A stretch of 64,000 nucleotides of DNA, from positions 124,001-188,000 of the forward strand of contig NZ_JAGOPN010000010.1 of assembly GCF_017991995.1 (NCBI RefSeq), read 5' to 3'. The position numbers and the translations under genes were made by a program. Numbering within the stretch: the first letter of the stretch is position 1; the number at the start of each line of letters is the position of its first letter. The notes under the pieces were generated by a model. The model was given only the letters and a program-made list of their open reading frames with translations. It ran no database searches and was not told the origin of the DNA. Positions 1-64,000 of this stretch are shown piece by piece. This stretch comes from Pseudacidovorax sp. Its GTDB lineage: Bacteria; Pseudomonadota; Gammaproteobacteria; Burkholderiales; Burkholderiaceae_C.

Positions 1-224
1 AGTTCGCCCTGCTTTCGTTGCTCCTTCGCAGACAGGGCCAGATCCTGTCCCGGGCGGTGCTGGCCGACCAGGTCTGGGGCATGAACTTCGATAGCGAGAC
101 GAACGTGGTGGAAGTGGCCGTGCGGCGCCTTCGCAGCAAGATCGACGATCCGTTCGAGGACAAGCTCCTGCACACCGTCCGCGGCATGGGGTACGTCATG
201 GAGCACCGCGGCGCCGCGCGCTGA
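1..224 (+). CDS. Heavy-metal two-component response regulator, C-terminal part
   Basis: This is the last ~74 codons of an OmpR/PhoB-type response regulator; the receiver domain lies outside the window. The visible part is the winged-helix DNA-binding domain: the reading frame is open from base 3, the recognition-helix region reads [16 protein letters not shown], and the wing ends in VRGMGYVME, a pattern typical of CusR/CopR/CzcR/IrlR regulators. It ends 8 bases before the sensor kinase start, so the two are surely co-transcribed. By family and context it should bind the TGACA-N4-TGT sites near 2117 and 11970 and activate the metal efflux genes. Which metal it serves cannot be read from this fragment. 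Confidence 0.9.
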
Positions 225-232
225 GCCGGCAC

Positions 233-1645
233 ATGTCGATCCAGACCTCGCTCTCGCGCTGGTTCGCCATCCAGACGCTGGTGGGACTGAGCCTGGTGTG
301 CGCCGGCGTCTACGCCACCACCCGATGGAGCTTCCAGCTCAAGCAGGAGGAGGAGTTCGCACGACACGCCGACATCGTGCGGCGGGTGGTGACGGAAACC
401 ATCCAGCCCCTGAACGCGAACGCCCTGCGCCATAAGCTGGACGACTATTTCCAGTCCCACACCGATGCGGCGGTGTCCCTCTGGGCGGCGGGGCAGCCGC
501 TGTACGAATCCAGCATGCGCCCCGCAGGCGACACCTGGCAGACCCGCAAGCTGACGCTGTGGGACGCACGGATCGACGGCCAACCCGTCGAAGGGCGCAT
601 GAGCCTCGACATCGGCAGCGACAAGGTGCTCTTGGAGCGACTCGCCTGGACGCTGGTGGGCGCCGCCGTCCTGGGCACGCTGCTCGTGTCGCTGACCGGC
701 ACGCTGCTCGTGCGGCGTGGCCTGAGCCCCTTGAAAAAGCTGGCCGACGAAACCGGCGCCGCAGGCCCTGACCAACCTGGCCATCGCATCGACCCTGCGG
801 GCTACGCGAGCGAGCTGCACCCCTGGATCGCCCAGTTCAACGGATTGCTCGGCCGTGTGGAGGCCGCCTATGCCCAGCTCGAAGCCTTCAACGCCGACGT
901 CGCCCATGAGTTGCGTACGCCCCTGTCGAACCTGATCGCGCAGGCGGAGGTGGAACTGCGCCACGATCGCTCGGAGGCAGAACTCAAGGAGACCTTGGGA
1001 TCACAACTGGAGGAAGCCCGACGGTTGACCGCCATCGTCACCGACATGCTCTTTCTGTCGAAGGCCGATCGCGGCGCGCAGGCCCGCCGGGGCGCGCCCG
1101 AGAGCCTGGCCGAGCAGGTCCGGGCCGTCGCGGAGTTTCAGGAAGCTTCCCTGGAGGATGCGCGCGTGAGCCTGACGGTGCGTGGCGAGGCCGTGCTGCC
1201 GATGGACACGGGGCTGCTCAGGCGGGCGATCTCCAACCTGGTGAGCAACGCCAAGCGCTACGCGGCCCCCGGCTCGCAGATCCTGGTGAGCATCGAGCGG
1301 CACGAAGGCGAGGTTCGCCTGACCGTGGAGAATCACGGCCCCCCCATCGCCCCCGATGCCCTGCCACGGCTATTCGAGCGGTTCTACCGCGCAGATCCGT
1401 CACGCGCCGGCTCGGCGAGCCATCACGGTCTGGGCCTGGCCATCGTGGCGGCGATCGCGCGGATGCACGGCGGCACCACCTTCGCGAGCAGCAAGGACGG
1501 CATCACGCGGGTCGGCCTGAGCTTGCGCGAGGCCCATTCCCCCGCGAGGCCGATGGCCTCGACATCTCCCCCTCCAGCCGGGACCATGAGCGCGCCGGAG
1601 AACGCGCCCCAGGCGCGCGGTCGATCGCCCGCTCGGATTATTTGA
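233..1645 (+). CDS. Heavy-metal sensor histidine kinase (CusS/CopS/CzcS type)
   Basis: Inner-membrane sensor kinase, 470 residues, normal for the heavy-metal sensor family. An N-terminal membrane helix (about residues 14-30) is followed by a ~105-residue periplasmic sensor region, a second helix (about 139-162), a HAMP linker and the kinase core. The phospho-acceptor is His225 in the H-box DVAHELRTPLSN; the N-box Asn is residue 339 (NLVSNAKRYA) and the G-box reads HGLGLAIV. It should phosphorylate the regulator encoded just upstream. The C-terminal ~35 residues after the ATPase domain are Pro/Ala-rich and not conserved-looking. Its stop codon overlaps the convergent DUF4148 gene by 8 bases. 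Confidence 0.93.
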   Translation: MSIQTSLSRWFAIQTLVGLSLVCAGVYATTRWSFQLKQEEEFARHADIVRRVVTETIQPLNANALRHKLDDYFQSHTDAAVSLWAAGQPLYESSMRPAGDTWQTRKLTLWDARIDGQPVEGRMSLDIGSDKVLLERLAWTLVGAAVLGTLLVSLTGTLLVRRGLSPLKKLADETGAAGPDQPGHRIDPAGYASELHPWIAQFNGLLGRVEAAYAQLEAFNADVAHELRTPLSNLIAQAEVELRHDRSEAELKETLGSQLEEARRLTAIVTDMLFLSKADRGAQARRGAPESLAEQVRAVAEFQEASLEDARVSLTVRGEAVLPMDTGLLRRAISNLVSNAKRYAAPGSQILVSIERHEGEVRLTVENHGPPIAPDALPRLFERFYRADPSRAGSASHHGLGLAIVAAIARMHGGTTFASSKDGITRVGLSLREAHSPARPMASTSPPPAGTMSAPENAPQARGRSPARII

Positions 1646-2018
1646 CGGCCGACGTGGACGGGGCCGGGCGCTGCACGGGCCACGGTGCGCCGCGGCTGAC
1701 GCTGTTCCAGGCGGGATGCTTCATGGCGGCGTCGAGGTCCGCGTTGACCTGTTCGCGGGTCAGCCCGGCCCCAGTCTTGGTGACCGGCCAGGGCGCTCCA
1801 CGGCTGATGGCTGTCTGCCACGCGGGGTGCTGCATGGCGCTGGCCAGTTCGGCGTTGACCTGCTCGCGCGACTTCACGCTGACATGGTCGGGAAAGAAGA
1901 CGGCGCCCGCTTCGCTGGTGTCGGGATGGAAGGCGCCGGCGGCCTTGGCGGCAGGCGCCAGGAACATCAGAGCCGCTCCCGCGGCTGCGACGAAGGAACG
2001 ATGGGCAGGCATGTGCAT
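1638..2018 (-). CDS. Small secreted DUF4148-like protein with two internal repeats
   Basis: A 126-residue exported protein with a signal peptide (AAAGAALMFLAPAAKA, cleaved after about residue 27). The ATG at 2018 is chosen because AGGAGA lies 6 bases upstream; an in-frame start 57 bases earlier has no such site. The mature part is a tandem duplication of ~37 residues: each copy holds (S/T)REQVNA(E/D)L, then AM(Q/K)HPAW, then SRGAPWPV. This SREQV pattern matches DUF4148 proteins of Burkholderiales, whose function is unknown. A perfect TGACA-N4-TGTCA palindrome about 100 bases upstream suggests metal-dependent control by the adjacent two-component system. A role in periplasmic metal handling is inference only. 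Confidence 0.8.
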   Translation of the reverse strand: MHMPAHRSFVAAAGAALMFLAPAAKAAGAFHPDTSEAGAVFFPDHVSVKSREQVNAELASAMQHPAWQTAISRGAPWPVTKTGAGLTREQVNADLDAAMKHPAWNSVSRGAPWPVQRPAPSTSAVK

Positions 2019-2116
2019 GGAAGGTCTCCTAAAGACAGTGGCAGTGGCACCGGTCACCCCGACCAGGATGTGCAACTGACTCTAGGAAACGGACCCGACA
2101 CTTGGCGCACGCCACG

Positions 2117-2132
2117 ATGACATCTGTGTCAT
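2117..2132 (-). promoter_or_regulatory. Cus/Cop-box-like operator upstream of the DUF4148 gene
   Basis: The sequence ATGACATCTGTGTCAT contains a perfect inverted repeat TGACA-N4-TGTCA. This is the half-site and spacing known for CusR/CopR-type regulators. It sits ~100 bp upstream of the DUF4148 start codon and in the gap after the P-type ATPase stop codon, so it most likely serves the DUF4148 gene. A second, slightly degenerate site of the same kind lies upstream of czcI. Confidence 0.7.
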
Positions 2133-2143
2133 GCTCTTGTCAT

Positions 2144-4708
2144 CTACGCAAGGCCTCCATCTCCGGGTGAACGGCGTCGCGCTCCTGGCATCGTGCAGTG
2201 ACCGCGCTGGGACGCCGCGGGCGTGCGATACGCCAGCAGGCGAAGTGCGTTGAAGACCACCAGCAAGGTGGAGCCCTCGTGGACGGCGACCGCCACACCG
2301 ATGCCCAGGCCCATGATCGTCGCGGGCACGAGCACGGCGACGATGCCAAGGCTGACAACCACGTTCTGCCGAATCACCGCGCGGGTGTGTCGGCTCAGCC
2401 CCACGGCGAAGGGCAGATGCATCAGGTCGTCGGCCATGAGGGCGACGTCCGCGGTCTCCAGCGCCACGTCCGATCCCGCGGCGCCCATGGCGATGCCGAC
2501 AGTTGCGTTGGCCATGGCGGGCGCGTCGTTGACACCGTCGCCGACCATCGCGACTTTGGTCTGCTCACGCAGCTTGCGGATGGCCTGCACCTTGTCCTCG
2601 GGCATCAGGTCGCCCCAGGCCTCGTCCAGGCCCACCTCGGCGGCCACCGCCCGGGCGACGTTCTTGTGGTCACCCGAGATCATGATCATTCGGGTGATGC
2701 CCAGGCCGCGCAGTTGCTGCAGTGCCTGGCGCGCGCCTGTGCGCGGCGTATCCAGCAGCCCGATCGCCCCCAGATCGCGCTCGCCGCGGCGCACCACCAT
2801 GCTGGTGCGGCCGGCCTCGCGCAGTCGATCGATGGCCGCTTGCGCTGCGCCGCTCAGGGGCGGGACGCCATCGGTGCCGAACATCTCGGCTTTCCCGATC
2901 CACACGGTTTCGCCGTCCACACGGGCCCTGACGCCGCGGCCGATGAGGTTTTCGAGATCAGCCGCCACGAGAGGCGGCTTGGCGCCCAGGCGCTCACGCC
3001 CGTCGCGGGCGATGGCGGCTGCCAAAGGATGGTCGCTCAGGGACTCGACCGCGACGGCCACGGCGAGCAGTTCCTCATCGGTCACGCCGTCGATCGGCAC
3101 CACGTCCGTGATCCGGGGCCGGCCTTCCGTGAGCGTGCCCGTCTTGTCAAAGGCCATCGCGCTGAGCGAGCCCAACTCTTCCAGCGGTGCGCCACCTTTG
3201 ATCAGCACGCCACCGCGAGCGGCACGCGCGATGCCCGACAGGACGGCGCTGGGCGTGGCGATGGCCAGTGCGCAGGGGCTCGCAGCCACCAGCACGGCCA
3301 TGGCGCGGTAGAAGCTGTCCCGGAAGGGCTCGTCCACGACCACCCAGGCAAACAGCAGTATCACGACGAGCGCGAGGATCGCCGGCACGAAGATGCGCTC
3401 GAACTTGTCGGTGAAGCGCTGCGTCGGGGACTTGCGCGTCTCTGCCTCGCTCACCATCCTGACCACGCGCGCCAAGGCCGAATCGCCGGAGCGGCGCGTG
3501 ACCTCGATCTCGATCGCACCCGCACCGTTGATCGTGCCGGCGAACGCGCGCGAAACCGCATCCACCGTGTCAGGACGAATCCGCGCGGCGGCGGCATCGG
3601 GCACTGGCCGCTTGTCCACGGGAATGCTCTCGCCGGTGACTGGCGCCTGGTTGATGCTGGAGGAGCCATTCACCAGGAAGCCATCGGCGGGCAGGCGTTC
3701 GTTCGGGCGAACCTGCACGATGTCCCCAACCACCAGTTCTTCCACCGCGATCTCCACGGTCTGGCCATCGCGCCGGACCATGGCGGTGTCGGGCGCCAGC
3801 GCCGCCAGGGCCTCGATCGCCCGCTTGGCGCGCCCCATGGCGTAGTGTTCCAGCGCATGCCCGAGGCTGAAGAGGAATAACAGAAGGGCCCCTTCCATCC
3901 AGGAGCCGAGCGCCGCTGCACCAGCCGCGGCGACGAGCATCAGCGTATCGATCTCGAAGCGCTTGAGCCGCAGGTTATCCAGCGCTTCGCGCAGCGTGTA
4001 GAACCCGCCGAAGATGTATGCCAGGATGTAGCAGGCCACCGGCAGCCAGCCGGGTGCATCGCCCAGCAGTTTCTCGACGGCAAAACCGATCCCCAGCAAC
4101 GCGCCGCAGGCCAGCGCGAAGATCAGTTCCGTGTTGGGCCCCAGCCATCCCCCGTGGCCGTGCGGGTGATCGTGTTCCTGGCCATGATCTTCTCCCGTCT
4201 CGTGCCGATGCCCTGGTTCGCCATGGCCCGCGTGGTCTCCAGAGCCTGTCTTGACCATGCCAGCCACGACGGTCACTCCAAGCCTCGCCAGCGCGCTGGT
4301 CAGCGACTGCTCGGTGAGACGTTCCCGGTCGAACTCCACATGTACCACCCCCGCGGCACTCGCCGCCGCTTCGAGCACCCCAGGCAGCGTGCGCAGACTG
4401 TCGATGACGGTCTGCGCGCGCCGCTGGTGACCGATGCCTTCGACCTGCCATTGGACATGGCCGAAACGCTCGGTGATCTTCGCGCCGGCCGCTTGCGTGA
4501 TCTCGCGGATCCGCGCCAGAGGCAGCACGTCCGGGTCGTAGTGGATGCACAGTTGGGCGGGCGAGGAGCCCTCGCCGGGGCGGACATGCACCTTGTCGAT
4601 GCCGGCGCGCCCTTGCAGCTCGTCGATCAATCGCCCAACGCAGGCGTCCGCAGCGTCAGGAACGCCCGGCAGGACCACCGGGATGTCGAGGCTGAGCTTG
4701 TTTGTCAT
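2144..4708 (-). CDS. Heavy-metal P1B-type ATPase, P1B-4-like (CzcP/CadA group)
   Basis: Inner-membrane metal-exporting ATPase, 854 residues from the ATG at 4708 (a TTG five codons earlier is possible; neither has a clear ribosome site). The membrane metal site is SPC (residues 477-479), not CPC, and a later helix carries HEGST then NALR; this pairing defines the P1B-4 subgroup, linked to Zn, Co and Cd export. The phosphorylation motif DKTGTLTEG has Asp521, and the hinge GDGVNDAPA is intact. The N-terminal ~165 residues look like two HMA folds in tandem, but neither has CxxC. A His-rich stretch (about 165-190) precedes the first membrane helix. It is transcribed toward the DUF4148 gene and away from czc. 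Confidence 0.93.
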   Translation of the reverse strand: MTNKLSLDIPVVLPGVPDAADACVGRLIDELQGRAGIDKVHVRPGEGSSPAQLCIHYDPDVLPLARIREITQAAGAKITERFGHVQWQVEGIGHQRRAQTVIDSLRTLPGVLEAAASAAGVVHVEFDRERLTEQSLTSALARLGVTVVAGMVKTGSGDHAGHGEPGHRHETGEDHGQEHDHPHGHGGWLGPNTELIFALACGALLGIGFAVEKLLGDAPGWLPVACYILAYIFGGFYTLREALDNLRLKRFEIDTLMLVAAAGAAALGSWMEGALLLFLFSLGHALEHYAMGRAKRAIEALAALAPDTAMVRRDGQTVEIAVEELVVGDIVQVRPNERLPADGFLVNGSSSINQAPVTGESIPVDKRPVPDAAAARIRPDTVDAVSRAFAGTINGAGAIEIEVTRRSGDSALARVVRMVSEAETRKSPTQRFTDKFERIFVPAILALVVILLFAWVVVDEPFRDSFYRAMAVLVAASPCALAIATPSAVLSGIARAARGGVLIKGGAPLEELGSLSAMAFDKTGTLTEGRPRITDVVPIDGVTDEELLAVAVAVESLSDHPLAAAIARDGRERLGAKPPLVAADLENLIGRGVRARVDGETVWIGKAEMFGTDGVPPLSGAAQAAIDRLREAGRTSMVVRRGERDLGAIGLLDTPRTGARQALQQLRGLGITRMIMISGDHKNVARAVAAEVGLDEAWGDLMPEDKVQAIRKLREQTKVAMVGDGVNDAPAMANATVGIAMGAAGSDVALETADVALMADDLMHLPFAVGLSRHTRAVIRQNVVVSLGIVAVLVPATIMGLGIGVAVAVHEGSTLLVVFNALRLLAYRTPAASQRGHCTMPGARRRSPGDGGLA

Positions 4709-4809
4709 GATGGATTTGGTCAAGCTGGGGAGCCGATGAAGGGCGGGAGTCCATGCATGCGCGGTCCGTACCCCATGGACGCAGGGCGCTCAGGCGCGAG
4801 TAGATGACT

Positions 4810-5196
4810 TCACTTCAACGTGAACCGCACGGATTGCACTGGCTTGCCCTTGAGGGCGACCTGCGCCACTGCCTTGGTGCCAGGACCGGTCTCGAAGGAA
4901 CCGCGCGCTTCCAAGGCGGGACCGTTGGCCTTCATCTCCACTTCCTGCTTCGCGGTGCCGGACAGCAGCGTCAGCTTGGCCGTGGCGCCGCTGAGGTCCA
5001 CCGGCTTGCCGTGGTCGCTGACATGGATGGCCAGAACGTCCTTGGCGGCCACCAGTTCGTAGCTCACGTCCTTGACGACGGTCACCACGCCGCCGTGGCG
5101 CGGCTTGGCCTCGTCGGCATGGTCGCCGGCAGCGAACGCGGCGCCGCTCAGGGCCAGGGAGGAGATGGCGAGAAATCGAGCAATGTTCATGGTCAT
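4810..5196 (-). CDS. Small periplasmic protein of the czc cluster
   Basis: A 128-residue exported protein. The start at 5196 gives a proper signal peptide (MNIARFLAISSLALSGAAFAAG, cleavage after AFA); a longer frame to 5253 has no signal. The mature part begins with GDHADEAKPRHGG, a possible metal ligand patch, and continues as a beta-rich domain ending VQSVRFTLK. I do not recognise a named family with certainty; similar small proteins sit beside czcA in other Burkholderiales, and by placement it may act as a periplasmic metal-binding accessory to the Czc pump. It begins ~70 bases after the czcA stop, so it is probably the last gene of the czcICBA transcript. Confidence 0.75.
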   Translation of the reverse strand: MTMNIARFLAISSLALSGAAFAAGDHADEAKPRHGGVVTVVKDVSYELVAAKDVLAIHVSDHGKPVDLSGATAKLTLLSGTAKQEVEMKANGPALEARGSFETGPGTKAVAQVALKGKPVQSVRFTLK

Positions 5197-5265
5197 GGAG
5201 GTCCTGTCACCTGGTTCAAGCCCCTCGGCATCACGGCCGTGCGAGGGGTTCACGGCGTTGAAGGC

Positions 5266-8200
5266 TCAGGCAGGTTTCGCGTCCGGCGGCCCGGCAGCCG
5301 CTGCAGCAGGCGGTCCGTCGAACACCTCTTCCTCCTCGTCCCTCGCATGCGCCAACCGGTAGAGCACCGGCAGCACCAGCAGCGTGAGCGCGGTAGAGGA
5401 CAGGATGCCGCCGATCACCACGGTCGCCAGCGGGCGCTGCACCTCGGCGCCCGTTCCCGTGGCGATGGCCATCGGCACGAAGCCCAGCGATGCCACCAGC
5501 GCCGTCATCAGCACCGGGCGCAGGCGGGTGATCGCTCCCTCGTGGATGGCCGCGTCCAGGGAGCGGCCCTCCTCGCGCAGGTTGCGGATGAAGGAGATCA
5601 TCACCAGGCCGTTGAGCACCGCCACGCCCGACAGGGCGATGAAGCCCACGGCCGCGGTGATCGACAGTGGAATACCCCGCAGCCAGAGGGCCAGGATGCC
5701 GCCCGTCAGCGCGAAGGGGATGCCGGTGAAGACGATCAGCCCGTCCTTGATGTTGCCGAACATGGCGAAGAGCAGGGTGAAGACCAGCAGCAGCGCCACC
5801 GGCACCACGATCTGCAGGCGTTGCGTCGCCGACTGCAGGTTCTCGAACTGCCCGCCCCAGGTCGTCCAGTAGCCCGTCGGGATCTTCACCCGTTCCTCCA
5901 GCGCGGCGGCAGCCTCCGTCACGAAGCCGCCCAGGTCGCGCCCGCGCACGTTGGCGCTCACGACGATGCGCCGCTTGCCGTTCTCGCGGCTGACCTGGTT
6001 GGGGCCGGGCGCCAGGTCGAGCATGGCGACCTCGGCCAGGGGGATGAAGCTGACGCGCGCAGAGGCAGCGCCTGCGGCACCTGGCGCGCCGGACGCGGTG
6101 GCCGGCAGTGGAATGGGCAGGCGGCGGATGGCGTCGATGTCGCCGCGCACATGTTCCGGCAGGCGCACCACGATGTCGAAGCGACGGTCTCCCTCGAACA
6201 GGGTGCCGGCCTCGCGACCGCCGATGGCGGTGGCCAGGATCTCCTGCACGTCGGCGATGTTCAGGCCGTAGCGCGTCACCTTGTCGCGGTCGATGTGGAC
6301 GGTGAGCATCGGCAGGCCGGTGGTCTGTTCCACCTTGACTTCTGATGCGCCCGGGATGCCGGCAAGCACCTTCTCCACGTCCGCCGCGGTCTTGTTCAGC
6401 ACGTCCATGTCGTCGCCGAAGACCTTCACGGCCACGTCGCTTCGCACGCCCGAGACCAGTTCGTTGAAGCGCAGTTGGATGGGCTGGGAGAATTCGTAGC
6501 TGTTGCCGGGAATTTTTGCGGCTTCTTCCTGCACGGCTTGCACCAACTCGGCGCGGGTGCGCCGGGGCTCGGGCCAGTCCTTCTCGGGCTTGAGCATGAC
6601 GTAGCCGTCAGAGATGTTCGGGGGCATGGCGTCGGAGGCGATCTCCGCGGTGCCGGTGCGCGCGAAGATGCGCTCGATCTCCGGGAACTTGTCCTTCAGC
6701 CGCGTCTCGAGCTGCTGCTGCATCTGCACCGACTGCGTGAGGCTGGTACCGGGAATGCGCAGGGCCTGGATGGCGAAGTCGCCCTCGTTGAGGCTCGGGA
6801 TAAACTCGCTGCCCAGGCGCGTGGCCAGCAGCCCGCACAGCACCACCGCGATGCCGGCAAAGGTCAGCACCACCGCCTTGGCGTCCAGGGCCCGGGCAAG
6901 CAGCGGCTCGTAGCCGCGCCGTGCCCAGCGCATCAGGCGGTTCTCCTTCTCGGTGACCTTGTTGCCGATGAACAGGGCCACGGCCGCCGGAATGAAGGTG
7001 ACCGACAGGATCATGGCCCCGAGCAGCGCGATGACCACCGTCAGCGCCATCGGATGGAACATCTTCCCCTCCACGCCGGTGAGCGCGAAGATGGGCAGGT
7101 AGACGATCATGATGATCAGCTGGCCGAACAGCAGCGCCCGGCGCGCCTCCTTCGAGGCGGCGAAGACCTCGTGGAAGCGCTCGGTGCGCGTGAGCGGCCG
7201 ACCATGGTGCGCCTGGGCATGCGCCAGGCGGCGCACGCAGTTCTCCACGATCACCACCGCGCCGTCGATGATGATGCCGAAGTCCAGCGCTCCCAGGCTC
7301 ATCAGGTTGGCGCTGACCTTCTGGCTCACCATCCCGGTGAAGGTGAAGAGCATCGACAGGGGGATCACCATCGCGGTGATGACCGCCGCGCGCAGATTGC
7401 CCAGGAAGGCGAACAGCACCGCGATGACCAGGATGGCGCCTTCCAGCAGGTTCTTCTTGACCGTGGCGATGGCCTTGTCCACCAGCACCGTGCGGTCGTA
7501 GACCGTCACCGCCTCGACGCCTTCGGGCAGGTTGCGGTTGATCTCCTCCATCTTCTTGGCCACCGCCTGCGAGACGGTACGGCTGTTTTCGCCGATGAGC
7601 ATGAAGACGGTGCCGAGCACGACCTCGCGGCCGTTGTCGGTGGCCGCGCCCGTGCGCAGCTCCTGGCCCAGCTCCACCTGCGCCACGTCGCGCACGCGCA
7701 CGGGCGTGCTGCCAGCGCTGGACAGGATCACGTTCCCGATGTCCTCGACGCTGCGCACCTGGCCCGGCGCGCGGATCAGGTACTGCTCGCCGCGGCGCTC
7801 GATGTAGCCGGCACCGACGTTGGTGTTGTTGCGCTCCAGCGCGCGCACCACGTCGGCCAGCGACAGGCCGTAGGCGGCGAGCCGCTCCGGCACGGGTGCG
7901 ATCTGGTACTGCTTGGCGTAGCCCCCGATGGTGTTGATCTCGGTGACGCCGGGCACGTTGCGCAACTGCGGCTTGATGACCCAGTCCTGGATCTCGCGCA
8001 GGTCGGTGGACGTGTAGGGCGTGCCGTCGGGCTTCGTCGCGCCTTCCCCGGCCTCTACGGTCCACAGGAAGATCTCACCCAGGCCGGTGGAGATCGGCCC
8101 CGCCACCGGATGGATGCCGTCGGGCAGCTGGCCGGTGGTGGTCTGCAGCCGCTCGTTGACCAACTGGCGAGCGAAATAGATGTCGGTGCCGTCGCGGAAG

Positions 8201-8487
8201 ATCACCGTCACCTGCGACAGGCCGTAGCGCGAAAGCGAACGGGTTTCCTGCAGGCCCGGCAGCCCGGCCATCACGGTCTCGATGGGATAGGTGACACGCT
8301 GCTCGGTCTCCAACGGCGAATAGCCCGGCGCTGCGGTGTTGATCTGGACCTGGACGTTGGTGATGTCCGGCACTGCATCGATGGGCAGGCGCTGGTAGTT
8401 GTAGACGCCCAGCGCCGCCATGGCCAGCACAGCCAAAAGCACCAGCCATCGCTGCTCGATGGCAAAGCGGATGATTCTCTCGAACAT
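5266..8487 (-). CDS. czcA: CzcA-type heavy-metal RND efflux pump
   Basis: Inner-membrane proton-driven pump of the HME-RND family, 1073 residues, close to the usual ~1060. The start MFERIIRFAIEQRW at 8487 is the conserved one; the open frame upstream lies inside czcB. Helix 4 contains DFGIIIDGAVVIVEN, giving Asp402, Asp408 and Glu415, the exact positions of the proton-relay acids in Cupriavidus CzcA, which indicates divalent Zn/Co/Cd export rather than Cu/Ag. It forms a trans-envelope complex with CzcB and CzcC encoded directly upstream (16-base gap from czcB). The C-terminus ends in an acidic EEEEVFDG stretch and an Ala/Pro tail. Confidence 0.96.
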   Translation of the reverse strand: MFERIIRFAIEQRWLVLLAVLAMAALGVYNYQRLPIDAVPDITNVQVQINTAAPGYSPLETEQRVTYPIETVMAGLPGLQETRSLSRYGLSQVTVIFRDGTDIYFARQLVNERLQTTTGQLPDGIHPVAGPISTGLGEIFLWTVEAGEGATKPDGTPYTSTDLREIQDWVIKPQLRNVPGVTEINTIGGYAKQYQIAPVPERLAAYGLSLADVVRALERNNTNVGAGYIERRGEQYLIRAPGQVRSVEDIGNVILSSAGSTPVRVRDVAQVELGQELRTGAATDNGREVVLGTVFMLIGENSRTVSQAVAKKMEEINRNLPEGVEAVTVYDRTVLVDKAIATVKKNLLEGAILVIAVLFAFLGNLRAAVITAMVIPLSMLFTFTGMVSQKVSANLMSLGALDFGIIIDGAVVIVENCVRRLAHAQAHHGRPLTRTERFHEVFAASKEARRALLFGQLIIMIVYLPIFALTGVEGKMFHPMALTVVIALLGAMILSVTFIPAAVALFIGNKVTEKENRLMRWARRGYEPLLARALDAKAVVLTFAGIAVVLCGLLATRLGSEFIPSLNEGDFAIQALRIPGTSLTQSVQMQQQLETRLKDKFPEIERIFARTGTAEIASDAMPPNISDGYVMLKPEKDWPEPRRTRAELVQAVQEEAAKIPGNSYEFSQPIQLRFNELVSGVRSDVAVKVFGDDMDVLNKTAADVEKVLAGIPGASEVKVEQTTGLPMLTVHIDRDKVTRYGLNIADVQEILATAIGGREAGTLFEGDRRFDIVVRLPEHVRGDIDAIRRLPIPLPATASGAPGAAGAASARVSFIPLAEVAMLDLAPGPNQVSRENGKRRIVVSANVRGRDLGGFVTEAAAALEERVKIPTGYWTTWGGQFENLQSATQRLQIVVPVALLLVFTLLFAMFGNIKDGLIVFTGIPFALTGGILALWLRGIPLSITAAVGFIALSGVAVLNGLVMISFIRNLREEGRSLDAAIHEGAITRLRPVLMTALVASLGFVPMAIATGTGAEVQRPLATVVIGGILSSTALTLLVLPVLYRLAHARDEEEEVFDGPPAAAAAGPPDAKPA

Positions 8488-8503
8488 GGTCGCGTCATCC
8501 GCC

Positions 8504-10087
8504 TCAGTGGGTGTGCGTGGCAGAGCCCTTGCCCTGCTCCGACTTGACGACAAAGCTGCCGGCGGCGGCGTAGCTGCTGCCTGCCTTCAGCCCACCCAGC
8601 ACCTCGACGCGCTTGCCGTCGGAGCGACCCAGCTGCACCGGCTGGGCCACGAAGCCGCCTGGCACCTTGAGGAACACCACCGGCCGGTCCTCCACCGTCT
8701 GGATCGCCGATGACGCCACCGTGACCGGCGCGGCCACCTCCTCGGCCACCACCTCGATGTTCACGAACAGGCCAGGGCGCCAGGCGCCCTGCGGGTTGGC
8801 CAGGGTGACGCGGGCGCGGGCCGTGCGCGTCTGCTCGCCGATGAGCGAGCCGACATAGGCCACCGTGCCGCTGGCACTGGCGTCGAAGGCGCCGGAGCGC
8901 ACGACCGCCTTCTCGCCCACGCGCACCCGGGGCAGCTCCCGCGCGGGGATGCTCATCTCGGCCCAGACGGTGGACAGATCGGAGATGGTAAACACCTGCG
9001 TGTCCTCGCGTACCGCCTCGCCCAGGGCGATGTGCTTCTCAACCACGACACCGTCGAAGGGTGCCCTTAGCTCGACGCGCCCGAGGGAGCTGCTGCCCGG
9101 CGAAGCGCCAAGCGTCAGCAGTTTCTGGTTGGCGTTGGCCGCGGCGATCTCAGCCTCGCGCAGCGCCTGGCGCGCCTGCAGCACATCCTGCTCCGGGGAG
9201 ATCTTCTCCTCCCACAGTTTCTTCTCGCGCTCGTAGGTGGTCCGGGCCAGTTCCTTGCGCTGCAGGGCGGATTGCAGTTCGGCGCGGGTCTCGGAGACGG
9301 CGCTGCTGGAGATCACCGCCAGCACCTGCCCCTTCCTGACCTGCTGCCCCAGGTTGGCGCCCACGCTGTCGACCACGCCCGCCACGCGCGGGACGATGTG
9401 CGCAGTGCGGTCCTCGTTGAAGCGGATCTCGCCGGGCAGTTGCAGGCCGCCGTGGATAGTGGCTGGTGCCGCGCTGTCCAGCGTGATGCCGGCGGAGCGG
9501 ATCTGCGCATCGCTCATGGCCACCTTGCCCTCGTCGCGGGTGAAGGCGAAGAGATAGCTCTCGCGGGATGTCTGCACCTCGACCGTGGCTTCGAAGTTGT
9601 GCGGCTCGGCCACCGGTTGCTCGCTGGTAAGCACGCCCTGTTGGGGCTGGAGCCGGAATTCCTGCTTCTCGCCGCTGGGGCGTGTCAGGGCGATCACCAC
9701 TGTGGCGCCTGCCGCATCGGCAGGCTGGTTCTTCTCGAAGGTCCAGGCCTTGAAGCGCGGCTCGCCGCCTTCCTCGCTCAGCAGCAGCTCCAGAGAGAAG
9801 TCGCCATCGGCAAAGAGCTGGCCGCCGTGCGGTCCCTTGGGTGCCTGCTCTTCGGCATGGCCGGCTTCACCTCCTCCCTCACCGTGGGCATGACCGTGAC
9901 CGTCGTCACCTTCCTTGGCCCCGGCGGCGTGGTCGCCGTGGCTGTCCGCTGCGGGTTTGCCGCCCGTCTGGGTGAGGATGAGCACCCCGGCGATGACGCC
10001 CAGCACGAGCAGCACGGCGATGGCGACGAGTTGCCTGGACCGCGAGGCCCCCCTGCCCTGCGGCTGCGGCGATGGATTGGGATTCAT
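8504..10087 (-). CDS. czcB: CzcB-type periplasmic adaptor (membrane fusion protein)
   Basis: Periplasmic adaptor of the Czc pump, 527 residues (Cupriavidus CzcB is ~520). An N-terminal membrane anchor (about residues 18-40) is followed by a His-rich segment (DSHGDHAAG, then GHGHAHGEG and GHAEEQ) that probably binds metal before hand-over. The extra N-terminal domain PKGPHGGQLFADGDFSLEL is characteristic of CzcB and absent from most adaptors. The hairpin, lipoyl and beta-barrel domains follow (VPRVAGVVDSVGANLGQ; LRAPFDGVVVEKHIALGE). The start codon overlaps the czcC stop by 4 bases, indicating translational coupling. Confidence 0.95.
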   Translation of the reverse strand: MNPNPSPQPQGRGASRSRQLVAIAVLLVLGVIAGVLILTQTGGKPAADSHGDHAAGAKEGDDGHGHAHGEGGGEAGHAEEQAPKGPHGGQLFADGDFSLELLLSEEGGEPRFKAWTFEKNQPADAAGATVVIALTRPSGEKQEFRLQPQQGVLTSEQPVAEPHNFEATVEVQTSRESYLFAFTRDEGKVAMSDAQIRSAGITLDSAAPATIHGGLQLPGEIRFNEDRTAHIVPRVAGVVDSVGANLGQQVRKGQVLAVISSSAVSETRAELQSALQRKELARTTYEREKKLWEEKISPEQDVLQARQALREAEIAAANANQKLLTLGASPGSSSLGRVELRAPFDGVVVEKHIALGEAVREDTQVFTISDLSTVWAEMSIPARELPRVRVGEKAVVRSGAFDASASGTVAYVGSLIGEQTRTARARVTLANPQGAWRPGLFVNIEVVAEEVAAPVTVASSAIQTVEDRPVVFLKVPGGFVAQPVQLGRSDGKRVEVLGGLKAGSSYAAAGSFVVKSEQGKGSATHTH

Positions 10088-11367
10088 GGACGTTCCTTGG
10101 AAAGCGTGGAAGGAGGCGTGCCGGGAGCACCGAGCAGGCGCTGCAGGTCGGCCGCTGCCTGATGAGCCTGGGCCAGAGCCCGCAGGTACTGCGACCTGGA
10201 CTGCAGCAGGGTGCGCTGCGCGTCCAGCGCTTCGAGGTAGCTGAACTTGCCCAGCTCGAAGCCCTTGGTGGCTGCGTCGAAGGCGCTTTGCGCACCGGGC
10301 AGCACCTCCTCGCGCAGCGTGTTGACCTCGGCCAGGGCCGTCTCGAAACGCTGACGCGCGGCCGTGGCTTCCGAGCGAACGCGCAACTCGGCGGCCTGCG
10401 CGAGGTCTTCGGCCTTGTCCAGCCGGCGCAGGGCCTCCTGCAGGTTGCCCCGGCTCGTGTCGAAGATCGGCAGTGGAATGGAGATGCCGACGACGGCCTG
10501 GTTGCGCGCCAGTTCCTGCTCGCGCTTGGCGCCGACGGTGAGCGTGACGTCCGGGATCCGTTTGGCACGCTCCAGCTCGGCCAGCGCCTGCAGGCGGCGT
10601 GCGTCCAGGCGAGCCTCCCTGACAGCGGGTGCCGAGTCCACGCGGGACGATACTTCCTCGGCGGCCGGCAGCGCCTGGATGTTCAGCGCATCACCGTCCA
10701 CCCGGCCGATCTCTGGACCGGGGCCGATGGCGGCGCGCAACTGGCTCAGCGCGGTGCGCAGTTCGCCCTGCGCCTGCACCCGCTCGAGACGCACGCCAGC
10801 CTCGGCCACGCGTGCCTTGGTTTCCTCCACCGGCGACACCTTGCCCGCCGTCACCCGCTTGCTGGCTGCATCCCGGCCGCGCTGCGCGAGGTCGAGCGAG
10901 GCCTGTGCCAGGGTCAGGCGCTCCTGGGCCACCAGCGCCGCGAAGAAGGCCGACGTGACGCTGGCCTCGAGATCGGTCTTCCGCGCATCGAGCTGGCTGC
11001 GCGCGATGTCAATGGCACGCTCGGCCGCCTCGATGCGCGCGCTGCGCTTGCCGCCCAGTTCGATGGGCTGGCTCAGGGTCAGCGTCGTGGTGCGCGTCTC
11101 GCGCCGCTGATCCTCCCACTGCGCTTCGAGGGTGGGATTCGGCAGGGCGCCGGCTTGAACCCGGGCTCCTTCGGCTGCTTCCAGTTCATGGCGCGCTGCA
11201 GACAGCTCGGGGTTGGTCTGCCGCGCCTGCAGCATGGCCTCGGCGAGGGTCAGCGCCGCTGCCTGTCGGGCCGGCACCTGCGACGCTGGCATATTCGTCT
11301 GGGCTGCCGTAGGGCAGCCCGCGAGCGCCAGGATCGCCCACGCGATCGGCGCCAAGTTCCTGTACAT
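10084..11367 (-). CDS. czcC: CzcC-type outer-membrane efflux channel
   Basis: TolC-fold outer-membrane factor of the Czc pump, 427 residues, standard length. The N-terminus has a signal with a lipobox-like ILALAGC, so it is probably a lipoprotein. Two OEP repeats are visible: the first around PNPTLEAQWEDQRR with ELGGKRSARIEAA, the second around IPDVTLTVGAKREQELARNQAVVGISIPLPIFD, a typical CzcC signature. Long heptad-rich helices lie between them. It precedes czcB with a 4-base ATGA-type overlap and follows czcI by ~80 bases, matching the czcICBA order of Cupriavidus. Confidence 0.95.
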   Translation of the reverse strand: MYRNLAPIAWAILALAGCPTAAQTNMPASQVPARQAAALTLAEAMLQARQTNPELSAARHELEAAEGARVQAGALPNPTLEAQWEDQRRETRTTTLTLSQPIELGGKRSARIEAAERAIDIARSQLDARKTDLEASVTSAFFAALVAQERLTLAQASLDLAQRGRDAASKRVTAGKVSPVEETKARVAEAGVRLERVQAQGELRTALSQLRAAIGPGPEIGRVDGDALNIQALPAAEEVSSRVDSAPAVREARLDARRLQALAELERAKRIPDVTLTVGAKREQELARNQAVVGISIPLPIFDTSRGNLQEALRRLDKAEDLAQAAELRVRSEATAARQRFETALAEVNTLREEVLPGAQSAFDAATKGFELGKFSYLEALDAQRTLLQSRSQYLRALAQAHQAAADLQRLLGAPGTPPSTLSKERP

Positions 11368-11450
11368 CGGGTTCTCCAGTCAAGAGGGGACAGAAAGGCC
11401 GATGCAGCAGCTCTGGGGGAAGTGTCGAAGGATGTGGAGCGCTGCACCGT

Positions 11451-11819
11451 TCAGGCGGTGCGGCGCCATTTGGGGCGTTCGATGTCGCGAGGTTGATCGC
11501 TGCTGTACCGCGCCAGCGTGATCGTGGCAAAGACATGCGAAGTCGACTCGGCCACGTGATCGGTGGTCAAAGGCAATGCCTGCAGGGTCAGACCGTGGCA
11601 TGCCGTGCAGTCAAGATCCTCACTCGGGCCGGACGGATCATCCAACTGGTCTTGGGCCGCCGCGGAGGCGTCGGATGCGGCACGGTCGTGCTGGTGTGTG
11701 TGATGGCCGAGGTGGCTCGCTCCCGGCGCCGCCTCGTGGCGACAGTAAGGCGCGGCTGCCGACCATGCCCATTGCCACGGCAAAGCAGCAAGGAGGAAGA
11801 CGAGAAGCCAGCGGCGCAT
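11451..11819 (-). CDS. czcI: CzcI-like small secreted regulator/metal protein
   Basis: A 122-residue exported protein and first gene of the czcICBA cluster. From the ATG at 11819 it has a clear signal peptide (MRRWLLVFLLAALPWQWAWS); ten extra codons upstream in the open frame are unlikely to be used. The mature N-terminus AAAPYCRHE, then SHLGHHTHQHD, and a DCTACHG motif give a Cys/His pattern matching CzcI, a periplasmic protein of Cupriavidus reported to affect czc induction. The last ~30 residues are Arg-rich and less typical. A Cop-box-like site lies ~150 bases upstream. Confidence 0.85.
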   Translation of the reverse strand: MRRWLLVFLLAALPWQWAWSAAAPYCRHEAAPGASHLGHHTHQHDRAASDASAAAQDQLDDPSGPSEDLDCTACHGLTLQALPLTTDHVAESTSHVFATITLARYSSDQPRDIERPKWRRTA

Positions 11820-11969
11820 GGGCGAGTGCGATTGAGTTGATGGCGGCAAGGCGATCGCCAGGAGCGCTTGCTGCGCATGGTCGGGTCCAGATTCCAGGCA
11901 GCGGGCTGTTCACCTCAACGCCGCACGGACCATGCTAGTGGGCGAGATGGCCGCTTATCTAACGGGAAA

Positions 11970-11984
11970 ATTACAAGTCTGTCA
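11970..11984 (-). promoter_or_regulatory. Cus/Cop-box-like operator upstream of czcI
   Basis: On the minus strand the sequence reads TGACAGACTTGTAAT, that is TGACA-N4-TGTAAT, one base off a perfect TGACA-N4-TGTCA. It lies ~150 bp upstream of czcI in a region with no gene and is oriented to serve czcICBA. It shares half-sites and spacing with the site at 2117-2132, which supports a shared regulator (the OmpR-type protein at the window start). Confidence 0.65.
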
Positions 11985-12064
11985 TCTTGGATTCGACAGC
12001 CTATGGTCGTGCCTCAGCTGGCAACTGTCGTCAAGCATGACGATGACAAGCTCGTTCTCCCAGC

Positions 12065-12447
12065 GTCGCCCTGCAGCAAGTGCTCAATGCCAGCCTGCGC
12101 ACCCAGATCGATTCCCTCTGGTGGGACGGCTTCGTGAGCTACTTCGTCGGCACGGTGGCGATGCTGGTCGTCGCGCCGGCCGGCCTGGGAGCGGGAGGCC
12201 ATAGCTGGGTCGCCTGGACAGGCGGCCTGTTCGGGGCCATCTTCATTGCCATCGCGATCCTGATGGCGCCGCGCCTGGGTGCGACGATGGTGCTGGCATC
12301 GCCGCCGTGGGGCAGTTGCAGCTGCTGCAGCCTTTCATGGGGTTCGGCGGGGCCGCCGTGCTACCCCACGAAAAGGTGAGCTGGACGATGCTGGTGGCGA
12401 CGCTGGTCGCCGTGATCTGTGCGCCTTCGTGCTACGCGCGGCCCTGA
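12065..12447 (+). pseudogene. Chimeric remnant of two membrane transporters (DUF606/YdcZ plus EamA)
   Basis: No intact gene. Bases ~12065-12294 encode a piece of a YdcZ/DUF606-family membrane protein (VALQQVLNASLRTQ, then FGAIFIAIAILMAPRLGATMVLA). From 12295 another frame encodes what looks like the C-terminus of an unrelated EamA-type transporter (GIAAVGQLQLLQPF, then HEKVSWTMLVATLVAV) and stops at 12445-12447. The two pieces are in different frames and belong to families of similar topology, so the junction near 12290 probably arose by deletion between two neighbouring transporter genes. Family calls rest on my recollection of the signatures. Confidence 0.6.
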
Positions 12448-13115
12448 ACATGGGGAACCCAGTGCTGGCGCACAGCCGCTCGCATCCGAGCGCCCGCCGG
12501 CGTGACCATCGATCTCGCACGCATCCTGGCCGGCCGACTGGGGCTGACACTCCAACTGCTGGAGTTCGACACGCCCGGCGCCGCGGGCGCAGCGCTGAGT
12601 TCGGGCGCCGCCGACATCGGGTTCCTGGCGGTCGATCCCGTTCGCGCCCAAAAACTGCGCTTCACCTCGCCCTATGTGCGCATCGAAGGCGCCTACCTCG
12701 TTCGCGAATCCTCGCCCTTAGTCACCAACGAAGATGTGGACCGACCCGGCATCCGCGTGGTTGTCGGCACGGCCAGCGCGTATGCCCTGTTCCTGGAACG
12801 TCATCTCTCGCAGGCGAAACTCGTCGAGGTGCCCAGGCCGAGCAGGTGGCAGACGCCTTCGCCGCCGACTCGAGCTTGAACGTGGCCGCCGGCGTCCGGC
12901 AGCAACTGCACGCCGATGCCATTCGGTTGCCTGGAATGCGGCCACTGCCGGGCGCCTTTATGACTATCGAGCAGGCGATGGTCCTGCCGCGTGACCGCAG
13001 CGAGCCTGCAGCGCGGTTCATCGAGACCTCTATCACCGAACAGCGCTGCAGCGGCATGGTCGCCGATGCGCTTGAACGCCATGGGATCGAGGGAGCCATG
13101 GTCGCAGACGCGTAG
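12448..13115 (+). pseudogene. Frameshifted amino-acid-type ABC substrate-binding protein
   Basis: Remnant of a family-3 periplasmic binding protein with at least two frameshifts and no signal peptide. Segments can be stitched: NPVLAH in one frame (~12459), then AGVTIDLARILAGRLGLTLQ through FTSPYVRIEGAYLVRE and RVVVGTASAYALFLERHL in the frame of 12502, then from about 12842 VADAFAADSSLNVAAGVRQQL through MVADALERHGIEGAMVA to the stop at 13115. The order of the pieces matches the normal fold, so this is decay by small indels and loss of the 5' end, not rearrangement. Confidence 0.75.
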
Positions 13116-13213
13116 TCTTACGGTGTCATGGATTTCCGATCGAACCTTCTCGACTTCGGGCCGGTTGATCGATGCATGCAGTCGCGCACTGGCTACACGG
13201 AGCCGCGACTGCC

Positions 13214-14695
13214 TCAGCCATCCAGCCCGCCCAAGCACAGGTACTTGATCTCGAGGAACTCCTCGATCCCGTACTTCGAGCCCTCGCGCCCCAGCCCCGA
13301 CTGCTTGACGCCGCCGAAGGGCGCCTCGGCGGTGGAGATCAGGCCGGTGTTCGCGCCGACGATGCCCGACTCCAGCTGCTCGGCCACGCGCCAGATGCGG
13401 CCCACGTCGCGGGTGTAGAAGTAGGCGGCCAGGCCGAACTCGGTGTCGTTGGCCATCGCGATGCCCTCGGCCTCGGTGTCGAAGGCGAAGACGGGCGCCA
13501 GCGGACCGAAGCTCTCCTCGCGCGCGAACAGCATGTCCTGCGTAGCACCGGCCACCACCGTCGGCTCGTAGAACAGGCCGCCCAGCGCATGGCGCCTGCC
13601 GCCGGTGAGCACCCGGCCGCCCTTGGCCACCGCGTCGGCCACGTGCTCCTCGATCTTGGCCACCGCCTTGTCGTCGATCAGCGGGCCCTGCGTCACGCCG
13701 GCCTCCAGCCCGTTGCCGACCTTCAGCGCGCGCACCTTCTCGACCAGCTTCGCGGTGAAGGCCTCCAGCACGCCGCGCTGCACGTAGATGCGGTTGGCGC
13801 ACACGCAGGTCTGCCCGGTGTTGCGGTACTTGGAGATCATCGCGCCCTCGACCGCCGCATCCAGGTCCGCGTCGTCGAACACCAGGAAGGGCGCGTTGCC
13901 GCCCAGCTCCAGCGAGAGCTTCTTGACCGTGTCAGCCGACTGCTTCATCAGCGTACGGCCCACCTCGGTGGAGCCGGTGAAGGTGAGCTTGCGCACGATC
14001 GGGCTGGCCGTCATCTCGCCGCCGATGGCGCTGGCCGAGCCGGTGAGCACCGACAGCAGCCCGTCGGGCAGGCCGGCGCGCTGCGCCAGCTCGGCGAAGG
14101 CCAGGGCGGAGAAGGGCGTCTGCGTGGCCGGCTTGACCACCATCGCGCAGCCGGCGGCCAGCGCCGGGCCGGCCTTGCGCGTGAGCATGGCGGTGGGGAA
14201 GTTCCAGGGCGTGATGGCGGCGGTGACGCCGATCGGCTGCTTGAGCGCCAGGATGCGCTTGTCGGCGCCGGGCGCGGGGATGGTGTCGCCGTACACCCGG
14301 CGCGCCTCCTCCGCGAACCATTCGATGAAGGAGGCCGCGTAGGCGATCTCGCCCTTGGCCTCGGCCAGCGGCTTGCCCTGCTCGCTGGTCATGATCAGCG
14401 CCAGGTCGTCGGTGTTCGCCAGCATCAGGTCGTTGAGCCTGCGCAGGATGGCGCTGCGCTCCTTGGCCGGGCGCGCGGCCCAGGCGCGCCAGGCGCCCTC
14501 GGCCGCCTCGATGGCGCGCCGCGTCTCGGCCGCGCCGCACACCGGCACGGTGCCGATGGTCTCGCCGGTGGCGGGGTTGGTCACCGCGATCGTCTTGCCT
14601 TCGTCGGCGTCGATCCATGCGCCGGCCAGAAAGGCCTGCTGGCGGAAGAGGGAAGGGTCCTTCAGGGGGAGTGCGCTCACGAGTCCGGGTTCCAT
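13214..14695 (-). CDS. gabD: NAD(P)-dependent succinate-semialdehyde dehydrogenase-like
   Basis: Soluble aldehyde dehydrogenase, 493 residues, normal for the GabD group; it oxidises succinate semialdehyde or a related semialdehyde to the acid. The nucleotide-fold motif TPWNFP, the glycine pair in FTGSTEVGR, the catalytic Glu in LELGGNAPF and the catalytic Cys in [11 protein letters not shown] are all present; the spacing and the [22 protein letters not shown] ending fit GabD. It is the last gene of a minus-strand group with a Bug protein, a carboxymuconolactone decarboxylase-like protein and a hydrolase, so its true substrate may be a semialdehyde from that unknown pathway. Confidence 0.9.
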
Positions 14696-14704
14696 GTCTG
14701 TTCT

Positions 14705-15676
14705 TTACTGCGGCTCGATGCCGAGGCCCTTGAGCGTGCGCGCCCAGAACGCCGTTTCCTTGTTCACTTCCTCGCCGAACATCCCAGGCGGCAGCGGCGC
14801 GGGATCGTTGCCGAGCTTGTCGCGCAGCACGGCCTGGGCATCCGCGCGGGCGAGCACGCGGTTGACGTCGTTGGTAATGCGAGCGAGTACGTGGTCCGGG
14901 GTACCTGCCGGCGCGATGATCCCGGTCCACACTTGAGGAATGAAGCCCTGGTAGCCTTCCTCTTTCACGGTGGGCAGGTCGGGCAGATCGGAGAAGCGGT
15001 GCTCGGAGACGGCCGCCAGCAAACGGACCCGACCCGCCTTCGCTTGCTCCTTGAGCACCTGGGCGCCACCCCACACCAACTGCACGTCGTTGCGGATCAG
15101 CGCCGTGTTGTGTTCTGCCGCACCTTTGTACGCGACCGGCGTGAGATCCATGTGCAGTCCCTGCTTCAGCACCTCCATGCCGATGTCGATGATCGACGTA
15201 CGCCCCAGTCCGGCATAGTTCATCGTCCCCGGCCGGGCACGGCTGAGCGCGGCGAACTCACGCAGGTTCGGAACTGGCACCTTGTTGTTGGTGGCCAGAA
15301 CGATACGCAGAATCGCCAGGCGCGCCACCGGCTTCAAATCGCGGCCGATGCGGAAGTTGGCATTGCGATCAATGAGCGGCGCGATCACCAGTGACGATCC
15401 CGTCAACAGCAGAGTGTGCCCGTCGGCCGGCTGCTTGGACACGTAGTCGGCCGCCACCACGCCACCGGCACCCGGGCGGTTCTCCACGATGACGGGCTGC
15501 CCCCATTCCGCCTCAAGCCATTGAGCCACCTGGCGCGCCAGGATGTCGGTCGCCGAACCCGGACCCAGCGGCACCACCAGCTTGACCGGCATGGAGGGAA
15601 ATTCCGCTGCCGGCGCGCAGATCGCCACGGCCATCGCGGCGCAGGCGACCAGCCCTCTCAAGAATTGCTTCAGCAT
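14705..15676 (-). CDS. Bug-family (TctC) periplasmic solute-binding protein
   Basis: Exported 323-residue binding protein of the tripartite tricarboxylate transporter type, abundant in Burkholderiales. It has a signal peptide (residues 1-~23, ending ICAPA), then the family's first strand PVKLVVPLGPGSATDILAR and the VIVENRPGAGG loop. No TctA/TctB membrane genes are nearby, which is common for Bug proteins. It lies 9 bases upstream of gabD and just after the carboxymuconolactone decarboxylase-like gene, suggesting that its ligand is a carboxylated substrate of the same operon. The ligand cannot be predicted. Confidence 0.92.
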   Translation of the reverse strand: MLKQFLRGLVACAAMAVAICAPAAEFPSMPVKLVVPLGPGSATDILARQVAQWLEAEWGQPVIVENRPGAGGVVAADYVSKQPADGHTLLLTGSSLVIAPLIDRNANFRIGRDLKPVARLAILRIVLATNNKVPVPNLREFAALSRARPGTMNYAGLGRTSIIDIGMEVLKQGLHMDLTPVAYKGAAEHNTALIRNDVQLVWGGAQVLKEQAKAGRVRLLAAVSEHRFSDLPDLPTVKEEGYQGFIPQVWTGIIAPAGTPDHVLARITNDVNRVLARADAQAVLRDKLGNDPAPLPPGMFGEEVNKETAFWARTLKGLGIEPQ

Positions 15677-15695
15677 CGCGCAATGTCTCCTTGTT

Positions 15696-16100
15696 CTACG
15701 TCGATGGAGGCGCGGGATCCTGTGGTTGCTGCGCCTCTGCGAGATATTCGTTGGCCCATCGGAAGGCCTGGCTGCCGGTGGGCAGGCCGCAATAAATCAC
15801 CAACTGGAGCAAAACCTCCTGGATTTCCTCGTGCGTCGCGCCGTTGCGTAGCGCCCCTCCCACATGGGCCTTGAATTCGACCGGCTTGTTCTGCACCGCC
15901 AGCAAGGCCAAGCAGACCAAACTGCGAATCTTCCACGACACGCCCTCGCGCGACCACAATTCACCCCAGCAATAGCGCATGGCGAGTTCGTTCAGCGGCT
16001 GCGAGAAGCTGGTACGCGCCGCGGTGCTGCTCGCCACATGGGTCTCGCCCATCACGAATCGCCGGTTGGCCACACCCTTTTCGTAGAGCGGGTCGTTCAT
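15696..16100 (-). CDS. Carboxymuconolactone decarboxylase-family protein
   Basis: A 134-residue cytoplasmic protein of the AhpD/PcaC fold. The helix pair LNELAMRYCWGELWSREG and SLVCLALLAVQNKPVEFKAHVGGALRNGATHEEIQEVLLQLVIYCGLP is the family core; the H-x-x-x-A-x-x-x-G-A pattern is that of PcaC-like decarboxylases rather than CxxC peroxidoredoxins. It overlaps the hydrolase stop by 4 bases. With the hydrolase it resembles the lactone decarboxylase/enol-lactone hydrolase pairing of protocatechuate pathways, but the rest of a beta-ketoadipate pathway is missing, so the substrate is open. Confidence 0.87.
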   Translation of the reverse strand: MNDPLYEKGVANRRFVMGETHVASSTAARTSFSQPLNELAMRYCWGELWSREGVSWKIRSLVCLALLAVQNKPVEFKAHVGGALRNGATHEEIQEVLLQLVIYCGLPTGSQAFRWANEYLAEAQQPQDPAPPST

Positions 16101-16948
16101 GCCGACTGCTCCTCTTCGAGCATGTGCTCCAGCGCGCCATGCAGGCTGGGACGCAGCTTGGCGTAGTCCTCGATGACCGGGAAATGGCCCAGCCCCTCGA
16201 TCAGCGTGAACTGGGCGCCGGGGATCGCCTCAGCCACCTGCCGGGAGACGTCAGGCAGCGCCGAATAGTCATAGTCGCCCGAGATGATCGATACCTTGCA
16301 GCGGCGCGTATCGATGTCCTTGAGTTGGGCACGCACGTCGAACTCCCGCCCGAAGGCGGTATCGCCGGCATAGACACCCGGCCCGCCCTGAGCGTAGTAC
16401 CACCAATTCTCTCGCCGGGCCTCCTCCGGACTCAGAGGCGAATTCAGCCCGTACGTATAGCTGGCAGCGAACTCGCCGCCGTGGATCGCGGGGTGGTGCA
16501 GGAAGTCGTTGTGGCGGCCGATGCCATGGGCCACGCTTTGCAGGCCGATGACGCCGCGAAGCTCCTCGCCATGATCCACCGCCAGTTGCAGCACCACGAA
16601 GCCGCCGATGGAGCAACCCAGCAGGATGGGGCGTTCCAGTTCCAGCGCCCGATAGACCTCGCGGATGCAGCCCACGTAGAGACGACGAGTGAGTTCGTAC
16701 TTGCGCAGCCACCAGCCCGCGGGAGGATTCGAGCGCCCGTGGTAAGGCAGGTCGAATGCAATGACGCGAAAGCGCTGGGTGACTTCGCGGTCGTTGAGCA
16801 GGTGTCGCCACTGGCGGCTGTCGGCGCCGGCAGTGTGCAGGCACAGCAGCGGAATGCCCTGCCCCGCTTCCTCGTAGAAGATCCGGTAGGCGACACCATC
16901 GACCTCGATACCGAAGTAGCCGCCGCGGATAGGTTCGAAGCGGCTCAT
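16097..16948 (-). CDS. Alpha/beta-fold hydrolase
   Basis: A 283-residue serine hydrolase. The oxyanion region LLCLHTAGADSRQW, the nucleophile elbow GCSIGGFV (Ser nucleophile), the acid region SIISGDYDYS and the His in EGLGHFPVIEDY form the expected order. Gene neighbours (carboxymuconolactone decarboxylase-like, Bug protein, dehydrogenase) suggest hydrolysis of a lactone, ester or ring-fission product. It overlaps both neighbours by 4 bases, so it is translationally coupled within the operon. No signal peptide. Confidence 0.88.
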   Translation of the reverse strand: MSRFEPIRGGYFGIEVDGVAYRIFYEEAGQGIPLLCLHTAGADSRQWRHLLNDREVTQRFRVIAFDLPYHGRSNPPAGWWLRKYELTRRLYVGCIREVYRALELERPILLGCSIGGFVVLQLAVDHGEELRGVIGLQSVAHGIGRHNDFLHHPAIHGGEFAASYTYGLNSPLSPEEARRENWWYYAQGGPGVYAGDTAFGREFDVRAQLKDIDTRRCKVSIISGDYDYSALPDVSRQVAEAIPGAQFTLIEGLGHFPVIEDYAKLRPSLHGALEHMLEEEQSA

Positions 16949-17373
16949 TGCGGCTGCCCCTGGATCTGCATCAGCTCGAGCAGCCGGGTCATGGAGCGCG
17001 CGTTCTGTGCGAACAGCAGGGTGTCGCCCTCCATTTCGAACTCATCCACGCGCATTGCCATGGCAAAGACGCTGTTGTATAGCGGGGGCGCCGGCCGGGA
17101 GAAGAACTTGTCCCACACGGCATCCGGCGCACGGAAGCCGAAGTCGACGCGCCAGTCCAGCTTCTTGCCATGGCGCACGTCCACGACCTTGCCGTGCTGG
17201 AGTACGAGGTGGTGGCGCTGCGCGCCGAAAGCGAAGGCGACCGTGGCATTCAGATGCTGCCCCACCAGATCCATCTCGGGATCGTCGTTGATGCACTGAG
17301 CGACCTGGCGGAACCAGGCCGCGTCGCGCGGTGGAAGGCCACCCGCGTTTGATAGTGATTCAGAAGATTGCAT
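16945..17373 (-). CDS. SCP2-like / hypothetical protein, first gene of the catabolic operon
   Basis: A 142-residue soluble protein. I chose the ATG at 17373 over a TTG 27 bases upstream; neither has a clear ribosome site. The central part (VGQHLNATVAFAFGAQRHHLVLQHGKVVDV, then NSVFAMAMRVDEFEMEGDTLLFAQNARSMTRLLELM) resembles a sterol-carrier-protein-2-like lipid-binding fold, but the match is weak and I give no function. It is coupled to the hydrolase by a 4-base overlap and lies directly downstream of the truncated LysR-like gene. Confidence 0.7.
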   Translation of the reverse strand: MQSSESLSNAGGLPPRDAAWFRQVAQCINDDPEMDLVGQHLNATVAFAFGAQRHHLVLQHGKVVDVRHGKKLDWRVDFGFRAPDAVWDKFFSRPAPPLYNSVFAMAMRVDEFEMEGDTLLFAQNARSMTRLLELMQIQGQPQ

Positions 17374-17448
17374 ACCGCCAGCGTAGGCAGCGGAGAGCAA
17401 CCGCGCCAGCGAGAAATATCGAAGGCGCGCCTGGAGAAAAATCGATGA

Positions 17449-17607
17449 TCAACCCGGCCAGCGCGGCTTTGACCCGACAGCGACCACCGTCTCTCGCACG
17501 GCGGCGCCCAGGGTACTGTCGTCGTCGCGCCGCCAATGCAGGTAGTAGGGGAGCGATGGAACCAGCAGTTCCCGCACGGCGGCCACGCGCACGAGGCGCC
17601 CTTCCTT
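17449..17607 (-). pseudogene. LysR-type regulator, 3' stub cut by an insertion sequence
   Basis: The open frame KEGRLVRVAAVRELLVPSLPYYLHWRRDD, then AAVRETVVAVGSKPRW and a stop, reads like the last ~50 residues of a LysR effector domain. It begins exactly at the terminal TGT of the IS21-family element at 17608. No matching 5' part is recognisable on the other side of the element (20233 onward), so the N-terminal DNA-binding part is gone. It reads in the same direction as the catabolic operon and probably was its regulator. The assignment to LysR rests on a short segment. Confidence 0.55.
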
Positions 17608-17652
17608 TGTCGGCGCCGAAGTAAAACTGAGCCACCGCGCCGATTGAATCGT
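17608..17652 (+). repeat. IS21 left-end multiple terminal repeats
   Basis: Two related repeats point inward: TGTCGGCGCCGAAGTAAAAC followed by TGAGCCA (17608-17634), then GCGCCGATTGAATCG followed by TGAGCCA. These are presumed transposase-binding sites. The first matches, inverted, the right-end repeats at 20172-20232. Confidence 0.7.
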
Positions 17653-17801
17653 GAGCCAGGGGTGGAAGTCGACGCTGTAATGGTCGACTGTGGATAAGTG
17701 TATGTCCTGCCTGGTTCTTTGACCTCCTGATGGTGGTGATGGATGCGCGTGGCAAGGCGCGAAGGGCGTAGCCCGTAGCGCCTTGCCACGCGCGGCGGCC
17801 G

Positions 17802-18611
17802 TCAATCGGTGATGTCCGTCGGGTCGGTCTTGCCGCTGCCCTTGCGGGCCTGTTCCCTGGCCTTGATCCGCTTCTTCGCTGTGGCGCTGCTGTGCAGGAA
17901 GCGATGGCTCTCGTTGCCCGTCTCCACGATGTGGCAGTGATGCGTGAGTCGGTCGAGCAAGGCGGTGGTCATCTTCGCGTCGCCGAACACCGTGGACCAC
18001 TCGGCGAAGTCCAGGTTGGTGGTGATCACCACGCTGGTGTGCTCGTACAGCTTCGAGAGCAGATGGAACAGCAGCGCTCCTCCGGCCTGGCTGAACGGCA
18101 GGTAGCCCAGCTCGTCCAAGATGACCAGGTCCATGCGCAGCAGAGCACTGGCAATCCGCCCCGCCTTGCCCTGGGCCTTCTCCTGCTCCAGTGCATTGAC
18201 CAGATCGACGGTCGAGTAGAAGCGCACCCGCTTGCCATGGCGCGTGATGCCAGAGACACCAAGAGCGGTGGCCAGATGGGTCTTGCCCGTGCCCGGCCCG
18301 CCGACCAGCACGGCGTTGTGCGCGGCGTCCGTGAACTCCAGTGTCGCCAGTTGCTCGATCAGCTTGCGATCCACCACCGAGGCATCGAAGTCGAAGCCAG
18401 CGAGGTCCCGGTGCACGGGGAAGCGCGCCGACGTCATCTGGTACTGCACCGAGCGCATCGCGCGGTCCGTGGTCTCGGCCTGCAGCAGGTGTTCGACCAA
18501 CCAGCGTGAGCTATCCAGACCCGAGGCCGGGCCCTGCTCCTGCAGATCGCACCACGCACCGGCCATGCCGTGCAGGCGCAATGCCTTGAGCTCGACCATC
18601 ACATCACGCAT
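17802..18611 (-). CDS. istB: IS21 helper ATPase IstB
   Basis: AAA+ ATPase that stimulates the IstA transposase and selects target DNA; 269 residues. The start at 18611 has a strong ribosome site (AGGAGG 6 bases upstream) and overlaps the istA stop by 8 bases. Walker A is [11 protein letters not shown], Walker B is [13 protein letters not shown], followed by the sensor segment [12 protein letters not shown] and DRLTHHCHI. All are characteristic of IstB. The open frame upstream of 18611 is just istA in another frame. The C-terminus is Lys-rich ([13 protein letters not shown]). Confidence 0.95.
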
Positions 18612-20115
18612 GGTCCACCTCCTGGCTGCGCAGGCTGTCGTAGCGCGCCGTGTTGGCCAGCGGCGGTGTTGCGACCTGCAGCGCCGTCTCGGCGCCGAGG
18701 GGCACTGCCGGCGCGTTGAGTCGACCAAGCACGTTGATGACGTGCTCTACGCTGACACGTCCGGACGGCGGACAGCTCTCCATCGCCAACTCCACCGCCA
18801 CGATCACGGCATCCAGGCCGGCCGTCGGCACGATGGCCAACACCTGTGCCATCACGCGGTCGCCGCCGGCCTGGCGCAGCAGGCCGCGGCGCAACTGCTG
18901 CAGCGCCTCGGGCATATCCGCGAAGGGCGCGCCGTTCCTCAGTGCACCGGGTTTGCGTTGCACCAGCGGGATGTAGTGCTGCCAGTCGTAGCGGGTGCCA
19001 CCGGAGTCGCTCAGGCGCTCGTGGCGCGCAACCACCGCGTCATCGGCGACGACCACGACGCTGCCTGGATACAGCCGCGTGCTGACCATCTGTCCGGCCA
19101 ACTCGCACGGCACCGAGTAACGGTTGCGCGCCACCGAGACCAGGCAGGTGCTCGACACTCGCGCCGGCTTCTCCACGTAGCCATCGAAGGGCTCGGGCAT
19201 GGGCATCAGGTGAGGCCGCTCGTGCTCGAGCATCTCGGCCACGCTGAACTGGCTGTGCTCGGGATGGCGCACCTCGCTCCACAGCGCCCGGCAGCGCTCG
19301 CCCAGCCACGCATTGAGCTCGGCGAAGGAGCCGAAGCGGCGCCTGGCCGCCTCGATCCAGATGCGCCGGCGGCTGTCCTGCACGTTCTTCTCCACGCGCC
19401 CCTTCTCCCAGCCCGAGGCCACGTTGCAGAAGTCGGGGTCGTACAGGTAGTGCGCGCACATCACCGAGAAGCGCGCGTTGACGGTGCGGCCCTTGCCCTT
19501 GTGGACCTTGTCCACGGCCGTGCGCATGTTGTCGTAGATGCCGCGGCGCGCCACGCCGCCCAGCGCTGCGAACGATCTCGTGTGAGCATCGAACAGCATC
19601 TCGTGCCCCTGGCTCGGATAAGCCACCAGCCAGAACGCGCGGCTCGCGCAGAGCTTCAGGTGGGCCACCTGGACCCGGTAGTAGATGCCGCCGACGACCA
19701 GGCCTTCTTCGCTCCAATCGAATTGGAAGGCCTCGCCGAGTTCGAAGTTCAGCGGAACATAGGCCGTGATGTTGACCGCCTGACCCTCGCCCTGGCGCCA
19801 GGCTCGAACGAAATCGGTGACGGCCGAGTACCCGCCGGTGTAGCCCTCGGCCTTGATCTCGGCATGCAGCGCACGCGCCGTGCGCCTCTCGTGCTTGGGC
19901 CGCCTGGCATCGGCCATTAGCGCCTGCTTCAGCGTCCCCTCGAACGCGCTGAGCTTGTTGGGGCGTGGCTCGCGCCGGTACTTCGGCGCCTCGTTCACCG
20001 GCGCGTGCAGCCACTTCGAAATCGTGTTGCGAGACAGCCCCGTCTTGCGCGCTATCTCGCGCTCCGACAGCTTGTCCCTCGCGTGCAGCCGTCGGATCTT
20101 GCCAATCATGTCCAT
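18604..20115 (-). CDS. istA: IS21 transposase IstA
   Basis: DDE transposase of the IS21 family, 503 residues from the ATG at 20115, which has GGAG at good spacing (a GTG three codons earlier overlaps that site). The N-terminal helix-turn-helix [21 protein letters not shown] is followed by the integrase core; the first catalytic Asp is probably in [10 protein letters not shown], the next around VRQ-like segment [13 protein letters not shown]. The C-terminal domain contains [14 protein letters not shown], typical of IstA. The gene is complete with no internal stop, so the element may still be active. Confidence 0.94.
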
Positions 20116-20171
20116 GGTGATCACTCCTCGAACCCCACCGCTTAAAAAAGCAGCAGAGTAGGTTGAACACC

Positions 20172-20232
20172 TGGCTCACTTTTACTTCGGCACTACCCGC
20201 AAAACTGGCTCAATTTCCGGTCGGCGCCAACA
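20172..20232 (-). repeat. IS21 right-end multiple terminal repeats
   Basis: On the minus strand, from the outer end inward: TGTTGGCGCCGACCGGAAAT then TGAGCCAG, and ~40 bases further TGCCGAAGTAAAAG then TGAGCCAG. The inner copy differs by one base from the left-end repeat GCCGAAGTAAAACTGAGCCA (17614-17633). Confidence 0.7.
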
Positions 20233-20387
20233 CGATGGGATGGTTGAAAGGTGCTGAGTCGCTGCTGAACAGCCAGCGCTTCTCGGGCGAGAGTAGATCA
20301 GCAGTTCGGACACTCGAACATCAAGCGCGGCAGCGCGGGCTGGCGGGAGGCCGGCGCGATGGCAAGCGGCGGCCCGGGCAGCCAAGG
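20233..20387. other. Flank between IS21 element and NYN gene, no gene seen
   Basis: About 155 bases with no convincing coding frame on either strand. I looked here for the missing 5' part of the LysR-like gene cut at 17608 and found none. Confidence 0.6.
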
Positions 20388-21107
20388 CTATGCCGGCTGT
20401 GCCCCAATGCCATTGTTTGGTTTTTCACTCGCGGCCTTCGGAGGAGGTCGAGTGCAAGTGGACCGAAGCCCGTCGATGTGCTCGTTGAGCCCCGGATCGA
20501 CAGAGCGCCACATCGGATCAAGGATGAAGTCGATCCCCTCCCGCCTGGCGAGTTTCGCGGCGGGAACGAAGTCGGCATCGCCGGCGACGAGGACGATCTG
20601 GTCAACCTGCCGCTTGAAGGCCAGTGAGGCAATGTCGATTCCGATGCGCATGTCCACCCCCTTCTGGCGGACATTGGGCAGCAGATCAGCTTCGCTCAGA
20701 TCCTCGAAGCTGCGCTTCTTCTTGAGCAGGTCCTGGATGGCCGACGGCACGAGTGTCCATGGCGTATCCCCGGAGAGATGGCCCATGCGCAGGGCAACCT
20801 TGCGCTTGGAGCGCAGGCGCTCATGCAGTTCGATGCGAAAGCGCGCTTCATCGGTCTTCGAGAAATCGACGACCTTGCCGGTCAGGGGGTTGTGCAGCTT
20901 CTTGAGCAGCGGCGGGCAGTCGTAGAAGAAGATGCGGTACAGCTCATGCTTCCGCTGTTCTCCACGCATGCCTCCCTCACGCATGTGCAGCATGGCCCAC
21001 CGCCAAGCCAGATCGGCTGCGCGTGTTGCATCGTGCGTGCTCTCCGGGCAGATAGCCCGGTAGCGCTTCACGAAGTAGCCGCCGTCAATGAGCACAGCCG
21101 TTGGCAC
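20388..21107 (-). CDS. NYN/DUF88-domain protein (predicted PIN-like nuclease fold)
   Basis: A 239-residue cytoplasmic protein with GTG start and an excellent ribosome site (GGAGG 5 bases upstream). The N-terminal VLIDGGYF, a middle VDMRIGIDIASLA, then VDQIVLVAGDADFVPAAKLARREGIDFIL are the NYN/LabA motifs; the conserved Asp residues (IDGG, DMRIGIDI, GDADF) form the predicted metal site of a PIN-like ribonuclease. It lies between the IS21 element and the integrase, so it is probably cargo of the integrated element, where such proteins often have suspected RNA-processing or defence roles. No partner gene is present, so no specific role is claimed. Confidence 0.87.
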   Translation of the reverse strand: MPTAVLIDGGYFVKRYRAICPESTHDATRAADLAWRWAMLHMREGGMRGEQRKHELYRIFFYDCPPLLKKLHNPLTGKVVDFSKTDEARFRIELHERLRSKRKVALRMGHLSGDTPWTLVPSAIQDLLKKKRSFEDLSEADLLPNVRQKGVDMRIGIDIASLAFKRQVDQIVLVAGDADFVPAAKLARREGIDFILDPMWRSVDPGLNEHIDGLRSTCTRPPPKAASEKPNNGIGAQPA

Positions 21108-21272
21108 GGTTCCTCCGGAAACGAAAACGCCCCAAGTTTCGGCACATCCAAGATGGTTGGAGGCTTACTTCGAGGGGCGGGATGCCGTTGATTTTACTCC
21201 AAAACTCGGCCTCGAACTCCGGGGCACGAAATTCGCAGCAGCTTTCGATGCGGAGGAAAACCGTCACCCGTT

Positions 21273-22619
21273 TCAAGCGGCGCAAAGTGCAGCCTCCTTC
21301 TCTGTCGTGCCTTCGGGCACCGCTTCAGCTGAGGCCGGCAGAACCGAGGGTTCATCCCGAACTGCCGCAGCGGCCTCCACGAAATCCGCCACGGTCTGCC
21401 ACCCAGCCCTCAACTGGGCCTCGCTCTTGCCGATGTAGTGCCCGAGGGTGACATCATTGCCCGCCACGTGGTTGAGCATCCGCTTTAGCACGCCGCCGGA
21501 CACCAGTTCCTCCGCAATGCTGGCGAACGTTGCCCGCAGACCATGACCCTGAACCGTGGTGCCGGCCTCAGCGTTGATCCGCGTCAGCGTCTTGCGCGCG
21601 TCGGTGATCGCAAACAACCGATCCTCGGGCTTCCTGCCCGTGCAATACGCCCTCGCGATCGCCAGAGCCTGCCGTGACAGCAGCAACTTGTGATCGCTGC
21701 GGTTCTTCGTGTCCCGCAGCACGATACGGCCCCCCTCCAAATCCACGTCTACCACCTTGATGGGCTCGTATCCGTATCGCTTGCTGCCCAGTATCTCGAC
21801 GCCGCGGCAGCCGGTGAGCAACTGGAACCGGTAGTAATCGGCCGCTACACGGCCAGATGCGCAGGCAGCTCGCCACCAGGCACCCAGCCGCTCCGGCGGG
21901 ATCGGCGCAGGGTTGCCCTTGGGCGGCGCCAGCACAATGCGGTCGCGGCCGGCGGTGTCCTGCCCCAGGGGGTTGTTGGGCACCACGACGCCGTGCCAGC
22001 GCAGCACGGCACGAATCACCTGCATGGCATAGATCGCCTGCCGTTCCGAGCGCTTGATCTGGGTTTCATAGATTCCCCGGATGTCCTCAGCCGTGACCTT
22101 GGACAGCAGCCTGTGCGCCAATGGGTACAGTTCGCCGTCGGCGAACTTGCGGCCTTTGAGGGACACCCGGCCGGCTTCGATCATGGCCAAGTAGTCGGCC
22201 TTGGTACGTGCCTTCAGCGGCAAGCCGTCCTTGGCGCGACGCTTCCTTTCAACATAGTCGCGCAGTGCCTTCTCGAAGGTCACCCCCTCCTCACGCTCAG
22301 CCCGCTCGCGCGCCGCAGCTTCAGCGCGCAAGCGAGCTTCCTCTTCGGCAGGCCAATCCACGCCTTCCCGCGCCAGCGCCCGGATGCGCTGCGCCTCCGC
22401 ACAGGCCGAAGCCAGCTTGATCTGGCCAGGACCGTCCCCGTACTCTTGCGGCAATCGGTACTGGCGCTCACCGTCCTGACCCTTGACGGTGTAGCGCACC
22501 AGCAGCGTGCGCGCGCCATCGGGCGCAATCCGCATCTGCAGGCCCCGGTCCAGAGTGACCTTGTACGGTTGCGGCCGCGGCTTATGGGCCTCAATGGCCC
22601 GAACCGTCAAAAGTGGCAT
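21273..22619 (-). CDS. Tyrosine recombinase (tRNA-targeted island integrase)
   Basis: Site-specific integrase, 448 residues from the ATG at 22619; the frame is open 25 codons further but MPLLTVRAIEAHKPR is the usual N-terminus. An N-terminal DUF4102-like arm-binding domain (to ~85) and a core-binding region (~130-240) precede the catalytic domain with Arg272 (TGCRGVEI), His359 and Arg362 (HGLRATF) and the nucleophile Tyr395 (VTLGHYIGK). All catalytic residues seen are intact. The start lies ~160 bases from a tRNA-Lys 3' fragment, its evident attachment site. The Ala/Glu-rich tail after 410 is variable. Confidence 0.93.
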   Translation of the reverse strand: MPLLTVRAIEAHKPRPQPYKVTLDRGLQMRIAPDGARTLLVRYTVKGQDGERQYRLPQEYGDGPGQIKLASACAEAQRIRALAREGVDWPAEEEARLRAEAAARERAEREEGVTFEKALRDYVERKRRAKDGLPLKARTKADYLAMIEAGRVSLKGRKFADGELYPLAHRLLSKVTAEDIRGIYETQIKRSERQAIYAMQVIRAVLRWHGVVVPNNPLGQDTAGRDRIVLAPPKGNPAPIPPERLGAWWRAACASGRVAADYYRFQLLTGCRGVEILGSKRYGYEPIKVVDVDLEGGRIVLRDTKNRSDHKLLLSRQALAIARAYCTGRKPEDRLFAITDARKTLTRINAEAGTTVQGHGLRATFASIAEELVSGGVLKRMLNHVAGNDVTLGHYIGKSEAQLRAGWQTVADFVEAAAAVRDEPSVLPASAEAVPEGTTEKEAALCAA

Positions 22620-22779
22620 TTGGTGCCTCCGTGTCCGATGCGTGTCCGAAAGATCCTGAGCTTGGATGCTATCGAACGAGACAAGGAGAAGCAAAAAATC
22701 AACGCAACTTATTGATTTTCAATGATTTACCGGTGTTTCATAAAGTCCGGATAAATCTCAAAGAGTCCCAATTTGTACA

Positions 22780-22825
22780 ACTCTTAATCCGTAGGTCGAG
22801 TGTTCGAGTCACTCAGGGCCCACCA
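22780..22825 (+). tRNA. 3' part of tRNA-Lys(CUU), attachment-site remnant
   Basis: From the anticodon loop CTCTTAA (anticodon CTT, Lys) the sequence continues through the variable loop, the T arm (GTTCGAGTC) and the acceptor 3' strand to an encoded CCA at 22823-22825. The D arm and 5' acceptor strand are absent: upstream sequence (22741-22779) does not pair or resemble a tRNA. This is therefore the displaced 3' end left when an element integrates into a tRNA gene. It reads rightward, so the element should lie to its left, consistent with the integrase at 21273-22619. Confidence 0.82.
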
Positions 22826-22837
22826 GACAAACGAATC

Positions 22838-22871
22838 AAGCACCTGGATCGAAAGATCCAGGTGCTTTTTT
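22838..22871 (+). terminator. Rho-independent terminator after the tRNA-Lys remnant
   Basis: A 13-bp perfect stem AAGCACCTGGATC / GATCCAGGTGCTT with a GAAA loop, followed by a run of T. It is the terminator of the original tRNA-Lys gene, now separated from its 5' half by the integrated element. Confidence 0.92.
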
Positions 22872-23614
22872 CTTTTCGACTACAGCCTCGCCCGCCCTCT
22901 GGTCAGCCGGGCCCAGTGCGAGCCAGCGGCGGCCCCAGGCTCGTCTGGTCCGCACTGTGCGCTGCGCAGGTGGCGGCCCGAAGCGCGCCTCCCAGACTCC
23001 CTCCTCTCTCAAACCCCTGCGCCTGGGCCTCGCCATCCTGCTCGGATTTCTGGCTCGAAATCTTGCACCGCTTTGCCAGAAATTCCGATTCAAATTCACC
23101 GTTTCAATTAATCACGATCAATTGTGAAATTGACCGTGAACAACAAGCGGGAAAAAATATTTGCCTCCTGCGCGCCGACAACATACGCTATGGCGCTCTC
23201 GGATTGAAAGCCGATTTATTCGCTCACCGGGATGCGGGCCGCCAGTTCCATGGCGGATCCCGACGATCCACGAATCAAAAACAATGCGTCTCCGGAGGGG
23301 GCATGAGCCGTCGATCTGCAGTGCTTGAAAGCTGCATCCCACCTCGCCATGAAGCGAGCGTTCTTCCCTGGACAAACACACCCGCCGATACCGGGGCAGG
23401 CACACCTCGGCAAGTCCTGAAAGCGGTACGCATGGCCGCAGCGCCCTGAGTCGCGGGCCCCGATGCCGCTTGGCAGCAGGGCAATTCCTTTTGAATCCAT
23501 TTCGCGCGAGCCATTGCCTTTGCGCCGCGGCTCGGTGTGCCTGCCAATTCAATTTCCCAGCCAATTGATCGGACCCAACGCCAATGTCCGATCTTCACCA
23601 AGGAGATGACACCC
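22872..23614. other. Long non-coding leader upstream of the autotransporter
   Basis: About 740 bases with no convincing gene. The minus-strand frame 23118-23564 has an Arg/Cys-rich translation and no ribosome site, so I do not call it. The part around 23080-23300 is noticeably AT-richer than the flanks and may hold the autotransporter promoter and a long untranslated leader. Confidence 0.5.
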
Positions 23615-26600
23615 ATGGCCCCACATTCAGCAAAGCGCCCGCCGCACCCGGGAAACACGAAATACGCCCTGCGGAAAAAAGTATTCGTGCGGCTGCCAAA
23701 ACGCCTCGCTCTTCCGTTGCTGCTGGCGTCCATCTGGGGGCTGCCAGCCCATGCCGCCGACATCAGCTGGTCAGGCGCCAGCGGCAGCAACTGGTCCACG
23801 GCCGGCAACTGGATCGGCGGCGCGGCCCCCGGCAGCACCGACACGGCCGTGCTCAACGGCACGGGCAGCATCCGGATCGCCGACCAATCGGTCACCCTCA
23901 ATGCCTTCTCGCTGGCCACCAGCCTCGCGGACACGACGCGCCTCACGATCAGCGGCGGTGGCCGCCTGACCGTCGCCCTCGGGGTGATCGGCGCCACGGG
24001 CGGCAGCGGCAGCGTCGTGGTCAGCGGCCCCGGCTCGATGCTGACCAACACCTCGGAAATCACCATCGGCCGCAACGGCACCGGCTCGCTCACCGTCATC
24101 GACGGCGCGCACCTGGTGTCGCGCCGGCTGGCCCTCGGCACGCCGACCTGGGAGGTGGCCGGCGGCACGCCCGCAGGCGGCTCGGGCTCGCTCACCGTGA
24201 GCGGTGCCGGCACGCTGTGGGAGAACACCGCCGGCGTCGACGTCGCGCGCAACGAAAGCCCGGGGTCCACCGGCACCCTGACCATCTCGGACGGTGCCAC
24301 GGCACGCATCCGCAGCACGGGCGTCTACACCGGCGCGGGGGCCACGCTCAACTTCACGGGCGCCGGCACCCGCGTCGAGATCGGCGACCCCACCGACCCC
24401 AACGATCTGCAGGCCACGTCCTCGGGCTGGCTGAGCGCCGATGGCGGCAACATCCAGGTCTCGGGCGGCGCCAGCCTCTACACGAGCGGCACCTACGTCG
24501 GTGCGAGCGGCGCCTGGGCCACCACCATGACCGTGACGGGCCAGGGCACCAGCTTCATCGGCGAGCAGCGCATCTATGTCGGCGGGCAGAACGGCTCGCG
24601 CGACGTCGATCCGGTCAACGGCAATGGCCTGCTGACCATCGCGGACGGCGCCACCGCGTGGGGCGGCACGGTGGGCGTGGGCATGGACCCCCATTCCAAG
24701 GGCGTGGCCGTGGTGACCGGCAACGGCTCGCAGCTCTGGGCCAAGGCCAACACGGCGCTGACCACGCCGACGCGCGGCAACTTCTACGTCGGCTACGCGG
24801 GCGACGCACTGGTCGTGGTCTCGGACGGCGGCACCATCAAGGCCGACAACGAGGTGCGCATCGCCTACGACAGCGGCTTCGGCAAGCTGGTGATCGGCGC
24901 GCAGGAAGGCCAGGCCGCGGCCGCACCCGGCAACGTGATCGCGGCCAACGGCATCGTCTTCGGCGACGGCGCGGGCGAGCTGGTCTTCAACCACACGGGC
25001 ACGGGCCTGCTGTTCGGCAGCACGCTGAGCGGCAACGGCACGCTCAAGGCGCTGGCGGGCACCACGATCCTGAGCGGCGACAGCTCGGCCTTCACGGGCA
25101 GCACCGCTGTCAAGGGTGGCGAGCTGCGGGTCAACGGCTCGCTGGCCGGCTCCGCGGTGACGGTGGGCAGCGGCGCGCGCCTGTCGGGCAACGGCACGGT
25201 GGGCAGCCTGAGCCTGCAGTCCGGTGCCACCGTGGCGCCCGGCAACAGCCCGGGCACGCTCACCGTCGCCGGCAACTACACCCAGGCCGCCGGCTCCACC
25301 TACGAGGCCGAGTTCGTGCCCGGCACCGCCACCTCCGACCGCATCGCCGTCAAGGGCACGGCCCAGATCGCCGATGGTGCCGTGCTGCGGGTCTCGCGCT
25401 ACGGCAGCACGGCGCCCTTCAGCCTCACCGACCGCTACACCGTGCTGACCGCCGACGGCGGCGTCACCGGCCGCTACGTGCTGACCGGCGACACCAGCAT
25501 CTCCACCTTCTACGCCCTCACGACCGGCACCGACGCGGGCAGCGTCTACGTCGCCGCCCAGCAGGTGCGTGCCTTCACCAGCGCGGCGCTCACGGCCAAC
25601 CAGATGACCACGGCCGGCGCGCTGCAGAGCCTGGCCGCCGGCGGCGCCCTGCGCACCGCCATCGGCTACCTGCCGGACGACGCCCAGGCCCGCGTCGCCT
25701 TGGACCAGCTCTCGGGCGAGATCCACGCCTCCCTCCGCGGCGCCATGGTGGAGGACAGCCGCTTCGTGCGCACGGCCGCCATCGACCGGCTGCGCGCCGC
25801 CTCCGGCGCTGCGACCGCGCCGGCGGGCGCCAGTGCCGACGCCAACGGCCTGGCCGTGTGGTCCCACGTCTACGGCACCTGGGGCAAGACGAGCGGCAAC
25901 GGCAATGCCGCCTCGCTCTCGCACGACACGGGTGGCTTCGTCGGCGGTGCGGACCTGCCCGTCTTCGACACGGCCCGGGCCGGCGTGCTGCTGGGCTATG
26001 GCCATGCCTCTTACGACAGCGACGGGCGCAACGCGTCGGGCTCGTCCAACGGCTACACCCTGGGCGCCTACGGCGGCACGCAGGTCGGCGACGTCGGCGT
26101 GCGGCTGGGCACGGCCTACACCTGGAGCGACGTGAGCACCCGCCGCGACGTCGTCTTCAGCGGCCTGGCCAATGGCCTGTCGGCCAAGTACGACGCCCGC
26201 ACCTTCCAGGCCTTCGCCGAGGCGGGCTACCGCATCGACGCCGGCGCGGTGGCGCTCGAGCCCTTCGGCGGCCTGGCGCATGTGGCGGTGCGCACCGACG
26301 GCTTCACCGAGCGCGGCGGCGTGGCGGCCCTGAGCTCCGGCAGCAGCAACACCGACGTCAACTTCTCCACCCTGGGACTGCGCGGCTCGGGCGAGTTCAA
26401 CCTGGGCGGGCGCACCCTGACCGCCAGCGCCTCGCTCGCCTGGCGCCATGCCTTCGGCGACACCACGCCGCAGGCCAGCTTCCGCTTCCTCGGCTCGGAC
26501 GCCTTCGGCGTGAGCGGCGTGCCCATCGCGAAGAACGCCGCCCTCGTCGAGGCCGGCGTGTCCACGCAGATCGCGCGCAATGCCTCGCTGCGCCTGTCCT

Positions 26601-26668
26601 ACACCGGGCAGTTCGGCAGCCACGCCCGCAGCCAGGGCCTGCGCGGCAACCTGGACTTCCGGTTCTGA
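23615..26668 (+). CDS. Type Va autotransporter with repeat-rich passenger
   Basis: Self-secreting surface protein, 1017 residues. The ATG at 23615 is chosen because AAGGAG ends 9 bases upstream. A long signal peptide (charged region KYALRKKVFVRLPKR, then LALPLLLASIWGLPAHA) is of the extended kind seen in large autotransporters. The passenger (about 49-755) is Gly/Ser/Thr-rich beta-helix with units such as GSGSVVVSGPGS, GTGSLTVIDGA and SGSLTVSGAG, then a passenger-associated repeat (LSGNGTLKALAGTTILSG, then SGNGTVGSLSLQSGATVAPGNSPGTLTVAG). The last ~260 residues are the outer-membrane barrel ending in Phe (NLDFRF). The role is probably adhesion or biofilm; no protease triad is visible. Confidence 0.92.
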   Translation: MAPHSAKRPPHPGNTKYALRKKVFVRLPKRLALPLLLASIWGLPAHAADISWSGASGSNWSTAGNWIGGAAPGSTDTAVLNGTGSIRIADQSVTLNAFSLATSLADTTRLTISGGGRLTVALGVIGATGGSGSVVVSGPGSMLTNTSEITIGRNGTGSLTVIDGAHLVSRRLALGTPTWEVAGGTPAGGSGSLTVSGAGTLWENTAGVDVARNESPGSTGTLTISDGATARIRSTGVYTGAGATLNFTGAGTRVEIGDPTDPNDLQATSSGWLSADGGNIQVSGGASLYTSGTYVGASGAWATTMTVTGQGTSFIGEQRIYVGGQNGSRDVDPVNGNGLLTIADGATAWGGTVGVGMDPHSKGVAVVTGNGSQLWAKANTALTTPTRGNFYVGYAGDALVVVSDGGTIKADNEVRIAYDSGFGKLVIGAQEGQAAAAPGNVIAANGIVFGDGAGELVFNHTGTGLLFGSTLSGNGTLKALAGTTILSGDSSAFTGSTAVKGGELRVNGSLAGSAVTVGSGARLSGNGTVGSLSLQSGATVAPGNSPGTLTVAGNYTQAAGSTYEAEFVPGTATSDRIAVKGTAQIADGAVLRVSRYGSTAPFSLTDRYTVLTADGGVTGRYVLTGDTSISTFYALTTGTDAGSVYVAAQQVRAFTSAALTANQMTTAGALQSLAAGGALRTAIGYLPDDAQARVALDQLSGEIHASLRGAMVEDSRFVRTAAIDRLRAASGAATAPAGASADANGLAVWSHVYGTWGKTSGNGNAASLSHDTGGFVGGADLPVFDTARAGVLLGYGHASYDSDGRNASGSSNGYTLGAYGGTQVGDVGVRLGTAYTWSDVSTRRDVVFSGLANGLSAKYDARTFQAFAEAGYRIDAGAVALEPFGGLAHVAVRTDGFTERGGVAALSSGSSNTDVNFSTLGLRGSGEFNLGGRTLTASASLAWRHAFGDTTPQASFRFLGSDAFGVSGVPIAKNAALVEAGVSTQIARNASLRLSYTGQFGSHARSQGLRGNLDFRF

Positions 26669-26752
26669 GCGACATGCCGGCGCGCGGTTTGGGCGGCCCG
26701 GTCGCCTTCGCCGGGCGCCGGGCCGCTTGCCCGCAAGGCCCGCCCTTGGCCT

Positions 26753-26770
26753 GGCGGAAACTTTTCCGCC
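26753..26770. repeat. Perfect inverted repeat between autotransporter and terB-like gene
   Basis: GGCGGAAA-CT-TTTCCGCC is an 8-bp perfect palindrome 85 bases after the autotransporter stop and 46 bases before the next start. The 2-base loop makes an RNA terminator unlikely unless the loop opens; a protein-binding operator for the downstream gene is equally possible. Confidence 0.4.
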
Positions 26771-26815
26771 TGACCATGACCTGACTGGCGTTCTTCACCC
26801 AGAAAGGATGCCTTC

Positions 26816-27811
26816 ATGGACACCTCCGCCCTGCGCGCCACCCTGTCGCTCAGCCTGATGGCGGCCTTTGCCGATGGCGACAAGCACGAGCGCGAGCGCG
26901 AAGAGATCCGCCGCATCGCCCAGGGCCTGGGCGCCGAGGGCGCCGTGCACCTGCCCACGCTCTACCAGGACGTGCTGCTGCAGCGTGTGACGCTGGCCGA
27001 CGTGGCACAGGGACTGCCCGAGCGCGGCGCCCGGCAACTGGCCTACGAGATGGCCGTGTGCGTATGCGATGCCGACGGCGCCCTGTCCCCCCGCGAGCAG
27101 GCCTTCCTGGCCGAGGCCCGCCGCGTCCTGGCGCTGGACGGCACGGCAGAAGCCTTCGAGTCCGAAGCCCGCACGCTGGCCGAGGCGCCCCTGGCCGGCC
27201 CGACCGCCCTGGTGCCGGCCGCCGCCGCGGGCGCCGCGGCCCTCGCGCCCACACCGCTCGATGAACCCGCCGCACGACCGGCCGCCGCGGTGGACTCCGC
27301 CGAACTGGACGACCGCATCCTCAAGGCCGCCATCACCTGTGGCGCGCTGGAACTGCTGCCCGAGACCCTGTCCACGCTGGCCATCATTCCGCTGCAGATG
27401 AGGCTGGTCTACACCATCGGGCAGGCCCACGGCTACGAACTCGACCGCGGCCACATCAAGGACTTCCTGGCCACCGCCGGGGTCGGCCTGACCTCGCAGT
27501 ACCTGGAGCAGGCCGGCCGCAAGCTGATCGGCGGGCTGCTGGGCAAGATGGGCGGCGGGCTGCTGGGCGGGGTCGGCAAACAGGCCGTGAGCTCGGGCAT
27601 GAGCTTCGCCACCACCTATGCGCTGGGTCACCTGGCGCGGCGCTACTACGCCGGCGGCCGCAGCTTCTCGCCCCAGATGCTCAAGGACAGCTACGCCAGC
27701 ATCCTCGAACAGGGCAAGGGCCTGCAGGGCCGCTACCTGCCGCAGATGCAGCAGCAGGCCAGCCAGATGGACCTGGGCAAGGTGATGGCCCTGGCCAAGG
27801 GCTGGCGCTGA
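26816..27811 (+). CDS. TerB-like / DUF697-like cytoplasmic protein
   Basis: A 331-residue protein in two parts. Residues 1-125 form a helical TerB-like domain (LMAAFADGDKHEREREEIRRI, then MAVCVCDADGALSPREQAFLAEA); the acidic ADGDKHE and DADGALS loops resemble the metal-binding loops of TerB. After an Ala/Pro linker (125-160) comes a C-terminal DUF697-like part (IPLQMRLVYTIGQAHGYELD, then a Gly-rich segment RKLIGGLLGKMGGGLLGG that may enter the membrane, then YALGHLARRYYAGG). Function is unknown; TerB proteins are tied to membrane stress. It has its own spacing (150 bases) from the autotransporter and probably its own promoter. Confidence 0.8.
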   Translation: MDTSALRATLSLSLMAAFADGDKHEREREEIRRIAQGLGAEGAVHLPTLYQDVLLQRVTLADVAQGLPERGARQLAYEMAVCVCDADGALSPREQAFLAEARRVLALDGTAEAFESEARTLAEAPLAGPTALVPAAAAGAAALAPTPLDEPAARPAAAVDSAELDDRILKAAITCGALELLPETLSTLAIIPLQMRLVYTIGQAHGYELDRGHIKDFLATAGVGLTSQYLEQAGRKLIGGLLGKMGGGLLGGVGKQAVSSGMSFATTYALGHLARRYYAGGRSFSPQMLKDSYASILEQGKGLQGRYLPQMQQQASQMDLGKVMALAKGWR

Positions 27812-28006
27812 GGCGCCGGCGCCAGCCTCGGAAGTAGCGCTTTCGGCTGATCTTGCCCCGTGCGGGACACGGCACGCAGAATGGACCGCTTCGTGGCCCG
27901 TCCCCGGCCGGCCGCCGCCCTTCTCCCTGGAGACATCCCAACGCGCGAAGCCCGCCGGCGTCTGCCCGCCCGCCATGGCCGCCGCGCCGCGCCTTCGACC
28001 CGCGCC

Positions 28007-28990
28007 ATGATTGCTGCCCCCATTCCCCCCGATGACGCCGCCCGCGTGCGCGCCCTCCACGCCCTGGGCGTGCTGGACACGCCGCCCGAGGAACGCTTCG
28101 ACCGCGTCACCCGCCTGGCGCGCCGCATGTTCCAGGTGCCCATTGCCCTCGTTTCGCTGGTCGATACCGAACGCCAGTGGTTCAAGTCCTGCCAGGGTCT
28201 CGACACGCCGCAGACGCCGCGCGACATCTCCTTCTGCAGCCATGCCATCCTGCAGGATGAGGTCACGGAGGTCCCCGACGCCACCTGCGACGAGCGATTC
28301 CACGACAACCCGCTGGTCATCGAGGCGCCCCATGTGCGCTTCTACGCCGGGGCGCCGCTGGTGGACAGGCAGGGCCAGCGCCTGGGCACCTTGTGCATCC
28401 TCGACCACAAGCCGCGCCGCCTCAGCGAGGAGGATCGCGCCCTGCTGCGCGACCTGGCCGACATGGTGCGCGAGGAACTGATCGCCGCCCACGCGGCCAC
28501 CACCGACCATCTGACCCAGCTCAGCAACCGGCGCGGCCTGGAGCTGCTGGGCGGCCATGTGCTGAAAGTGTGCGAACGGCTGGCCATGCCCGCGCGGCTG
28601 CTCTTCCTCGACCTGAACGGCTTCAAACAGATCAACGACCGCTTCGGCCATGCCGAGGGCGATGCCGCGCTGCAGCGTTTTGCCGAGGCGCTGCGGCGGG
28701 TCTTCCGCGCGGCCGACGTGGGGGCTCGCCTGGGAGGCGACGAATTCGTCGTGCTCATGAGCAATGCCGACGACGATGCCGCCGAGGCCGCGCTCGGCCG
28801 GCTGCGCGCCGTCATCGACGACTGCAACGCGGGTCGGCCGCCGGCCATGGCCCTGCGCTACAGCGCGGGCCTGGCCCGCTGGTCGCCGCGCGACGGTACC
28901 GACATCCACGACCTGCTCCAGGATGCGGACCGGGCCATGTACCGGCACAAGCGGCAGCGCCCGGCATCGGGCAGCGAGCGCACGCACTGA
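28007..28990 (+). CDS. GAF-GGDEF diguanylate cyclase
   Basis: Makes cyclic di-GMP from GTP; 327 residues from the ATG at 28007, where the conserved N-terminus IPPDDAARVRALHALGVLDTPPEERFDR begins. The open frame runs 49 Arg/Pro-rich codons further upstream, but these look non-coding. The GAF domain (about 20-155) includes FCSHAIL and FYAGAPLVDRQGQRLGTLCILD. The catalytic motif GGDEF (243-247) is intact and an RxxD inhibitory site (RAAD) lies 5 residues before it, so product inhibition is expected. It is cytoplasmic, with no membrane segment. Near two adhesin genes, it could link second-messenger levels to surface attachment. Confidence 0.92.
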   Translation: MIAAPIPPDDAARVRALHALGVLDTPPEERFDRVTRLARRMFQVPIALVSLVDTERQWFKSCQGLDTPQTPRDISFCSHAILQDEVTEVPDATCDERFHDNPLVIEAPHVRFYAGAPLVDRQGQRLGTLCILDHKPRRLSEEDRALLRDLADMVREELIAAHAATTDHLTQLSNRRGLELLGGHVLKVCERLAMPARLLFLDLNGFKQINDRFGHAEGDAALQRFAEALRRVFRAADVGARLGGDEFVVLMSNADDDAAEAALGRLRAVIDDCNAGRPPAMALRYSAGLARWSPRDGTDIHDLLQDADRAMYRHKRQRPASGSERTH

Positions 28991-29027
28991 ATGCGCGCGC
29001 CCCGGGTTGGCGCTCCGCTCGATCCGA

Positions 29028-30743
29028 TCAGTCGAACAGGCCCGTCAGCGCCACCCGTGTCACCACGCCCGAGCTGGTCGCGCCCACGCCCACGGTGACG
29101 CTGTAGCGGCCGTCCCGCGTGGTGTGCCGCAGTGAGCCGCCGATGGCGCTCTCGCTGCGGTAGTTGCCCAGGCCCACGGCGTAGCTGGTCTTGCCCGGCA
29201 CGGCGGGCGCGGCCTCCATCGCCGCCACGCCTGCGATGCCCGCGTAGGCACGGCGCGCGTTGTCGTCGATCTGGCTCTGCAGGCGGCTGGCGGCCAGATC
29301 GGTGTAGGCCCGCGCGGCCCCCAGGCTCTGCGCCGCGGCGTTGTCGGCATGCGCGTTGGCCGTGGCCACCCCGTCGCCGACCATGCCCTGCACCTGCCCG
29401 ACGTTGGTGGCGTCGCTGGGCGCGCTGCCCGCAGCCACGCCGGTGATCTGCCGGTTGCCCACGGCCACCTCGCCGCTCGACGACTGCGCGTCGGCCAGGC
29501 CTGCAGCCGCGTAGCCGGACTGCGCGCCCCGCGTGGTCGCGCTGCCCGCACCCAGCGCCACGCTGCCAGCATGGGCCGCCGTGGCATTGGCGCCCAACGC
29601 CAGGGCGTCGTCGGCACTGGCCCGTGCCGCGATGCCGATGGAGACCGCCTGGTTGGCGCGCACATAGGCGCCCGCCTCCGTGCCGATGGCGATGTTGTTG
29701 GCACCGCTCACATTGCGGCCGGCACCACTGCCCTGCGCCAGGTTGCCGTCGCCCACGACACCCTGGCCCGCGCCGGTGCCCAAAGCCTGGTTGCGGTTGC
29801 CCTGCACACCGCCGCCGGCGCCCGTCCCCATGGCCAGGTTGTTGCTGCCCGAGACCTGCGCACCGGCCATGGTGCCCGCCGCCTGGTTGCCCGAGCCGCG
29901 CACGCCGACGCCCGCGTCCTGCCCGGTCGCCAGGTTGTTGCTGCCGTTCACGCCCACGCCCGCGCCGCCGCCGTAGGCCTGGTTTCCGCTGCCCACCACG
30001 TCGCGGCCGGCGTTGCTGCCGTAGGCCTCGTTGTTGCTGCCGGTCACGTTGGTTCCAGCCCAGAAGCCAAGGGCGTTGTTGTAGTCGCCCGTCACGTTCT
30101 GGCCGGCGCTGCGACCCATCGACTGGTTCCAGCCCCCATTGACGTTGGTGCCGGCGTAGTAGCCGATGGCCTGATTGGCGTTCTTGCCCGACACGTTGGA
30201 GCCGGCGCCCTCGCCGACGGCCAGGTTCCAGTTGGTGCCCACGTTGTTGCCGGCGCCATTGCCCAGGGCCTGGTTGTTGCTGCCGGTGACCGTGCGGCCC
30301 GCATTGGTGCCATAGGCGTTGTTGTACGAGCCCGTCACGCCGGTGCCGGCCCAGAAGCCGGTGGCGTTGTTGTAGTTGCCCGTCACGTTCTGGCCAGCGC
30401 TGCGTCCGATGGCCTGGTTCCAGCCGCCCAGCACGCTCTGTCCTGCGTTGAAGCCGATGGCCACGTTGGCATTGCCGCCACTCACGTTGGTGCCCGCGGC
30501 CTCGCCGATGGCCAGGTTCCAGTTGGTGCCGACGCCGTTGCCGGCGCCCTTGCCGATCGTCTGGTTGTTGCTGCCGGTGACGCCGGTCGTGCCGGCGCCG
30601 TCGCCGATGCCCAGGTTTCCCTTGGTCGGGTCCCAGGCCACCGGCTGCGCGGCGGCGAGGCCGCCACCGGCAGCCAGAACCAGGGCCAGGCCCAGCGGAG
30701 CGGCACGGCGCGCCGCGCGCCGTGGGTCGTGTCGCATGTTCAT
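29028..30743 (-). CDS. YadA-like trimeric autotransporter adhesin with 16-residue repeats
   Basis: Trimeric surface adhesin, 571 residues. The ATG at 30743 has a GAGGGG ribosome site; the frame continues open upstream only because it runs through the phospholipase gene in another frame. A signal peptide (LGLALVLAAGGGLAAAQ) leads into ~19 head repeats of 16 residues with consensus V-x-G-x-x-N-x-A-x-G-x-x-A-G, longer than the usual 14. Units 1-6 and 7-12 form a repeated block of ~97 residues. A neck/stalk (ITGVAAGSAPSDATNVGQVQ, then a short coiled coil) and a C-terminal membrane anchor (SYAVGLGNYRSESAIGGSLRH to ALTGLFD) complete it. It follows the phospholipase by 41 bases and is probably co-expressed with it. 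Confidence 0.93.
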   Translation of the reverse strand: MNMRHDPRRAARRAAPLGLALVLAAGGGLAAAQPVAWDPTKGNLGIGDGAGTTGVTGSNNQTIGKGAGNGVGTNWNLAIGEAAGTNVSGGNANVAIGFNAGQSVLGGWNQAIGRSAGQNVTGNYNNATGFWAGTGVTGSYNNAYGTNAGRTVTGSNNQALGNGAGNNVGTNWNLAVGEGAGSNVSGKNANQAIGYYAGTNVNGGWNQSMGRSAGQNVTGDYNNALGFWAGTNVTGSNNEAYGSNAGRDVVGSGNQAYGGGAGVGVNGSNNLATGQDAGVGVRGSGNQAAGTMAGAQVSGSNNLAMGTGAGGGVQGNRNQALGTGAGQGVVGDGNLAQGSGAGRNVSGANNIAIGTEAGAYVRANQAVSIGIAARASADDALALGANATAAHAGSVALGAGSATTRGAQSGYAAAGLADAQSSSGEVAVGNRQITGVAAGSAPSDATNVGQVQGMVGDGVATANAHADNAAAQSLGAARAYTDLAASRLQSQIDDNARRAYAGIAGVAAMEAAPAVPGKTSYAVGLGNYRSESAIGGSLRHTTRDGRYSVTVGVGATSSGVVTRVALTGLFD

Positions 30744-30784
30744 ACGCTGCTTCCCCTCTTGTTCTTCCGACGCGGTGGCCGGCT

Positions 30785-33037
30785 TCAGAGCTTGGCCAAG
30801 TGCAGGGCCATGGCCGGGTCGCTCACGCTGGGCTTGCCGGTCTCGACCCGACCGGCAAAGCGGCGCTCCATGCCGGCGGCGGCGACCGTGAAGTCGTACC
30901 AGCGGCCGCTGCCGTCCAGGTTCCAGTGCAGCATGCCGGTGGCGCCGGGGTCCACGGCCAGCGTCCACGGCCCGTCGTTGCGGTAGGCGTTGGACGTCAC
31001 GGTGACGCTGCCGGCCGCCTTGCCGCCGTTGCGCACCTTGACGTAGACCTGCCCGCCCGCCGGCTCGTAGCAGACCTGCACCTCGGGCTTGAAGCCGGCG
31101 GCGTCCTGGGCGAGCGCATCGCCCTTGAAGGTGCGCACGAAGCCATTGCTGCTGTAGACCCACAGCTCGTACTTGCCGCCATCGGTGGCTCCGGCGTCCC
31201 AGTAATCCGACAGCTGCTTGCCCGCTTCCACGGTGTAGCGACGCGGAATGCGGTCGAGGTGCAGCTTGTCGTAGACATGGAACACGGCGCCCTGGTTGCC
31301 CGTGTTGCTGAAGATCAGCTGCACCATGCCGCGCGACTCCACGCGCGCGCTGGTGTGCAGCTCGTAGGGCAACGCACGCGAGGGACGCGTGCCGGTCTCC
31401 TGGTAGAGCGGCTGCGGCGTGGCCGGCGCCGTGGTCACCGGCGAGGTAGGCAGCAGGCGCTGCGCGGCATTGATGGCCGCGTAGTTGCTGGTGTCGGGCA
31501 GCCTGGGCACCACCGGGTCGTTGGGCGTGGCGAAGTCGAAACACGAGGTCAGGTCGCCGCACACCGCACGGTGCCAGGGGCTGATGGCGTCCACGCTGAT
31601 GCGGAAGCGCTGCTCCAGGAAGCGGGCCACCGAGGTGTGGTCGAACACCTGCGAGTTGACCCAGCCACCCTTGCTCCAGGGCGAGACCACGTACATCGGC
31701 ACACGCGAGCTCAGGCCCCAGGGGCGGGTCTTGCCGCTGGTGGTGTCCTCGGCCTTGAGGTAGCTGCCGACCGAGGCGTCGAAGTACTCGCCCTCCAGCG
31801 ACACGGTGGACTTGCCCATCAGATTGCCACTGGCGTCGTACGACGGCACGGCGGGCATGGCCGCGTGGTCGAAGAAGCCATCGTTCTCGTCGAAGGTGAC
31901 GAACAGCACCGTCTTGCTCCACACGGCCGGATTGGCGGTGAGCGCGTCCAGCACATCGGCGATGAAGTCGGCCGCGCCGGCCACACCCTCGCTGCTGCCC
32001 GGGTGCTCGGCCAGGGCCTGCGTGGGCAGCACCCACGAGACCTGCGGCAGCGTGTTGTTGATCACGTCCTGCCTGAGCTGGGCCAGGAAGTTGGTCGCGC
32101 CATCGGCGGTGGCCGGGCCGCCCGTGAGGCCGTGCTCGTAGATGGGCGAGCCCGGCTGCGCGGTGCGGAAGCTCTGGAAGGCCAGGCAGCCGTGCATGGC
32201 GCCGGTCCAGTTGTTGTTCATGTTCTGGTAGATGTGCCAGCTGATGCCGGCCCGCTGCAGCACGTCGGGGAGCGTGTCCCATTTGAAGGCGGTGTTGACG
32301 TACTTGTAGTTGTAGGCGCCCGTTCCGGGATCGACCTGGCCGGAGCCGTCCGCCTGCTGCGCGCGGCCGGCGACCCAGTTGGAGGGACTGGGCCAGCAGC
32401 GCGAGTTGACGGGCTCCGAATCGGCATCGGTGCTGTTGATGCCCTTCTTGCGCAGCTCCGGATTGAAGTTGGAGCCCGACCAGAAAATGATCCGGTTGGG
32501 ATCGGTGCCGGTGAGGATGGAGCAGTGGTAGCCATCGCACAGCGTGAAGGCATCGGCCAGCGCGAACTGGAACGGGATGTCGTCGCGCAGGTAGTAGCCC
32601 ATCGTGGCCTGGTTCTTGAACTGGATCCAGCGGTCCATCTTTCCCTGGTTCCAGGCGGCCTGCTGGTCGGGAAAGTTGTGCGGCGTGCCCGAGCCGATCA
32701 GCGCATTGGCGATGCGCGAGTCGCGACGGAAGGGTGGGATGTCCGCGCCGCCGCTCGGGTTGGGTTGGTAGAACACCGGCTTGCCGGTGGACAGCGGCAG
32801 CGGGAAGCGGTCGCCGAAGCCGCGCACCCCGCGCAGGGTGCCGAAGTAATGGTCGAAGCTGCGGTTCTCCTGCATCAGGATGACGATGTGCTTGACGTCA
32901 TCGATGGTGCCCTTGTCGACAGCGGCCTCGACGGCCAGGGCCTTGCGGATGGCGGGCGGCAGCACGCTCAGGGCCGAGGCCGCGCCGAGCGCGCCGGCCG
33001 ACTTGCGGAAGAAATCGCGACGGGAAGAGGAGTTCAT
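30785..33037 (-). CDS. Tat-exported phosphocholine-type phospholipase C
   Basis: Secreted phospholipase C of the acid-phosphatase-like superfamily, 750 residues, typical of Pseudomonas PlcH/PlcN and Burkholderia enzymes; it should release phosphocholine (or a similar head group) from phospholipid. The N-terminus SRRDFFRKSAGALGAASAL is a twin-arginine signal. The catalytic core starts with KHIVILMQENRSFDHYFGTLRG; EN is the metal/nucleophile region of the family. Further core motifs are SILTGTDPNR and FVTFDENDGFFDHAAMP. Two C-terminal beta domains follow (about 560-735). Whether it is haemolytic cannot be told. A small lipoprotein gene precedes it and a YadA-like adhesin follows on the same strand. 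Confidence 0.93.
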   Translation of the reverse strand: MNSSSRRDFFRKSAGALGAASALSVLPPAIRKALAVEAAVDKGTIDDVKHIVILMQENRSFDHYFGTLRGVRGFGDRFPLPLSTGKPVFYQPNPSGGADIPPFRRDSRIANALIGSGTPHNFPDQQAAWNQGKMDRWIQFKNQATMGYYLRDDIPFQFALADAFTLCDGYHCSILTGTDPNRIIFWSGSNFNPELRKKGINSTDADSEPVNSRCWPSPSNWVAGRAQQADGSGQVDPGTGAYNYKYVNTAFKWDTLPDVLQRAGISWHIYQNMNNNWTGAMHGCLAFQSFRTAQPGSPIYEHGLTGGPATADGATNFLAQLRQDVINNTLPQVSWVLPTQALAEHPGSSEGVAGAADFIADVLDALTANPAVWSKTVLFVTFDENDGFFDHAAMPAVPSYDASGNLMGKSTVSLEGEYFDASVGSYLKAEDTTSGKTRPWGLSSRVPMYVVSPWSKGGWVNSQVFDHTSVARFLEQRFRISVDAISPWHRAVCGDLTSCFDFATPNDPVVPRLPDTSNYAAINAAQRLLPTSPVTTAPATPQPLYQETGTRPSRALPYELHTSARVESRGMVQLIFSNTGNQGAVFHVYDKLHLDRIPRRYTVEAGKQLSDYWDAGATDGGKYELWVYSSNGFVRTFKGDALAQDAAGFKPEVQVCYEPAGGQVYVKVRNGGKAAGSVTVTSNAYRNDGPWTLAVDPGATGMLHWNLDGSGRWYDFTVAAAGMERRFAGRVETGKPSVSDPAMALHLAKL

Positions 33038-33098
33038 GGGGTTCTTTCAACGCCAGGGACGACAGGGGGTTCGGTGAAGAAGGCGGTGCGCCGGGGGC

Positions 33099-33311
33099 TC
33101 AGGGCGCGCACTTGAGCGCAGGCTCGGCGGCCGTGCCGCCGCCCGCGGCGGGCGGTGTGCCACCGCCACTGCCGTTGCCGGCCGGCGCACCCTGCCCGGG
33201 CAGGAAGGCCAGGCCGCCACCACCGCCGCTGCCACCGCCGCAGGCGCCGAGGGTCAGGCACAGGAGAAGGCCCGCCGCAGCGAGGCCGTACCGGGAAGAT
33301 GCTGTCTTCAT
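33099..33311 (-). CDS. Small Gly-rich lipoprotein
   Basis: A predicted 70-residue lipoprotein with AAAGG ribosome site 6 bases before the ATG at 33311. The signal MKTASSRYGLAAAGLLLCLTLGAC has a lipobox (LGAC), and the mature part is almost entirely Gly/Ala/Pro (GGGSGGGGGLAFLPGQG) ending EPALKCAP. No family is recognised. It lies 61 bases upstream of the phospholipase on the same strand and may be co-transcribed. Because the sequence is low in complexity it could be a decayed remnant of a longer lipoprotein, but the intact start, lipobox and stop favour a real small gene. Confidence 0.6.
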   Translation of the reverse strand: MKTASSRYGLAAAGLLLCLTLGACGGGSGGGGGLAFLPGQGAPAGNGSGGGTPPAAGGGTAAEPALKCAP

Positions 33312-33499
33312 GGGGTTTCCTTTGGATCGAAGGACACGAGGGGAGAAGGAGGCGCGCGCAGGGCGCGGCCAGGGCCGATCCGCAGGGCCGGGCAGGCCAC
33401 GCGGCATCGGGCGGACGGGGGAAGCGGAAGGTGGGGTACGCCGGCGCGCTGGCAGACGCGCGTCACGGCGCATCACGGCGGCCGGCGCGGGATCAGGGC

Positions 33500-34537
33500 T
33501 CAGCCATAGCGGCTGCGCAGCCGGGCTGCGACGCGGTCGAGCAGGAGCACGGTCAGGAAGATCGCGATCAGGATCGTCCCGACGTGCGCGTAGTTGTACA
33601 TGTCATAGCGGCCCTTGAGCTCCTGCCCGATGCCGCCGGCGCCCACCAGGCCCACCACGGTGGCCATGCGCACGTTGCGGTCCAGCACGTAGAGCGTGTA
33701 GGCGATGAAGCCCGGCATCACCTGCGGCAGCACGGCAAAGCGCATCACCGCCAGCGGGCCGGCGCCAATGGCACGCAGCGCTTCCTGCGGGCGGTCGTCG
33801 GCGGTCTCGATGTCCTCGGCGTAGAACTTGCCGAGGAAGCCGGCCGCGTGCAGGGCCAACGCCAGCACGCCGGCGATGGGACCGAAGCCGTAGGCCAGCA
33901 CCAGGAAGAGCGCACTCACCAGCTCGGGGACCGCGCGCAGCAGGCCGACCACGGCCCGCGCAGCGCCGTAGACAAGCCGGTTGGGCGCGTAGTTGCGGGC
34001 GCTGCACCAGGCCAGCGGCGCGCTCAGCACGATGGCGATCAACGTGGCCCAGGCGGCGATCTCGAAGGTCTCCAGCATCTTGGCCGCCACATGCCACAGG
34101 TAGCCCAGCGGCTCGACCAGCACCTCCTGGCGCACCACCCGGTCCTCCATGGCGAGGGTCTGCGGATTGAGCCGCGGCTCGTGCATCTCCACGGTCTCGA
34201 TGTGCGAAAGCCAGGGCAGCTGCTGGCGATCGAAGCCCTCGATGCGGGCGACTTCGGTGCGCTCGGAAATCTGCGGCGGAAAGAGCGAGCGGGCGATGGT
34301 GCCCAGCCCGTTCAGCACCTGCGACTGCTCGCGCAGGCCGACGGCGGCGAGCATGCCTTCGCCGGTGAGCGAGAGCATCCGGCCCAGTTCCACACGCTGC
34401 CCGGCCCAGAGCCCGCCGGCGAGCACCAGCGCCAGGACCAGCAGCGTGCGCAGGCCGAAGGGCTGCGGCAGGGCCCACTGCGCCGCGGGGCGCACGGGCG
34501 CCTGCGCGCCTGTCGCGAGGGATGCGGGGAGGGTCAT
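33500..34537 (-). CDS. phnE: PhnE-type phosphonate/phosphate-ester ABC permease
   Basis: Inner-membrane permease of a PhnDCE-type importer, 345 residues from the ATG at 34537, which overlaps the phnC stop (ATGA). The frame stays open upstream only as a shadow of phnC. One N-terminal helix (about 30-47) is followed by an unusually long ~90-residue loop (LFPPQISERTEVARIEGF to VEPLGYLWHV) before the conserved permease domain, whose coupling motif lies around EALRAIGAGPLAVMRFAVLPQVMPGF. Usual PhnE proteins are ~260-290 residues, and the loop accounts for the extra length. The substrate is not readable; PhnDCE homologues import phosphonates, phosphite or phosphate esters. Confidence 0.9.
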   Translation of the reverse strand: MTLPASLATGAQAPVRPAAQWALPQPFGLRTLLVLALVLAGGLWAGQRVELGRMLSLTGEGMLAAVGLREQSQVLNGLGTIARSLFPPQISERTEVARIEGFDRQQLPWLSHIETVEMHEPRLNPQTLAMEDRVVRQEVLVEPLGYLWHVAAKMLETFEIAAWATLIAIVLSAPLAWCSARNYAPNRLVYGAARAVVGLLRAVPELVSALFLVLAYGFGPIAGVLALALHAAGFLGKFYAEDIETADDRPQEALRAIGAGPLAVMRFAVLPQVMPGFIAYTLYVLDRNVRMATVVGLVGAGGIGQELKGRYDMYNYAHVGTILIAIFLTVLLLDRVAARLRSRYG

Positions 34538-35379
34538 GGCGCAAGCTCCAGAAGACCGACCGGCAACGCGGGCTGCGGCGCCGGCGACAGGGCCGGCGCA
34601 GGGGACGCGCAACTGCCTGCCGCCACCCCGGTCGCAGGAGGCGCGTCGGCGGCGCGCCCGTACACCGCCTCGAAGGCGCCCTGCCCGAAGGCCTGCGGCA
34701 CGCCGTCGAACACCACGCGGCCCCGGCGCAGCGCCACGATGCGGTCGGCGAACTCGCGCGCCAGATCGAGTTGATGCAGGCTGCACAGCACGGTGGCGCG
34801 GCGCTCGCGCGCCTGCCGGCGCAGCAGGTCGAGCACCTCGTGGCTGGTCTGCGGATCGAGGCTGGCGACCGGCTCGTCGGCCAGGACCAGCGGCGGATCG
34901 CGCATGAAGGCGCGCGCGATGCCCACGCGCTGTTGCTGCCCGCCAGAGAGTTCGCTCACCCGGCGCAGCAGATGCTCCTCGCCGAGGCCGACGGCCTCGA
35001 TCAGCGCACAGGCCTTGCGCCTGGCCTCTTCGGTGAACAGCCCCGGCAGCATGCGCCAGAGCGGCATGGCCGGCAGCGCGCCGCACAGCACGTTCTGCGC
35101 CACCGTGGCCCGCGCCACCAGGTTGAACTGCTGGTGGATCATGCCGATGCACGGACGCAGGCGGGCCAGGTTGCGCGGCACCACTGGCGTGCCTTGCACC
35201 CGCACCTCGCCCACGGTGGGCCGGGCCAGGCCGTTGACCGTGCGCAGCAGCGTGGACTTGCCCGCACCCGACGCCCCCAGCACCACGCAGAACTGGCCGG
35301 CGGGCACGTCGAGCGAGACACCGTCCAGCGCCCGGGTGCCATCGGCGTGGCGCAGGGCGACCGAGTCGAAGCACAGCAT
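34534..35379 (-). CDS. phnC: PhnC-type ABC transporter ATPase
   Basis: ATP-binding subunit of the PhnDCE importer, 281 residues. Walker A GASGAGKSTLLR, Q-loop around MIHQQFNLV, signature LSGGQQQRVGIARAF, Walker B PLVLADEPVASLD and the switch His in CSLHQLD are all present. The start MLCFDSVALRH at 35379 is the conserved one. It is followed by phnE with a 4-base overlap and preceded by phnD with a 44-base gap. The last ~45 residues (DAPPATGVAAG to LLELAP) are a Pro/Ala tail beyond the normal end of PhnC. Confidence 0.93.
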   Translation of the reverse strand: MLCFDSVALRHADGTRALDGVSLDVPAGQFCVVLGASGAGKSTLLRTVNGLARPTVGEVRVQGTPVVPRNLARLRPCIGMIHQQFNLVARATVAQNVLCGALPAMPLWRMLPGLFTEEARRKACALIEAVGLGEEHLLRRVSELSGGQQQRVGIARAFMRDPPLVLADEPVASLDPQTSHEVLDLLRRQARERRATVLCSLHQLDLAREFADRIVALRRGRVVFDGVPQAFGQGAFEAVYGRAADAPPATGVAAGSCASPAPALSPAPQPALPVGLLELAP

Positions 35380-35423
35380 GGGTGGGCCTTCGGCAGCGTG
35401 GATCGTGGTGCGGGTGCCGAGGC

Positions 35424-36359
35424 TCAACGCTCGGCGGCCTTGGCGAGGATGCGGCCCTTGAGGTCGTCGGTCAGCAGGCCCAGCTTCTCGGCCGCCACAT
35501 TGAACTCGTCCTCCGAGAAGCGGGTGTCGTAGCCGTCGATGCGTGCGCCGCCGTAGCCGCGGATCATTTCCGGCGTCACGCCCGGCGCCTTGTTGACGGT
35601 CTGGAAGGCCTCCTTGAGCCGGGTCTTCATCGCCTCTGGCAGGCGGGCGTTGAGGGCCAGCGGCGGATAGGGAATGGCCATGCTGCGGGCGACGACCTTG
35701 ATGGTCTTCGGATCGACGGCGCCTTGCTTGACCGCCTTCTCGTAGGAATCGAAGGAGAGCGAGGCCACGTCCACTTGGCCCTGGACCAGCGCCGCCAGGC
35801 TGCTGGCATGGCTGCCGGTCATGCGGATGGCGGCCAGGTCGCGCGCCGGATCGATGCCCGCATCCAGCAGCATCGCAACCTGGAAGGTGAAGCTGGAGGC
35901 CGAGTTGACGTCGCCGAAGGCCACGCGCCGGCCCTTGACGTCCGCGATGGTGGCGATGGGCGCATCGGCCTTCGCGAACATGCCGGCGTAGTAGACCGAG
36001 GCGCCCTTCTCCACGCCCACGGCCAGCAGCTGCGCGCAGCCGCGCTTGTGGGCCTGCACGTACGACACCGGCCCGAAGAAGGCGATGTCGGCCAGCTGGT
36101 TGCACATGCCCTCCACCACGGCACCGTAGGACTGGCCCACCTTGAGGTCGAAGTTCAGGCCGGTGGCCCGGCTCACGGCGTTGAAGACCGGCGCGTAGTC
36201 GGCCTTGGTGCCCGATTCGGTGCCGCCATCCGCGGGAATCAGCAGCACGCGCAGCGGATGCTCGCGCGAGCCGTCGGCGACGGTCTGCGCGGCCGACGGC
36301 AGTGCCAGCACGGCGGTGAGCGAGACGGCGGCGGCCGCGAGGGCCAGGAGCTTCTTCAT
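35424..36359 (-). CDS. phnD: PhnD-type periplasmic binding protein
   Basis: Exported substrate-binding protein of the PhnDCE importer, 311 residues. Signal peptide KKLLALAAAAVSLTAVLALPSAAQ, then PLRVLLIPADGGTESGTKADYAPVFNAVSRATGL, DIAFFGPVSYV (the conserved GP loop contacting the phosphonate) and GDVNSASSFTFQ. The last segment corresponds to the PhnD G-D-x-x-S-x-S-G site, here with Ala/Ser changes, so ligand preference may differ from classical phosphonates. It is the first gene of the minus-strand run; two TGA-N7-CTCA sites lie in its upstream region shared with the HAD phosphatase gene. Confidence 0.92.
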   Translation of the reverse strand: MKKLLALAAAAVSLTAVLALPSAAQTVADGSREHPLRVLLIPADGGTESGTKADYAPVFNAVSRATGLNFDLKVGQSYGAVVEGMCNQLADIAFFGPVSYVQAHKRGCAQLLAVGVEKGASVYYAGMFAKADAPIATIADVKGRRVAFGDVNSASSFTFQVAMLLDAGIDPARDLAAIRMTGSHASSLAALVQGQVDVASLSFDSYEKAVKQGAVDPKTIKVVARSMAIPYPPLALNARLPEAMKTRLKEAFQTVNKAPGVTPEMIRGYGGARIDGYDTRFSEDEFNVAAEKLGLLTDDLKGRILAKAAER

Positions 36360-36445
36360 GGTGGATTCCTTCGTTGCTGAGGCGGGGACGAGGGCCGGTG
36401 CCGCTCGGATGCCGGTGAGCTTAGGAAGCCAAGATGACAGGCAAA

Positions 36446-36491
36446 TGAAATAAGCTCATTTCAGTCAATGCCAGATACTGAGCTTTACTCA
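36446..36491. promoter_or_regulatory. Two candidate operators in the phnD / HAD divergent promoter
   Basis: TGAAATAAGCTCA (36446-36458) and TGAGCTTTACTCA (36479-36491) both fit TGA-N7-CTCA and lie 33 bases apart, about three helical turns. The first is also part of a wider palindrome AAATGA-N7-TCATTT (36444-36462). The MurR/RpiR regulator encoded next door is the obvious candidate to bind here. Confidence 0.55.
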
Positions 36492-36546
36492 ATAGAATCG
36501 CGCCCCACGCCGGCGCCCTGCCCGCCGGCCAACTGCCCTGCGATTC

Positions 36547-37377
36547 ATGAACACCTTCGCTTCCCTCGCCCGCCCGCCGCGGCACCCCCTGCAGAAGACG
36601 GGCGCTTACGTCCGCGACGCGCTGGCACGGGCCGACCACCTGCTGCTGGACCTCGACGGCACGCTGGTGCGGCAGAACGAAGCCATCGACGGCGCCGCCG
36701 AGCTGCTCGCGCGCTTCGAGGGCCGCTTCGCCATCGTCTCCAACAACTCCACGCACACGGCCCAGGGCCTGTCGCTGCGCCTGCGGCGGCTGGGCCTGCG
36801 GGTGCCGCCCGCGCGCATCGTGCTGGCCGGCGAAGGCGCCGTGGACCTGCTGGCACGGCAGCAACCCGGCGCGCATGTGATGGTGGTGGGCAGCGCGGCC
36901 CTGCAGCGGCTCGCGGCGGGCCGTGGCTTGCGGCCTGTGGGCACGGGGGCCGACGTGGTGCTGCTGGCGCTGGACCTGCGTTTCAGCCATGCCCGGCTGT
37001 CCGCCGTGGTGCACGAGCTGCGTGGAGGCGCCCGCCTGCTGGTGGCCAATGCCGACACCAGCCATCCGGGTCCGCAGGGCCGGCTGGTGCCGGAAACAGG
37101 CGCGCTGCTGGCCGCCGTGGTGGCCGCCAGCGGCGTGCGGCCCTGGCGCGTCGTGGGCAAGCCCGAGCCGCTTCTCTTCGAGCAGGGGCTGCGCTGCCTG
37201 GGCGCCGATCCGGCCCGCACGCTGGTGGTGGGCGACAACCCGGCCACCGACGCCGCCGGTGCGGCCCGGCTGGGCCTGGCCTGCCTGCTGGTGGGGGATG
37301 CGCCCGGCGCCCACGCCGCCTCCGTGGCACAGCTGGCGGCCCCGCCAGCGGCGCCGGTGCAGCTCAGTAGCGCTTGA
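36547..37377 (+). CDS. HAD-IIA (NagD-like) phosphatase
   Basis: Cytoplasmic HAD phosphatase, 276 residues. Motif I is LLLDLDGTLV, motif II VSNNST, motif III around VVGKPEPLLFEQ and motif IV VVGDNPATDAAGA; the C2 cap between motifs II and III defines the NagD/PGP (IIA) class, which dephosphorylates small phosphate esters. Divergent from phnD with a shared regulatory region, it probably removes phosphate from whatever PhnDCE brings in. It ends 14 bases inside the convergent regulator gene. Confidence 0.9.
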   Translation: MNTFASLARPPRHPLQKTGAYVRDALARADHLLLDLDGTLVRQNEAIDGAAELLARFEGRFAIVSNNSTHTAQGLSLRLRRLGLRVPPARIVLAGEGAVDLLARQQPGAHVMVVGSAALQRLAAGRGLRPVGTGADVVLLALDLRFSHARLSAVVHELRGGARLLVANADTSHPGPQGRLVPETGALLAAVVAASGVRPWRVVGKPEPLLFEQGLRCLGADPARTLVVGDNPATDAAGAARLGLACLLVGDAPGAHAASVAQLAAPPAAPVQLSSA

Positions 37378-38287
37378 TCGACAGCACGTCGAAGGTCTGG
37401 CGCAGGGTGCGCACGGCGGTGTCGTAGTCCGACAGCGCCAGGCACGCGATCAGCACATCGATGATGGCCAGTTGCGCAAGCCGGCTGGTCATGGCCTCGG
37501 TGCGGAAATGGGTCTCGCGTGCCATGGTGAACAGCACCACGTCGGCGAAGGCCTGCAGCGGCGACTTGCCGAAGTTGGTGATGCACACGGTAGAGGCGCC
37601 CGCCTCCTTGGCCAGCCGCGTGGCCGTCACCGTCTCGTGCGTGCTGCCCGAATGCGAGATGGTCAGCACCGCCACCTTCGCATCGGTGAGCGAGGCGCAG
37701 ATCGCCTGCACATGCGAGTCGACCACCACCTTGGCATTCAGGCCGATGCGCAGCATGCGGTAGTGCGCATCCTCGGCAATGGTGGCCGAGCTGCCGATGC
37801 CGTAGATCTCGATGCGCTCGGCCTGGCGCAATAGCCTGACCGCACGCTCCAGCGCCGCCGCGTCGAGCGAGGCCTGGGTGTCGTGCAGCGTCTGGATGTT
37901 GCTCTGGAAGATCTTGCGGATCACGGCCGCCGCCGTGTCCTGCGGGTCGAGGTCCTCATGGATGAACTGCACCGGCCGCACGATCTCCTGCGCCAGGGCG
38001 ATCTTGACCTGCTGGAAGCCGGTGGCGCCCAGGTTCTTGCACAGGCCCACCACGCTGCCTTCGCTGGAGCCGGTTCGCTCGGCCACCTCGCTCACCGACA
38101 TGTGCACCACCTCGCGCGGATGGTTGGCGATGAAGCTGGCGATGCGCTGCCCCACCGGCCCGAGCGAGGACCACAGCGTCTCGATGCGCGCGAGCACCGC
38201 CAGGGCCTGCCCGCCGGCTGCGACCGGCTGGGGCGCAGGCGCAGGGGTCTTGGCGTTGGACGGTCGGGCGGGGCTGCTGCGCTTCAT
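37364..38287 (-). CDS. MurR/RpiR-family transcriptional regulator
   Basis: A 307-residue regulator with an N-terminal helix-turn-helix (MSVSEVAERTGSSEGSVVGLCKNLGATGFQQVKIAL) and a C-terminal SIS phosphosugar-binding domain (IYGIGSSATIAEDAHYRMLRIGL, then TISHSGSTHETVTATRLAKEAGASTVCITN). The SIS domain implies an effector that is a phosphorylated small molecule, which fits control of the adjacent PhnDCE/HAD genes. The first ~25 residues are a Pro/Ala extension. Its 3' end overlaps the HAD gene by 14 bases. Confidence 0.92.
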   Translation of the reverse strand: MKRSSPARPSNAKTPAPAPQPVAAGGQALAVLARIETLWSSLGPVGQRIASFIANHPREVVHMSVSEVAERTGSSEGSVVGLCKNLGATGFQQVKIALAQEIVRPVQFIHEDLDPQDTAAAVIRKIFQSNIQTLHDTQASLDAAALERAVRLLRQAERIEIYGIGSSATIAEDAHYRMLRIGLNAKVVVDSHVQAICASLTDAKVAVLTISHSGSTHETVTATRLAKEAGASTVCITNFGKSPLQAFADVVLFTMARETHFRTEAMTSRLAQLAIIDVLIACLALSDYDTAVRTLRQTFDVLSIKRY

Positions 38288-38385
38288 GGGGCGCGAGCTT
38301 ACCCGGCGGACATGGCGCTCCCGGCCGCAGGGCCGCCACCGGCGCCTTCATGAGGCCGACTTGAAAGCCCGCCAAGCTGCCGGCC

Positions 38386-38580
38386 ATGTCGCCTTCCCAG
38401 CAGTTCGCCGTCCTCGCCGCGCAGACGCCACCACCCTACCGCCGCTATGCCTGGCTGATCGTCGAACGCCTGGACGAGGAGGACGTGCCGCTGTGCGAAT
38501 CGCTGGGCACCTTCCCGACCCTGATGTCGGCGCTCTATGCGGGGCAGCAGGCGCTGCAGCAGATGCAGTCCGGCGGCTGA
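38386..38580 (+). CDS. Small hypothetical protein
   Basis: A 64-residue protein, MSPSQQFAVLAAQTPPPYRR then YAWLIVERLDEEDVPLCESL and a C-terminal helix ending QQALQQMQSGG. No family recognised and no signal peptide or membrane helix. It is divergent from the RpiR regulator and closed by a strong terminator just downstream, which supports a real transcription unit. Confidence 0.6.
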   Translation: MSPSQQFAVLAAQTPPPYRRYAWLIVERLDEEDVPLCESLGTFPTLMSALYAGQQALQQMQSGG

Positions 38581-38600
38581 GCGCCAAGCTCTGCCCATGA

Positions 38601-38634
38601 AAAAAGCGGCCGGGGTGCCCACCCCGGCCGTTTC
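38601..38634. terminator. Bidirectional rho-independent terminator
   Basis: A-tract, then a 10-bp perfect GC stem CGGCCGGGGT / ACCCCGGCCG with loop GCCC, then TTT. It lies between two convergent genes and can serve both strands. Confidence 0.88.
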
Positions 38635-38652
38635 GTTCAGGTCAGATGGCGG

Positions 38653-39666
38653 TCAGCGCGCGGCAGACGGGCCGGGCAACTGCGGCGTTTCGGCCTGCTG
38701 GCCCCGCGTCCGGTAGAGCGAGTACAGCACGCCACCGGCGATCAGGCCGAAGGTCACCGCCAGCGAGATCACGGGCGGAAACTTGCCGATGAAGTTCACC
38801 AGGAAGATCTTGGTGCCGATGAACACCAGCACCAGGGCCAGCGCGTACTTGAGGTAGTGGAATCGATGGATCATCGCGGCCAGCGCGAAGTACAGCGCAC
38901 GCAGGCCCAGGATGGCGAAGATGTTGCTGGTGTAGACGATGAACGGGTCGGTGGTGATGGCGAAGATGGCCGGTACCGAGTCCACGGCGAACACCAGGTC
39001 CACGATCTCGATCAGCACCAGGGCCAGCAGCAGCGGCGTCGCGAAGCGGGCCACGCGGCCGGTCTTGGGGTCGACCTCCTTCACCGTGAAGGCATTGCCG
39101 CGCAGGCCTTCGGTCACCCGCATGCGGCCACGCAGGAAGCGCAGCACCGGGTTGCTGGCGATGTCGGGCTCGGCATCGGCCATGCGCCACATCTTGATGC
39201 CGGTGAACACCAGGAAGGCACCGAAGAAATACAGCACCCAGCTGAAGTTGGTGACCAGCGCCGCGCCCGCGCCGATCAGCAGCGCGCGCAGCACGATCAC
39301 GCCCAGGATGCCCCAGAACAGCACCCGGTGCTGGTACTGCCGCGGAATGGCGAAGAAGCTGAAGATCAGCGCGATGACGAACACGTTGTCCATCGACAGC
39401 GACTTCTCGATCATGAAGCCGGTGAGGTATTCCATGCCGCTCTGCGCACCCAGGCTCCACCAGACCCAGCCGCCGAAGAGCAGCGCCACGCTGATGTAGC
39501 CGCCCGACAGCAGCAGGCTTTCGCGCACGCCGATCTCGCGGTCGCCCTTGTGCAGCACGCCCAGGTCGAGCGCCAGCAGGGTGACCACGATGGCCATGAA
39601 GGCCAGCCAGAGGCCGGCCGGCCGGCCAAGGAAGTCGGCCGCAAGGAAGGAGAGCAGGGTTTCCAT
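38653..39666 (-). CDS. TerC/Alx-family membrane protein
   Basis: Inner-membrane protein of the TerC family, 337 residues, with about nine hydrophobic helices. The family's paired acidic motifs are present: the first around EKSLSMDNVFVIALIF, the second around EIVDLVFAVDSVPAIFAI. Alx/TerC proteins are associated with manganese export or with metal loading of exported proteins. Its gene faces away from an NhaR-like regulator. I looked for a yybP-ykoY Mn riboswitch in the short leader and did not recognise one. Confidence 0.93.
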   Translation of the reverse strand: METLLSFLAADFLGRPAGLWLAFMAIVVTLLALDLGVLHKGDREIGVRESLLLSGGYISVALLFGGWVWWSLGAQSGMEYLTGFMIEKSLSMDNVFVIALIFSFFAIPRQYQHRVLFWGILGVIVLRALLIGAGAALVTNFSWVLYFFGAFLVFTGIKMWRMADAEPDIASNPVLRFLRGRMRVTEGLRGNAFTVKEVDPKTGRVARFATPLLLALVLIEIVDLVFAVDSVPAIFAITTDPFIVYTSNIFAILGLRALYFALAAMIHRFHYLKYALALVLVFIGTKIFLVNFIGKFPPVISLAVTFGLIAGGVLYSLYRTRGQQAETPQLPGPSAAR

Positions 39667-39775
39667 GGTGTCGGTGGTGATGGAGTGGAACTGGCGGCGA
39701 TGATGCCCATCCGTCCTCTCAAGAAAAACCAGCCGGAGGTGGAACGACTCTTCGGTTTTTACGAAACTTCAAGGC

Positions 39776-40675
39776 ATGGCGTCCTACGACTTCAACTACC
39801 GGCACCTGCACTACTTCTGGACCGTGGCGCGCGAGGGCGGCTTCTCCAAGGCGGCCGCCCGGCTGGGCGTGGCGGTGCAGACGGTGAGCGCCCAGGTGCG
39901 CGAGCTGGAGAAGTCGCTGGGTCACCAGCTGCTCAAGCCCGAGGGCCGCAGCGTCGCGCTGACCGAAGCGGGCATGGCCGCGCTGCAGCGGGCCGAGGAG
40001 ATCTTCCAGCTTGGCCAGGAGCTGCCCGAGCTGGTCCGCCAGGCCGCCACGGAGCCGGCGGTGCGCCTGGCCATCGGGCTGTCGGACGGCATCTCCAAGC
40101 TGGCCGCCCATGCGATGGTGGAGCCGGTGCTGCAGACCCCCGCGCTGCGCCTGGTCTGCCATGAGGGCGAGCTCGAACAGCTGCTGGGCGAGCTGGCCAT
40201 GCACCACCTCGACATGGTGCTGGCTGGCCAGCCGGCGCCCTCCAGGCCGGCCCTGCGGCTGAGCAGCCATCGCATCGCCGAGGCACCGGTCGACTGGTGG
40301 GGGCCGGCGGCGCTGGTGCGCGCCGCCGCCATGCGCGAGTTTCCGCAGAGCCTGGGCGATCTGCCCGTGCTGCTGCCGACCGCACATTCCGCGCTGCGCC
40401 CGCAGCTGGAGCGCTGGTTCGAGCGCCATGGCATGCGCCCGCGCGTCGCGGGCGAGTTCGAGGATTCGGCGTTGCTGGCGGTGTTCGCGGCCCGCGGACT
40501 GGGGGTGTTTCCCGTCAGCCGGCTCGGGGCCGGCGACCTGGGGCTGATGCGGGGGCTCCGGCTGCTCGGTCGCAGTGACGAACTTCAGGAAGAAATCCAT
40601 CTGATCCGGTCACGGCGAGGGCAGCACCATCCCCTCGTCCAGCAGATCGAGGCGCACGCCCGTCAGCGCGGTTGA
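39776..40675 (+). CDS. nhaR: NhaR-like LysR-family regulator
   Basis: A 299-residue LysR-type regulator. The N-terminus FNYRHLHYFWTVAREGGFSKAAARLGVAVQTVSAQVRELEKSLGHQLL matches NhaR more than other LysR proteins (the HLHYFW segment is diagnostic). NhaR of E. coli activates a Na+/H+ antiporter, but no antiporter lies here; the divergent neighbour is TerC, about 110 bases away, so TerC may be its target. The effector domain (about 95-295) is intact. Confidence 0.88.
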   Translation: MASYDFNYRHLHYFWTVAREGGFSKAAARLGVAVQTVSAQVRELEKSLGHQLLKPEGRSVALTEAGMAALQRAEEIFQLGQELPELVRQAATEPAVRLAIGLSDGISKLAAHAMVEPVLQTPALRLVCHEGELEQLLGELAMHHLDMVLAGQPAPSRPALRLSSHRIAEAPVDWWGPAALVRAAAMREFPQSLGDLPVLLPTAHSALRPQLERWFERHGMRPRVAGEFEDSALLAVFAARGLGVFPVSRLGAGDLGLMRGLRLLGRSDELQEEIHLIRSRRGQHHPLVQQIEAHARQRG

Positions 40676-40715
40676 CGAAGCACCGAGCGGAAGTTCAAAA
40701 GGTTGGAAGAAGCGC

Positions 40716-41069
40716 TCAGCACGCCAGCGCCGCGCTCAACACCTGCGCCAGCACCAGCTGGTTGCCATCGGGATCGCGCAGGAAGGCGATGCGGACGGCG
40801 TCGGCATCCTGGCGCCGGGTGGGGCGCACGCCAGCGCCATCCATCTGTTCCAGCTGCTGGTCCAGGTCGTCGACCACCATCGTGACCGACGCGCCCGTAC
40901 CGCCGGCGGACTGCCGCACAAGACGAAGGCAGCAACCACCCTCGAAACGCCATTCGGCGATCTCGGCGTCGCGGCGCACGGGCTCACTGCCGATGAGCAG
41001 CGCATACCAGGCAATGGATTGGTCCAGGTCCTTCACGGCCACGCCGGCCAGCATGTTGGTGATGCGCAT
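40716..41069 (-). CDS. VOC-family (glyoxalase-fold) protein
   Basis: A 117-residue protein with two beta-alpha-beta-beta-beta units: NMLAGVAVKDLDQSIAWYALLIG, and MVVDDLDQQLEQMDGAGV then AFLRDPDGNQLVLAQ. The start MRITNM at 41069 fits the fold; the longer frame upstream is not coding. It belongs to the bleomycin-resistance/glyoxalase superfamily; the metal ligands and substrate are uncertain. Confidence 0.85.
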   Translation of the reverse strand: MRITNMLAGVAVKDLDQSIAWYALLIGSEPVRRDAEIAEWRFEGGCCLRLVRQSAGGTGASVTMVVDDLDQQLEQMDGAGVRPTRRQDADAVRIAFLRDPDGNQLVLAQVLSAALAC

Positions 41070-41206
41070 GGGTGTCTGAGCAGTTTGCGCATGCACTATG
41101 AATCCGCGCCAGGGGAAGGCGCGAGGGACGCCGGCGTGCCGCTGCGTAGGATTGCAACCCGCCCTCGCCTGCCGCCGTCGGCGGGCCGCGAAGCACGCCG
41201 TGCGCC

Positions 41207-41806
41207 TCACCCCCGCCGCCTGAAAGCCAGCAACAGGTTGTTGGCCGGCATGTCCAACCGCTCCATCGGATCGAGTCCGGCTTCGGCCGCCTGCGCGGTC
41301 ACATCGGCCAGCGTCCGCAGTCCCCACGCGGGGTTGCGGCGGCGCAGGTCGGCGTCGAACGCCGCATTGCTGGGCGCCAGCGGCTCGCCCTCGACCACAT
41401 AGGGTCCATAGAGCACCAGCAGCCCGCCCGGCCGCAGCGCCCGGCCCGCGCCGTGCATCAGTCCTTCGGTGCAGTCCCAGGGGGAGATGTGGACCATGTT
41501 GGCGCAGTAGACCGCGTCCAGGCTGGCCGGGGCGACGGGCCAGGCCTCGCGCACATCCAGCGCCACCGGCACCGCGACCTGCGGCAGATCTGCCGAGCGC
41601 GCCGCGATGGCGGAGAGCATGGTGGCGTCGGGCTCGGTGGGCAACCAGGTCCATTCCGGCAGGGCCGCAGCAAAGTGCGCCGCATGCTGGCCCGTGCCGG
41701 CGGCCACTTCCAGCAGATGGCCGCGCACCGGCAGCAGGCGCAGCAGTTCGGCCAGGATGGGGCCCTTGTTGCGCTCGGCCGCCGGGCTGGTGATCAGTCC
41801 CGGCAT
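41207..41806 (-). CDS. DUF938-family SAM-dependent methyltransferase
   Basis: A 199-residue soluble protein starting MPGLITSPAAERNKGPILAE at 41806, the conserved DUF938 N-terminus; the extra open frame upstream is Arg-rich and ignored. The SAM-binding motif is LLEVAAGTGQHAAHFAA, and AVYCANMVHISPW is a further family signature. The natural substrate of DUF938 proteins is unknown. Confidence 0.9.
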   Translation of the reverse strand: MPGLITSPAAERNKGPILAELLRLLPVRGHLLEVAAGTGQHAAHFAAALPEWTWLPTEPDATMLSAIAARSADLPQVAVPVALDVREAWPVAPASLDAVYCANMVHISPWDCTEGLMHGAGRALRPGGLLVLYGPYVVEGEPLAPSNAAFDADLRRRNPAWGLRTLADVTAQAAEAGLDPMERLDMPANNLLLAFRRRG

Positions 41807-41891
41807 CGCACCGGCCCTCGCCTGCTGTGCCTGGACGCCATGAGCGCGCCCTGTATGCAGATGCCCTTGGAAGCGGCCACGCGGGCGTCTC

Positions 41892-43079
41892 TCACACGCG
41901 CTCGAAGATCGCGGCGATGCCCTGGCCACCGCCGATGCACATGGTCACCAGCGCATAGCGGCCCTGCACCCGGTGCAGCTCGGCCAGTGCCTTGACGGTG
42001 ATGATGGCCCCCGTCGCACCCACCGGATGACCCAGCGAAATGCCCGAGCCGTTGGGGTTGACCTTGGCCGGATCGAAGTCCAACTCCTTCATCACGGCGC
42101 AGGCCTGGGCGGCGAAGGCCTCGTTGGACTCGATGACGTCCAGGTCACTCACCTTCAGGCCGGTGCGTGCCAGCACCTTGCGCGTGGCCGGCACCGGGCC
42201 GATGCCCATGTAGGCCGGCTCCACGCCTGCATGGGCATAACCCACCAGGCGCGCCAGCGGCTTGAGCCCCAGCGCCTTGACGCGCTCGCCCTCGGCCAGC
42301 ACCACCGCGCCGGCCCCGTCGTTGATGCCCGAGGCGTTGCCGGCCGTGACCGTGCCGCCCTCCTTCTTGAAGGCGGGCTTCATGCCGGCCAGCACCTCGA
42401 CGGTGGTGGACGCCTTGACATGCTCGTCGGTGTCGAAGACCACCACGCCCTTGCGGGTCTTGATCTCGACCGGGACGATCTGGTCCTTGAACCGACCGGC
42501 AGCGATTGCCGCGGCCGCGCGCCGATGGCTCTCGGCGGCCAGCGCGTCCTGCTGCTCGCGCGTGATGCCGTGGCGCTCGGCCACGTTCTCGGCCGTGATG
42601 CCCATGTGGATCTTCTGCCAGGGGTCGTGCAGGATGCCCAGCATGTAGTCCACCAACTGCACGTCGCCCATGCGGGCGCCGTAGCGGGCGGCGGTGTCGA
42701 AGTAGGGGCCGCGGCTCATCGACTCGGAGCCGGCGCCGATGGCGATGTCGCAGTCGCCCAGCGCGATGGCCTGCGCCGCCGAGATGATGGCCTGCAGGCC
42801 CGAGCCGCACAGCCGGTTGACGTTGAAGGCCGGCGTCTCGATGGGGCAGCCGGCATCGATGGCGGCCACGCGGCTGAGGTACGCATCCTTGGTGTCGGTG
42901 GGAATCACGTTGCCCATCACCACATGGCCGATGGCGTCGGGCGCCACGCCGCTGCGCGTCAGGGCGGCCTTGACGGCGGTGGTGGCGAGCTGGGTGTTGG
43001 GCACGTCCTTGAGCGCGCCGCCGAAGGTGCCGATGGCCGTGCGGGCGGTGCCGACGACGTAGATGTCGCGTGGGGTCAT
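41892..43079 (-). CDS. Acetyl-CoA C-acetyltransferase (thiolase)
   Basis: Cytoplasmic thiolase, 395 residues, standard length from MTPRDIYVVGTARTAIG at 43079. The acyl-accepting Cys is in NRLCGSGLQAI, the active His in SLGHPVGATGA and the second Cys in TMCIGGGQG. It condenses or cleaves acetoacetyl-CoA or 3-ketoacyl-CoA; it could act in polyhydroxybutyrate formation, fatty-acid or aromatic breakdown. An enoyl-CoA hydratase lies 40 bases upstream on the same strand, suggesting a beta-oxidation role. Confidence 0.94.
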   Translation of the reverse strand: MTPRDIYVVGTARTAIGTFGGALKDVPNTQLATTAVKAALTRSGVAPDAIGHVVMGNVIPTDTKDAYLSRVAAIDAGCPIETPAFNVNRLCGSGLQAIISAAQAIALGDCDIAIGAGSESMSRGPYFDTAARYGARMGDVQLVDYMLGILHDPWQKIHMGITAENVAERHGITREQQDALAAESHRRAAAAIAAGRFKDQIVPVEIKTRKGVVVFDTDEHVKASTTVEVLAGMKPAFKKEGGTVTAGNASGINDGAGAVVLAEGERVKALGLKPLARLVGYAHAGVEPAYMGIGPVPATRKVLARTGLKVSDLDVIESNEAFAAQACAVMKELDFDPAKVNPNGSGISLGHPVGATGAIITVKALAELHRVQGRYALVTMCIGGGQGIAAIFERV

Positions 43080-43119
43080 GGTGAGGTCCTCGTCGTGAAA
43101 GGTGAAAGCGGGCGGCGGA

Positions 43120-43905
43120 TCAGCGGCCCTGGAAGGCGGGCTTGCGCCGGGCAAAGAAGGCGTCGACGCCTTCGCGGAAATCGGCGGTGGCGGCACAGGC
43201 CTGGAAGGCGGCCTCCTCGGCCGCCAACTGTGCCGGAAGATCGCGCTCCACGCTGCCGCGCAGGAGACGCCGCAGCTGGCCCAGCGCCCGGGTGGGGCCG
43301 GCGGCCAGCCGCTGCGCCAGCGCCAGGGCCTCGGCCGGCAGGGCGTCGGCAGCGACGACGCGGTTGATCAGGCCCATGCGCTCGGCAGCCTCCGCGTCGA
43401 GCATGTCGCCCAGCAGGGCGATCTCCAGCGCACGGCGCAGGCCCACCCAGCGGGGCAGTGCCCACGACGCGCCGACGTCGCAGCTGGCGCCGATGTTGAC
43501 GTAGGCGAGGTTGAAGCGGGTGCCCTTGGCGGCGAGCACGAAGTCGGCCTGCAGCATCAGGCTGAGGCCCGCACCGGCCGCCACCCCATGCACCTGGGCG
43601 ATGACGGGCAGGTCGAGCGTGGCGAGCAGTTGCAGGGCCTCGTGCAGCGGCCCGATCAACGCGGCGGCGCCGCCCTGCGGATCGGCCGACAGCACCGCCA
43701 GGTCGCCGCCCGCCATGAAGCCCTTGCCCTCGCCGCACAGCAGCAGGGCTCGCACGCCCGGATCGGCGGCCAACCCCCGCACGGCCGCCAGGAAGGCCTG
43801 GGCCATGGGCACGTCAATGGCATTGAGCGCCTGGGGCCGGTTGAAGCGGAGGATGGCCACTGCGCCTTCGCGCGAGGTCAGCAAGGGGGATGCGTCGTCG
43901 CTCAT
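43120..43905 (-). CDS. Enoyl-CoA hydratase/isomerase family protein
   Basis: A 261-residue crotonase-fold enzyme from the ATG at 43905. The CoA-binding and oxyanion segments GEGKGFMAGGDLAVLS and AQVHGVAAGAGLSLMLQADFVLAA are present. In the second catalytic region, NIGASCDVGASWALPRWVG, Asp replaces the usual Glu next to Gly, a variation common among PaaG/isomerase-type members, so hydratase versus isomerase is undecided. It is followed by the thiolase and probably co-transcribed. Confidence 0.9.
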   Translation of the reverse strand: MSDDASPLLTSREGAVAILRFNRPQALNAIDVPMAQAFLAAVRGLAADPGVRALLLCGEGKGFMAGGDLAVLSADPQGGAAALIGPLHEALQLLATLDLPVIAQVHGVAAGAGLSLMLQADFVLAAKGTRFNLAYVNIGASCDVGASWALPRWVGLRRALEIALLGDMLDAEAAERMGLINRVVAADALPAEALALAQRLAAGPTRALGQLRRLLRGSVERDLPAQLAAEEAAFQACAATADFREGVDAFFARRKPAFQGR

Positions 43906-44045
43906 GCTCGTTTGTCTCCGATGAAGGACGCCCGCTGCCGGCGTTGGACGGGCGGGCCGCCGGATTCTAGGGACGGGCTCCTGCGGCGCGCGGCGGGAGC
44001 GCCGCACAATGCGCGCACTTCCACTTCCCCAAAGAGCCACCGCCC

Positions 44046-44828
44046 ATGCTCACGCGTCGTTTCTTCTCCTTCGCGGCCACCGCCCTGGTGGCCGGCCTCA
44101 CCCTGATCTCGACCGCCCACGCCGGCCCGCGCCTGGACCGCGTGCTGGACACCAAGGTGCTGCGTGTCGGCACGCCGGGCGACTACCGGCCCTTCGCCAT
44201 CAAGACCGACAGCGGCTATTCGGGCCACGACATCGACCTGGTCGAGCGCATGGCCAAGGAACTGGGCGTGCGCATCGAATGGGTGCCCACCACCTGGCCC
44301 AACCTGCTCAAGGACATGCAGGCCGACAAGTACGACCTGGCTGTGGGCGGCATCACCCGCAACGTGGCGCGCATGCGCGTGGTGGCGATGCTCCCGGGCT
44401 ATGCGCCCTTCGGCAAGGTGGCGCTGGTGCGCGCGGCCGACAAGGCCAGGTTCACCACGCTCGAATCGCTCAACCAGCCCGGTGTGCGCGTCATCAAGAA
44501 CCCCGGCGGCACCAACGAGGCCTTCGTGCTGGAGAACCTCAAGGCGGCCCAGGTCAGCACGCACGAGAAGAACGCCGAGATCCCCGCGCTGATCGCCGAG
44601 GGCAAGGGCGACGTCATGATCACCGAGACCTACGAGGCCCTGGTCTACGCCAAGGCCGATCCGCGCCTGCATGCGGCCTTCATCGACGCCCCGTTGACGC
44701 CGCCGAGCAAGCTGGGCTTCATGCTGCCGGCCGATGACGCCGACTACCTGCGCGTGATGAACTTCGTCTGGGACCAGATGGAGACGCGCGGAGCGCTGCG
44801 GCAAGCCGCGGACAAGTGGCTGAAGTGA
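44046..44828 (+). CDS. PheC-like periplasmic cyclohexadienyl/arogenate dehydratase homologue
   Basis: Exported 260-residue protein of the family-3 binding-protein fold. Signal peptide RRFFSFAATALVAGLTLISTAHA. The mature protein closely follows the pattern of Pseudomonas PheC: RVLDTKVLRVGTPGDYRPFA, GHDIDLVERMAKELG, VPTTWPNLLKDMQADKYDLAVGGIT, NPGGTNEAFVLENLK and MITETYEALVYA. PheC is a dehydratase that evolved from a binding protein and forms phenylpyruvate from prephenate in the periplasm. Without tools I cannot confirm the catalytic Glu, so it may instead be a true amino-acid binding protein. No ABC permease genes are adjacent, which favours the enzyme. Confidence 0.78.
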   Translation: MLTRRFFSFAATALVAGLTLISTAHAGPRLDRVLDTKVLRVGTPGDYRPFAIKTDSGYSGHDIDLVERMAKELGVRIEWVPTTWPNLLKDMQADKYDLAVGGITRNVARMRVVAMLPGYAPFGKVALVRAADKARFTTLESLNQPGVRVIKNPGGTNEAFVLENLKAAQVSTHEKNAEIPALIAEGKGDVMITETYEALVYAKADPRLHAAFIDAPLTPPSKLGFMLPADDADYLRVMNFVWDQMETRGALRQAADKWLK

Positions 44829-44841
44829 TCGCCGGTCGGGC

Positions 44842-46194
44842 TCAGGACTGAGCCAGCACGGCCTCGACGGCCAGCGCGGCCGCTGCCAGCCGCGCATCGT
44901 CACCCCGCACCGAGGCCAGCATCAGCCCCACCGGCAATTCGCCCGGCGCCTGGCAGGGCAGGCTGAAGGCGCAGCCGTCGAGGAAGTTGATGGCGAAGGT
45001 GTTGCGCAGCAGCAGGCCATTCGCCTTGAAGAAGGCCTCGTCGCTGGCCAGCAGTTCGTCGATGGCCGGCGCGGTGATCGGCACGGTCGGGCAGACCAGT
45101 GCGTCGAAGCCCTGCACGGCCGCCTCCATGCGCACGATCCAGTCGCGGCGCGCGTCCTGCATGGCGATGTAGTCGGCCGCGCCCACCGACATGCCCAGGT
45201 CGATGCGGGCCGCCACGCGGGGGTCGTACTCGGCACGCCGGGCGCCGATGCGGCGGCGGTGCACCGCCGCGGCCTCCACGGGCGAGAAGCCCCCGGGCGC
45301 GTTGATGCGGGAGATCTCGGTCAATTCATTCAGCGGCAATTCCGTCACAAGCGCGCCTGCAGCCGACAGGCGCGACAGCGCCTGGTCGAAGGCGCGTGCC
45401 ACCGCGGGCTCGACGCCATCGAACATGAGCGACGCAGGCACGGCGAAGCGCAGCCCTGCCACGCTGTCGCGCCGATGCACGACGAGCGGCGTGTCGGCGA
45501 GGGCGGCGTCCAGGGTCAGGCAGTCCTCGACCGTGCGCGCCATGGCGCAGACGGTGTCCAGCGAGCGGGCCAGCTCGAAGGCCCCGTCGCGCGGCGTGCG
45601 CGACTGCGTGCTCTTGAAGCCCACCAGCCCACACAACGCGGCCGGGATGCGGATCGAACCGCCAGTGTCCGAGCCCAGCGCGCCCACCGACAGCCCGAGC
45701 GCCACCGACACCGCCGCGCCGCTGGAGGAGCCGCCGGGAATGCGCGCCACCTGCGCATCGGCCGGATTGCGCGGCGTGCCGTAGTGCGGATTGATGCCCA
45801 CGCCGGAGAAGGCGAACTCGGTCATGTTGGTCTTGCCGACGATGGCGGCGCCCTGAAGCCGCAGCCTGGCCACTGCCGCTGCATCGCGGGTGGCTGGCGG
45901 CTCGCCCTTGCAGGCCACCGAGCCGGCCAGCGTGACCTCGCCGGCCACGTCGTACAGGTCCTTGATCGACACCGGCAGCCCGGCCAGCGGGGGCATCGGC
46001 ACGCCGGCGGCCTGCATGGCATCGGCATGGTGCGCGGCCGCCCGCGCGGCGTCGGGATAGAGGCGGGTGAAGACGTGGCCGGCGGCCGGCGCCGAGGCGC
46101 CTTCGAGCACCTGCTCGACCAGCGACGTGTGCGTCAGGGCGCCGCCAGCGATGCGCCGGCGCAGTTCGGTAATGGGAGGAAGCGCGGAGGTCAT
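44842..46194 (-). CDS. Amidase (amidase-signature family)
   Basis: A 450-residue amidase from MTSALPPITELRRRIAGG at 46194. The catalytic triad regions are visible: Lys in PVSIKDLYDVAG, the cis-Ser in PGGSSSGAAVSVAL and the nucleophile Ser in SDTGGSIRIPAALCG. It hydrolyses a carboxamide; the specific substrate is unknown. There is no signal peptide, and no GatA partner genes, so it is not the tRNA amidotransferase subunit. It is convergent with the PheC-like gene. Confidence 0.92.
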   Translation of the reverse strand: MTSALPPITELRRRIAGGALTHTSLVEQVLEGASAPAAGHVFTRLYPDAARAAAHHADAMQAAGVPMPPLAGLPVSIKDLYDVAGEVTLAGSVACKGEPPATRDAAAVARLRLQGAAIVGKTNMTEFAFSGVGINPHYGTPRNPADAQVARIPGGSSSGAAVSVALGLSVGALGSDTGGSIRIPAALCGLVGFKSTQSRTPRDGAFELARSLDTVCAMARTVEDCLTLDAALADTPLVVHRRDSVAGLRFAVPASLMFDGVEPAVARAFDQALSRLSAAGALVTELPLNELTEISRINAPGGFSPVEAAAVHRRRIGARRAEYDPRVAARIDLGMSVGAADYIAMQDARRDWIVRMEAAVQGFDALVCPTVPITAPAIDELLASDEAFFKANGLLLRNTFAINFLDGCAFSLPCQAPGELPVGLMLASVRGDDARLAAAALAVEAVLAQS

Positions 46195-46245
46195 GCGGGC
46201 GTTTCTAGCACGCCGCGGCGGCGGGCCGCACGCCCGCAAGAATGC

Positions 46246-46596
46246 TCAGTCGTCGCGGCCGACCGGACGGGCGCTGACGTCGCTCACATCGGCGTTGAAG
46301 CCGCGACGGCCGGCAGGCACCAGCTCGCCGCGGGCCCGCGCAGCCATCTCGTCGGCCGCGGTGCGCTCGGGCTTGCGGGCCTCGGCCGCGGCGCGGAAGC
46401 GCTCGAAGCCGGCCCGCGGATCGAAGCGGCTGCCGAACACCGCCGCCCCCAGAGGCGACACCGGTTTACCCGTCAGCCGCGCCCACAGGCTCCGAACCAT
46501 CAGCACGGCCGCCAGCAGCAGCGCTGCCACGGCGAGGCTCGCCGCAAACACGAGGCCGATGAGCACGAGGACGATTCGGATCAGGAAGTTCATCAT
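46246..46596 (-). CDS. Small membrane-anchored hypothetical protein
   Basis: A 116-residue protein with one or two N-terminal membrane helices (residues 3-37, IVLVLIGLVFAASLAVAALLLAAVLMV) followed by a basic, Ala/Arg-rich cytoplasmic tail. No family recognised. It is on the same strand as clpB, ~150 bases downstream of it, with a stem-loop between. Confidence 0.7.
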   Translation of the reverse strand: MMNFLIRIVLVLIGLVFAASLAVAALLLAAVLMVRSLWARLTGKPVSPLGAAVFGSRFDPRAGFERFRAAAEARKPERTAADEMAARARGELVPAGRRGFNADVSDVSARPVGRDD

Positions 46597-46694
46597 GAAA
46601 GCTTAGGCGAAGGCGGCACCCAGGGGTTCCGCATCGATACGAATTGAAAAGAAGCGGCAGGAAACCCGCGTGCGCGCAGGGCGCAGATGCACGA

Positions 46695-46723
46695 AGGCCT
46701 GCGCCTTCAAAGGGCGCAGGCCT
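46695..46723 (-). terminator. Stem-loop downstream of clpB
   Basis: An 11-bp perfect stem AGGCCTGCGCC / GGCGCAGGCCT with a 7-base loop lies 24 bases after the clpB stop. No T run follows on the minus strand, so it may be a weak terminator or an mRNA-stabilising structure. Confidence 0.6.
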
Positions 46724-46746
46724 CGTGGGGACGCCAGGCGCTGCGA

Positions 46747-49368
<2,622 letters not shown>

Positions 49369-49397
49369 GGTGGTGAAAAACCTCCGGGTTGACGGGG

Positions 49398-49425
49398 AGA
49401 TTGGGCTGGCCGCGGACGATTCAAG
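49398..49425 (-). promoter_or_regulatory. Sigma-32 heat-shock promoter of clpB
   Basis: On the minus strand CTTGAAT (49425-49419), a 13-base spacer and CCCAATCT (49405-49398) match the heat-shock consensus CTTGAAA-N13/14-CCCCATnT closely. It lies 30 bases before the clpB start, fitting a short leader. Heat-shock control of clpB is established in proteobacteria. Confidence 0.85.
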
Positions 49426-49467
49426 ACCAGCGCGGGCACATCTCTTGCGTTGGCTCAAACCTCTCAC

Positions 49468-49495
49468 ATGATCCATTGGTGAAACCATGGATCAT
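49468..49495. repeat. Near-perfect inverted repeat between clpB and the Bug gene
   Basis: ATGATCCATTGGT and ACCATGGATCAT around a 3-base centre (GAA) pair over 12 bases with one bulged T. It lies upstream of both divergent genes. It may be a hairpin in the Bug-gene leader or an operator. Confidence 0.5.
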
Positions 49496-49567
49496 TCCTT
49501 CAACAAACGAGTCGGTCCCCTGCCCCTGTTGCGGGTACGCTCGCTTTTTTCCTCGGAGTTCTGCCCC

Positions 49568-50557
49568 ATGTCCCTGCCTTCTGTCTTTCGTCCGGGCCTG
49601 ATGCGCCGCACCTTCGCACTGGGCGCGCTGCTGGTCGCCGCCGGTCTGGCCCAGGCCCAGTCGACCGGTCCGATCCGCCTGCTGGTCGGTTTCCCGGCCG
49701 GTGCCGGCACCGACGCGCTGGCCCGCACCATCGCCGACAAGCTCAAGGACGAGCTGGGCGCTCCCGTGGTGGTGGAGAACCGCGCCGGCGCGGGCGGACA
49801 GATCGCCGCGCAGTACCTGAAGACCGCGCCGGCCGACGGCCACGTCTTCTTCGTGTCGCACGACCACACGATCTCGATCCTGCCGGCCGTGACCAAGAAC
49901 CCCGGCTTCAACCCCGCGGCCGACTTCACGCCCGTGGCCGGCATCGCCACCTTTTCCAACGTGCTGGCCGTCTCGGGCGGCACGCCCGCCAAGACGATCC
50001 AGGAATACGTCCAGTGGGTGAAGACCAAGAAGGACGGCAAGGACTCCATCGGCGTGCCCGCGCCGGGTTCGATCCCGGTCTTCCTGACGCAGCTGATCGG
50101 CAAGAAGTACGGCATCGACGTGCAGGCCGCACCCTACCGCGGCGGCGCGCCCCTGCTGGCCGACATGATGGGCAACCAGATCGCCGCCGGCATCGCGGGC
50201 GTGCCCGACCTGATGGAACTGCAGCGCACCGGCAAGGTCCGCGTGGTGGCCGCCATCGGCGCCAAGCGCGATCCGCTGCTGCCGCAGGTGCCGACCTTCA
50301 CAGAACTGGGCTTCGAGAACCTCGACGACTATCCCTGGTATGGCGTCTTCGCTCCCGTGGGCACGCCCCAGCCGGTCATCGACAAGTTCAGCGCGGCGCT
50401 GCAGAAAGTGCTGGCGCAGCCCGAGACCAAGAAGAAGCTGGTCGACATGGGCCTGCATGTGAACTACGAGCCGCAGGGCCAGTTCGCCGGCCGCGTCCGC
50501 AGCTACACCCAGACCTGGGAACGCATCATCAAGGACAGCGGCTTCCAGCCCCAGTGA
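49568..50557 (+). CDS. Bug-family (TctC) periplasmic solute-binding protein
   Basis: Exported binding protein, 329 residues from the ATG at 49568 with GGAG upstream; the open frame 27 codons further has no signal peptide. Signal MRRTFALGALLVAAGLAQAQ preceded by ~11 residues. Core motifs PIRLLVGFPAGAGTDALAR and VVVENRAGAGGQIAAQYLKTAPADGH are standard for the family. No TctAB membrane partners are nearby; the ligand is unknown. A terminator closes the gene. Confidence 0.92.
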   Translation: MSLPSVFRPGLMRRTFALGALLVAAGLAQAQSTGPIRLLVGFPAGAGTDALARTIADKLKDELGAPVVVENRAGAGGQIAAQYLKTAPADGHVFFVSHDHTISILPAVTKNPGFNPAADFTPVAGIATFSNVLAVSGGTPAKTIQEYVQWVKTKKDGKDSIGVPAPGSIPVFLTQLIGKKYGIDVQAAPYRGGAPLLADMMGNQIAAGIAGVPDLMELQRTGKVRVVAAIGAKRDPLLPQVPTFTELGFENLDDYPWYGVFAPVGTPQPVIDKFSAALQKVLAQPETKKKLVDMGLHVNYEPQGQFAGRVRSYTQTWERIIKDSGFQPQ

Positions 50558-50594
50558 GCCGGTGGGCCGCCCTGGCGCGGCCGACGTCCCACTT

Positions 50595-50624
50595 GCCCCG
50601 CGGCTTCCGGTCCCGGGGCTTTTT
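50595..50624 (+). terminator. Rho-independent terminator after the Bug gene
   Basis: GCCCCG / CGGGGC stem with inner pairing, followed by TTTTT, 38 bases after the stop codon. Confidence 0.8.
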
Positions 50625-50758
50625 CATGTCCGCCCTCGGACGGGACGGCCGCGGGCTGCCGGGCACGCCCACCGATGCACGGGGAATGTGTCCGGCCCGT
50701 CTGCCAAAGCCGAGTGCAGCCCGCGCCACTCGTCGCGCCTTGAAAACCGCTCGTCGGA

Positions 50759-50820
50759 AATGTTAATAAACGTCAACCGAAAGCGTTAACACCCGCCCGG
50801 CTCCACGTTAAGTTCGAGGA
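50759..50820 (+). promoter_or_regulatory. Three phased GTTAA repeats upstream of the minor pilin operon (LytTR-like)
   Basis: GTTAA occurs at 50762, 50785 and 50807, that is every 22-23 bases, on the same strand. The 9-mers AATGTTAAT, AGCGTTAAC and CACGTTAAG approximate the known LytTR half-site (direct repeats about 21-22 bases apart). In Pseudomonas the LytTR regulator AlgR activates the equivalent fimU-pilVWXY1Y2E operon, so an AlgR/FimR-type regulator is a reasonable guess. Confidence 0.55.
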
Positions 50821-50842
50821 ATATTGCATTTGTTTGCAATAT
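50821..50842 (+). promoter_or_regulatory. Hairpin covering the pilE start codon
   Basis: ATATTGCA (50821-50828) pairs perfectly with TGCAATAT (50835-50842), and the second arm includes the first two bases of the pilE ATG. The only ribosome site, GAGGA, lies just before the hairpin, ~20 bases from the ATG. The structure could gate translation or bring the two signals together. Confidence 0.5.
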
Positions 50843-51359
50843 GAAGAATCTTGACGTGACCTCCTCGCACTGCCCCCTCCCCTCCTCCGGCCGCCCACGG
50901 CGCCCCGCGTCTGCGGGCTTCACCCTCATCGAGGTGATGATCGTCGTGGCCATCGTCGGCATCCTGGCGGCGATCGCCCTGCCCGCCTACTCGGACTACG
51001 TCCGCCGCGGGCGCATCCCCGAGGCCACCTCGAACCTCGCCGCCTACCAGGGGCGCATGGAGCAATGGTTCCAGGACGCCAAGACCTACTCCGCGCCCGG
51101 TTCCGCCACGGTCTGCGGCGCCATGCAGGCGGCGGTCACGCTGAAGTACTTCGGCCTGAGCTGCACGCCGGGCGCGGCCAACACGAACGGCTCGACCACC
51201 ACCTACACCCTCACCGCCACGGGCTCCGGCAGCATGGCTGGCTTCACCTACACCGTCGACCAGGACGGCAACAAGACGAGCACCATCACCGGCGTCTCCG
51301 GCTGGACGGCCGCCACGCCCAACAACTGCTGGGTCACCAACAAGGGCGGGATCTGCTGA
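50841..51359 (+). CDS. pilE: Type IV pilin (PilE-like)
   Basis: Type IV pilin, 172 residues. The prepilin peptidase site is [29 protein letters not shown], with Gly at residue 26 and the essential Glu at mature position 5. The leader before the site is 26 residues, much longer than usual; an in-frame GTG at codon 6 would shorten it to 21. The C-terminal part has Cys residues for the D-loop (VCGAM, LSCTPG, NNCW). First gene of the minor pilin operon; its stop overlaps the fimT start (TGATG). Confidence 0.9.
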
Positions 51360-51988
51360 TGCAGCGGGGGCGTCGGCGGGGCACGGGGGGCATGAGCCTG
51401 ATCGAGCTGATGGTGGGCGTGGCCCTGCTGGCCATCCTGCTGGCGCTCGCGGTGCCCGCCTTCGGCGACTGGATGCGCAACGCCCGGGTGCGCACCACGG
51501 CCGAGTCGCTGCGCGCCGGGCTGCAGCAGGCGCGCGCCGAGGCCATCCGCCGCAATGCCAACGTGCGCTTCCAGCTCGTGACCACCCTGGACAACGGCTG
51601 CGCGCTGAGCACCAGCGGGCCCTTCTGGGTGAGCAACGCCGGCGCCTCCGTGTCGCCGGCCTCGGGTTGCGCCGGCGCCATCAGCACGACCGTCTCGCCC
51701 TTCCTGATCCAGAAGAGTCCGGTGGTGAGCAATGCGACCAGCGACATCACCCTGACCGCCAGCGGCAGCGGCGTGATCGCCTTCGATCCGCTGGGCCGCA
51801 TGACGGGCACCACCAACCCTACCGTCGCGACGCCGGCGCAGTTCACGGTCGACCTGGGCAGCAGCGGCGGCAGCTGCATCGCCCAGGGCGGCAACGTGCG
51901 CTGCCTGCGCATCGCCGTGAGCGTCAGCGGCGACGCGCGCCTGTGCGACCTGACCCGCACCACCACCAACGACCCCATGAAATGCTGA
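51359..51988 (+). CDS. fimT: Minor pilin, FimT/GspH type
   Basis: Pseudopilin of 209 residues. The cleavage/assembly helix is GG/MSLIELMVGVALLAILLALAVPAFGDW with Glu5 conserved; the GspH-like domain follows (LRAGLQQARAEAIRRNANVRF, then VAFDPLGR-type segment IAFDPLGRMTG). FimT/FimU proteins form the tip complex that starts pilus growth, and in some species bind DNA for uptake. The start is coupled to pilE and the stop overlaps pilV by 7 bases. Confidence 0.92.
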   Translation: MQRGRRRGTGGMSLIELMVGVALLAILLALAVPAFGDWMRNARVRTTAESLRAGLQQARAEAIRRNANVRFQLVTTLDNGCALSTSGPFWVSNAGASVSPASGCAGAISTTVSPFLIQKSPVVSNATSDITLTASGSGVIAFDPLGRMTGTTNPTVATPAQFTVDLGSSGGSCIAQGGNVRCLRIAVSVSGDARLCDLTRTTTNDPMKC

Positions 51989-52458
51989 CCCCGGTGCACA
52001 CCCGCGCCCGCTGCGCTCGGCCGCAGCAGGGCGCCACCATCATCGAAGTGCTGGTCGCGCTGGCCATCTTCGCCATCGGCATGCTGGGCATCGCCGGCCT
52101 CTATGCCACGGCCGTGCGCCAAGCCTCGGGTGCCGAGTACCGCACCACCGCGGCCATGCTGGCCAACGACCTGATCGGCCGCATGTGGATGAGCGACCGC
52201 ACCGCCGCCACGCTGCAGGGCAACTACGGCAGCAGCGGCAACGGCGCCGGCTATGCCAGCTGGCGCGCCGCGGTCACCAACTCGGGCCTGCCCGGGGCGG
52301 ACAGCAGCACGCTGGCCCCCACCGTCACCTTCAGCACCGTGAGCGGTGGCGGCACGTCGCCCGTCAGTACCAGCCTGGCCACCATCACCATCTTCTGGAA
52401 GGGGCCCGGCGACGCCACCGCCCACCAGTACGTCGCCCTGGCGCAGATGAAGCCATGA
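51982..52458 (+). CDS. pilV: Minor pilin PilV
   Basis: Pseudopilin of 158 residues. The processing site is QQG/ATIIEVLVALAIFAIGMLGIAGLYATAVRQ with Glu5 in place; the length and order (after FimT, before PilW) identify PilV. It joins the priming complex at the pilus tip. Translational overlap with both neighbours (7 bases with fimT, 4 bases with pilW). Confidence 0.92.
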   Translation: MLTPVHTRARCARPQQGATIIEVLVALAIFAIGMLGIAGLYATAVRQASGAEYRTTAAMLANDLIGRMWMSDRTAATLQGNYGSSGNGAGYASWRAAVTNSGLPGADSSTLAPTVTFSTVSGGGTSPVSTSLATITIFWKGPGDATAHQYVALAQMKP

Positions 52459-53648
52459 CCGCCACGCGTCCTACCGTCCCCGCCCCCAGCGCCGGGCGCC
52501 GCAGCCGCCAGCGCGGCTTCAGCCTGGTCGAGATCATGGTGGGCATCCTCATCGGCATGTTCGCCGTGCTGGTGATCCTGCAGTTGCTGTCCTCCGCCAG
52601 CACGCAGCAGCGGCTGGCCGGCAGCAGCGGCGACGCGCAGATCAACGGCGCCATCGCCTCGCACCTGCTCAGCCGCGAGCTGACGCAGGCCGGCCTGGGC
52701 CTGAGCGCCTACACGCTGCTGGGCTGCTCGCTGGGCTACACCACGACCGGCGATGGCGCGGCCGTGACGCTGGGCGCACTGGCGCCCGTGACGGTCAACC
52801 CCACCACCTCGCTGGTGCCGGCCGGCGATGCGAACACCGACACGCTGCTGGTCATCGGCGGCGCCTCCGGCAGCCCGTCCGAGGGCGACGCGACCCTGGC
52901 CGTGAGCACATCGACCAGCCTCACGGTCAGCACGCCGGCCAGCTTCGCCGTCGGTGACTGGGTGGTGGCGGCCGGCACCACGCGCGACAGCAGCTCGGCC
53001 TGCGCCCTGCGCCTGGGCCGGGTGACGGCGATCTCCGGCTCAGCCCTGACGCTGACCTCGGCCACCGCCAGCCTGCCGCTGAACAGCGGCGCCTACAACC
53101 TGGGCGCGCAGCCGAGCATCCATGCCTTTGCCGTGCGCAACGGCAACCTGACCATGTGCGACTACCTGGTCAACAACTGCGGCAGCAGCAGCAACGTGTC
53201 GAACAGCGCCGTGTGGGTGCCGGTCGCCAGCAATGTGGTAAGCCTGCGTGCGCAGTACGGGCGCGATACCAGCGGCCTGGCCGCGTCGACCATGGACGGC
53301 GTGGTCGACAGCTTCGACCAGACCACGCCGGCGAGCGGCGGCACCGTGCCGCTGTACTGCGGCTGGCTGCGCGTCATCGGGCTGCGCCTGGCGCTGGTGG
53401 CGCGCAGCCAGCAGTACGACAAGGCGCTCGTCACCACGGCAGCGCCGACCTGGTCGGGTTCCACGGCCAACACCAGCACCACCACCGCCCTCACCACCGT
53501 CACGCCCACCGCCGCCCCCATCGACCTGAGCGGCAACAGCGAATGGCAGCACTACCGCTACAAGACCATCGAGGTGAGCATCCCGCTGCGCAACATCATC
53601 TGGAACGGCAACCAGCAGAGCTACCAGGGGGGCAACGTCAAATGCTGA
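52455..53648 (+). CDS. pilW: Minor pilin PilW
   Basis: Minor pilin of 397 residues with processing site QRG/FSLVEIMVGILIGMFAVLVILQLLSSAS (Glu5 present). The large C-terminal domain is Thr/Ser/Ala-rich with scattered Cys and ends in VEVSIPLRN-type segment TIEVSIPLRNIIWNGNQQ, typical of PilW. Part of the tip complex with PilV, PilX and PilY1. Overlaps pilX by 7 bases. Confidence 0.92.
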   Translation: MTATRPTVPAPSAGRRSRQRGFSLVEIMVGILIGMFAVLVILQLLSSASTQQRLAGSSGDAQINGAIASHLLSRELTQAGLGLSAYTLLGCSLGYTTTGDGAAVTLGALAPVTVNPTTSLVPAGDANTDTLLVIGGASGSPSEGDATLAVSTSTSLTVSTPASFAVGDWVVAAGTTRDSSSACALRLGRVTAISGSALTLTSATASLPLNSGAYNLGAQPSIHAFAVRNGNLTMCDYLVNNCGSSSNVSNSAVWVPVASNVVSLRAQYGRDTSGLAASTMDGVVDSFDQTTPASGGTVPLYCGWLRVIGLRLALVARSQQYDKALVTTAAPTWSGSTANTSTTTALTTVTPTAAPIDLSGNSEWQHYRYKTIEVSIPLRNIIWNGNQQSYQGGNVKC

Positions 53649-54274
53649 GCACGCGCCGCCAACGCCGCGGCCAGCGCGGCTTCATCATGGTGATCGCGCT
53701 GGTGGCCCTGGTCATCATGACGCTGGCGGCCCTGGGCCTGATGCGCACCGTCTCGACCTCGGCCACCATCGCGGGCAACCTGGCCTTCGAACAGGCGGCG
53801 GCGACGTCGGCCGACCGCGCCGTCGAGGCGGCCATCGCATGGCTGGAGAACAGCACCGGCAAGGCCAGCGTGTCGGGCCTGGGCACCTGCAGCACCGGCA
53901 CCACCGTGCTCGCCTGCGACCAGAAGGCCGCCGGCTATGCGGCGGTGCGCACCGACCCGGCCAGCGGCCAGACCTGGACCACCGTCTGGAACACCCTCGT
54001 CGCGGCCGGCTACACCGCCGTCACGCTGAGCCCCGCGCAGGACAGTGCGGGCAACACCCCCGCCTACCTGATCCAGCGCATGTGCAGCACGGCCGGCGAT
54101 GCCTCCAGCACCAACGGCTGCAGCGCGTCGCCGCTGGCGCTGGACACCTCCAGCAGCCGCAAGGCGGGCAGCCTGGCGCCTCCGACCAACGCCCAGGTGT
54201 ACTACCGCATCACCGTGCGCGTGGCGGGGCCGCGCAACACCATCTCCTTCATCCAAGCCATGGTGGCGCTATGA
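53642..54274 (+). CDS. pilX: Minor pilin PilX
   Basis: Minor pilin of 210 residues. The N-terminus GQRG/FIMVIALVALVIMTLAALGLMRT has the cleavable leader and hydrophobic helix but no Glu at position 5, as is common for PilX-type proteins that connect PilY1 to the pilin tip. A PilX_N-like segment TIAGNLAFEQAAATSADRAVEAAIAWLE follows. Overlaps pilY1 by 4 bases (ATGA). Confidence 0.9.
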   Translation: MLSTRRQRRGQRGFIMVIALVALVIMTLAALGLMRTVSTSATIAGNLAFEQAAATSADRAVEAAIAWLENSTGKASVSGLGTCSTGTTVLACDQKAAGYAAVRTDPASGQTWTTVWNTLVAAGYTAVTLSPAQDSAGNTPAYLIQRMCSTAGDASSTNGCSASPLALDTSSSRKAGSLAPPTNAQVYYRITVRVAGPRNTISFIQAMVAL

Positions 54275-57200
54275 ATGCATCCCTTCGCCGTCACGTCGCG
54301 CGCGCCCGCAGCTGGCGGGTGCAACTGGGCCTGCTGGCGCTCGGCCTGGTGGCGCCGGCGCTCGGCGCGGTGACCGACCTGGCCACGGCCCCGCTGGAAA
54401 CATCGAGCGCCACGCTGGTCAAGCCCAACATCCTGTACGTGCTCGACAACTCCGGGAGCATGGTGTGGGACTTCATGCCCGACTGGGCGGGCGACTATGC
54501 CGGCAACGATCCGCTGGTGCGCAACAGCCGCTTCAACGGCGTGTACTACGACCCAGCCATCACCTACTCGCCGCCGCTCTACTACGACGGCAGCAGCTAT
54601 CCCAGCATGACGGCGGCCAACACGTCGAGCTGGACGCGGGTGCCCTACGACGGCTTCGGCGCCATGTCGACGAGCAACATCCCGAACACCGGCACCACCA
54701 ACCTCTTCACCAACTCGAACTCGGGCAGCACACAGAACCTCACCAGCCAGGCCTACTACTACACCTTCGTGCCCGGCGAGTACTGCACCGCTGCCAACCT
54801 GCGCACCTGCAACACGCAGAACGCGCCCTCGACGACCTACCCCTTTCCGGCCTACCTGCGCTGGTGCACCTCGGCGTCGCTGACCAACTGCCAGGCCTCG
54901 CGCATCGACAGCAGCAGTGCGCCGGCCACCTACACCTTCGAGCGGCCTGCGGGCATGCCGGCCACGGCCACGATCTCCGTCTCGGGCTTCACGCTGTTCA
55001 CCAACACCACCGTCAGCAGCATCAAGGTCAACGGCCTGGAGATCCTGTCGGGCACCACCTCGGGCAGCACCAGCACCTCGACCGTGGCCTCCCGCATCGC
55101 CAGCAACATCAACAACTGCACGGCCGCCGCGACCGGCAACTGCCAGACCGCCGGCTACAGCGCGAGCGCCAGCGGCAGCACGGTGACCGTCACGGCGCCG
55201 GACGGCAGCACGACGGCCACGCCGGTGGTCACGCGCGCCGGGGCCTTCTCGGTCACGCCCACCGCCTTCAGCGGCGGCACGCCCGGCAGCAACCTGCTGA
55301 CGACGATCACGTCCAGCACGGCCAGCTACACCTACCCCGGCACCACGACCCGCGCCAGCACCCGCACCGACTGCACCACCAACACCACCACCTGCACTTA
55401 CGCGGAGGAGATGACCAACTTCGCCAACTGGTGGGCGTACTACCGCACGCGGATGCAGGCCATGAAGAGCGCTACCAGCATCGCCTTCAACACCCTGACG
55501 GCCAACTACCGCCTGGGGTACATGAGCATCAACAACAGCAGCGGCACCACCAACTTCCTGAACGTGGCGGACAACAACGCGGGCAGCGGCGGGCAGAAGC
55601 AGCTGTGGTACAGCCGCCTGACCACCGCCCTGCCCGGCGGCGGCACGCCGCTGCGCTTCGCGCTGTCGCAGGCCGGGCAGTACTACGCGGCCAAGGTGAG
55701 CAGCATCAACGGCGTGACCACCACCGACCCGATGCAGTACGCCTGCCAGCGCAACTACACGCTGCTGTCCACCGACGGCTACTGGAACGCCTCGACCGCC
55801 ACCGGCCAGTTGGGGGTGACCGTCACAGGCGGCGCCATCGGCGACCGGGACGGCGCCGAGTCGCGCCCCTTCCTCGACGGCAATGCCATCGCCGACACGC
55901 TGGCCGACGTGGCCGAGTACTACTACGTCACCGACCTGCGCGCCTCGGCCTTCGGCAACACCACCAACAGCGCCGGCACCGACGTCTCGAGCAATGCCTA
56001 TTCCAACAAGTTGCAGAACATGGTTACGTCCACCATCGGGCTGGGGGCCTCGGGCTTCATGCTCTACGACCCGGACTACGCCAACGCCACCAGCGGCGAT
56101 TACTTCGCCGTGGCCAACGGCACGCTCACGAGCAGCAGCACCCAGACCGCCGGCACCTGCATCTGGCAAAGCTCGGGCCGCTGCACCTGGCCCGCGCCGG
56201 TGGGCGACACGCAGACGGCCATCGACGACCTCTGGCACGCCGCCGTCAACGGCCGCGGCACCTACTACAGCGCCGCCAACGCCGCCGACATCAAGGCCGG
56301 ACTGAGCAACTTCCTGAACACGGTGGACGCCACCACCGCCAGCTCGGCGGCCGTGGCGCAGAGCGCCCAGGTGCTGAGCACCAGCACCAGCAGCTACACC
56401 TACTCGGCGACCTTCTGCTCCGGCAAGTGGTTCGGCGACCTGGCCCGCTACCCCGTGGACGCCACGACGGGCGCAACCGGCACCACACCCGATTGGTCGC
56501 TGTCGGGCGCGGGCAGCGACTGCGCGAGCAACTCCGGCGCCCTCACCACGGCGCCGCTGCTGGACAACACGGCCTACACCGCCCGCACCATCTTCACCTA
56601 CGACGCGGCCAACAGCGCGCGCGTGAGCTTCGACTGGAGTTCGCTCACGACCACCATGCAGGGCTACTTCCAGATCGCGTCCATCTCGTCGATGTCGCAG
56701 CTGTGCACCGCCGGCACCAGCTGCCTGCCGGCGGACCAGCGGGTGGACAGCACGCAGGCCGGCACGACCACCGGTGCCGGCGGCCTCAACCTCGTCAACT
56801 ACCTGCGCGGCGACCGCAGCAACGAGGGCACGCCCCGCACCCGCTACTACCGCTCGCGCACGCATGTGCTGGGCGACATCGTCAATTCGGCGCCGGTGTA
56901 CGTGCAGGCCCCGATCCGCAACTATGCCGACACGGGCTACGCGGCCTACAAGTCCGCCCAGGCCTCGCGCACCGGCATGGTCTACGTGGGCGCCAACGAC
57001 GGCATGCTGCATGCCATCAACGCCAGCACCGGCGCCGAGGCCTGGGCCTACATCCCTTCCGTGCTGCTGCCCAACCTGTACAAGCTCGCCGACAAGAACT
57101 ACGCCGCCAACCACAGCTATTTCGTCGACGGCCAGATCACGCAGGCAGATGTGTACGCCAGCGGCAGCTGGCGCACGATCCTGGTGGGCGGGCTGGGCGG

Positions 57201-58374
57201 CGGCGGCCGTGCCTACTGGGCACTGGACGTGACCAACCCGGCCTCGCCCACGGTGCTGTGGGAATTCGGCAGCAGCAGCGTGCTGCCGTCCAGCCGGCGA
57301 GATGACGACGTGGGCTTCACCTACGGTGCACCGGTGGTGACCAAGCTGTCGGACGGCACCTGGGTCGCCATCGTCAGCTCGGGCTACAACAACCTGTCGC
57401 CCGGCAGCGGCCAGGGCACGATCTGGGTGCTCAACGCCGTGACCGGCGCGCTCATCAAGAAGATCGGCAACGGCCTGGGCACCAGCGGCACCGGCACGGT
57501 CACCGGCTGCTCGGCAGCGCCCTGTCCCAGCGGCCTGTCGCAGATCAGCGCCTGGACGGACAGCACCGTCGACAACACCGCCACGCAGGTCTACGGCGGC
57601 GACCTCTACGGCAATCTCTGGCGCTTCGACCTGCGGAGCCTGACCGCCAGCGGCGGCACCGCGCCCGTGCAGCTTCTGGCCGTGCTGACCGATGCCGCCA
57701 ACACCCGCCAACCCGTCACGACCACGCCCGAACTGGGCCTGGCGGCCGGGCAGCACGTGGTCTTCGTCGGCACCGGCGCCTACCTGGGCGTGACCGACGT
57801 CACCACCACGCAGGCGCAGACCATGTACGCCATCAAGGACCCGCTGACCACGAGCACCAGCGCCCTGTTCAACACGCCGCGCACCAACGCCTGCACCACG
57901 GGTTCCACCACCAACTGCTTCATGCCGATCACGCTGACCGACAACGCCGGCACGCGCACGGCCAGCAGCCTGGCGAACACGACGATGGACTTCCGCACGA
58001 TGAACGGCTGGTATGCCGACCTGCCGCGCTCCGGCGAGCGGGTGGATGTGGATCCGATCCTGTACGCGGGCACGCTGGTCTACGTGTCGAACACGCCCAG
58101 CAATGCAGGCGCCTGCACCACGGGCGGCTCGAGCTTCATCAACTACGTGAACTTCGCCACCGGCCTGGCGGTGACGGGGACCACCAACGTGGGGGCGCTG
58201 CTGTCGAGCGCCGGCGTGTCGAGCGCGGCGACGCTCTCGATCACGCCGTCGGGCCGGATCGTGGCCACCACCAAGGACTCGACCGGCGCAGTGAAGATCA
58301 CGACGGTGCCCACCTCCACCACCGCGGCCGGCACGCGCCGCATCTCCTGGCGGCGGCTGCAGGACGGCTCCTGA
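54271..58374 (+). CDS. pilY1: Pilus tip adhesin PilY1
   Basis: Secreted pilus-tip protein and adhesin, 1367 residues. After a signal peptide (LGLLALGLVAPALGA) a von-Willebrand-A-like region begins with NILYVLDNSGSMVWDF (a DxSxS metal site) and contains large Ser/Thr/Ala-rich inserts. The C-terminal ~500 residues are the PilC/PilY1 beta-propeller (YVGANDGMLHAINASTGAEAWAYIPS, WRTILVGGLGGGGRAYWALDVTNP, GGDLYGNLWRFDL) ending in RRISWRRLQ. PilY1 supports pilus extension and surface sensing. Last gene of the operon, coupled to pilX. Confidence 0.95.
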   Translation: MNASLRRHVARARSWRVQLGLLALGLVAPALGAVTDLATAPLETSSATLVKPNILYVLDNSGSMVWDFMPDWAGDYAGNDPLVRNSRFNGVYYDPAITYSPPLYYDGSSYPSMTAANTSSWTRVPYDGFGAMSTSNIPNTGTTNLFTNSNSGSTQNLTSQAYYYTFVPGEYCTAANLRTCNTQNAPSTTYPFPAYLRWCTSASLTNCQASRIDSSSAPATYTFERPAGMPATATISVSGFTLFTNTTVSSIKVNGLEILSGTTSGSTSTSTVASRIASNINNCTAAATGNCQTAGYSASASGSTVTVTAPDGSTTATPVVTRAGAFSVTPTAFSGGTPGSNLLTTITSSTASYTYPGTTTRASTRTDCTTNTTTCTYAEEMTNFANWWAYYRTRMQAMKSATSIAFNTLTANYRLGYMSINNSSGTTNFLNVADNNAGSGGQKQLWYSRLTTALPGGGTPLRFALSQAGQYYAAKVSSINGVTTTDPMQYACQRNYTLLSTDGYWNASTATGQLGVTVTGGAIGDRDGAESRPFLDGNAIADTLADVAEYYYVTDLRASAFGNTTNSAGTDVSSNAYSNKLQNMVTSTIGLGASGFMLYDPDYANATSGDYFAVANGTLTSSSTQTAGTCIWQSSGRCTWPAPVGDTQTAIDDLWHAAVNGRGTYYSAANAADIKAGLSNFLNTVDATTASSAAVAQSAQVLSTSTSSYTYSATFCSGKWFGDLARYPVDATTGATGTTPDWSLSGAGSDCASNSGALTTAPLLDNTAYTARTIFTYDAANSARVSFDWSSLTTTMQGYFQIASISSMSQLCTAGTSCLPADQRVDSTQAGTTTGAGGLNLVNYLRGDRSNEGTPRTRYYRSRTHVLGDIVNSAPVYVQAPIRNYADTGYAAYKSAQASRTGMVYVGANDGMLHAINASTGAEAWAYIPSVLLPNLYKLADKNYAANHSYFVDGQITQADVYASGSWRTILVGGLGGGGRAYWALDVTNPASPTVLWEFGSSSVLPSSRRDDDVGFTYGAPVVTKLSDGTWVAIVSSGYNNLSPGSGQGTIWVLNAVTGALIKKIGNGLGTSGTGTVTGCSAAPCPSGLSQISAWTDSTVDNTATQVYGGDLYGNLWRFDLRSLTASGGTAPVQLLAVLTDAANTRQPVTTTPELGLAAGQHVVFVGTGAYLGVTDVTTTQAQTMYAIKDPLTTSTSALFNTPRTNACTTGSTTNCFMPITLTDNAGTRTASSLANTTMDFRTMNGWYADLPRSGERVDVDPILYAGTLVYVSNTPSNAGACTTGGSSFINYVNFATGLAVTGTTNVGALLSSAGVSSAATLSITPSGRIVATTKDSTGAVKITTVPTSTTAAGTRRISWRRLQDGS

Positions 58375-58437
58375 GAGGCGTGGACGCGGACAGGCGAGCC
58401 GGGCCGGTCCGTTGCACGACCGACGCCTGCGTGGCGC

Positions 58438-58917
58438 TCAGGCGTTCGGCAGGTCCAGCCCCCACCGCGCCAACGCCCGGTCGTCGCTCACCCGTGCATC
58501 GACCCAGCGGGCACCATCGGGCGTCGACTCCTTCTTCCAGAACGGCGCCTGGGTCTTGAGGTAGTCCATCAGGAACTCGCAGGCCTCGAAGCTCTGGCCC
58601 CGGTGGGCCGAGACCACCGCCACCATCATGATCTGGTCCGTCGGCTGCAGCGGGCCGACCCGGTGCACCACCCGTGCGCCGAGGATGTCGAAGCGCCGAT
58701 GCGCCTCGTCGATCATGGCCTCGATGGACGATTCGGTCATGCCGGGATAGTGCTCCAGCTCCATGGCCGCCACGGCGGCACCGTCGCTGTGGTCGCGCAC
58801 GGTGCCGACGAAGGCGCAGACGGCACCGACGCCGGCATTGCCCGCCCGCAGCAGGGCCACCTCGGTGGTCAGGTCGAAGTCCTCGGTCTGGATGCGAACA
58901 CGCGATGGGGCAGTCAT
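58438..58917 (-). CDS. moaE: Molybdopterin synthase catalytic subunit MoaE
   Basis: Large subunit of molybdopterin synthase, 159 residues; with MoaD it adds the two sulfurs of the dithiolene. GAVCAFVGTVRDHSDG, ELEHYPGMTESSIEAMIDEA, HRVGPLQPTDQIMMVAVVSAHRGQSFEACEFLMDYLKTQAPFWKKE carry the conserved Arg, His and Lys active-site residues. Its usual partner moaD lies 1.4 kb away, with a DapA-family gene on the other strand between them. Confidence 0.96.
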   Translation of the reverse strand: MTAPSRVRIQTEDFDLTTEVALLRAGNAGVGAVCAFVGTVRDHSDGAAVAAMELEHYPGMTESSIEAMIDEAHRRFDILGARVVHRVGPLQPTDQIMMVAVVSAHRGQSFEACEFLMDYLKTQAPFWKKESTPDGARWVDARVSDDRALARWGLDLPNA

Positions 58918-59249
58918 CCGCCCATTCTGCCGCGCCCGATGTCCCCGGCCGCTGTGGCTGGCCCCGGGCGGGCGCGGGCGGGCCCAGGGTCGCTACACTC
59001 GCGCCCCATGGCCACCCGCTTCCTGCACACGCTCTCCGCCCGGCATCGCGCCCAGGCGGTCGGCACGCAGCCGGCGGCTGCGGCCAAAGTTAAAAAAGTC
59101 CAGCTCATCTGACCGGAGCTGCGGCTGCCGTCGTCGGATGAGCGACACGGCAGCCTCCGGGCGGCAGCAGCCGCCCTTGCGTTTCCCCTGTTGCCTGCAT
59201 CCGCCGACGGCCTCGTCCTCGGTCGAAGCCTGTTGTTCAAGGAAAACGC
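58918..59249. other. Intergenic region moaE - DapA-like gene
   Basis: About 330 bases. A 34-codon plus-strand frame (59008-59112) ends in KVKKVQLI but has no ribosome site and no relatives I know. A stem-loop (59123-59155, arms GGCTGCCGT / ACGGCAGCC) has no T tract. The last bases carry AAGGAAA before the GTG start of the next gene. Confidence 0.5.
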
Positions 59250-60197
59250 GTGTCCTCTTTCTCCCCCCGCCTCTCCACCGATCCGGCATCGGACGCCGTC
59301 GGCGCATCGCCCCATGTTTCGCCGAGCCGCGACTTCTCCGGCCTCTGGGTGCCGCTCGTCACGCCCTTCCGTGACGGGGCCGTGGACCATGCGGCCCTGG
59401 CAGCGCTGGCCCTGCGCCTGGCCGCCGAGCCGATCGCCGGCTTCGTGGTCTGCGGCTCCACCGGCGAAGCCGCGTCCCTGGGCGATGCGGAGCAGCAGGC
59501 CGTGCTGGCCACTGTTGCCGACGTGGCACCCGGCGTGCGTCGGGTGCTCGGCATCTCCGGCTACCACCTGGGCGACACCGCCCAGCGGCTGCGCGCACTC
59601 GTCGGTGCAGACCTGGCCGGCGTGCTGCTGCCCGCACCGCTGTACATCCGCCCTTCGCAGGCCGGCCTGCTCGACTGGTTCCAGCAACTGGCCGATGCCA
59701 GCCCGGTGCCGGTGCTCGTCTACGACATCCCATATCGCACGGGCAGCACGCTGGCCCGCGACACGCTGCTGGCCCTGGCCGCCCACCCGCGCATCGTCGG
59801 CATCAAGGACTGCGGCGGGGACTTCGGCAAGACCCGCGCCCTGATCGCCGACGGCCGGCTGCAGGTGCTGGCGGGCGAGGACGCCCAGATCTTCCCCACC
59901 GTCGCCGAAGGCGGCTGCGGCGCCATCGCAGCCTGCGCCCATGTGCAGACGGCACGGCTGGCCCGCGTCATCACGCTGCTGCGCCAGGGCCGGCTGCTGG
60001 AGGCCCGGGCGCTGTGGCAGCCGCTGCTGCCGCTGATCGAGGGGCTGTTCGAGGCACCCAACCCGGCGCCGATCAAGGCGTTGCTGAGCGGCCGTGCCGA
60101 GATGGCCGGTGAGTTGCGCGCACCGTTGACCAGCGCCGGTGGGGCGTTGACGGCGCGCCTGCTGGCGTTGGATGCGGCGCTGTCCAGCGGCGGCTGA
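59250..60197 (+). CDS. DapA/N-acetylneuraminate-lyase family aldolase
   Basis: TIM-barrel class I aldolase, 315 residues, GTG start with AAGGAAA upstream. The Schiff-base Lys is in IVGIKDCGGDFGK, the Tyr in VLVYDIPYRTG, and the carboxylate-binding loop reads GSTGEAASL where DapA usually has TTGE. The Ser-for-Thr change and the ~20-residue N-terminal extension make lysine synthesis only one option; other members handle keto-acid sugars. It stands alone on the plus strand between moaE and moaD. Confidence 0.85.
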   Translation: MSSFSPRLSTDPASDAVGASPHVSPSRDFSGLWVPLVTPFRDGAVDHAALAALALRLAAEPIAGFVVCGSTGEAASLGDAEQQAVLATVADVAPGVRRVLGISGYHLGDTAQRLRALVGADLAGVLLPAPLYIRPSQAGLLDWFQQLADASPVPVLVYDIPYRTGSTLARDTLLALAAHPRIVGIKDCGGDFGKTRALIADGRLQVLAGEDAQIFPTVAEGGCGAIAACAHVQTARLARVITLLRQGRLLEARALWQPLLPLIEGLFEAPNPAPIKALLSGRAEMAGELRAPLTSAGGALTARLLALDAALSSGG

Positions 60198-60282
60198 GGT
60201 CGATCAGCGTCATCGGGACACGGCATCGCCGGGCCGACGACGCAGAGGACCGCGGCAGACGCCCAGGGGCCGTTCCCCGACC

Positions 60283-60540
60283 CTAGCCGCCTGTCACGGG
60301 CGGAAAGAAGGCGACCTCGGCGCCGTCGCGCAGCGCGGCGTCGTCCTTGGCCATCACCTGGTCCAGCGCCAGCCGCACGGCGCGGCCGCGGGCCAGCGCG
60401 GCGGCATGCGGCCCACCACGCGCGATCAGCTCGTCGCGCAGGGCGCCAAGCGTGTCGGCCTGGGTCGTGACGGCTTCTTCGCCGGTGCCCAGAGCCTCAC
60501 GGATCGAGGCGAAATAGCGGACGTGGATCGTCTTCGTCAT
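60283..60540 (-). CDS. moaD: Molybdopterin synthase sulfur-carrier subunit MoaD
   Basis: Ubiquitin-fold sulfur carrier, 85 residues, ending in the required Gly-Gly (FFPPVTGG) that becomes thiocarboxylated. IHVRYFASIREALGTGEE and VRLALDQVMAKDDAALRDGAEVAF are typical. Starts at 60540, overlapping the moeA stop by 4 bases; last gene of the thrC-mobB-moeA-moaD run. Confidence 0.95.
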   Translation of the reverse strand: MTKTIHVRYFASIREALGTGEEAVTTQADTLGALRDELIARGGPHAAALARGRAVRLALDQVMAKDDAALRDGAEVAFFPPVTGG

Positions 60541-61832
60541 GCCAGCCACGCGCCGAAGGGAATGAAGCGCACCGTGTCGCCGGCCGCGATGGCCTGGCCA
60601 CCCGGGTTGTCGATCACACCATCGCCCCACACGGTCGAGGTCAGCACACCCGAGCTCTGGTTGGCGAAGAGTTCGAGGCGGCCGTCTGCACCGATGCGCG
60701 CGCGCAGAAACTCGCGCCGCCGGTCGGGCCGCGGCCAGTCGAAGCCCGCCGTCATCTGCACCGCGGCCGGCACGGCCTGGGTGGCGCCCAGCAGCGCCAT
60801 CAGGAAGGGCCGCACCAGCAGCAGGAAGGTCATGAAGCTGGAGACCGGATTGCCCGGCAGTCCGCAGACATGGCATCGCTCGATGCCGCCCTCTTCGAGC
60901 GCCGGCCGCGCGATGGTGCCGTACGCGAACGGCTTGCCCGGCTTGACGGCCAGCGCCCAGTGCTCCAGCGTGCCGAGCGACTGCACGGCGGCCTTCACAT
61001 GGTCTTCCTCCCCCACCGACACGCCGCCGGTGGTGATGATCAGGTCGTTCTGCGAGGCCGCAGCGCGCAGGCCGTCGATGGTGGCCTCCAGCCGGTCGGG
61101 CACCAGCCCGAGGTCCTGCACCTCACACCCCATGCGCAGCAACAGCGCGCGCAGGAAGAAGCGGTTGGAGTTGTAGATGGCGCCGGGCGGCATGGCCTCG
61201 GGCGCGATGGTGCCGGGCATGACCAGCTCATCGCCGGTGGAAAGCATCGCCACGCGCGGCCGGCGGCGCACCGGCAGGCTGGCGAAACCGATGCTGGCGG
61301 CCAGGCCCAGGGCCTGCGGCGTGAGGCGCTGGCCGGCGGCGAGCACCACGCTGCCGCGCTCGACATCCTCGCCGGCGCGGCGGATCCATTGCCCGGCCTG
61401 CGGCACGGTCGTCACGCGCACCCGGCCCAGGCTGCCGTCGTCGGTCAGGGCCTCGGTGTCTTCCTGCATGACCACGGCATCGGCACCGGGCGGGATGGGC
61501 GCGCCGGTGAAGATGCGCGCCGCCGCGCCGGCCGCCAGCGGCTCGCCGGTGCTGCCGGCCGGGATGCGCTGCGCCACGCGCAGCACCGTGCCCGGCGCGG
61601 CGCAGTCGGCGGTGCGCACGGCATAGCCGTCCATGGCGCTGTTGTCCGCCGGCGGCACGGTGAGCGCCGCGACCAGGTCACGCGCCAGCACGCGGCCATC
61701 GGCGTCGAAGGTGTTGCAGTCCTCGATGCCCGCCAGCGGCTGCGCCTGGGCCATCAGCCGGGCCAGGGCGTCGTCCAGGGGCATCAGCGGGCGGCGCGCA
61801 GCGGGCGCCGGGGCAGCGGTTGCGTCAGACAT
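60537..61832 (-). CDS. moeA: Molybdopterin molybdenumtransferase MoeA
   Basis: Inserts molybdate into adenylated molybdopterin; 431 residues from the ATG at 61832. PADNSAMDGYAVR is the conserved active loop; GAPIPPGADAVVMQEDTE, the MoCF domain motif LIITTGGVSVGEEDHVK and KPGKPFAYG are all present, and the C-terminal beta domain is complete. It overlaps mobB by 8 bases and moaD by 4. Confidence 0.96.
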   Translation of the reverse strand: MSDATAAPAPAARRPLMPLDDALARLMAQAQPLAGIEDCNTFDADGRVLARDLVAALTVPPADNSAMDGYAVRTADCAAPGTVLRVAQRIPAGSTGEPLAAGAAARIFTGAPIPPGADAVVMQEDTEALTDDGSLGRVRVTTVPQAGQWIRRAGEDVERGSVVLAAGQRLTPQALGLAASIGFASLPVRRRPRVAMLSTGDELVMPGTIAPEAMPPGAIYNSNRFFLRALLLRMGCEVQDLGLVPDRLEATIDGLRAAASQNDLIITTGGVSVGEEDHVKAAVQSLGTLEHWALAVKPGKPFAYGTIARPALEEGGIERCHVCGLPGNPVSSFMTFLLLVRPFLMALLGATQAVPAAVQMTAGFDWPRPDRRREFLRARIGADGRLELFANQSSGVLTSTVWGDGVIDNPGGQAIAAGDTVRFIPFGAWLA

Positions 61833-62370
61833 GGTGCTCGGGGTGGTAGACGAAGCGTTCGCCGCTCTGCAGCAGCCACTGCGCCACACCCGCGGCATCG
61901 TCCAGGTCGAAGACTGGCAGGCCGGTGGGCTGGGACAGGTTCTCGGTCGTGTCGGTGGCGATGGCGCAGACGGAATCGTCCAGCGGATAGAGCGCCGGGC
62001 GCGGTTCCTGGCCCGGCTCGATGCGGCGCATGACCTCGACCTTGTGCAGGTCGCAGTGCTTGAAGCCTTCGACCAGCACCCAGTCCACGCCGTCCCACAG
62101 TTCGGCCAGCAGGTGGTGCACGTCGGGCTCCGTCGGCTGCTCGAATTCGCGCATCAGCGCCATGCGCCGGTCGGAGGCGACCACCACCTCGAAGGCGCCC
62201 GCCTGGCGATGGCGCCAGCTGTCCTTGCCGGGATGGTCGATGTCGAACTTGTGGTGGGCATGCTTGATGACCGAGACGCGCCGGCCCTGCCCGCGCAGCT
62301 CGGCGATCACCCGCTCGACCAGGGTGGTCTTGCCCGCCCCGGAGTAGCCGGCAAAGACCACGACCTTCAT
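61825..62370 (-). CDS. mobB: Molybdopterin-guanine dinucleotide biosynthesis adaptor MobB
   Basis: GTP-binding P-loop protein, 181 residues, that assists MobA in forming the guanine dinucleotide cofactor. Walker A FAGYSGAGKTTLVERV; SVIKHAHHKFDIDHPGKDSWRHRQAGA and WVLVEGFKH are MobB signatures. Overlaps thrC by 4 bases and moeA by 8. Confidence 0.95.
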   Translation of the reverse strand: MKVVVFAGYSGAGKTTLVERVIAELRGQGRRVSVIKHAHHKFDIDHPGKDSWRHRQAGAFEVVVASDRRMALMREFEQPTEPDVHHLLAELWDGVDWVLVEGFKHCDLHKVEVMRRIEPGQEPRPALYPLDDSVCAIATDTTENLSQPTGLPVFDLDDAAGVAQWLLQSGERFVYHPEHHV

Positions 62371-63785
62371 GCGGCGCAGTGCTCGGCGATGTAGCGCTTG
62401 ACCCGCTCGGCATCGGCCGGCAGCCGCACCACGCGCTTGGGCAGCGATTCGATGCCCTCGAACCTGGCCGGCCGGTCAGGCTCGCGGCCCAGGGCCTCGA
62501 CGATGGTGGCGGCGAACTTGATGGGCAGTGCCGTCTCGAGCACGACCATCGGCACGCCGGGCTCGATGTGCTCGCGCGCCACCTTCAGGCCGTCGGCCGT
62601 GTGGGTGTCGATGAGCACGGCGAAGCGCTCGTCGGTGTCGCGGATGGTGGCCAGGCGGTCGGCATGCGTGCTGCGGCCCGAGCGGAAGCCGAAGCGGCCC
62701 GCCGCATCGGCGAAGACCGGGTCGGCGCTCAGGTCGAAGCGGCCTTCGCGCGCCAGCGCGTCCTGGAACAGCGCCTTGGTGCGCGCACCGTCGCGGCCCA
62801 GCAGGTCGAAGACGAAGCGCTCGAAGTTGCTGGCCTTGCTGATGTCCATGGACGGGCTGGAGGTCTCGTGCGTGTCGGCCGCGCCGCGCACGCGGTAGAC
62901 GCCGGTGCGGAAGAACTCGTCGAGCACGTCGTTCTCGTTGGTCGCCACGACCAGCTTGCGGATCGGCAGGCCCATCATGCGTGCCACGTGGCCGGCGCAG
63001 ACGTTGCCGAAGTTGCCGGAAGGCACGGTGAAGCTCACCTCGCCGCCCTGCGGTCCCGTGGCCTCGATCCAGCCTTTGAAGTAGTAGACGACCTGGGCCA
63101 GCAGCCGCGCCCAGTTGATCGAGTTGACAGTGCCGATGCGGTATTGGCGCTTGAAGACCAGGTCGTTGCTCACCGCCTTGACGATGTCCTGGCAATCGTC
63201 GAACACGCCGGTGATGGCGATGTTGTGGATGTTGGCGTCCTGCAGGCTGAACATCTGCGCCTGCTGGAAGGGGCTCATGCGGCCGTCGGGCGAGGTCATG
63301 AAGACGCACACGCCCTTCTTGCCTTTCATGGCGTACTCGGCCGCGCTGCCGGTGTCGCCGCTGGTCGCGCCCAGGATGTTCAGCTGCTCGCCGCGGCGGC
63401 ACAGTTCGTACTCGAACAGATTGCCCAGCAGTTGCATCGCCATGTCCTTGAAGGCGAGCGTGGGGCCGTTGGACAGCCCTTCAAGGTAGACGCCGTCTTC
63501 CAGTTCGCGCAGCGGCGTGATGTCGGCCGTGCCGAAGACCTCTTCGGTATACGTCTTCGCGCACAGGGTGCGCAGGTCGTCGGCCGGGATGTCGTCGATG
63601 TAGAGCGACAGGATCTCGAAGGCCAGTTCGTGGTAGGCCAGCGTGCGCCAGCGCGCCAGCATGGTGGCATCGACCTGCGGATAGCGCTCGGGCAGGTACA
63701 GGCCGCCGTCGGGGGCCAGGCCTTCGAGCAGGATCTCGCAGAACTTGCGGGGCGTCGGGTCCCCGCGGGTGGAGAGGTAGTTCAT
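62367..63785 (-). CDS. thrC: Threonine synthase
   Basis: PLP enzyme converting O-phosphohomoserine to threonine, 472 residues of the long (fungal/gamma-beta-proteobacterial) form. The PLP Lys is in PTLAFKDMAMQLLGN; other motifs are NYLSTRG at the start, ATSGDTGSAAEYAMKGKKG, and SGNFGNVCAGHVARMMGLP. It follows hom by ~10 bases on the same strand and is coupled to mobB. Confidence 0.97.
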   Translation of the reverse strand: MNYLSTRGDPTPRKFCEILLEGLAPDGGLYLPERYPQVDATMLARWRTLAYHELAFEILSLYIDDIPADDLRTLCAKTYTEEVFGTADITPLRELEDGVYLEGLSNGPTLAFKDMAMQLLGNLFEYELCRRGEQLNILGATSGDTGSAAEYAMKGKKGVCVFMTSPDGRMSPFQQAQMFSLQDANIHNIAITGVFDDCQDIVKAVSNDLVFKRQYRIGTVNSINWARLLAQVVYYFKGWIEATGPQGGEVSFTVPSGNFGNVCAGHVARMMGLPIRKLVVATNENDVLDEFFRTGVYRVRGAADTHETSSPSMDISKASNFERFVFDLLGRDGARTKALFQDALAREGRFDLSADPVFADAAGRFGFRSGRSTHADRLATIRDTDERFAVLIDTHTADGLKVAREHIEPGVPMVVLETALPIKFAATIVEALGREPDRPARFEGIESLPKRVVRLPADAERVKRYIAEHCAA

Positions 63786-63795
63786 CGCGGCGTCT

Positions 63796-64000
63796 TCAGC
63801 GCAGTTCTTCCTTGCGCAGACGCACCACCGGCGCGAGCACCGTGGGCAGCGCCTGCAGTTCGGCGATCACGCTGTCCACCGCGCCTTCGCGCGCGTCGTG
63901 CGTGAGGATGATCAGGTCAGTGTCGGTGGAACCTTCGCCGCCCACGTCCTCGGCCTCGCGCTGCAGCACGGCGTCGATGCTGATGCCGGCCGTGGCCAGC
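63796..64000 (-). CDS. hom: Homoserine dehydrogenase, C-terminal part
   Basis: The minus-strand frame reads LATAGISIDAVLQREAEDVG, then TDLIILTHDAREGAVDSVIAELQALPTVLAPVVRLRKEELR and stop at 63796: the C-terminal ACT domain that makes the enzyme threonine-sensitive. The NAD-binding and catalytic parts lie beyond the window end. It is immediately upstream of thrC, the standard order. Confidence 0.93.
   Translation of the reverse strand, partial: LATAGISIDAVLQREAEDVGGEGSTDTDLIILTHDAREGAVDSVIAELQALPTVLAPVVRLRKEELR

What the first reader, a model, noticed from the sequence alone, without database searches (positions are those of the whole stretch)
29028..38287. Phospholipase C - lipoprotein - PhnDCE - HAD phosphatase - RpiR locus ending in a YadA-like adhesin
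Six genes run on one strand: PhnD, PhnC, PhnE, a tiny lipoprotein, a Tat-exported phospholipase C and a trimeric adhesin. A HAD-IIA phosphatase and a phosphosugar-type (SIS-domain) regulator adjoin. The arrangement reads as one pathway: attach to or coat a surface, release a phosphorylated head group from lipid, import it through PhnDCE, and strip the phosphate inside. PhnDCE is normally assigned to phosphonates, but no C-P lyase or phosphonatase is present, so the ligand may be a phosphate ester such as phosphocholine or glycerophosphoryl compounds. The pathway as a unit is inference; the gene identities are well supported.
Basis: partly seen in the sequence, partly recalled or inferred. Interest (0 to 1): 0.72.

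Follow-up and report, generated by a model that had tools for sequence, protein, structure and literature searches.

The report
Phospholipid head-group scavenging gene cluster
A soil-type bacterium carries a gene set that appears to cut the phosphate-bearing head off membrane lipids, import it whole and take the phosphate inside; the same set with the same double control switch recurs across distant proteobacteria, which makes an open question about head-group uptake testable.

Summary
The genes are as described. The window lies in a Pseudacidovorax-like genome. Of the best 80 (of 149) relatives of this PhnD in species genomes, 10 sit in C-P lyase loci and have no PLC, HAD or RpiR homologue. 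Among the other 70, PLC is linked in 59, HAD in 62, RpiR in 65 and all three in 52, from Burkholderiales to Sphingomonadales and Caulobacterales, in seven gene orders. So PLC-PhnDCE-HAD-RpiR is a real module. The YadA protein is not core (22 of 59 PLC loci).

New here: a rigid composite DNA element, an RpiR-type palindrome fused to a Pho box (TGAR-N5-YTCA-N5-CTGTCAY), is present in 62 of 70 loci, mostly before phnD or a TonB-receptor gene, and in none of 10 C-P lyase loci. Any other tested spacing between palindrome and Pho half-site gives 0-3 hits. A tiny lipoprotein ending in LxCAP precedes PLC in 28 of 29 Burkholderiales-type loci.

Best reading: phosphate starvation plus a substrate signal switch on lipid head-group release, intact import and cytoplasmic dephosphorylation. 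The ligand is probably phosphocholine or phosphoethanolamine; this is inferred. The 2025 transporter GpxB shows that this binding-protein family can carry phosphate esters.

The parts
37364..38287 (-). RpiR/MurR-type regulator (HTH_6 + SIS phosphosugar-binding domain)
   Evidence: PF01418 and PF01380; linked in 65 of 70 non-C-P-lyase loci
36547..37377 (+). probably cytoplasmic HAD-IIA phosphatase, tail-to-tail with RpiR
   Evidence: TIGR01460 112 bits; D35, D37, S65, K205, D230, D235 invariant in 23 aligned sequences; linked in 62 of 70
36477..36493 (.). second RpiR-type palindrome (ACTGAGCTTTACTCAAT)
36434..36460 (-). composite element: RpiR-type palindrome (36444-36460) fused to a Pho box (36434-36451); core TGAGCTTATTTCATTTGCCTGTCAT at 36434-36458
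35424..36359 (-). PhnD-type periplasmic binding protein
   Evidence: TIGR01098, PF12974; model pLDDT 91.4, best-ranked solved folds PtxB/HtxB
34534..35379 (-). PhnC-type ATPase
   Evidence: TIGR02315 260.5 bits, just under cut-off
33500..34537 (-). PhnE-type permease (overlaps phnC by 4 bases)
   Evidence: TIGR01097 250 bits
33099..33311 (-). 70-aa lipoprotein with Gly/Pro-rich linker and C-terminal LKCAP
   Evidence: a like lipoprotein in 29 of 29 Burkholderiales-type loci with phnE and PLC, CAP ending in 28 of 29; another copy before a different PLC of the same genome
30785..33037 (-). phosphocholine-specific phospholipase C with twin-arginine signal
   Evidence: TIGR03396 890 bits; linked in 59 of 70; tree
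29028..30743 (-). YadA-like trimeric autotransporter, lineage-specific passenger
   Evidence: NF033481 C-terminus; homologues with PF03895; after PLC on the same strand in 22 of 59 PLC loci

Best explanation
The locus is a phospholipid head-group scavenging module. A Tat-exported phosphocholine-type phospholipase C releases the phosphorylated head group from lipid outside the cytoplasm. A PhnD-type binding protein with the PhnCE permease imports that head group intact, most likely phosphocholine and/or phosphoethanolamine. The cytoplasmic HAD-IIA phosphatase frees phosphate. Expression is gated twice at one composite site in the shared HAD-phnD promoter region: PhoB at the Pho box (phosphate starvation) and the RpiR protein at the overlapping palindrome (a phosphorylated ligand, perhaps the imported head group, acting through the SIS domain). 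Shown by sequence here: gene identities, conserved linkage, conserved composite element. Inferred: ligand, direction of RpiR control, HAD substrate, binding of PhoB and of RpiR to the element.
For: Linkage of PLC, HAD and RpiR to this PhnDCE in 59, 62 and 65 of 70 loci, all three in 52, against 0 of 10 C-P lyase-linked relatives; seven gene orders hold all six genes. Apart from the long-branch L048, the linked PLCs in the tree lie on one side and the two other PC-PLCs of the same genome on the other (93/93, just under the starred level). Composite element in 62 of 70 loci, 73 hits, 0 of 10 C-P lyase loci; other palindrome-to-Pho spacers 0-3 hits; 30 block-shuffled patterns mean 0.27. In the own genome the plain Pho pattern with up to 2 mismatches has 12 sites against 0 for the reversed pattern; three lie beside ppk or between a PstS-like gene and ppx, a positive control, one is this site, eight were not assigned. 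HAD shows no signal peptide by eye, so the ester must reach the cytoplasm. Pocket: the acid that binds the amine in E. coli PhnD (E177) is kept as D/E in 71 of 71 (D204 here), while GpxB, which binds glycerol phosphate, has Arg there. GpxB shows that the family can take a phosphate ester (PMC12718374: abstract, sections 5 and 7, passages of 8). In Caulobacter crescentus a phospholipase C and TonB receptors are in the published PhoB regulon (PMC11208175, passages).
Against: No binding, transport or expression data. C-P lyase-linked relatives (PhnD 54-61% identical) share the acid and P232, so the pocket alone does not separate phosphonate from phosphate ester; a few positions such as Y231, A154 and L201 differ in frequency. 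11 of 70 loci show no PLC: five lie on contigs or loci of 7.9-17.3 kb, six have 19.5-20.9 kb; four of the 11 carry a PhoD-cluster gene. Four Sphingopyxis-type loci have RpiR and PLC but no detectable HAD. No BetA above cut-off in the own genome, so the fate of choline is unclear. Pho-box scores reach 11 of 14 in only 21 of 40 of the remaining (mainly alphaproteobacterial) loci before phnD. E. coli PhnCDE takes up inorganic phosphate and marine PhnD1 is proposed to (PMC6469041 abstract; PMC10284923 passages).
Confidence: 0.62

Rival explanations
1. PhnDCE imports inorganic phosphate (or phosphite) freed outside, as E. coli PhnCDE can and marine PhnD1 is proposed to; PLC is only an upstream source of phosphorus and the HAD does something else.
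For: Published phosphate uptake by PhnCDE (PMC6469041, abstract); PhnD1 authors propose phosphate transport and phospholipid recycling with a predicted phospholipase encoded beside phnDCE (PMC10284923, passages). Pho boxes fit a phosphate importer.
Against: The phosphite cap (Tyr208/Tyr206 with Asp22/Asp13; PMC5700983, passages) is absent: P232 and A43 in 71 of 71. The HAD phosphatase linked in 62 of 70 loci shows no signal peptide where looked at by eye. RpiR control suggests an organic phosphate signal (inference).
Confidence: 0.13
2. PhnDCE imports a phosphonate, such as 2-aminoethylphosphonate from phosphonolipids cut by PLC, for the PhnX of this genome.
For: Genome holds PhnX; PhnD relatives 54-61% identical sit in C-P lyase loci; the acidic E177 position is kept.
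Against: PhnX lies on another contig near its own putative 2-AEP binding protein phnS2, 501 bits. No PhnJ match in the genome. None of the 10 C-P lyase loci has the PLC, HAD or RpiR genes or the composite element. HAD-IIA is a phosphatase family, not the phosphonatase family (recalled).
Confidence: 0.1
3. The ligand is glycerol phosphate or another non-cationic phosphate ester and the PLC acts on lipids other than phosphatidylcholine.
For: GpxB precedent; solved HAD-IIA relatives include glycerol-3-phosphate phosphatases, among pyridoxal phosphatases, NagD and others.
Against: GpxB tail-binding residues Arg223/Thr247 are replaced by D204/P232. All 20 PLCs of A2, 18 of them linked, match the phosphocholine-specific PLC model at E<=1e-20 (the call gives no per-member comparison with the cut-off).
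Confidence: 0.1

Closest known systems
GpxB G1P/G3P ABC transporter (PhnT family), Phaeobacter and Marinobacter, PMC12718374
   Same: PhnD-type binding protein of an ABC transporter for a lipid-derived phosphate ester
   Different: tail-binding Arg223/Thr247 replaced by D204/P232; the words phospholipase and phosphatase do not occur in the main text; only remote similarity (profile E 3.6e-11; 16% identity over the structural alignment)
E. coli PhnCDE (C-P lyase-linked phosphonate transporter)
   Same: same three-part transporter; most phosphorus-head residues and an acid at the E177 position kept
   Different: no PhnJ in this genome; cap residue D205 is Pro and the middle Thr of STS is Ala; linked to PLC, HAD and RpiR
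Phaeobacter head-group pathway with PhoX, EtoX and BetT, PMC10132767 (abstract and passages)
   Same: uses phosphocholine and phosphoethanolamine as phosphorus source, with PhoB control
   Different: there phosphate is removed outside the cell and the dephosphorylated amine is imported; intact import was left open
Pho-regulated PLCs of pseudomonads (PlcH/PlcN), recalled, not fetched
   Same: exported phosphocholine-type PLC, phosphate-starvation control (recalled)
   Different: phosphocholine is dephosphorylated by a periplasmic phosphatase there; no PhnDCE-HAD-RpiR linkage (recalled)

Membership tests
PhnT-family phosphonate/phosphate-ester importer (PhnDCE) | PhnD-type binding protein, ATPase and permease together | tested here: met
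PhnT-family phosphonate/phosphate-ester importer (PhnDCE) | S-x-S...H residues that bind the phosphorus head | tested here: met
   S153, S155, H184, Y78 invariant in 81 of 81; the middle residue (T in E. coli PhnD and PtxB) is A in this protein
C-P lyase-type phosphonate transporter | linked C-P lyase or phosphonatase genes | tested here: not met
   none in the locus; no PhnJ match in the genome; PhnX elsewhere near another transporter gene
Phosphite transporter PtxB / marine PhnD1 | capping Tyr (Y208/Y206) with Asp partner | tested here: not met
   P232 and A43 at those columns
GpxB glycerol-phosphate transporter | Arg223/Thr247 tail-binding pair | tested here: not met
   D204/P232, by way of the published correspondence with E177/D205; no direct alignment to 9lf9 was seen
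Phosphocholine-specific phospholipase C (TIGR03396) | score above curated cut-off | tested here: met
   890 against 580 bits
Phosphocholine-specific phospholipase C (TIGR03396) | hydrolysis of phosphatidylcholine | not testable with these tools
   needs enzyme assay
HAD-IIA phosphatase | family model and HAD catalytic residues | tested here: met
   TIGR01460 112 against 100 bits; D35, D37, S65, K205, D230
Pho regulon | PhoB binding site (two 7-mers, 11-bp period) before the operon | tested here: met
   12 of 14 consensus positions, none of 100 mononucleotide shuffles as good; pst/ppk/ppx positive control. Consensus recalled; a match is not proof of binding
Pho regulon | induction under phosphate starvation through PhoB | not testable with these tools
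   no expression data
Trimeric autotransporter (YadA-like) | YadA anchor domain | tested here: inconclusive
   window protein: NF033481 C-terminus at 5.6e-13 but no PF03895 at E<=1; homologues in L033 and L038 pass PF03895

The most novel reading that the evidence does not exclude
A first dedicated importer of intact phosphocholine/phosphoethanolamine in bacteria: a PhnD subfamily that carries lipid head groups, with an RpiR protein that senses the imported phosphorylated head group and competes or cooperates with PhoB on one fused operator, so that lipid scavenging starts only when phosphate is short and lipid head groups are present.
Probability: 0.4. Interest if true: 0.78.

Novelty: new variant of a known kind. 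Interest (0 to 1): 0.62.

Why it matters
[quoted passage not shown] This module names candidate genes, a ligand prediction and a regulatory switch in widespread, partly cultured bacteria, so the question can be put to one binding assay and one deletion. It also warns that some 'phosphonate transporter' annotations (this PhnD subfamily) may be phosphate-ester importers, which would bias estimates of phosphonate cycling from metagenomes.

Tried and rejected
Rejected: YadA as a core part (22 of 59 PLC loci, absent from the near-identical L008). Rejected: phosphite cap and GpxB-type pocket. Tried with little use: pattern search of the composite element without mismatch in 399 genomes of the order: 4 genomes matched, namely the own genome, one of the same family and two whose sites look GC-rich and unlike the family; they were not looked into. 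Cluster c33 near PhoD/TonB: three members scanned, no Pfam match, possibly a false reading frame. HAD in the four Sphingopyxis-type loci was not found in the few open frames scanned (from L065, L074 and L077); L074 has an AraC-type regulator there. The promoter scan found nothing and the terminator scan was at chance level. Choline oxidation: three BetA-model relatives, all below cut-off. Rows dropped: the PLC tree left out 3 of 59 PLC loci (L019, L034, L069; too short after translation). Only the best 80 of 149 PhnD relatives were kept by the tool. An early scan of the autotransporter at 23537 used a wrong frame; repeated rightly.

Not in print: searches of the open PMC library gave no listed title or abstract start that describes PLC-PhnDCE-HAD-RpiR or the fused operator. 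One search listed 15 of 64 papers and 15 of 141; subscription papers and preprints were not covered.
Full report
Setting. The window is contig C31, bases 124001-188000, of a 6.24-Mb genome. The twelve proteins compared are 86-99% identical to those of Pseudacidovorax L007 and L008 (best segments; L008 lacks the YadA gene). No tRNA and no Rfam family at gathering threshold were found in the 64 kb.

Observation. phnC and phnE overlap by 4 bases; the phnD-phnC, phnE-lipoprotein, lipoprotein-PLC and PLC-yadA gaps are 44, 188, 61 and 41 bases. HAD runs the other way, shares a 187-base intergenic region with phnD, and its end overlaps that of rpiR by 14 bases. No terminator-like site was found between phnE and PLC (the scan as a whole was at chance level), so one transcript is possible but not shown.

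Linkage. A scan of one genome per species gave 149 relatives of PhnD, of which the best 80 were kept as loci of up to 20.9 kb. I set ten apart as C-P lyase loci: they share a gene set not seen in the others, whose PhnI-type cluster occurs in 8 of the 10; in one of them (L083) PhnI and a GntR/UTRA regulator were confirmed. With bit-score thresholds on tblastn hits those ten have PhnC and PhnE but no PLC, HAD or RpiR. In the other 70, PLC is found in 59, HAD in 62, RpiR in 65 and all three in 52; among the 49 of these with at least 20 kb, PLC in 44, HAD in 44, RpiR in 48, all three in 40. PLC lies a median 357 bases from PhnD or PhnE (maximum 6133). Seven gene orders hold all six genes; HAD and RpiR are tail-to-tail in 58 of 61 loci with both (head-to-head in three Asticcacaulis). 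Related species are not independent, but the spread over Comamonadaceae, Alcaligenaceae, Sphingomonadales and Caulobacterales with rearranged order argues for selection. In the PLC tree (59 rows: window, 56 loci, two other PC-PLCs of the own genome) the linked PLCs, except the long-branch L048, lie apart from the two own paralogues (93/93, just under the starred level).

What varies. YadA-like proteins follow PLC on the same strand in 22 loci, all in the Burkholderiales-type set L007-L038; the gap is 27-227 bases except in L034, where PLC is split. 7 of the 29 PLC loci of that set lack it (L008, L009, L019, L024, L025, L029, L031; L019 is truncated). A TonB-receptor family occurs in 33 other loci (one member identified), with two further TonB clusters. 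A PhoD-phosphatase cluster occurs in 7 loci, four of them without PLC (two members identified). L032, without PLC, has a metallophosphoesterase/LamG protein after phnE; the first of the two tandem PLCs elsewhere in the own genome also follows a LamG protein.

The lipoprotein. Between phnE and PLC a small lipoprotein occurs in 29 of 29 Burkholderiales-type loci that have both genes; in 28 it has 53-73 residues and ends in LxCAP, in L025 it ends in LSWAP. The own genome has another, ending in MRCAP, directly before an unlinked PC-PLC on contig C20. It therefore seems to travel with PC-PLC rather than with PhnDCE; the alphaproteobacterial loci gave no such match. A role in PLC folding, anchoring or export is a guess.

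The regulatory element. The HAD-phnD region holds two palindromes TGAR-N5-YTCA; with the W-N flanks the genome has 10 such sites in 6.24 Mb, these two among them, against 5 for the reversed pattern. One overlaps a Pho box, ATTTCATTTGCCTGTCAT (12 of 14 positions of the recalled consensus; none of 100 mononucleotide shuffles as good). Before phnD the best score reaches 11 of 14 in 28 of 29 Burkholderiales-type loci, in 21 of 40 of the remaining non-C-P-lyase loci and in 0 of 10 C-P lyase loci (L022 too short to score). The fused pattern TGAR-N5-YTCA-N5-CTGTCAY with at most one mismatch occurs 73 times in 62 of the 70 loci, never in the 10 C-P lyase loci; with any other spacer from 0 to 12 between palindrome and half-site there are 0-3 hits, with other inner spacers (2-9) 0-9, and 30 block-shuffled patterns average 0.27 hits. 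Where a downstream gene could be assigned, hits lie before phnD (or the frame called there) in the Burkholderiales-type loci and before a TonB-receptor gene, phnD or, once, PLC in the others. As a positive control, the plain Pho pattern with up to two mismatches has 12 sites in the own genome (reversed pattern 0): three next to ppk or between a PstS-like gene and ppx, one here, eight unassigned, some inside open frames and perhaps chance. That RpiR binds the palindrome is inferred from co-occurrence, symmetry and the family.

Ligand. PhnD was modelled well (pLDDT 91.4); the best-ranked solved folds are PtxB, HtxB and ArrX, further down E. coli PhnD and GpxB. By alignment to E. coli PhnD the amine-binding E177 corresponds to D204 and D205 to P232. 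The acid is kept in 71 of 71 (61 D, 10 E), P232 in 71 of 71, Y231 in 59 of 71 (Q in 7 of 10 C-P lyase-linked). The phosphite cap is missing. In GpxB the two positions are Arg223 and Thr247, which hold the glycerol hydroxyls. So a cationic tail is expected rather than glycerol; this is inference. Together with a phosphocholine-type PLC and a phosphatase without signal peptide it points to phosphocholine or phosphoethanolamine. The C-P lyase-linked relatives share most of the pocket, so an aminophosphonate cannot be excluded on sequence; but this genome has no PhnJ and its PhnX has a phnS2-type binding protein near by.

Literature. GpxB (PMC12718374: abstract, sections 5 and 7, passages) shows that a PhnD-family protein can take a lipid-derived phosphate ester. 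PMC10132767 (abstract, passages) shows extracellular dephosphorylation in Phaeobacter and leaves intact head-group import open. In Caulobacter crescentus a phospholipase C and several TonB receptors are in the PhoB regulon (PMC11208175, passages). Pocket residues of phosphite proteins are from PMC5700983 (passages). No listed title or abstract start from nine searches described this module; two of the searches were capped (see Tried and rejected).

Verdict. The module is a new variant of a known transporter kind with a fused PhoB/RpiR-type operator that my searches did not find described. Its ligand is the open point.

Noticed in passing
window 33099-33311; L087 1243 onward (G000 C20): Tiny lipoprotein family with lipobox CGG, Gly/Pro-rich linker and C-terminal CAP that accompanies PC-PLC genes in two genomic settings.
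   Followed up: partly
G000 C20 about 69500-76500 (L117): Two further PC-PLC genes in tandem, the first after a LamG-domain protein, the second after a CAP lipoprotein; no fused operator found there.
   Followed up: partly
window 2126-2143: A Pho-box-like site (GTGTCATGCTCTTGTCAT) elsewhere in the same window; target gene not settled.
   Followed up: no
L034 about 13083-15500: The PLC reading frame in this Achromobacter locus is split; described only.
   Followed up: no
L032 12911-16561: Metallophosphoesterase/LamG protein follows phnE in a locus without PLC, a possible replacement for the head-group releasing enzyme.
   Followed up: partly
window 23537-26668: Large classical autotransporter (PF03797 beta-domain, E 1.7e-65) a little downstream of the YadA-like gene, on the other strand.
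   Followed up: partly
G000 C5 about 47000-54400 (L131): Separate 2-aminoethylphosphonate locus: Phn-HD oxygenase, phnS2, FAD oxidoreductase TIGR03364 and PhnX.
   Followed up: partly
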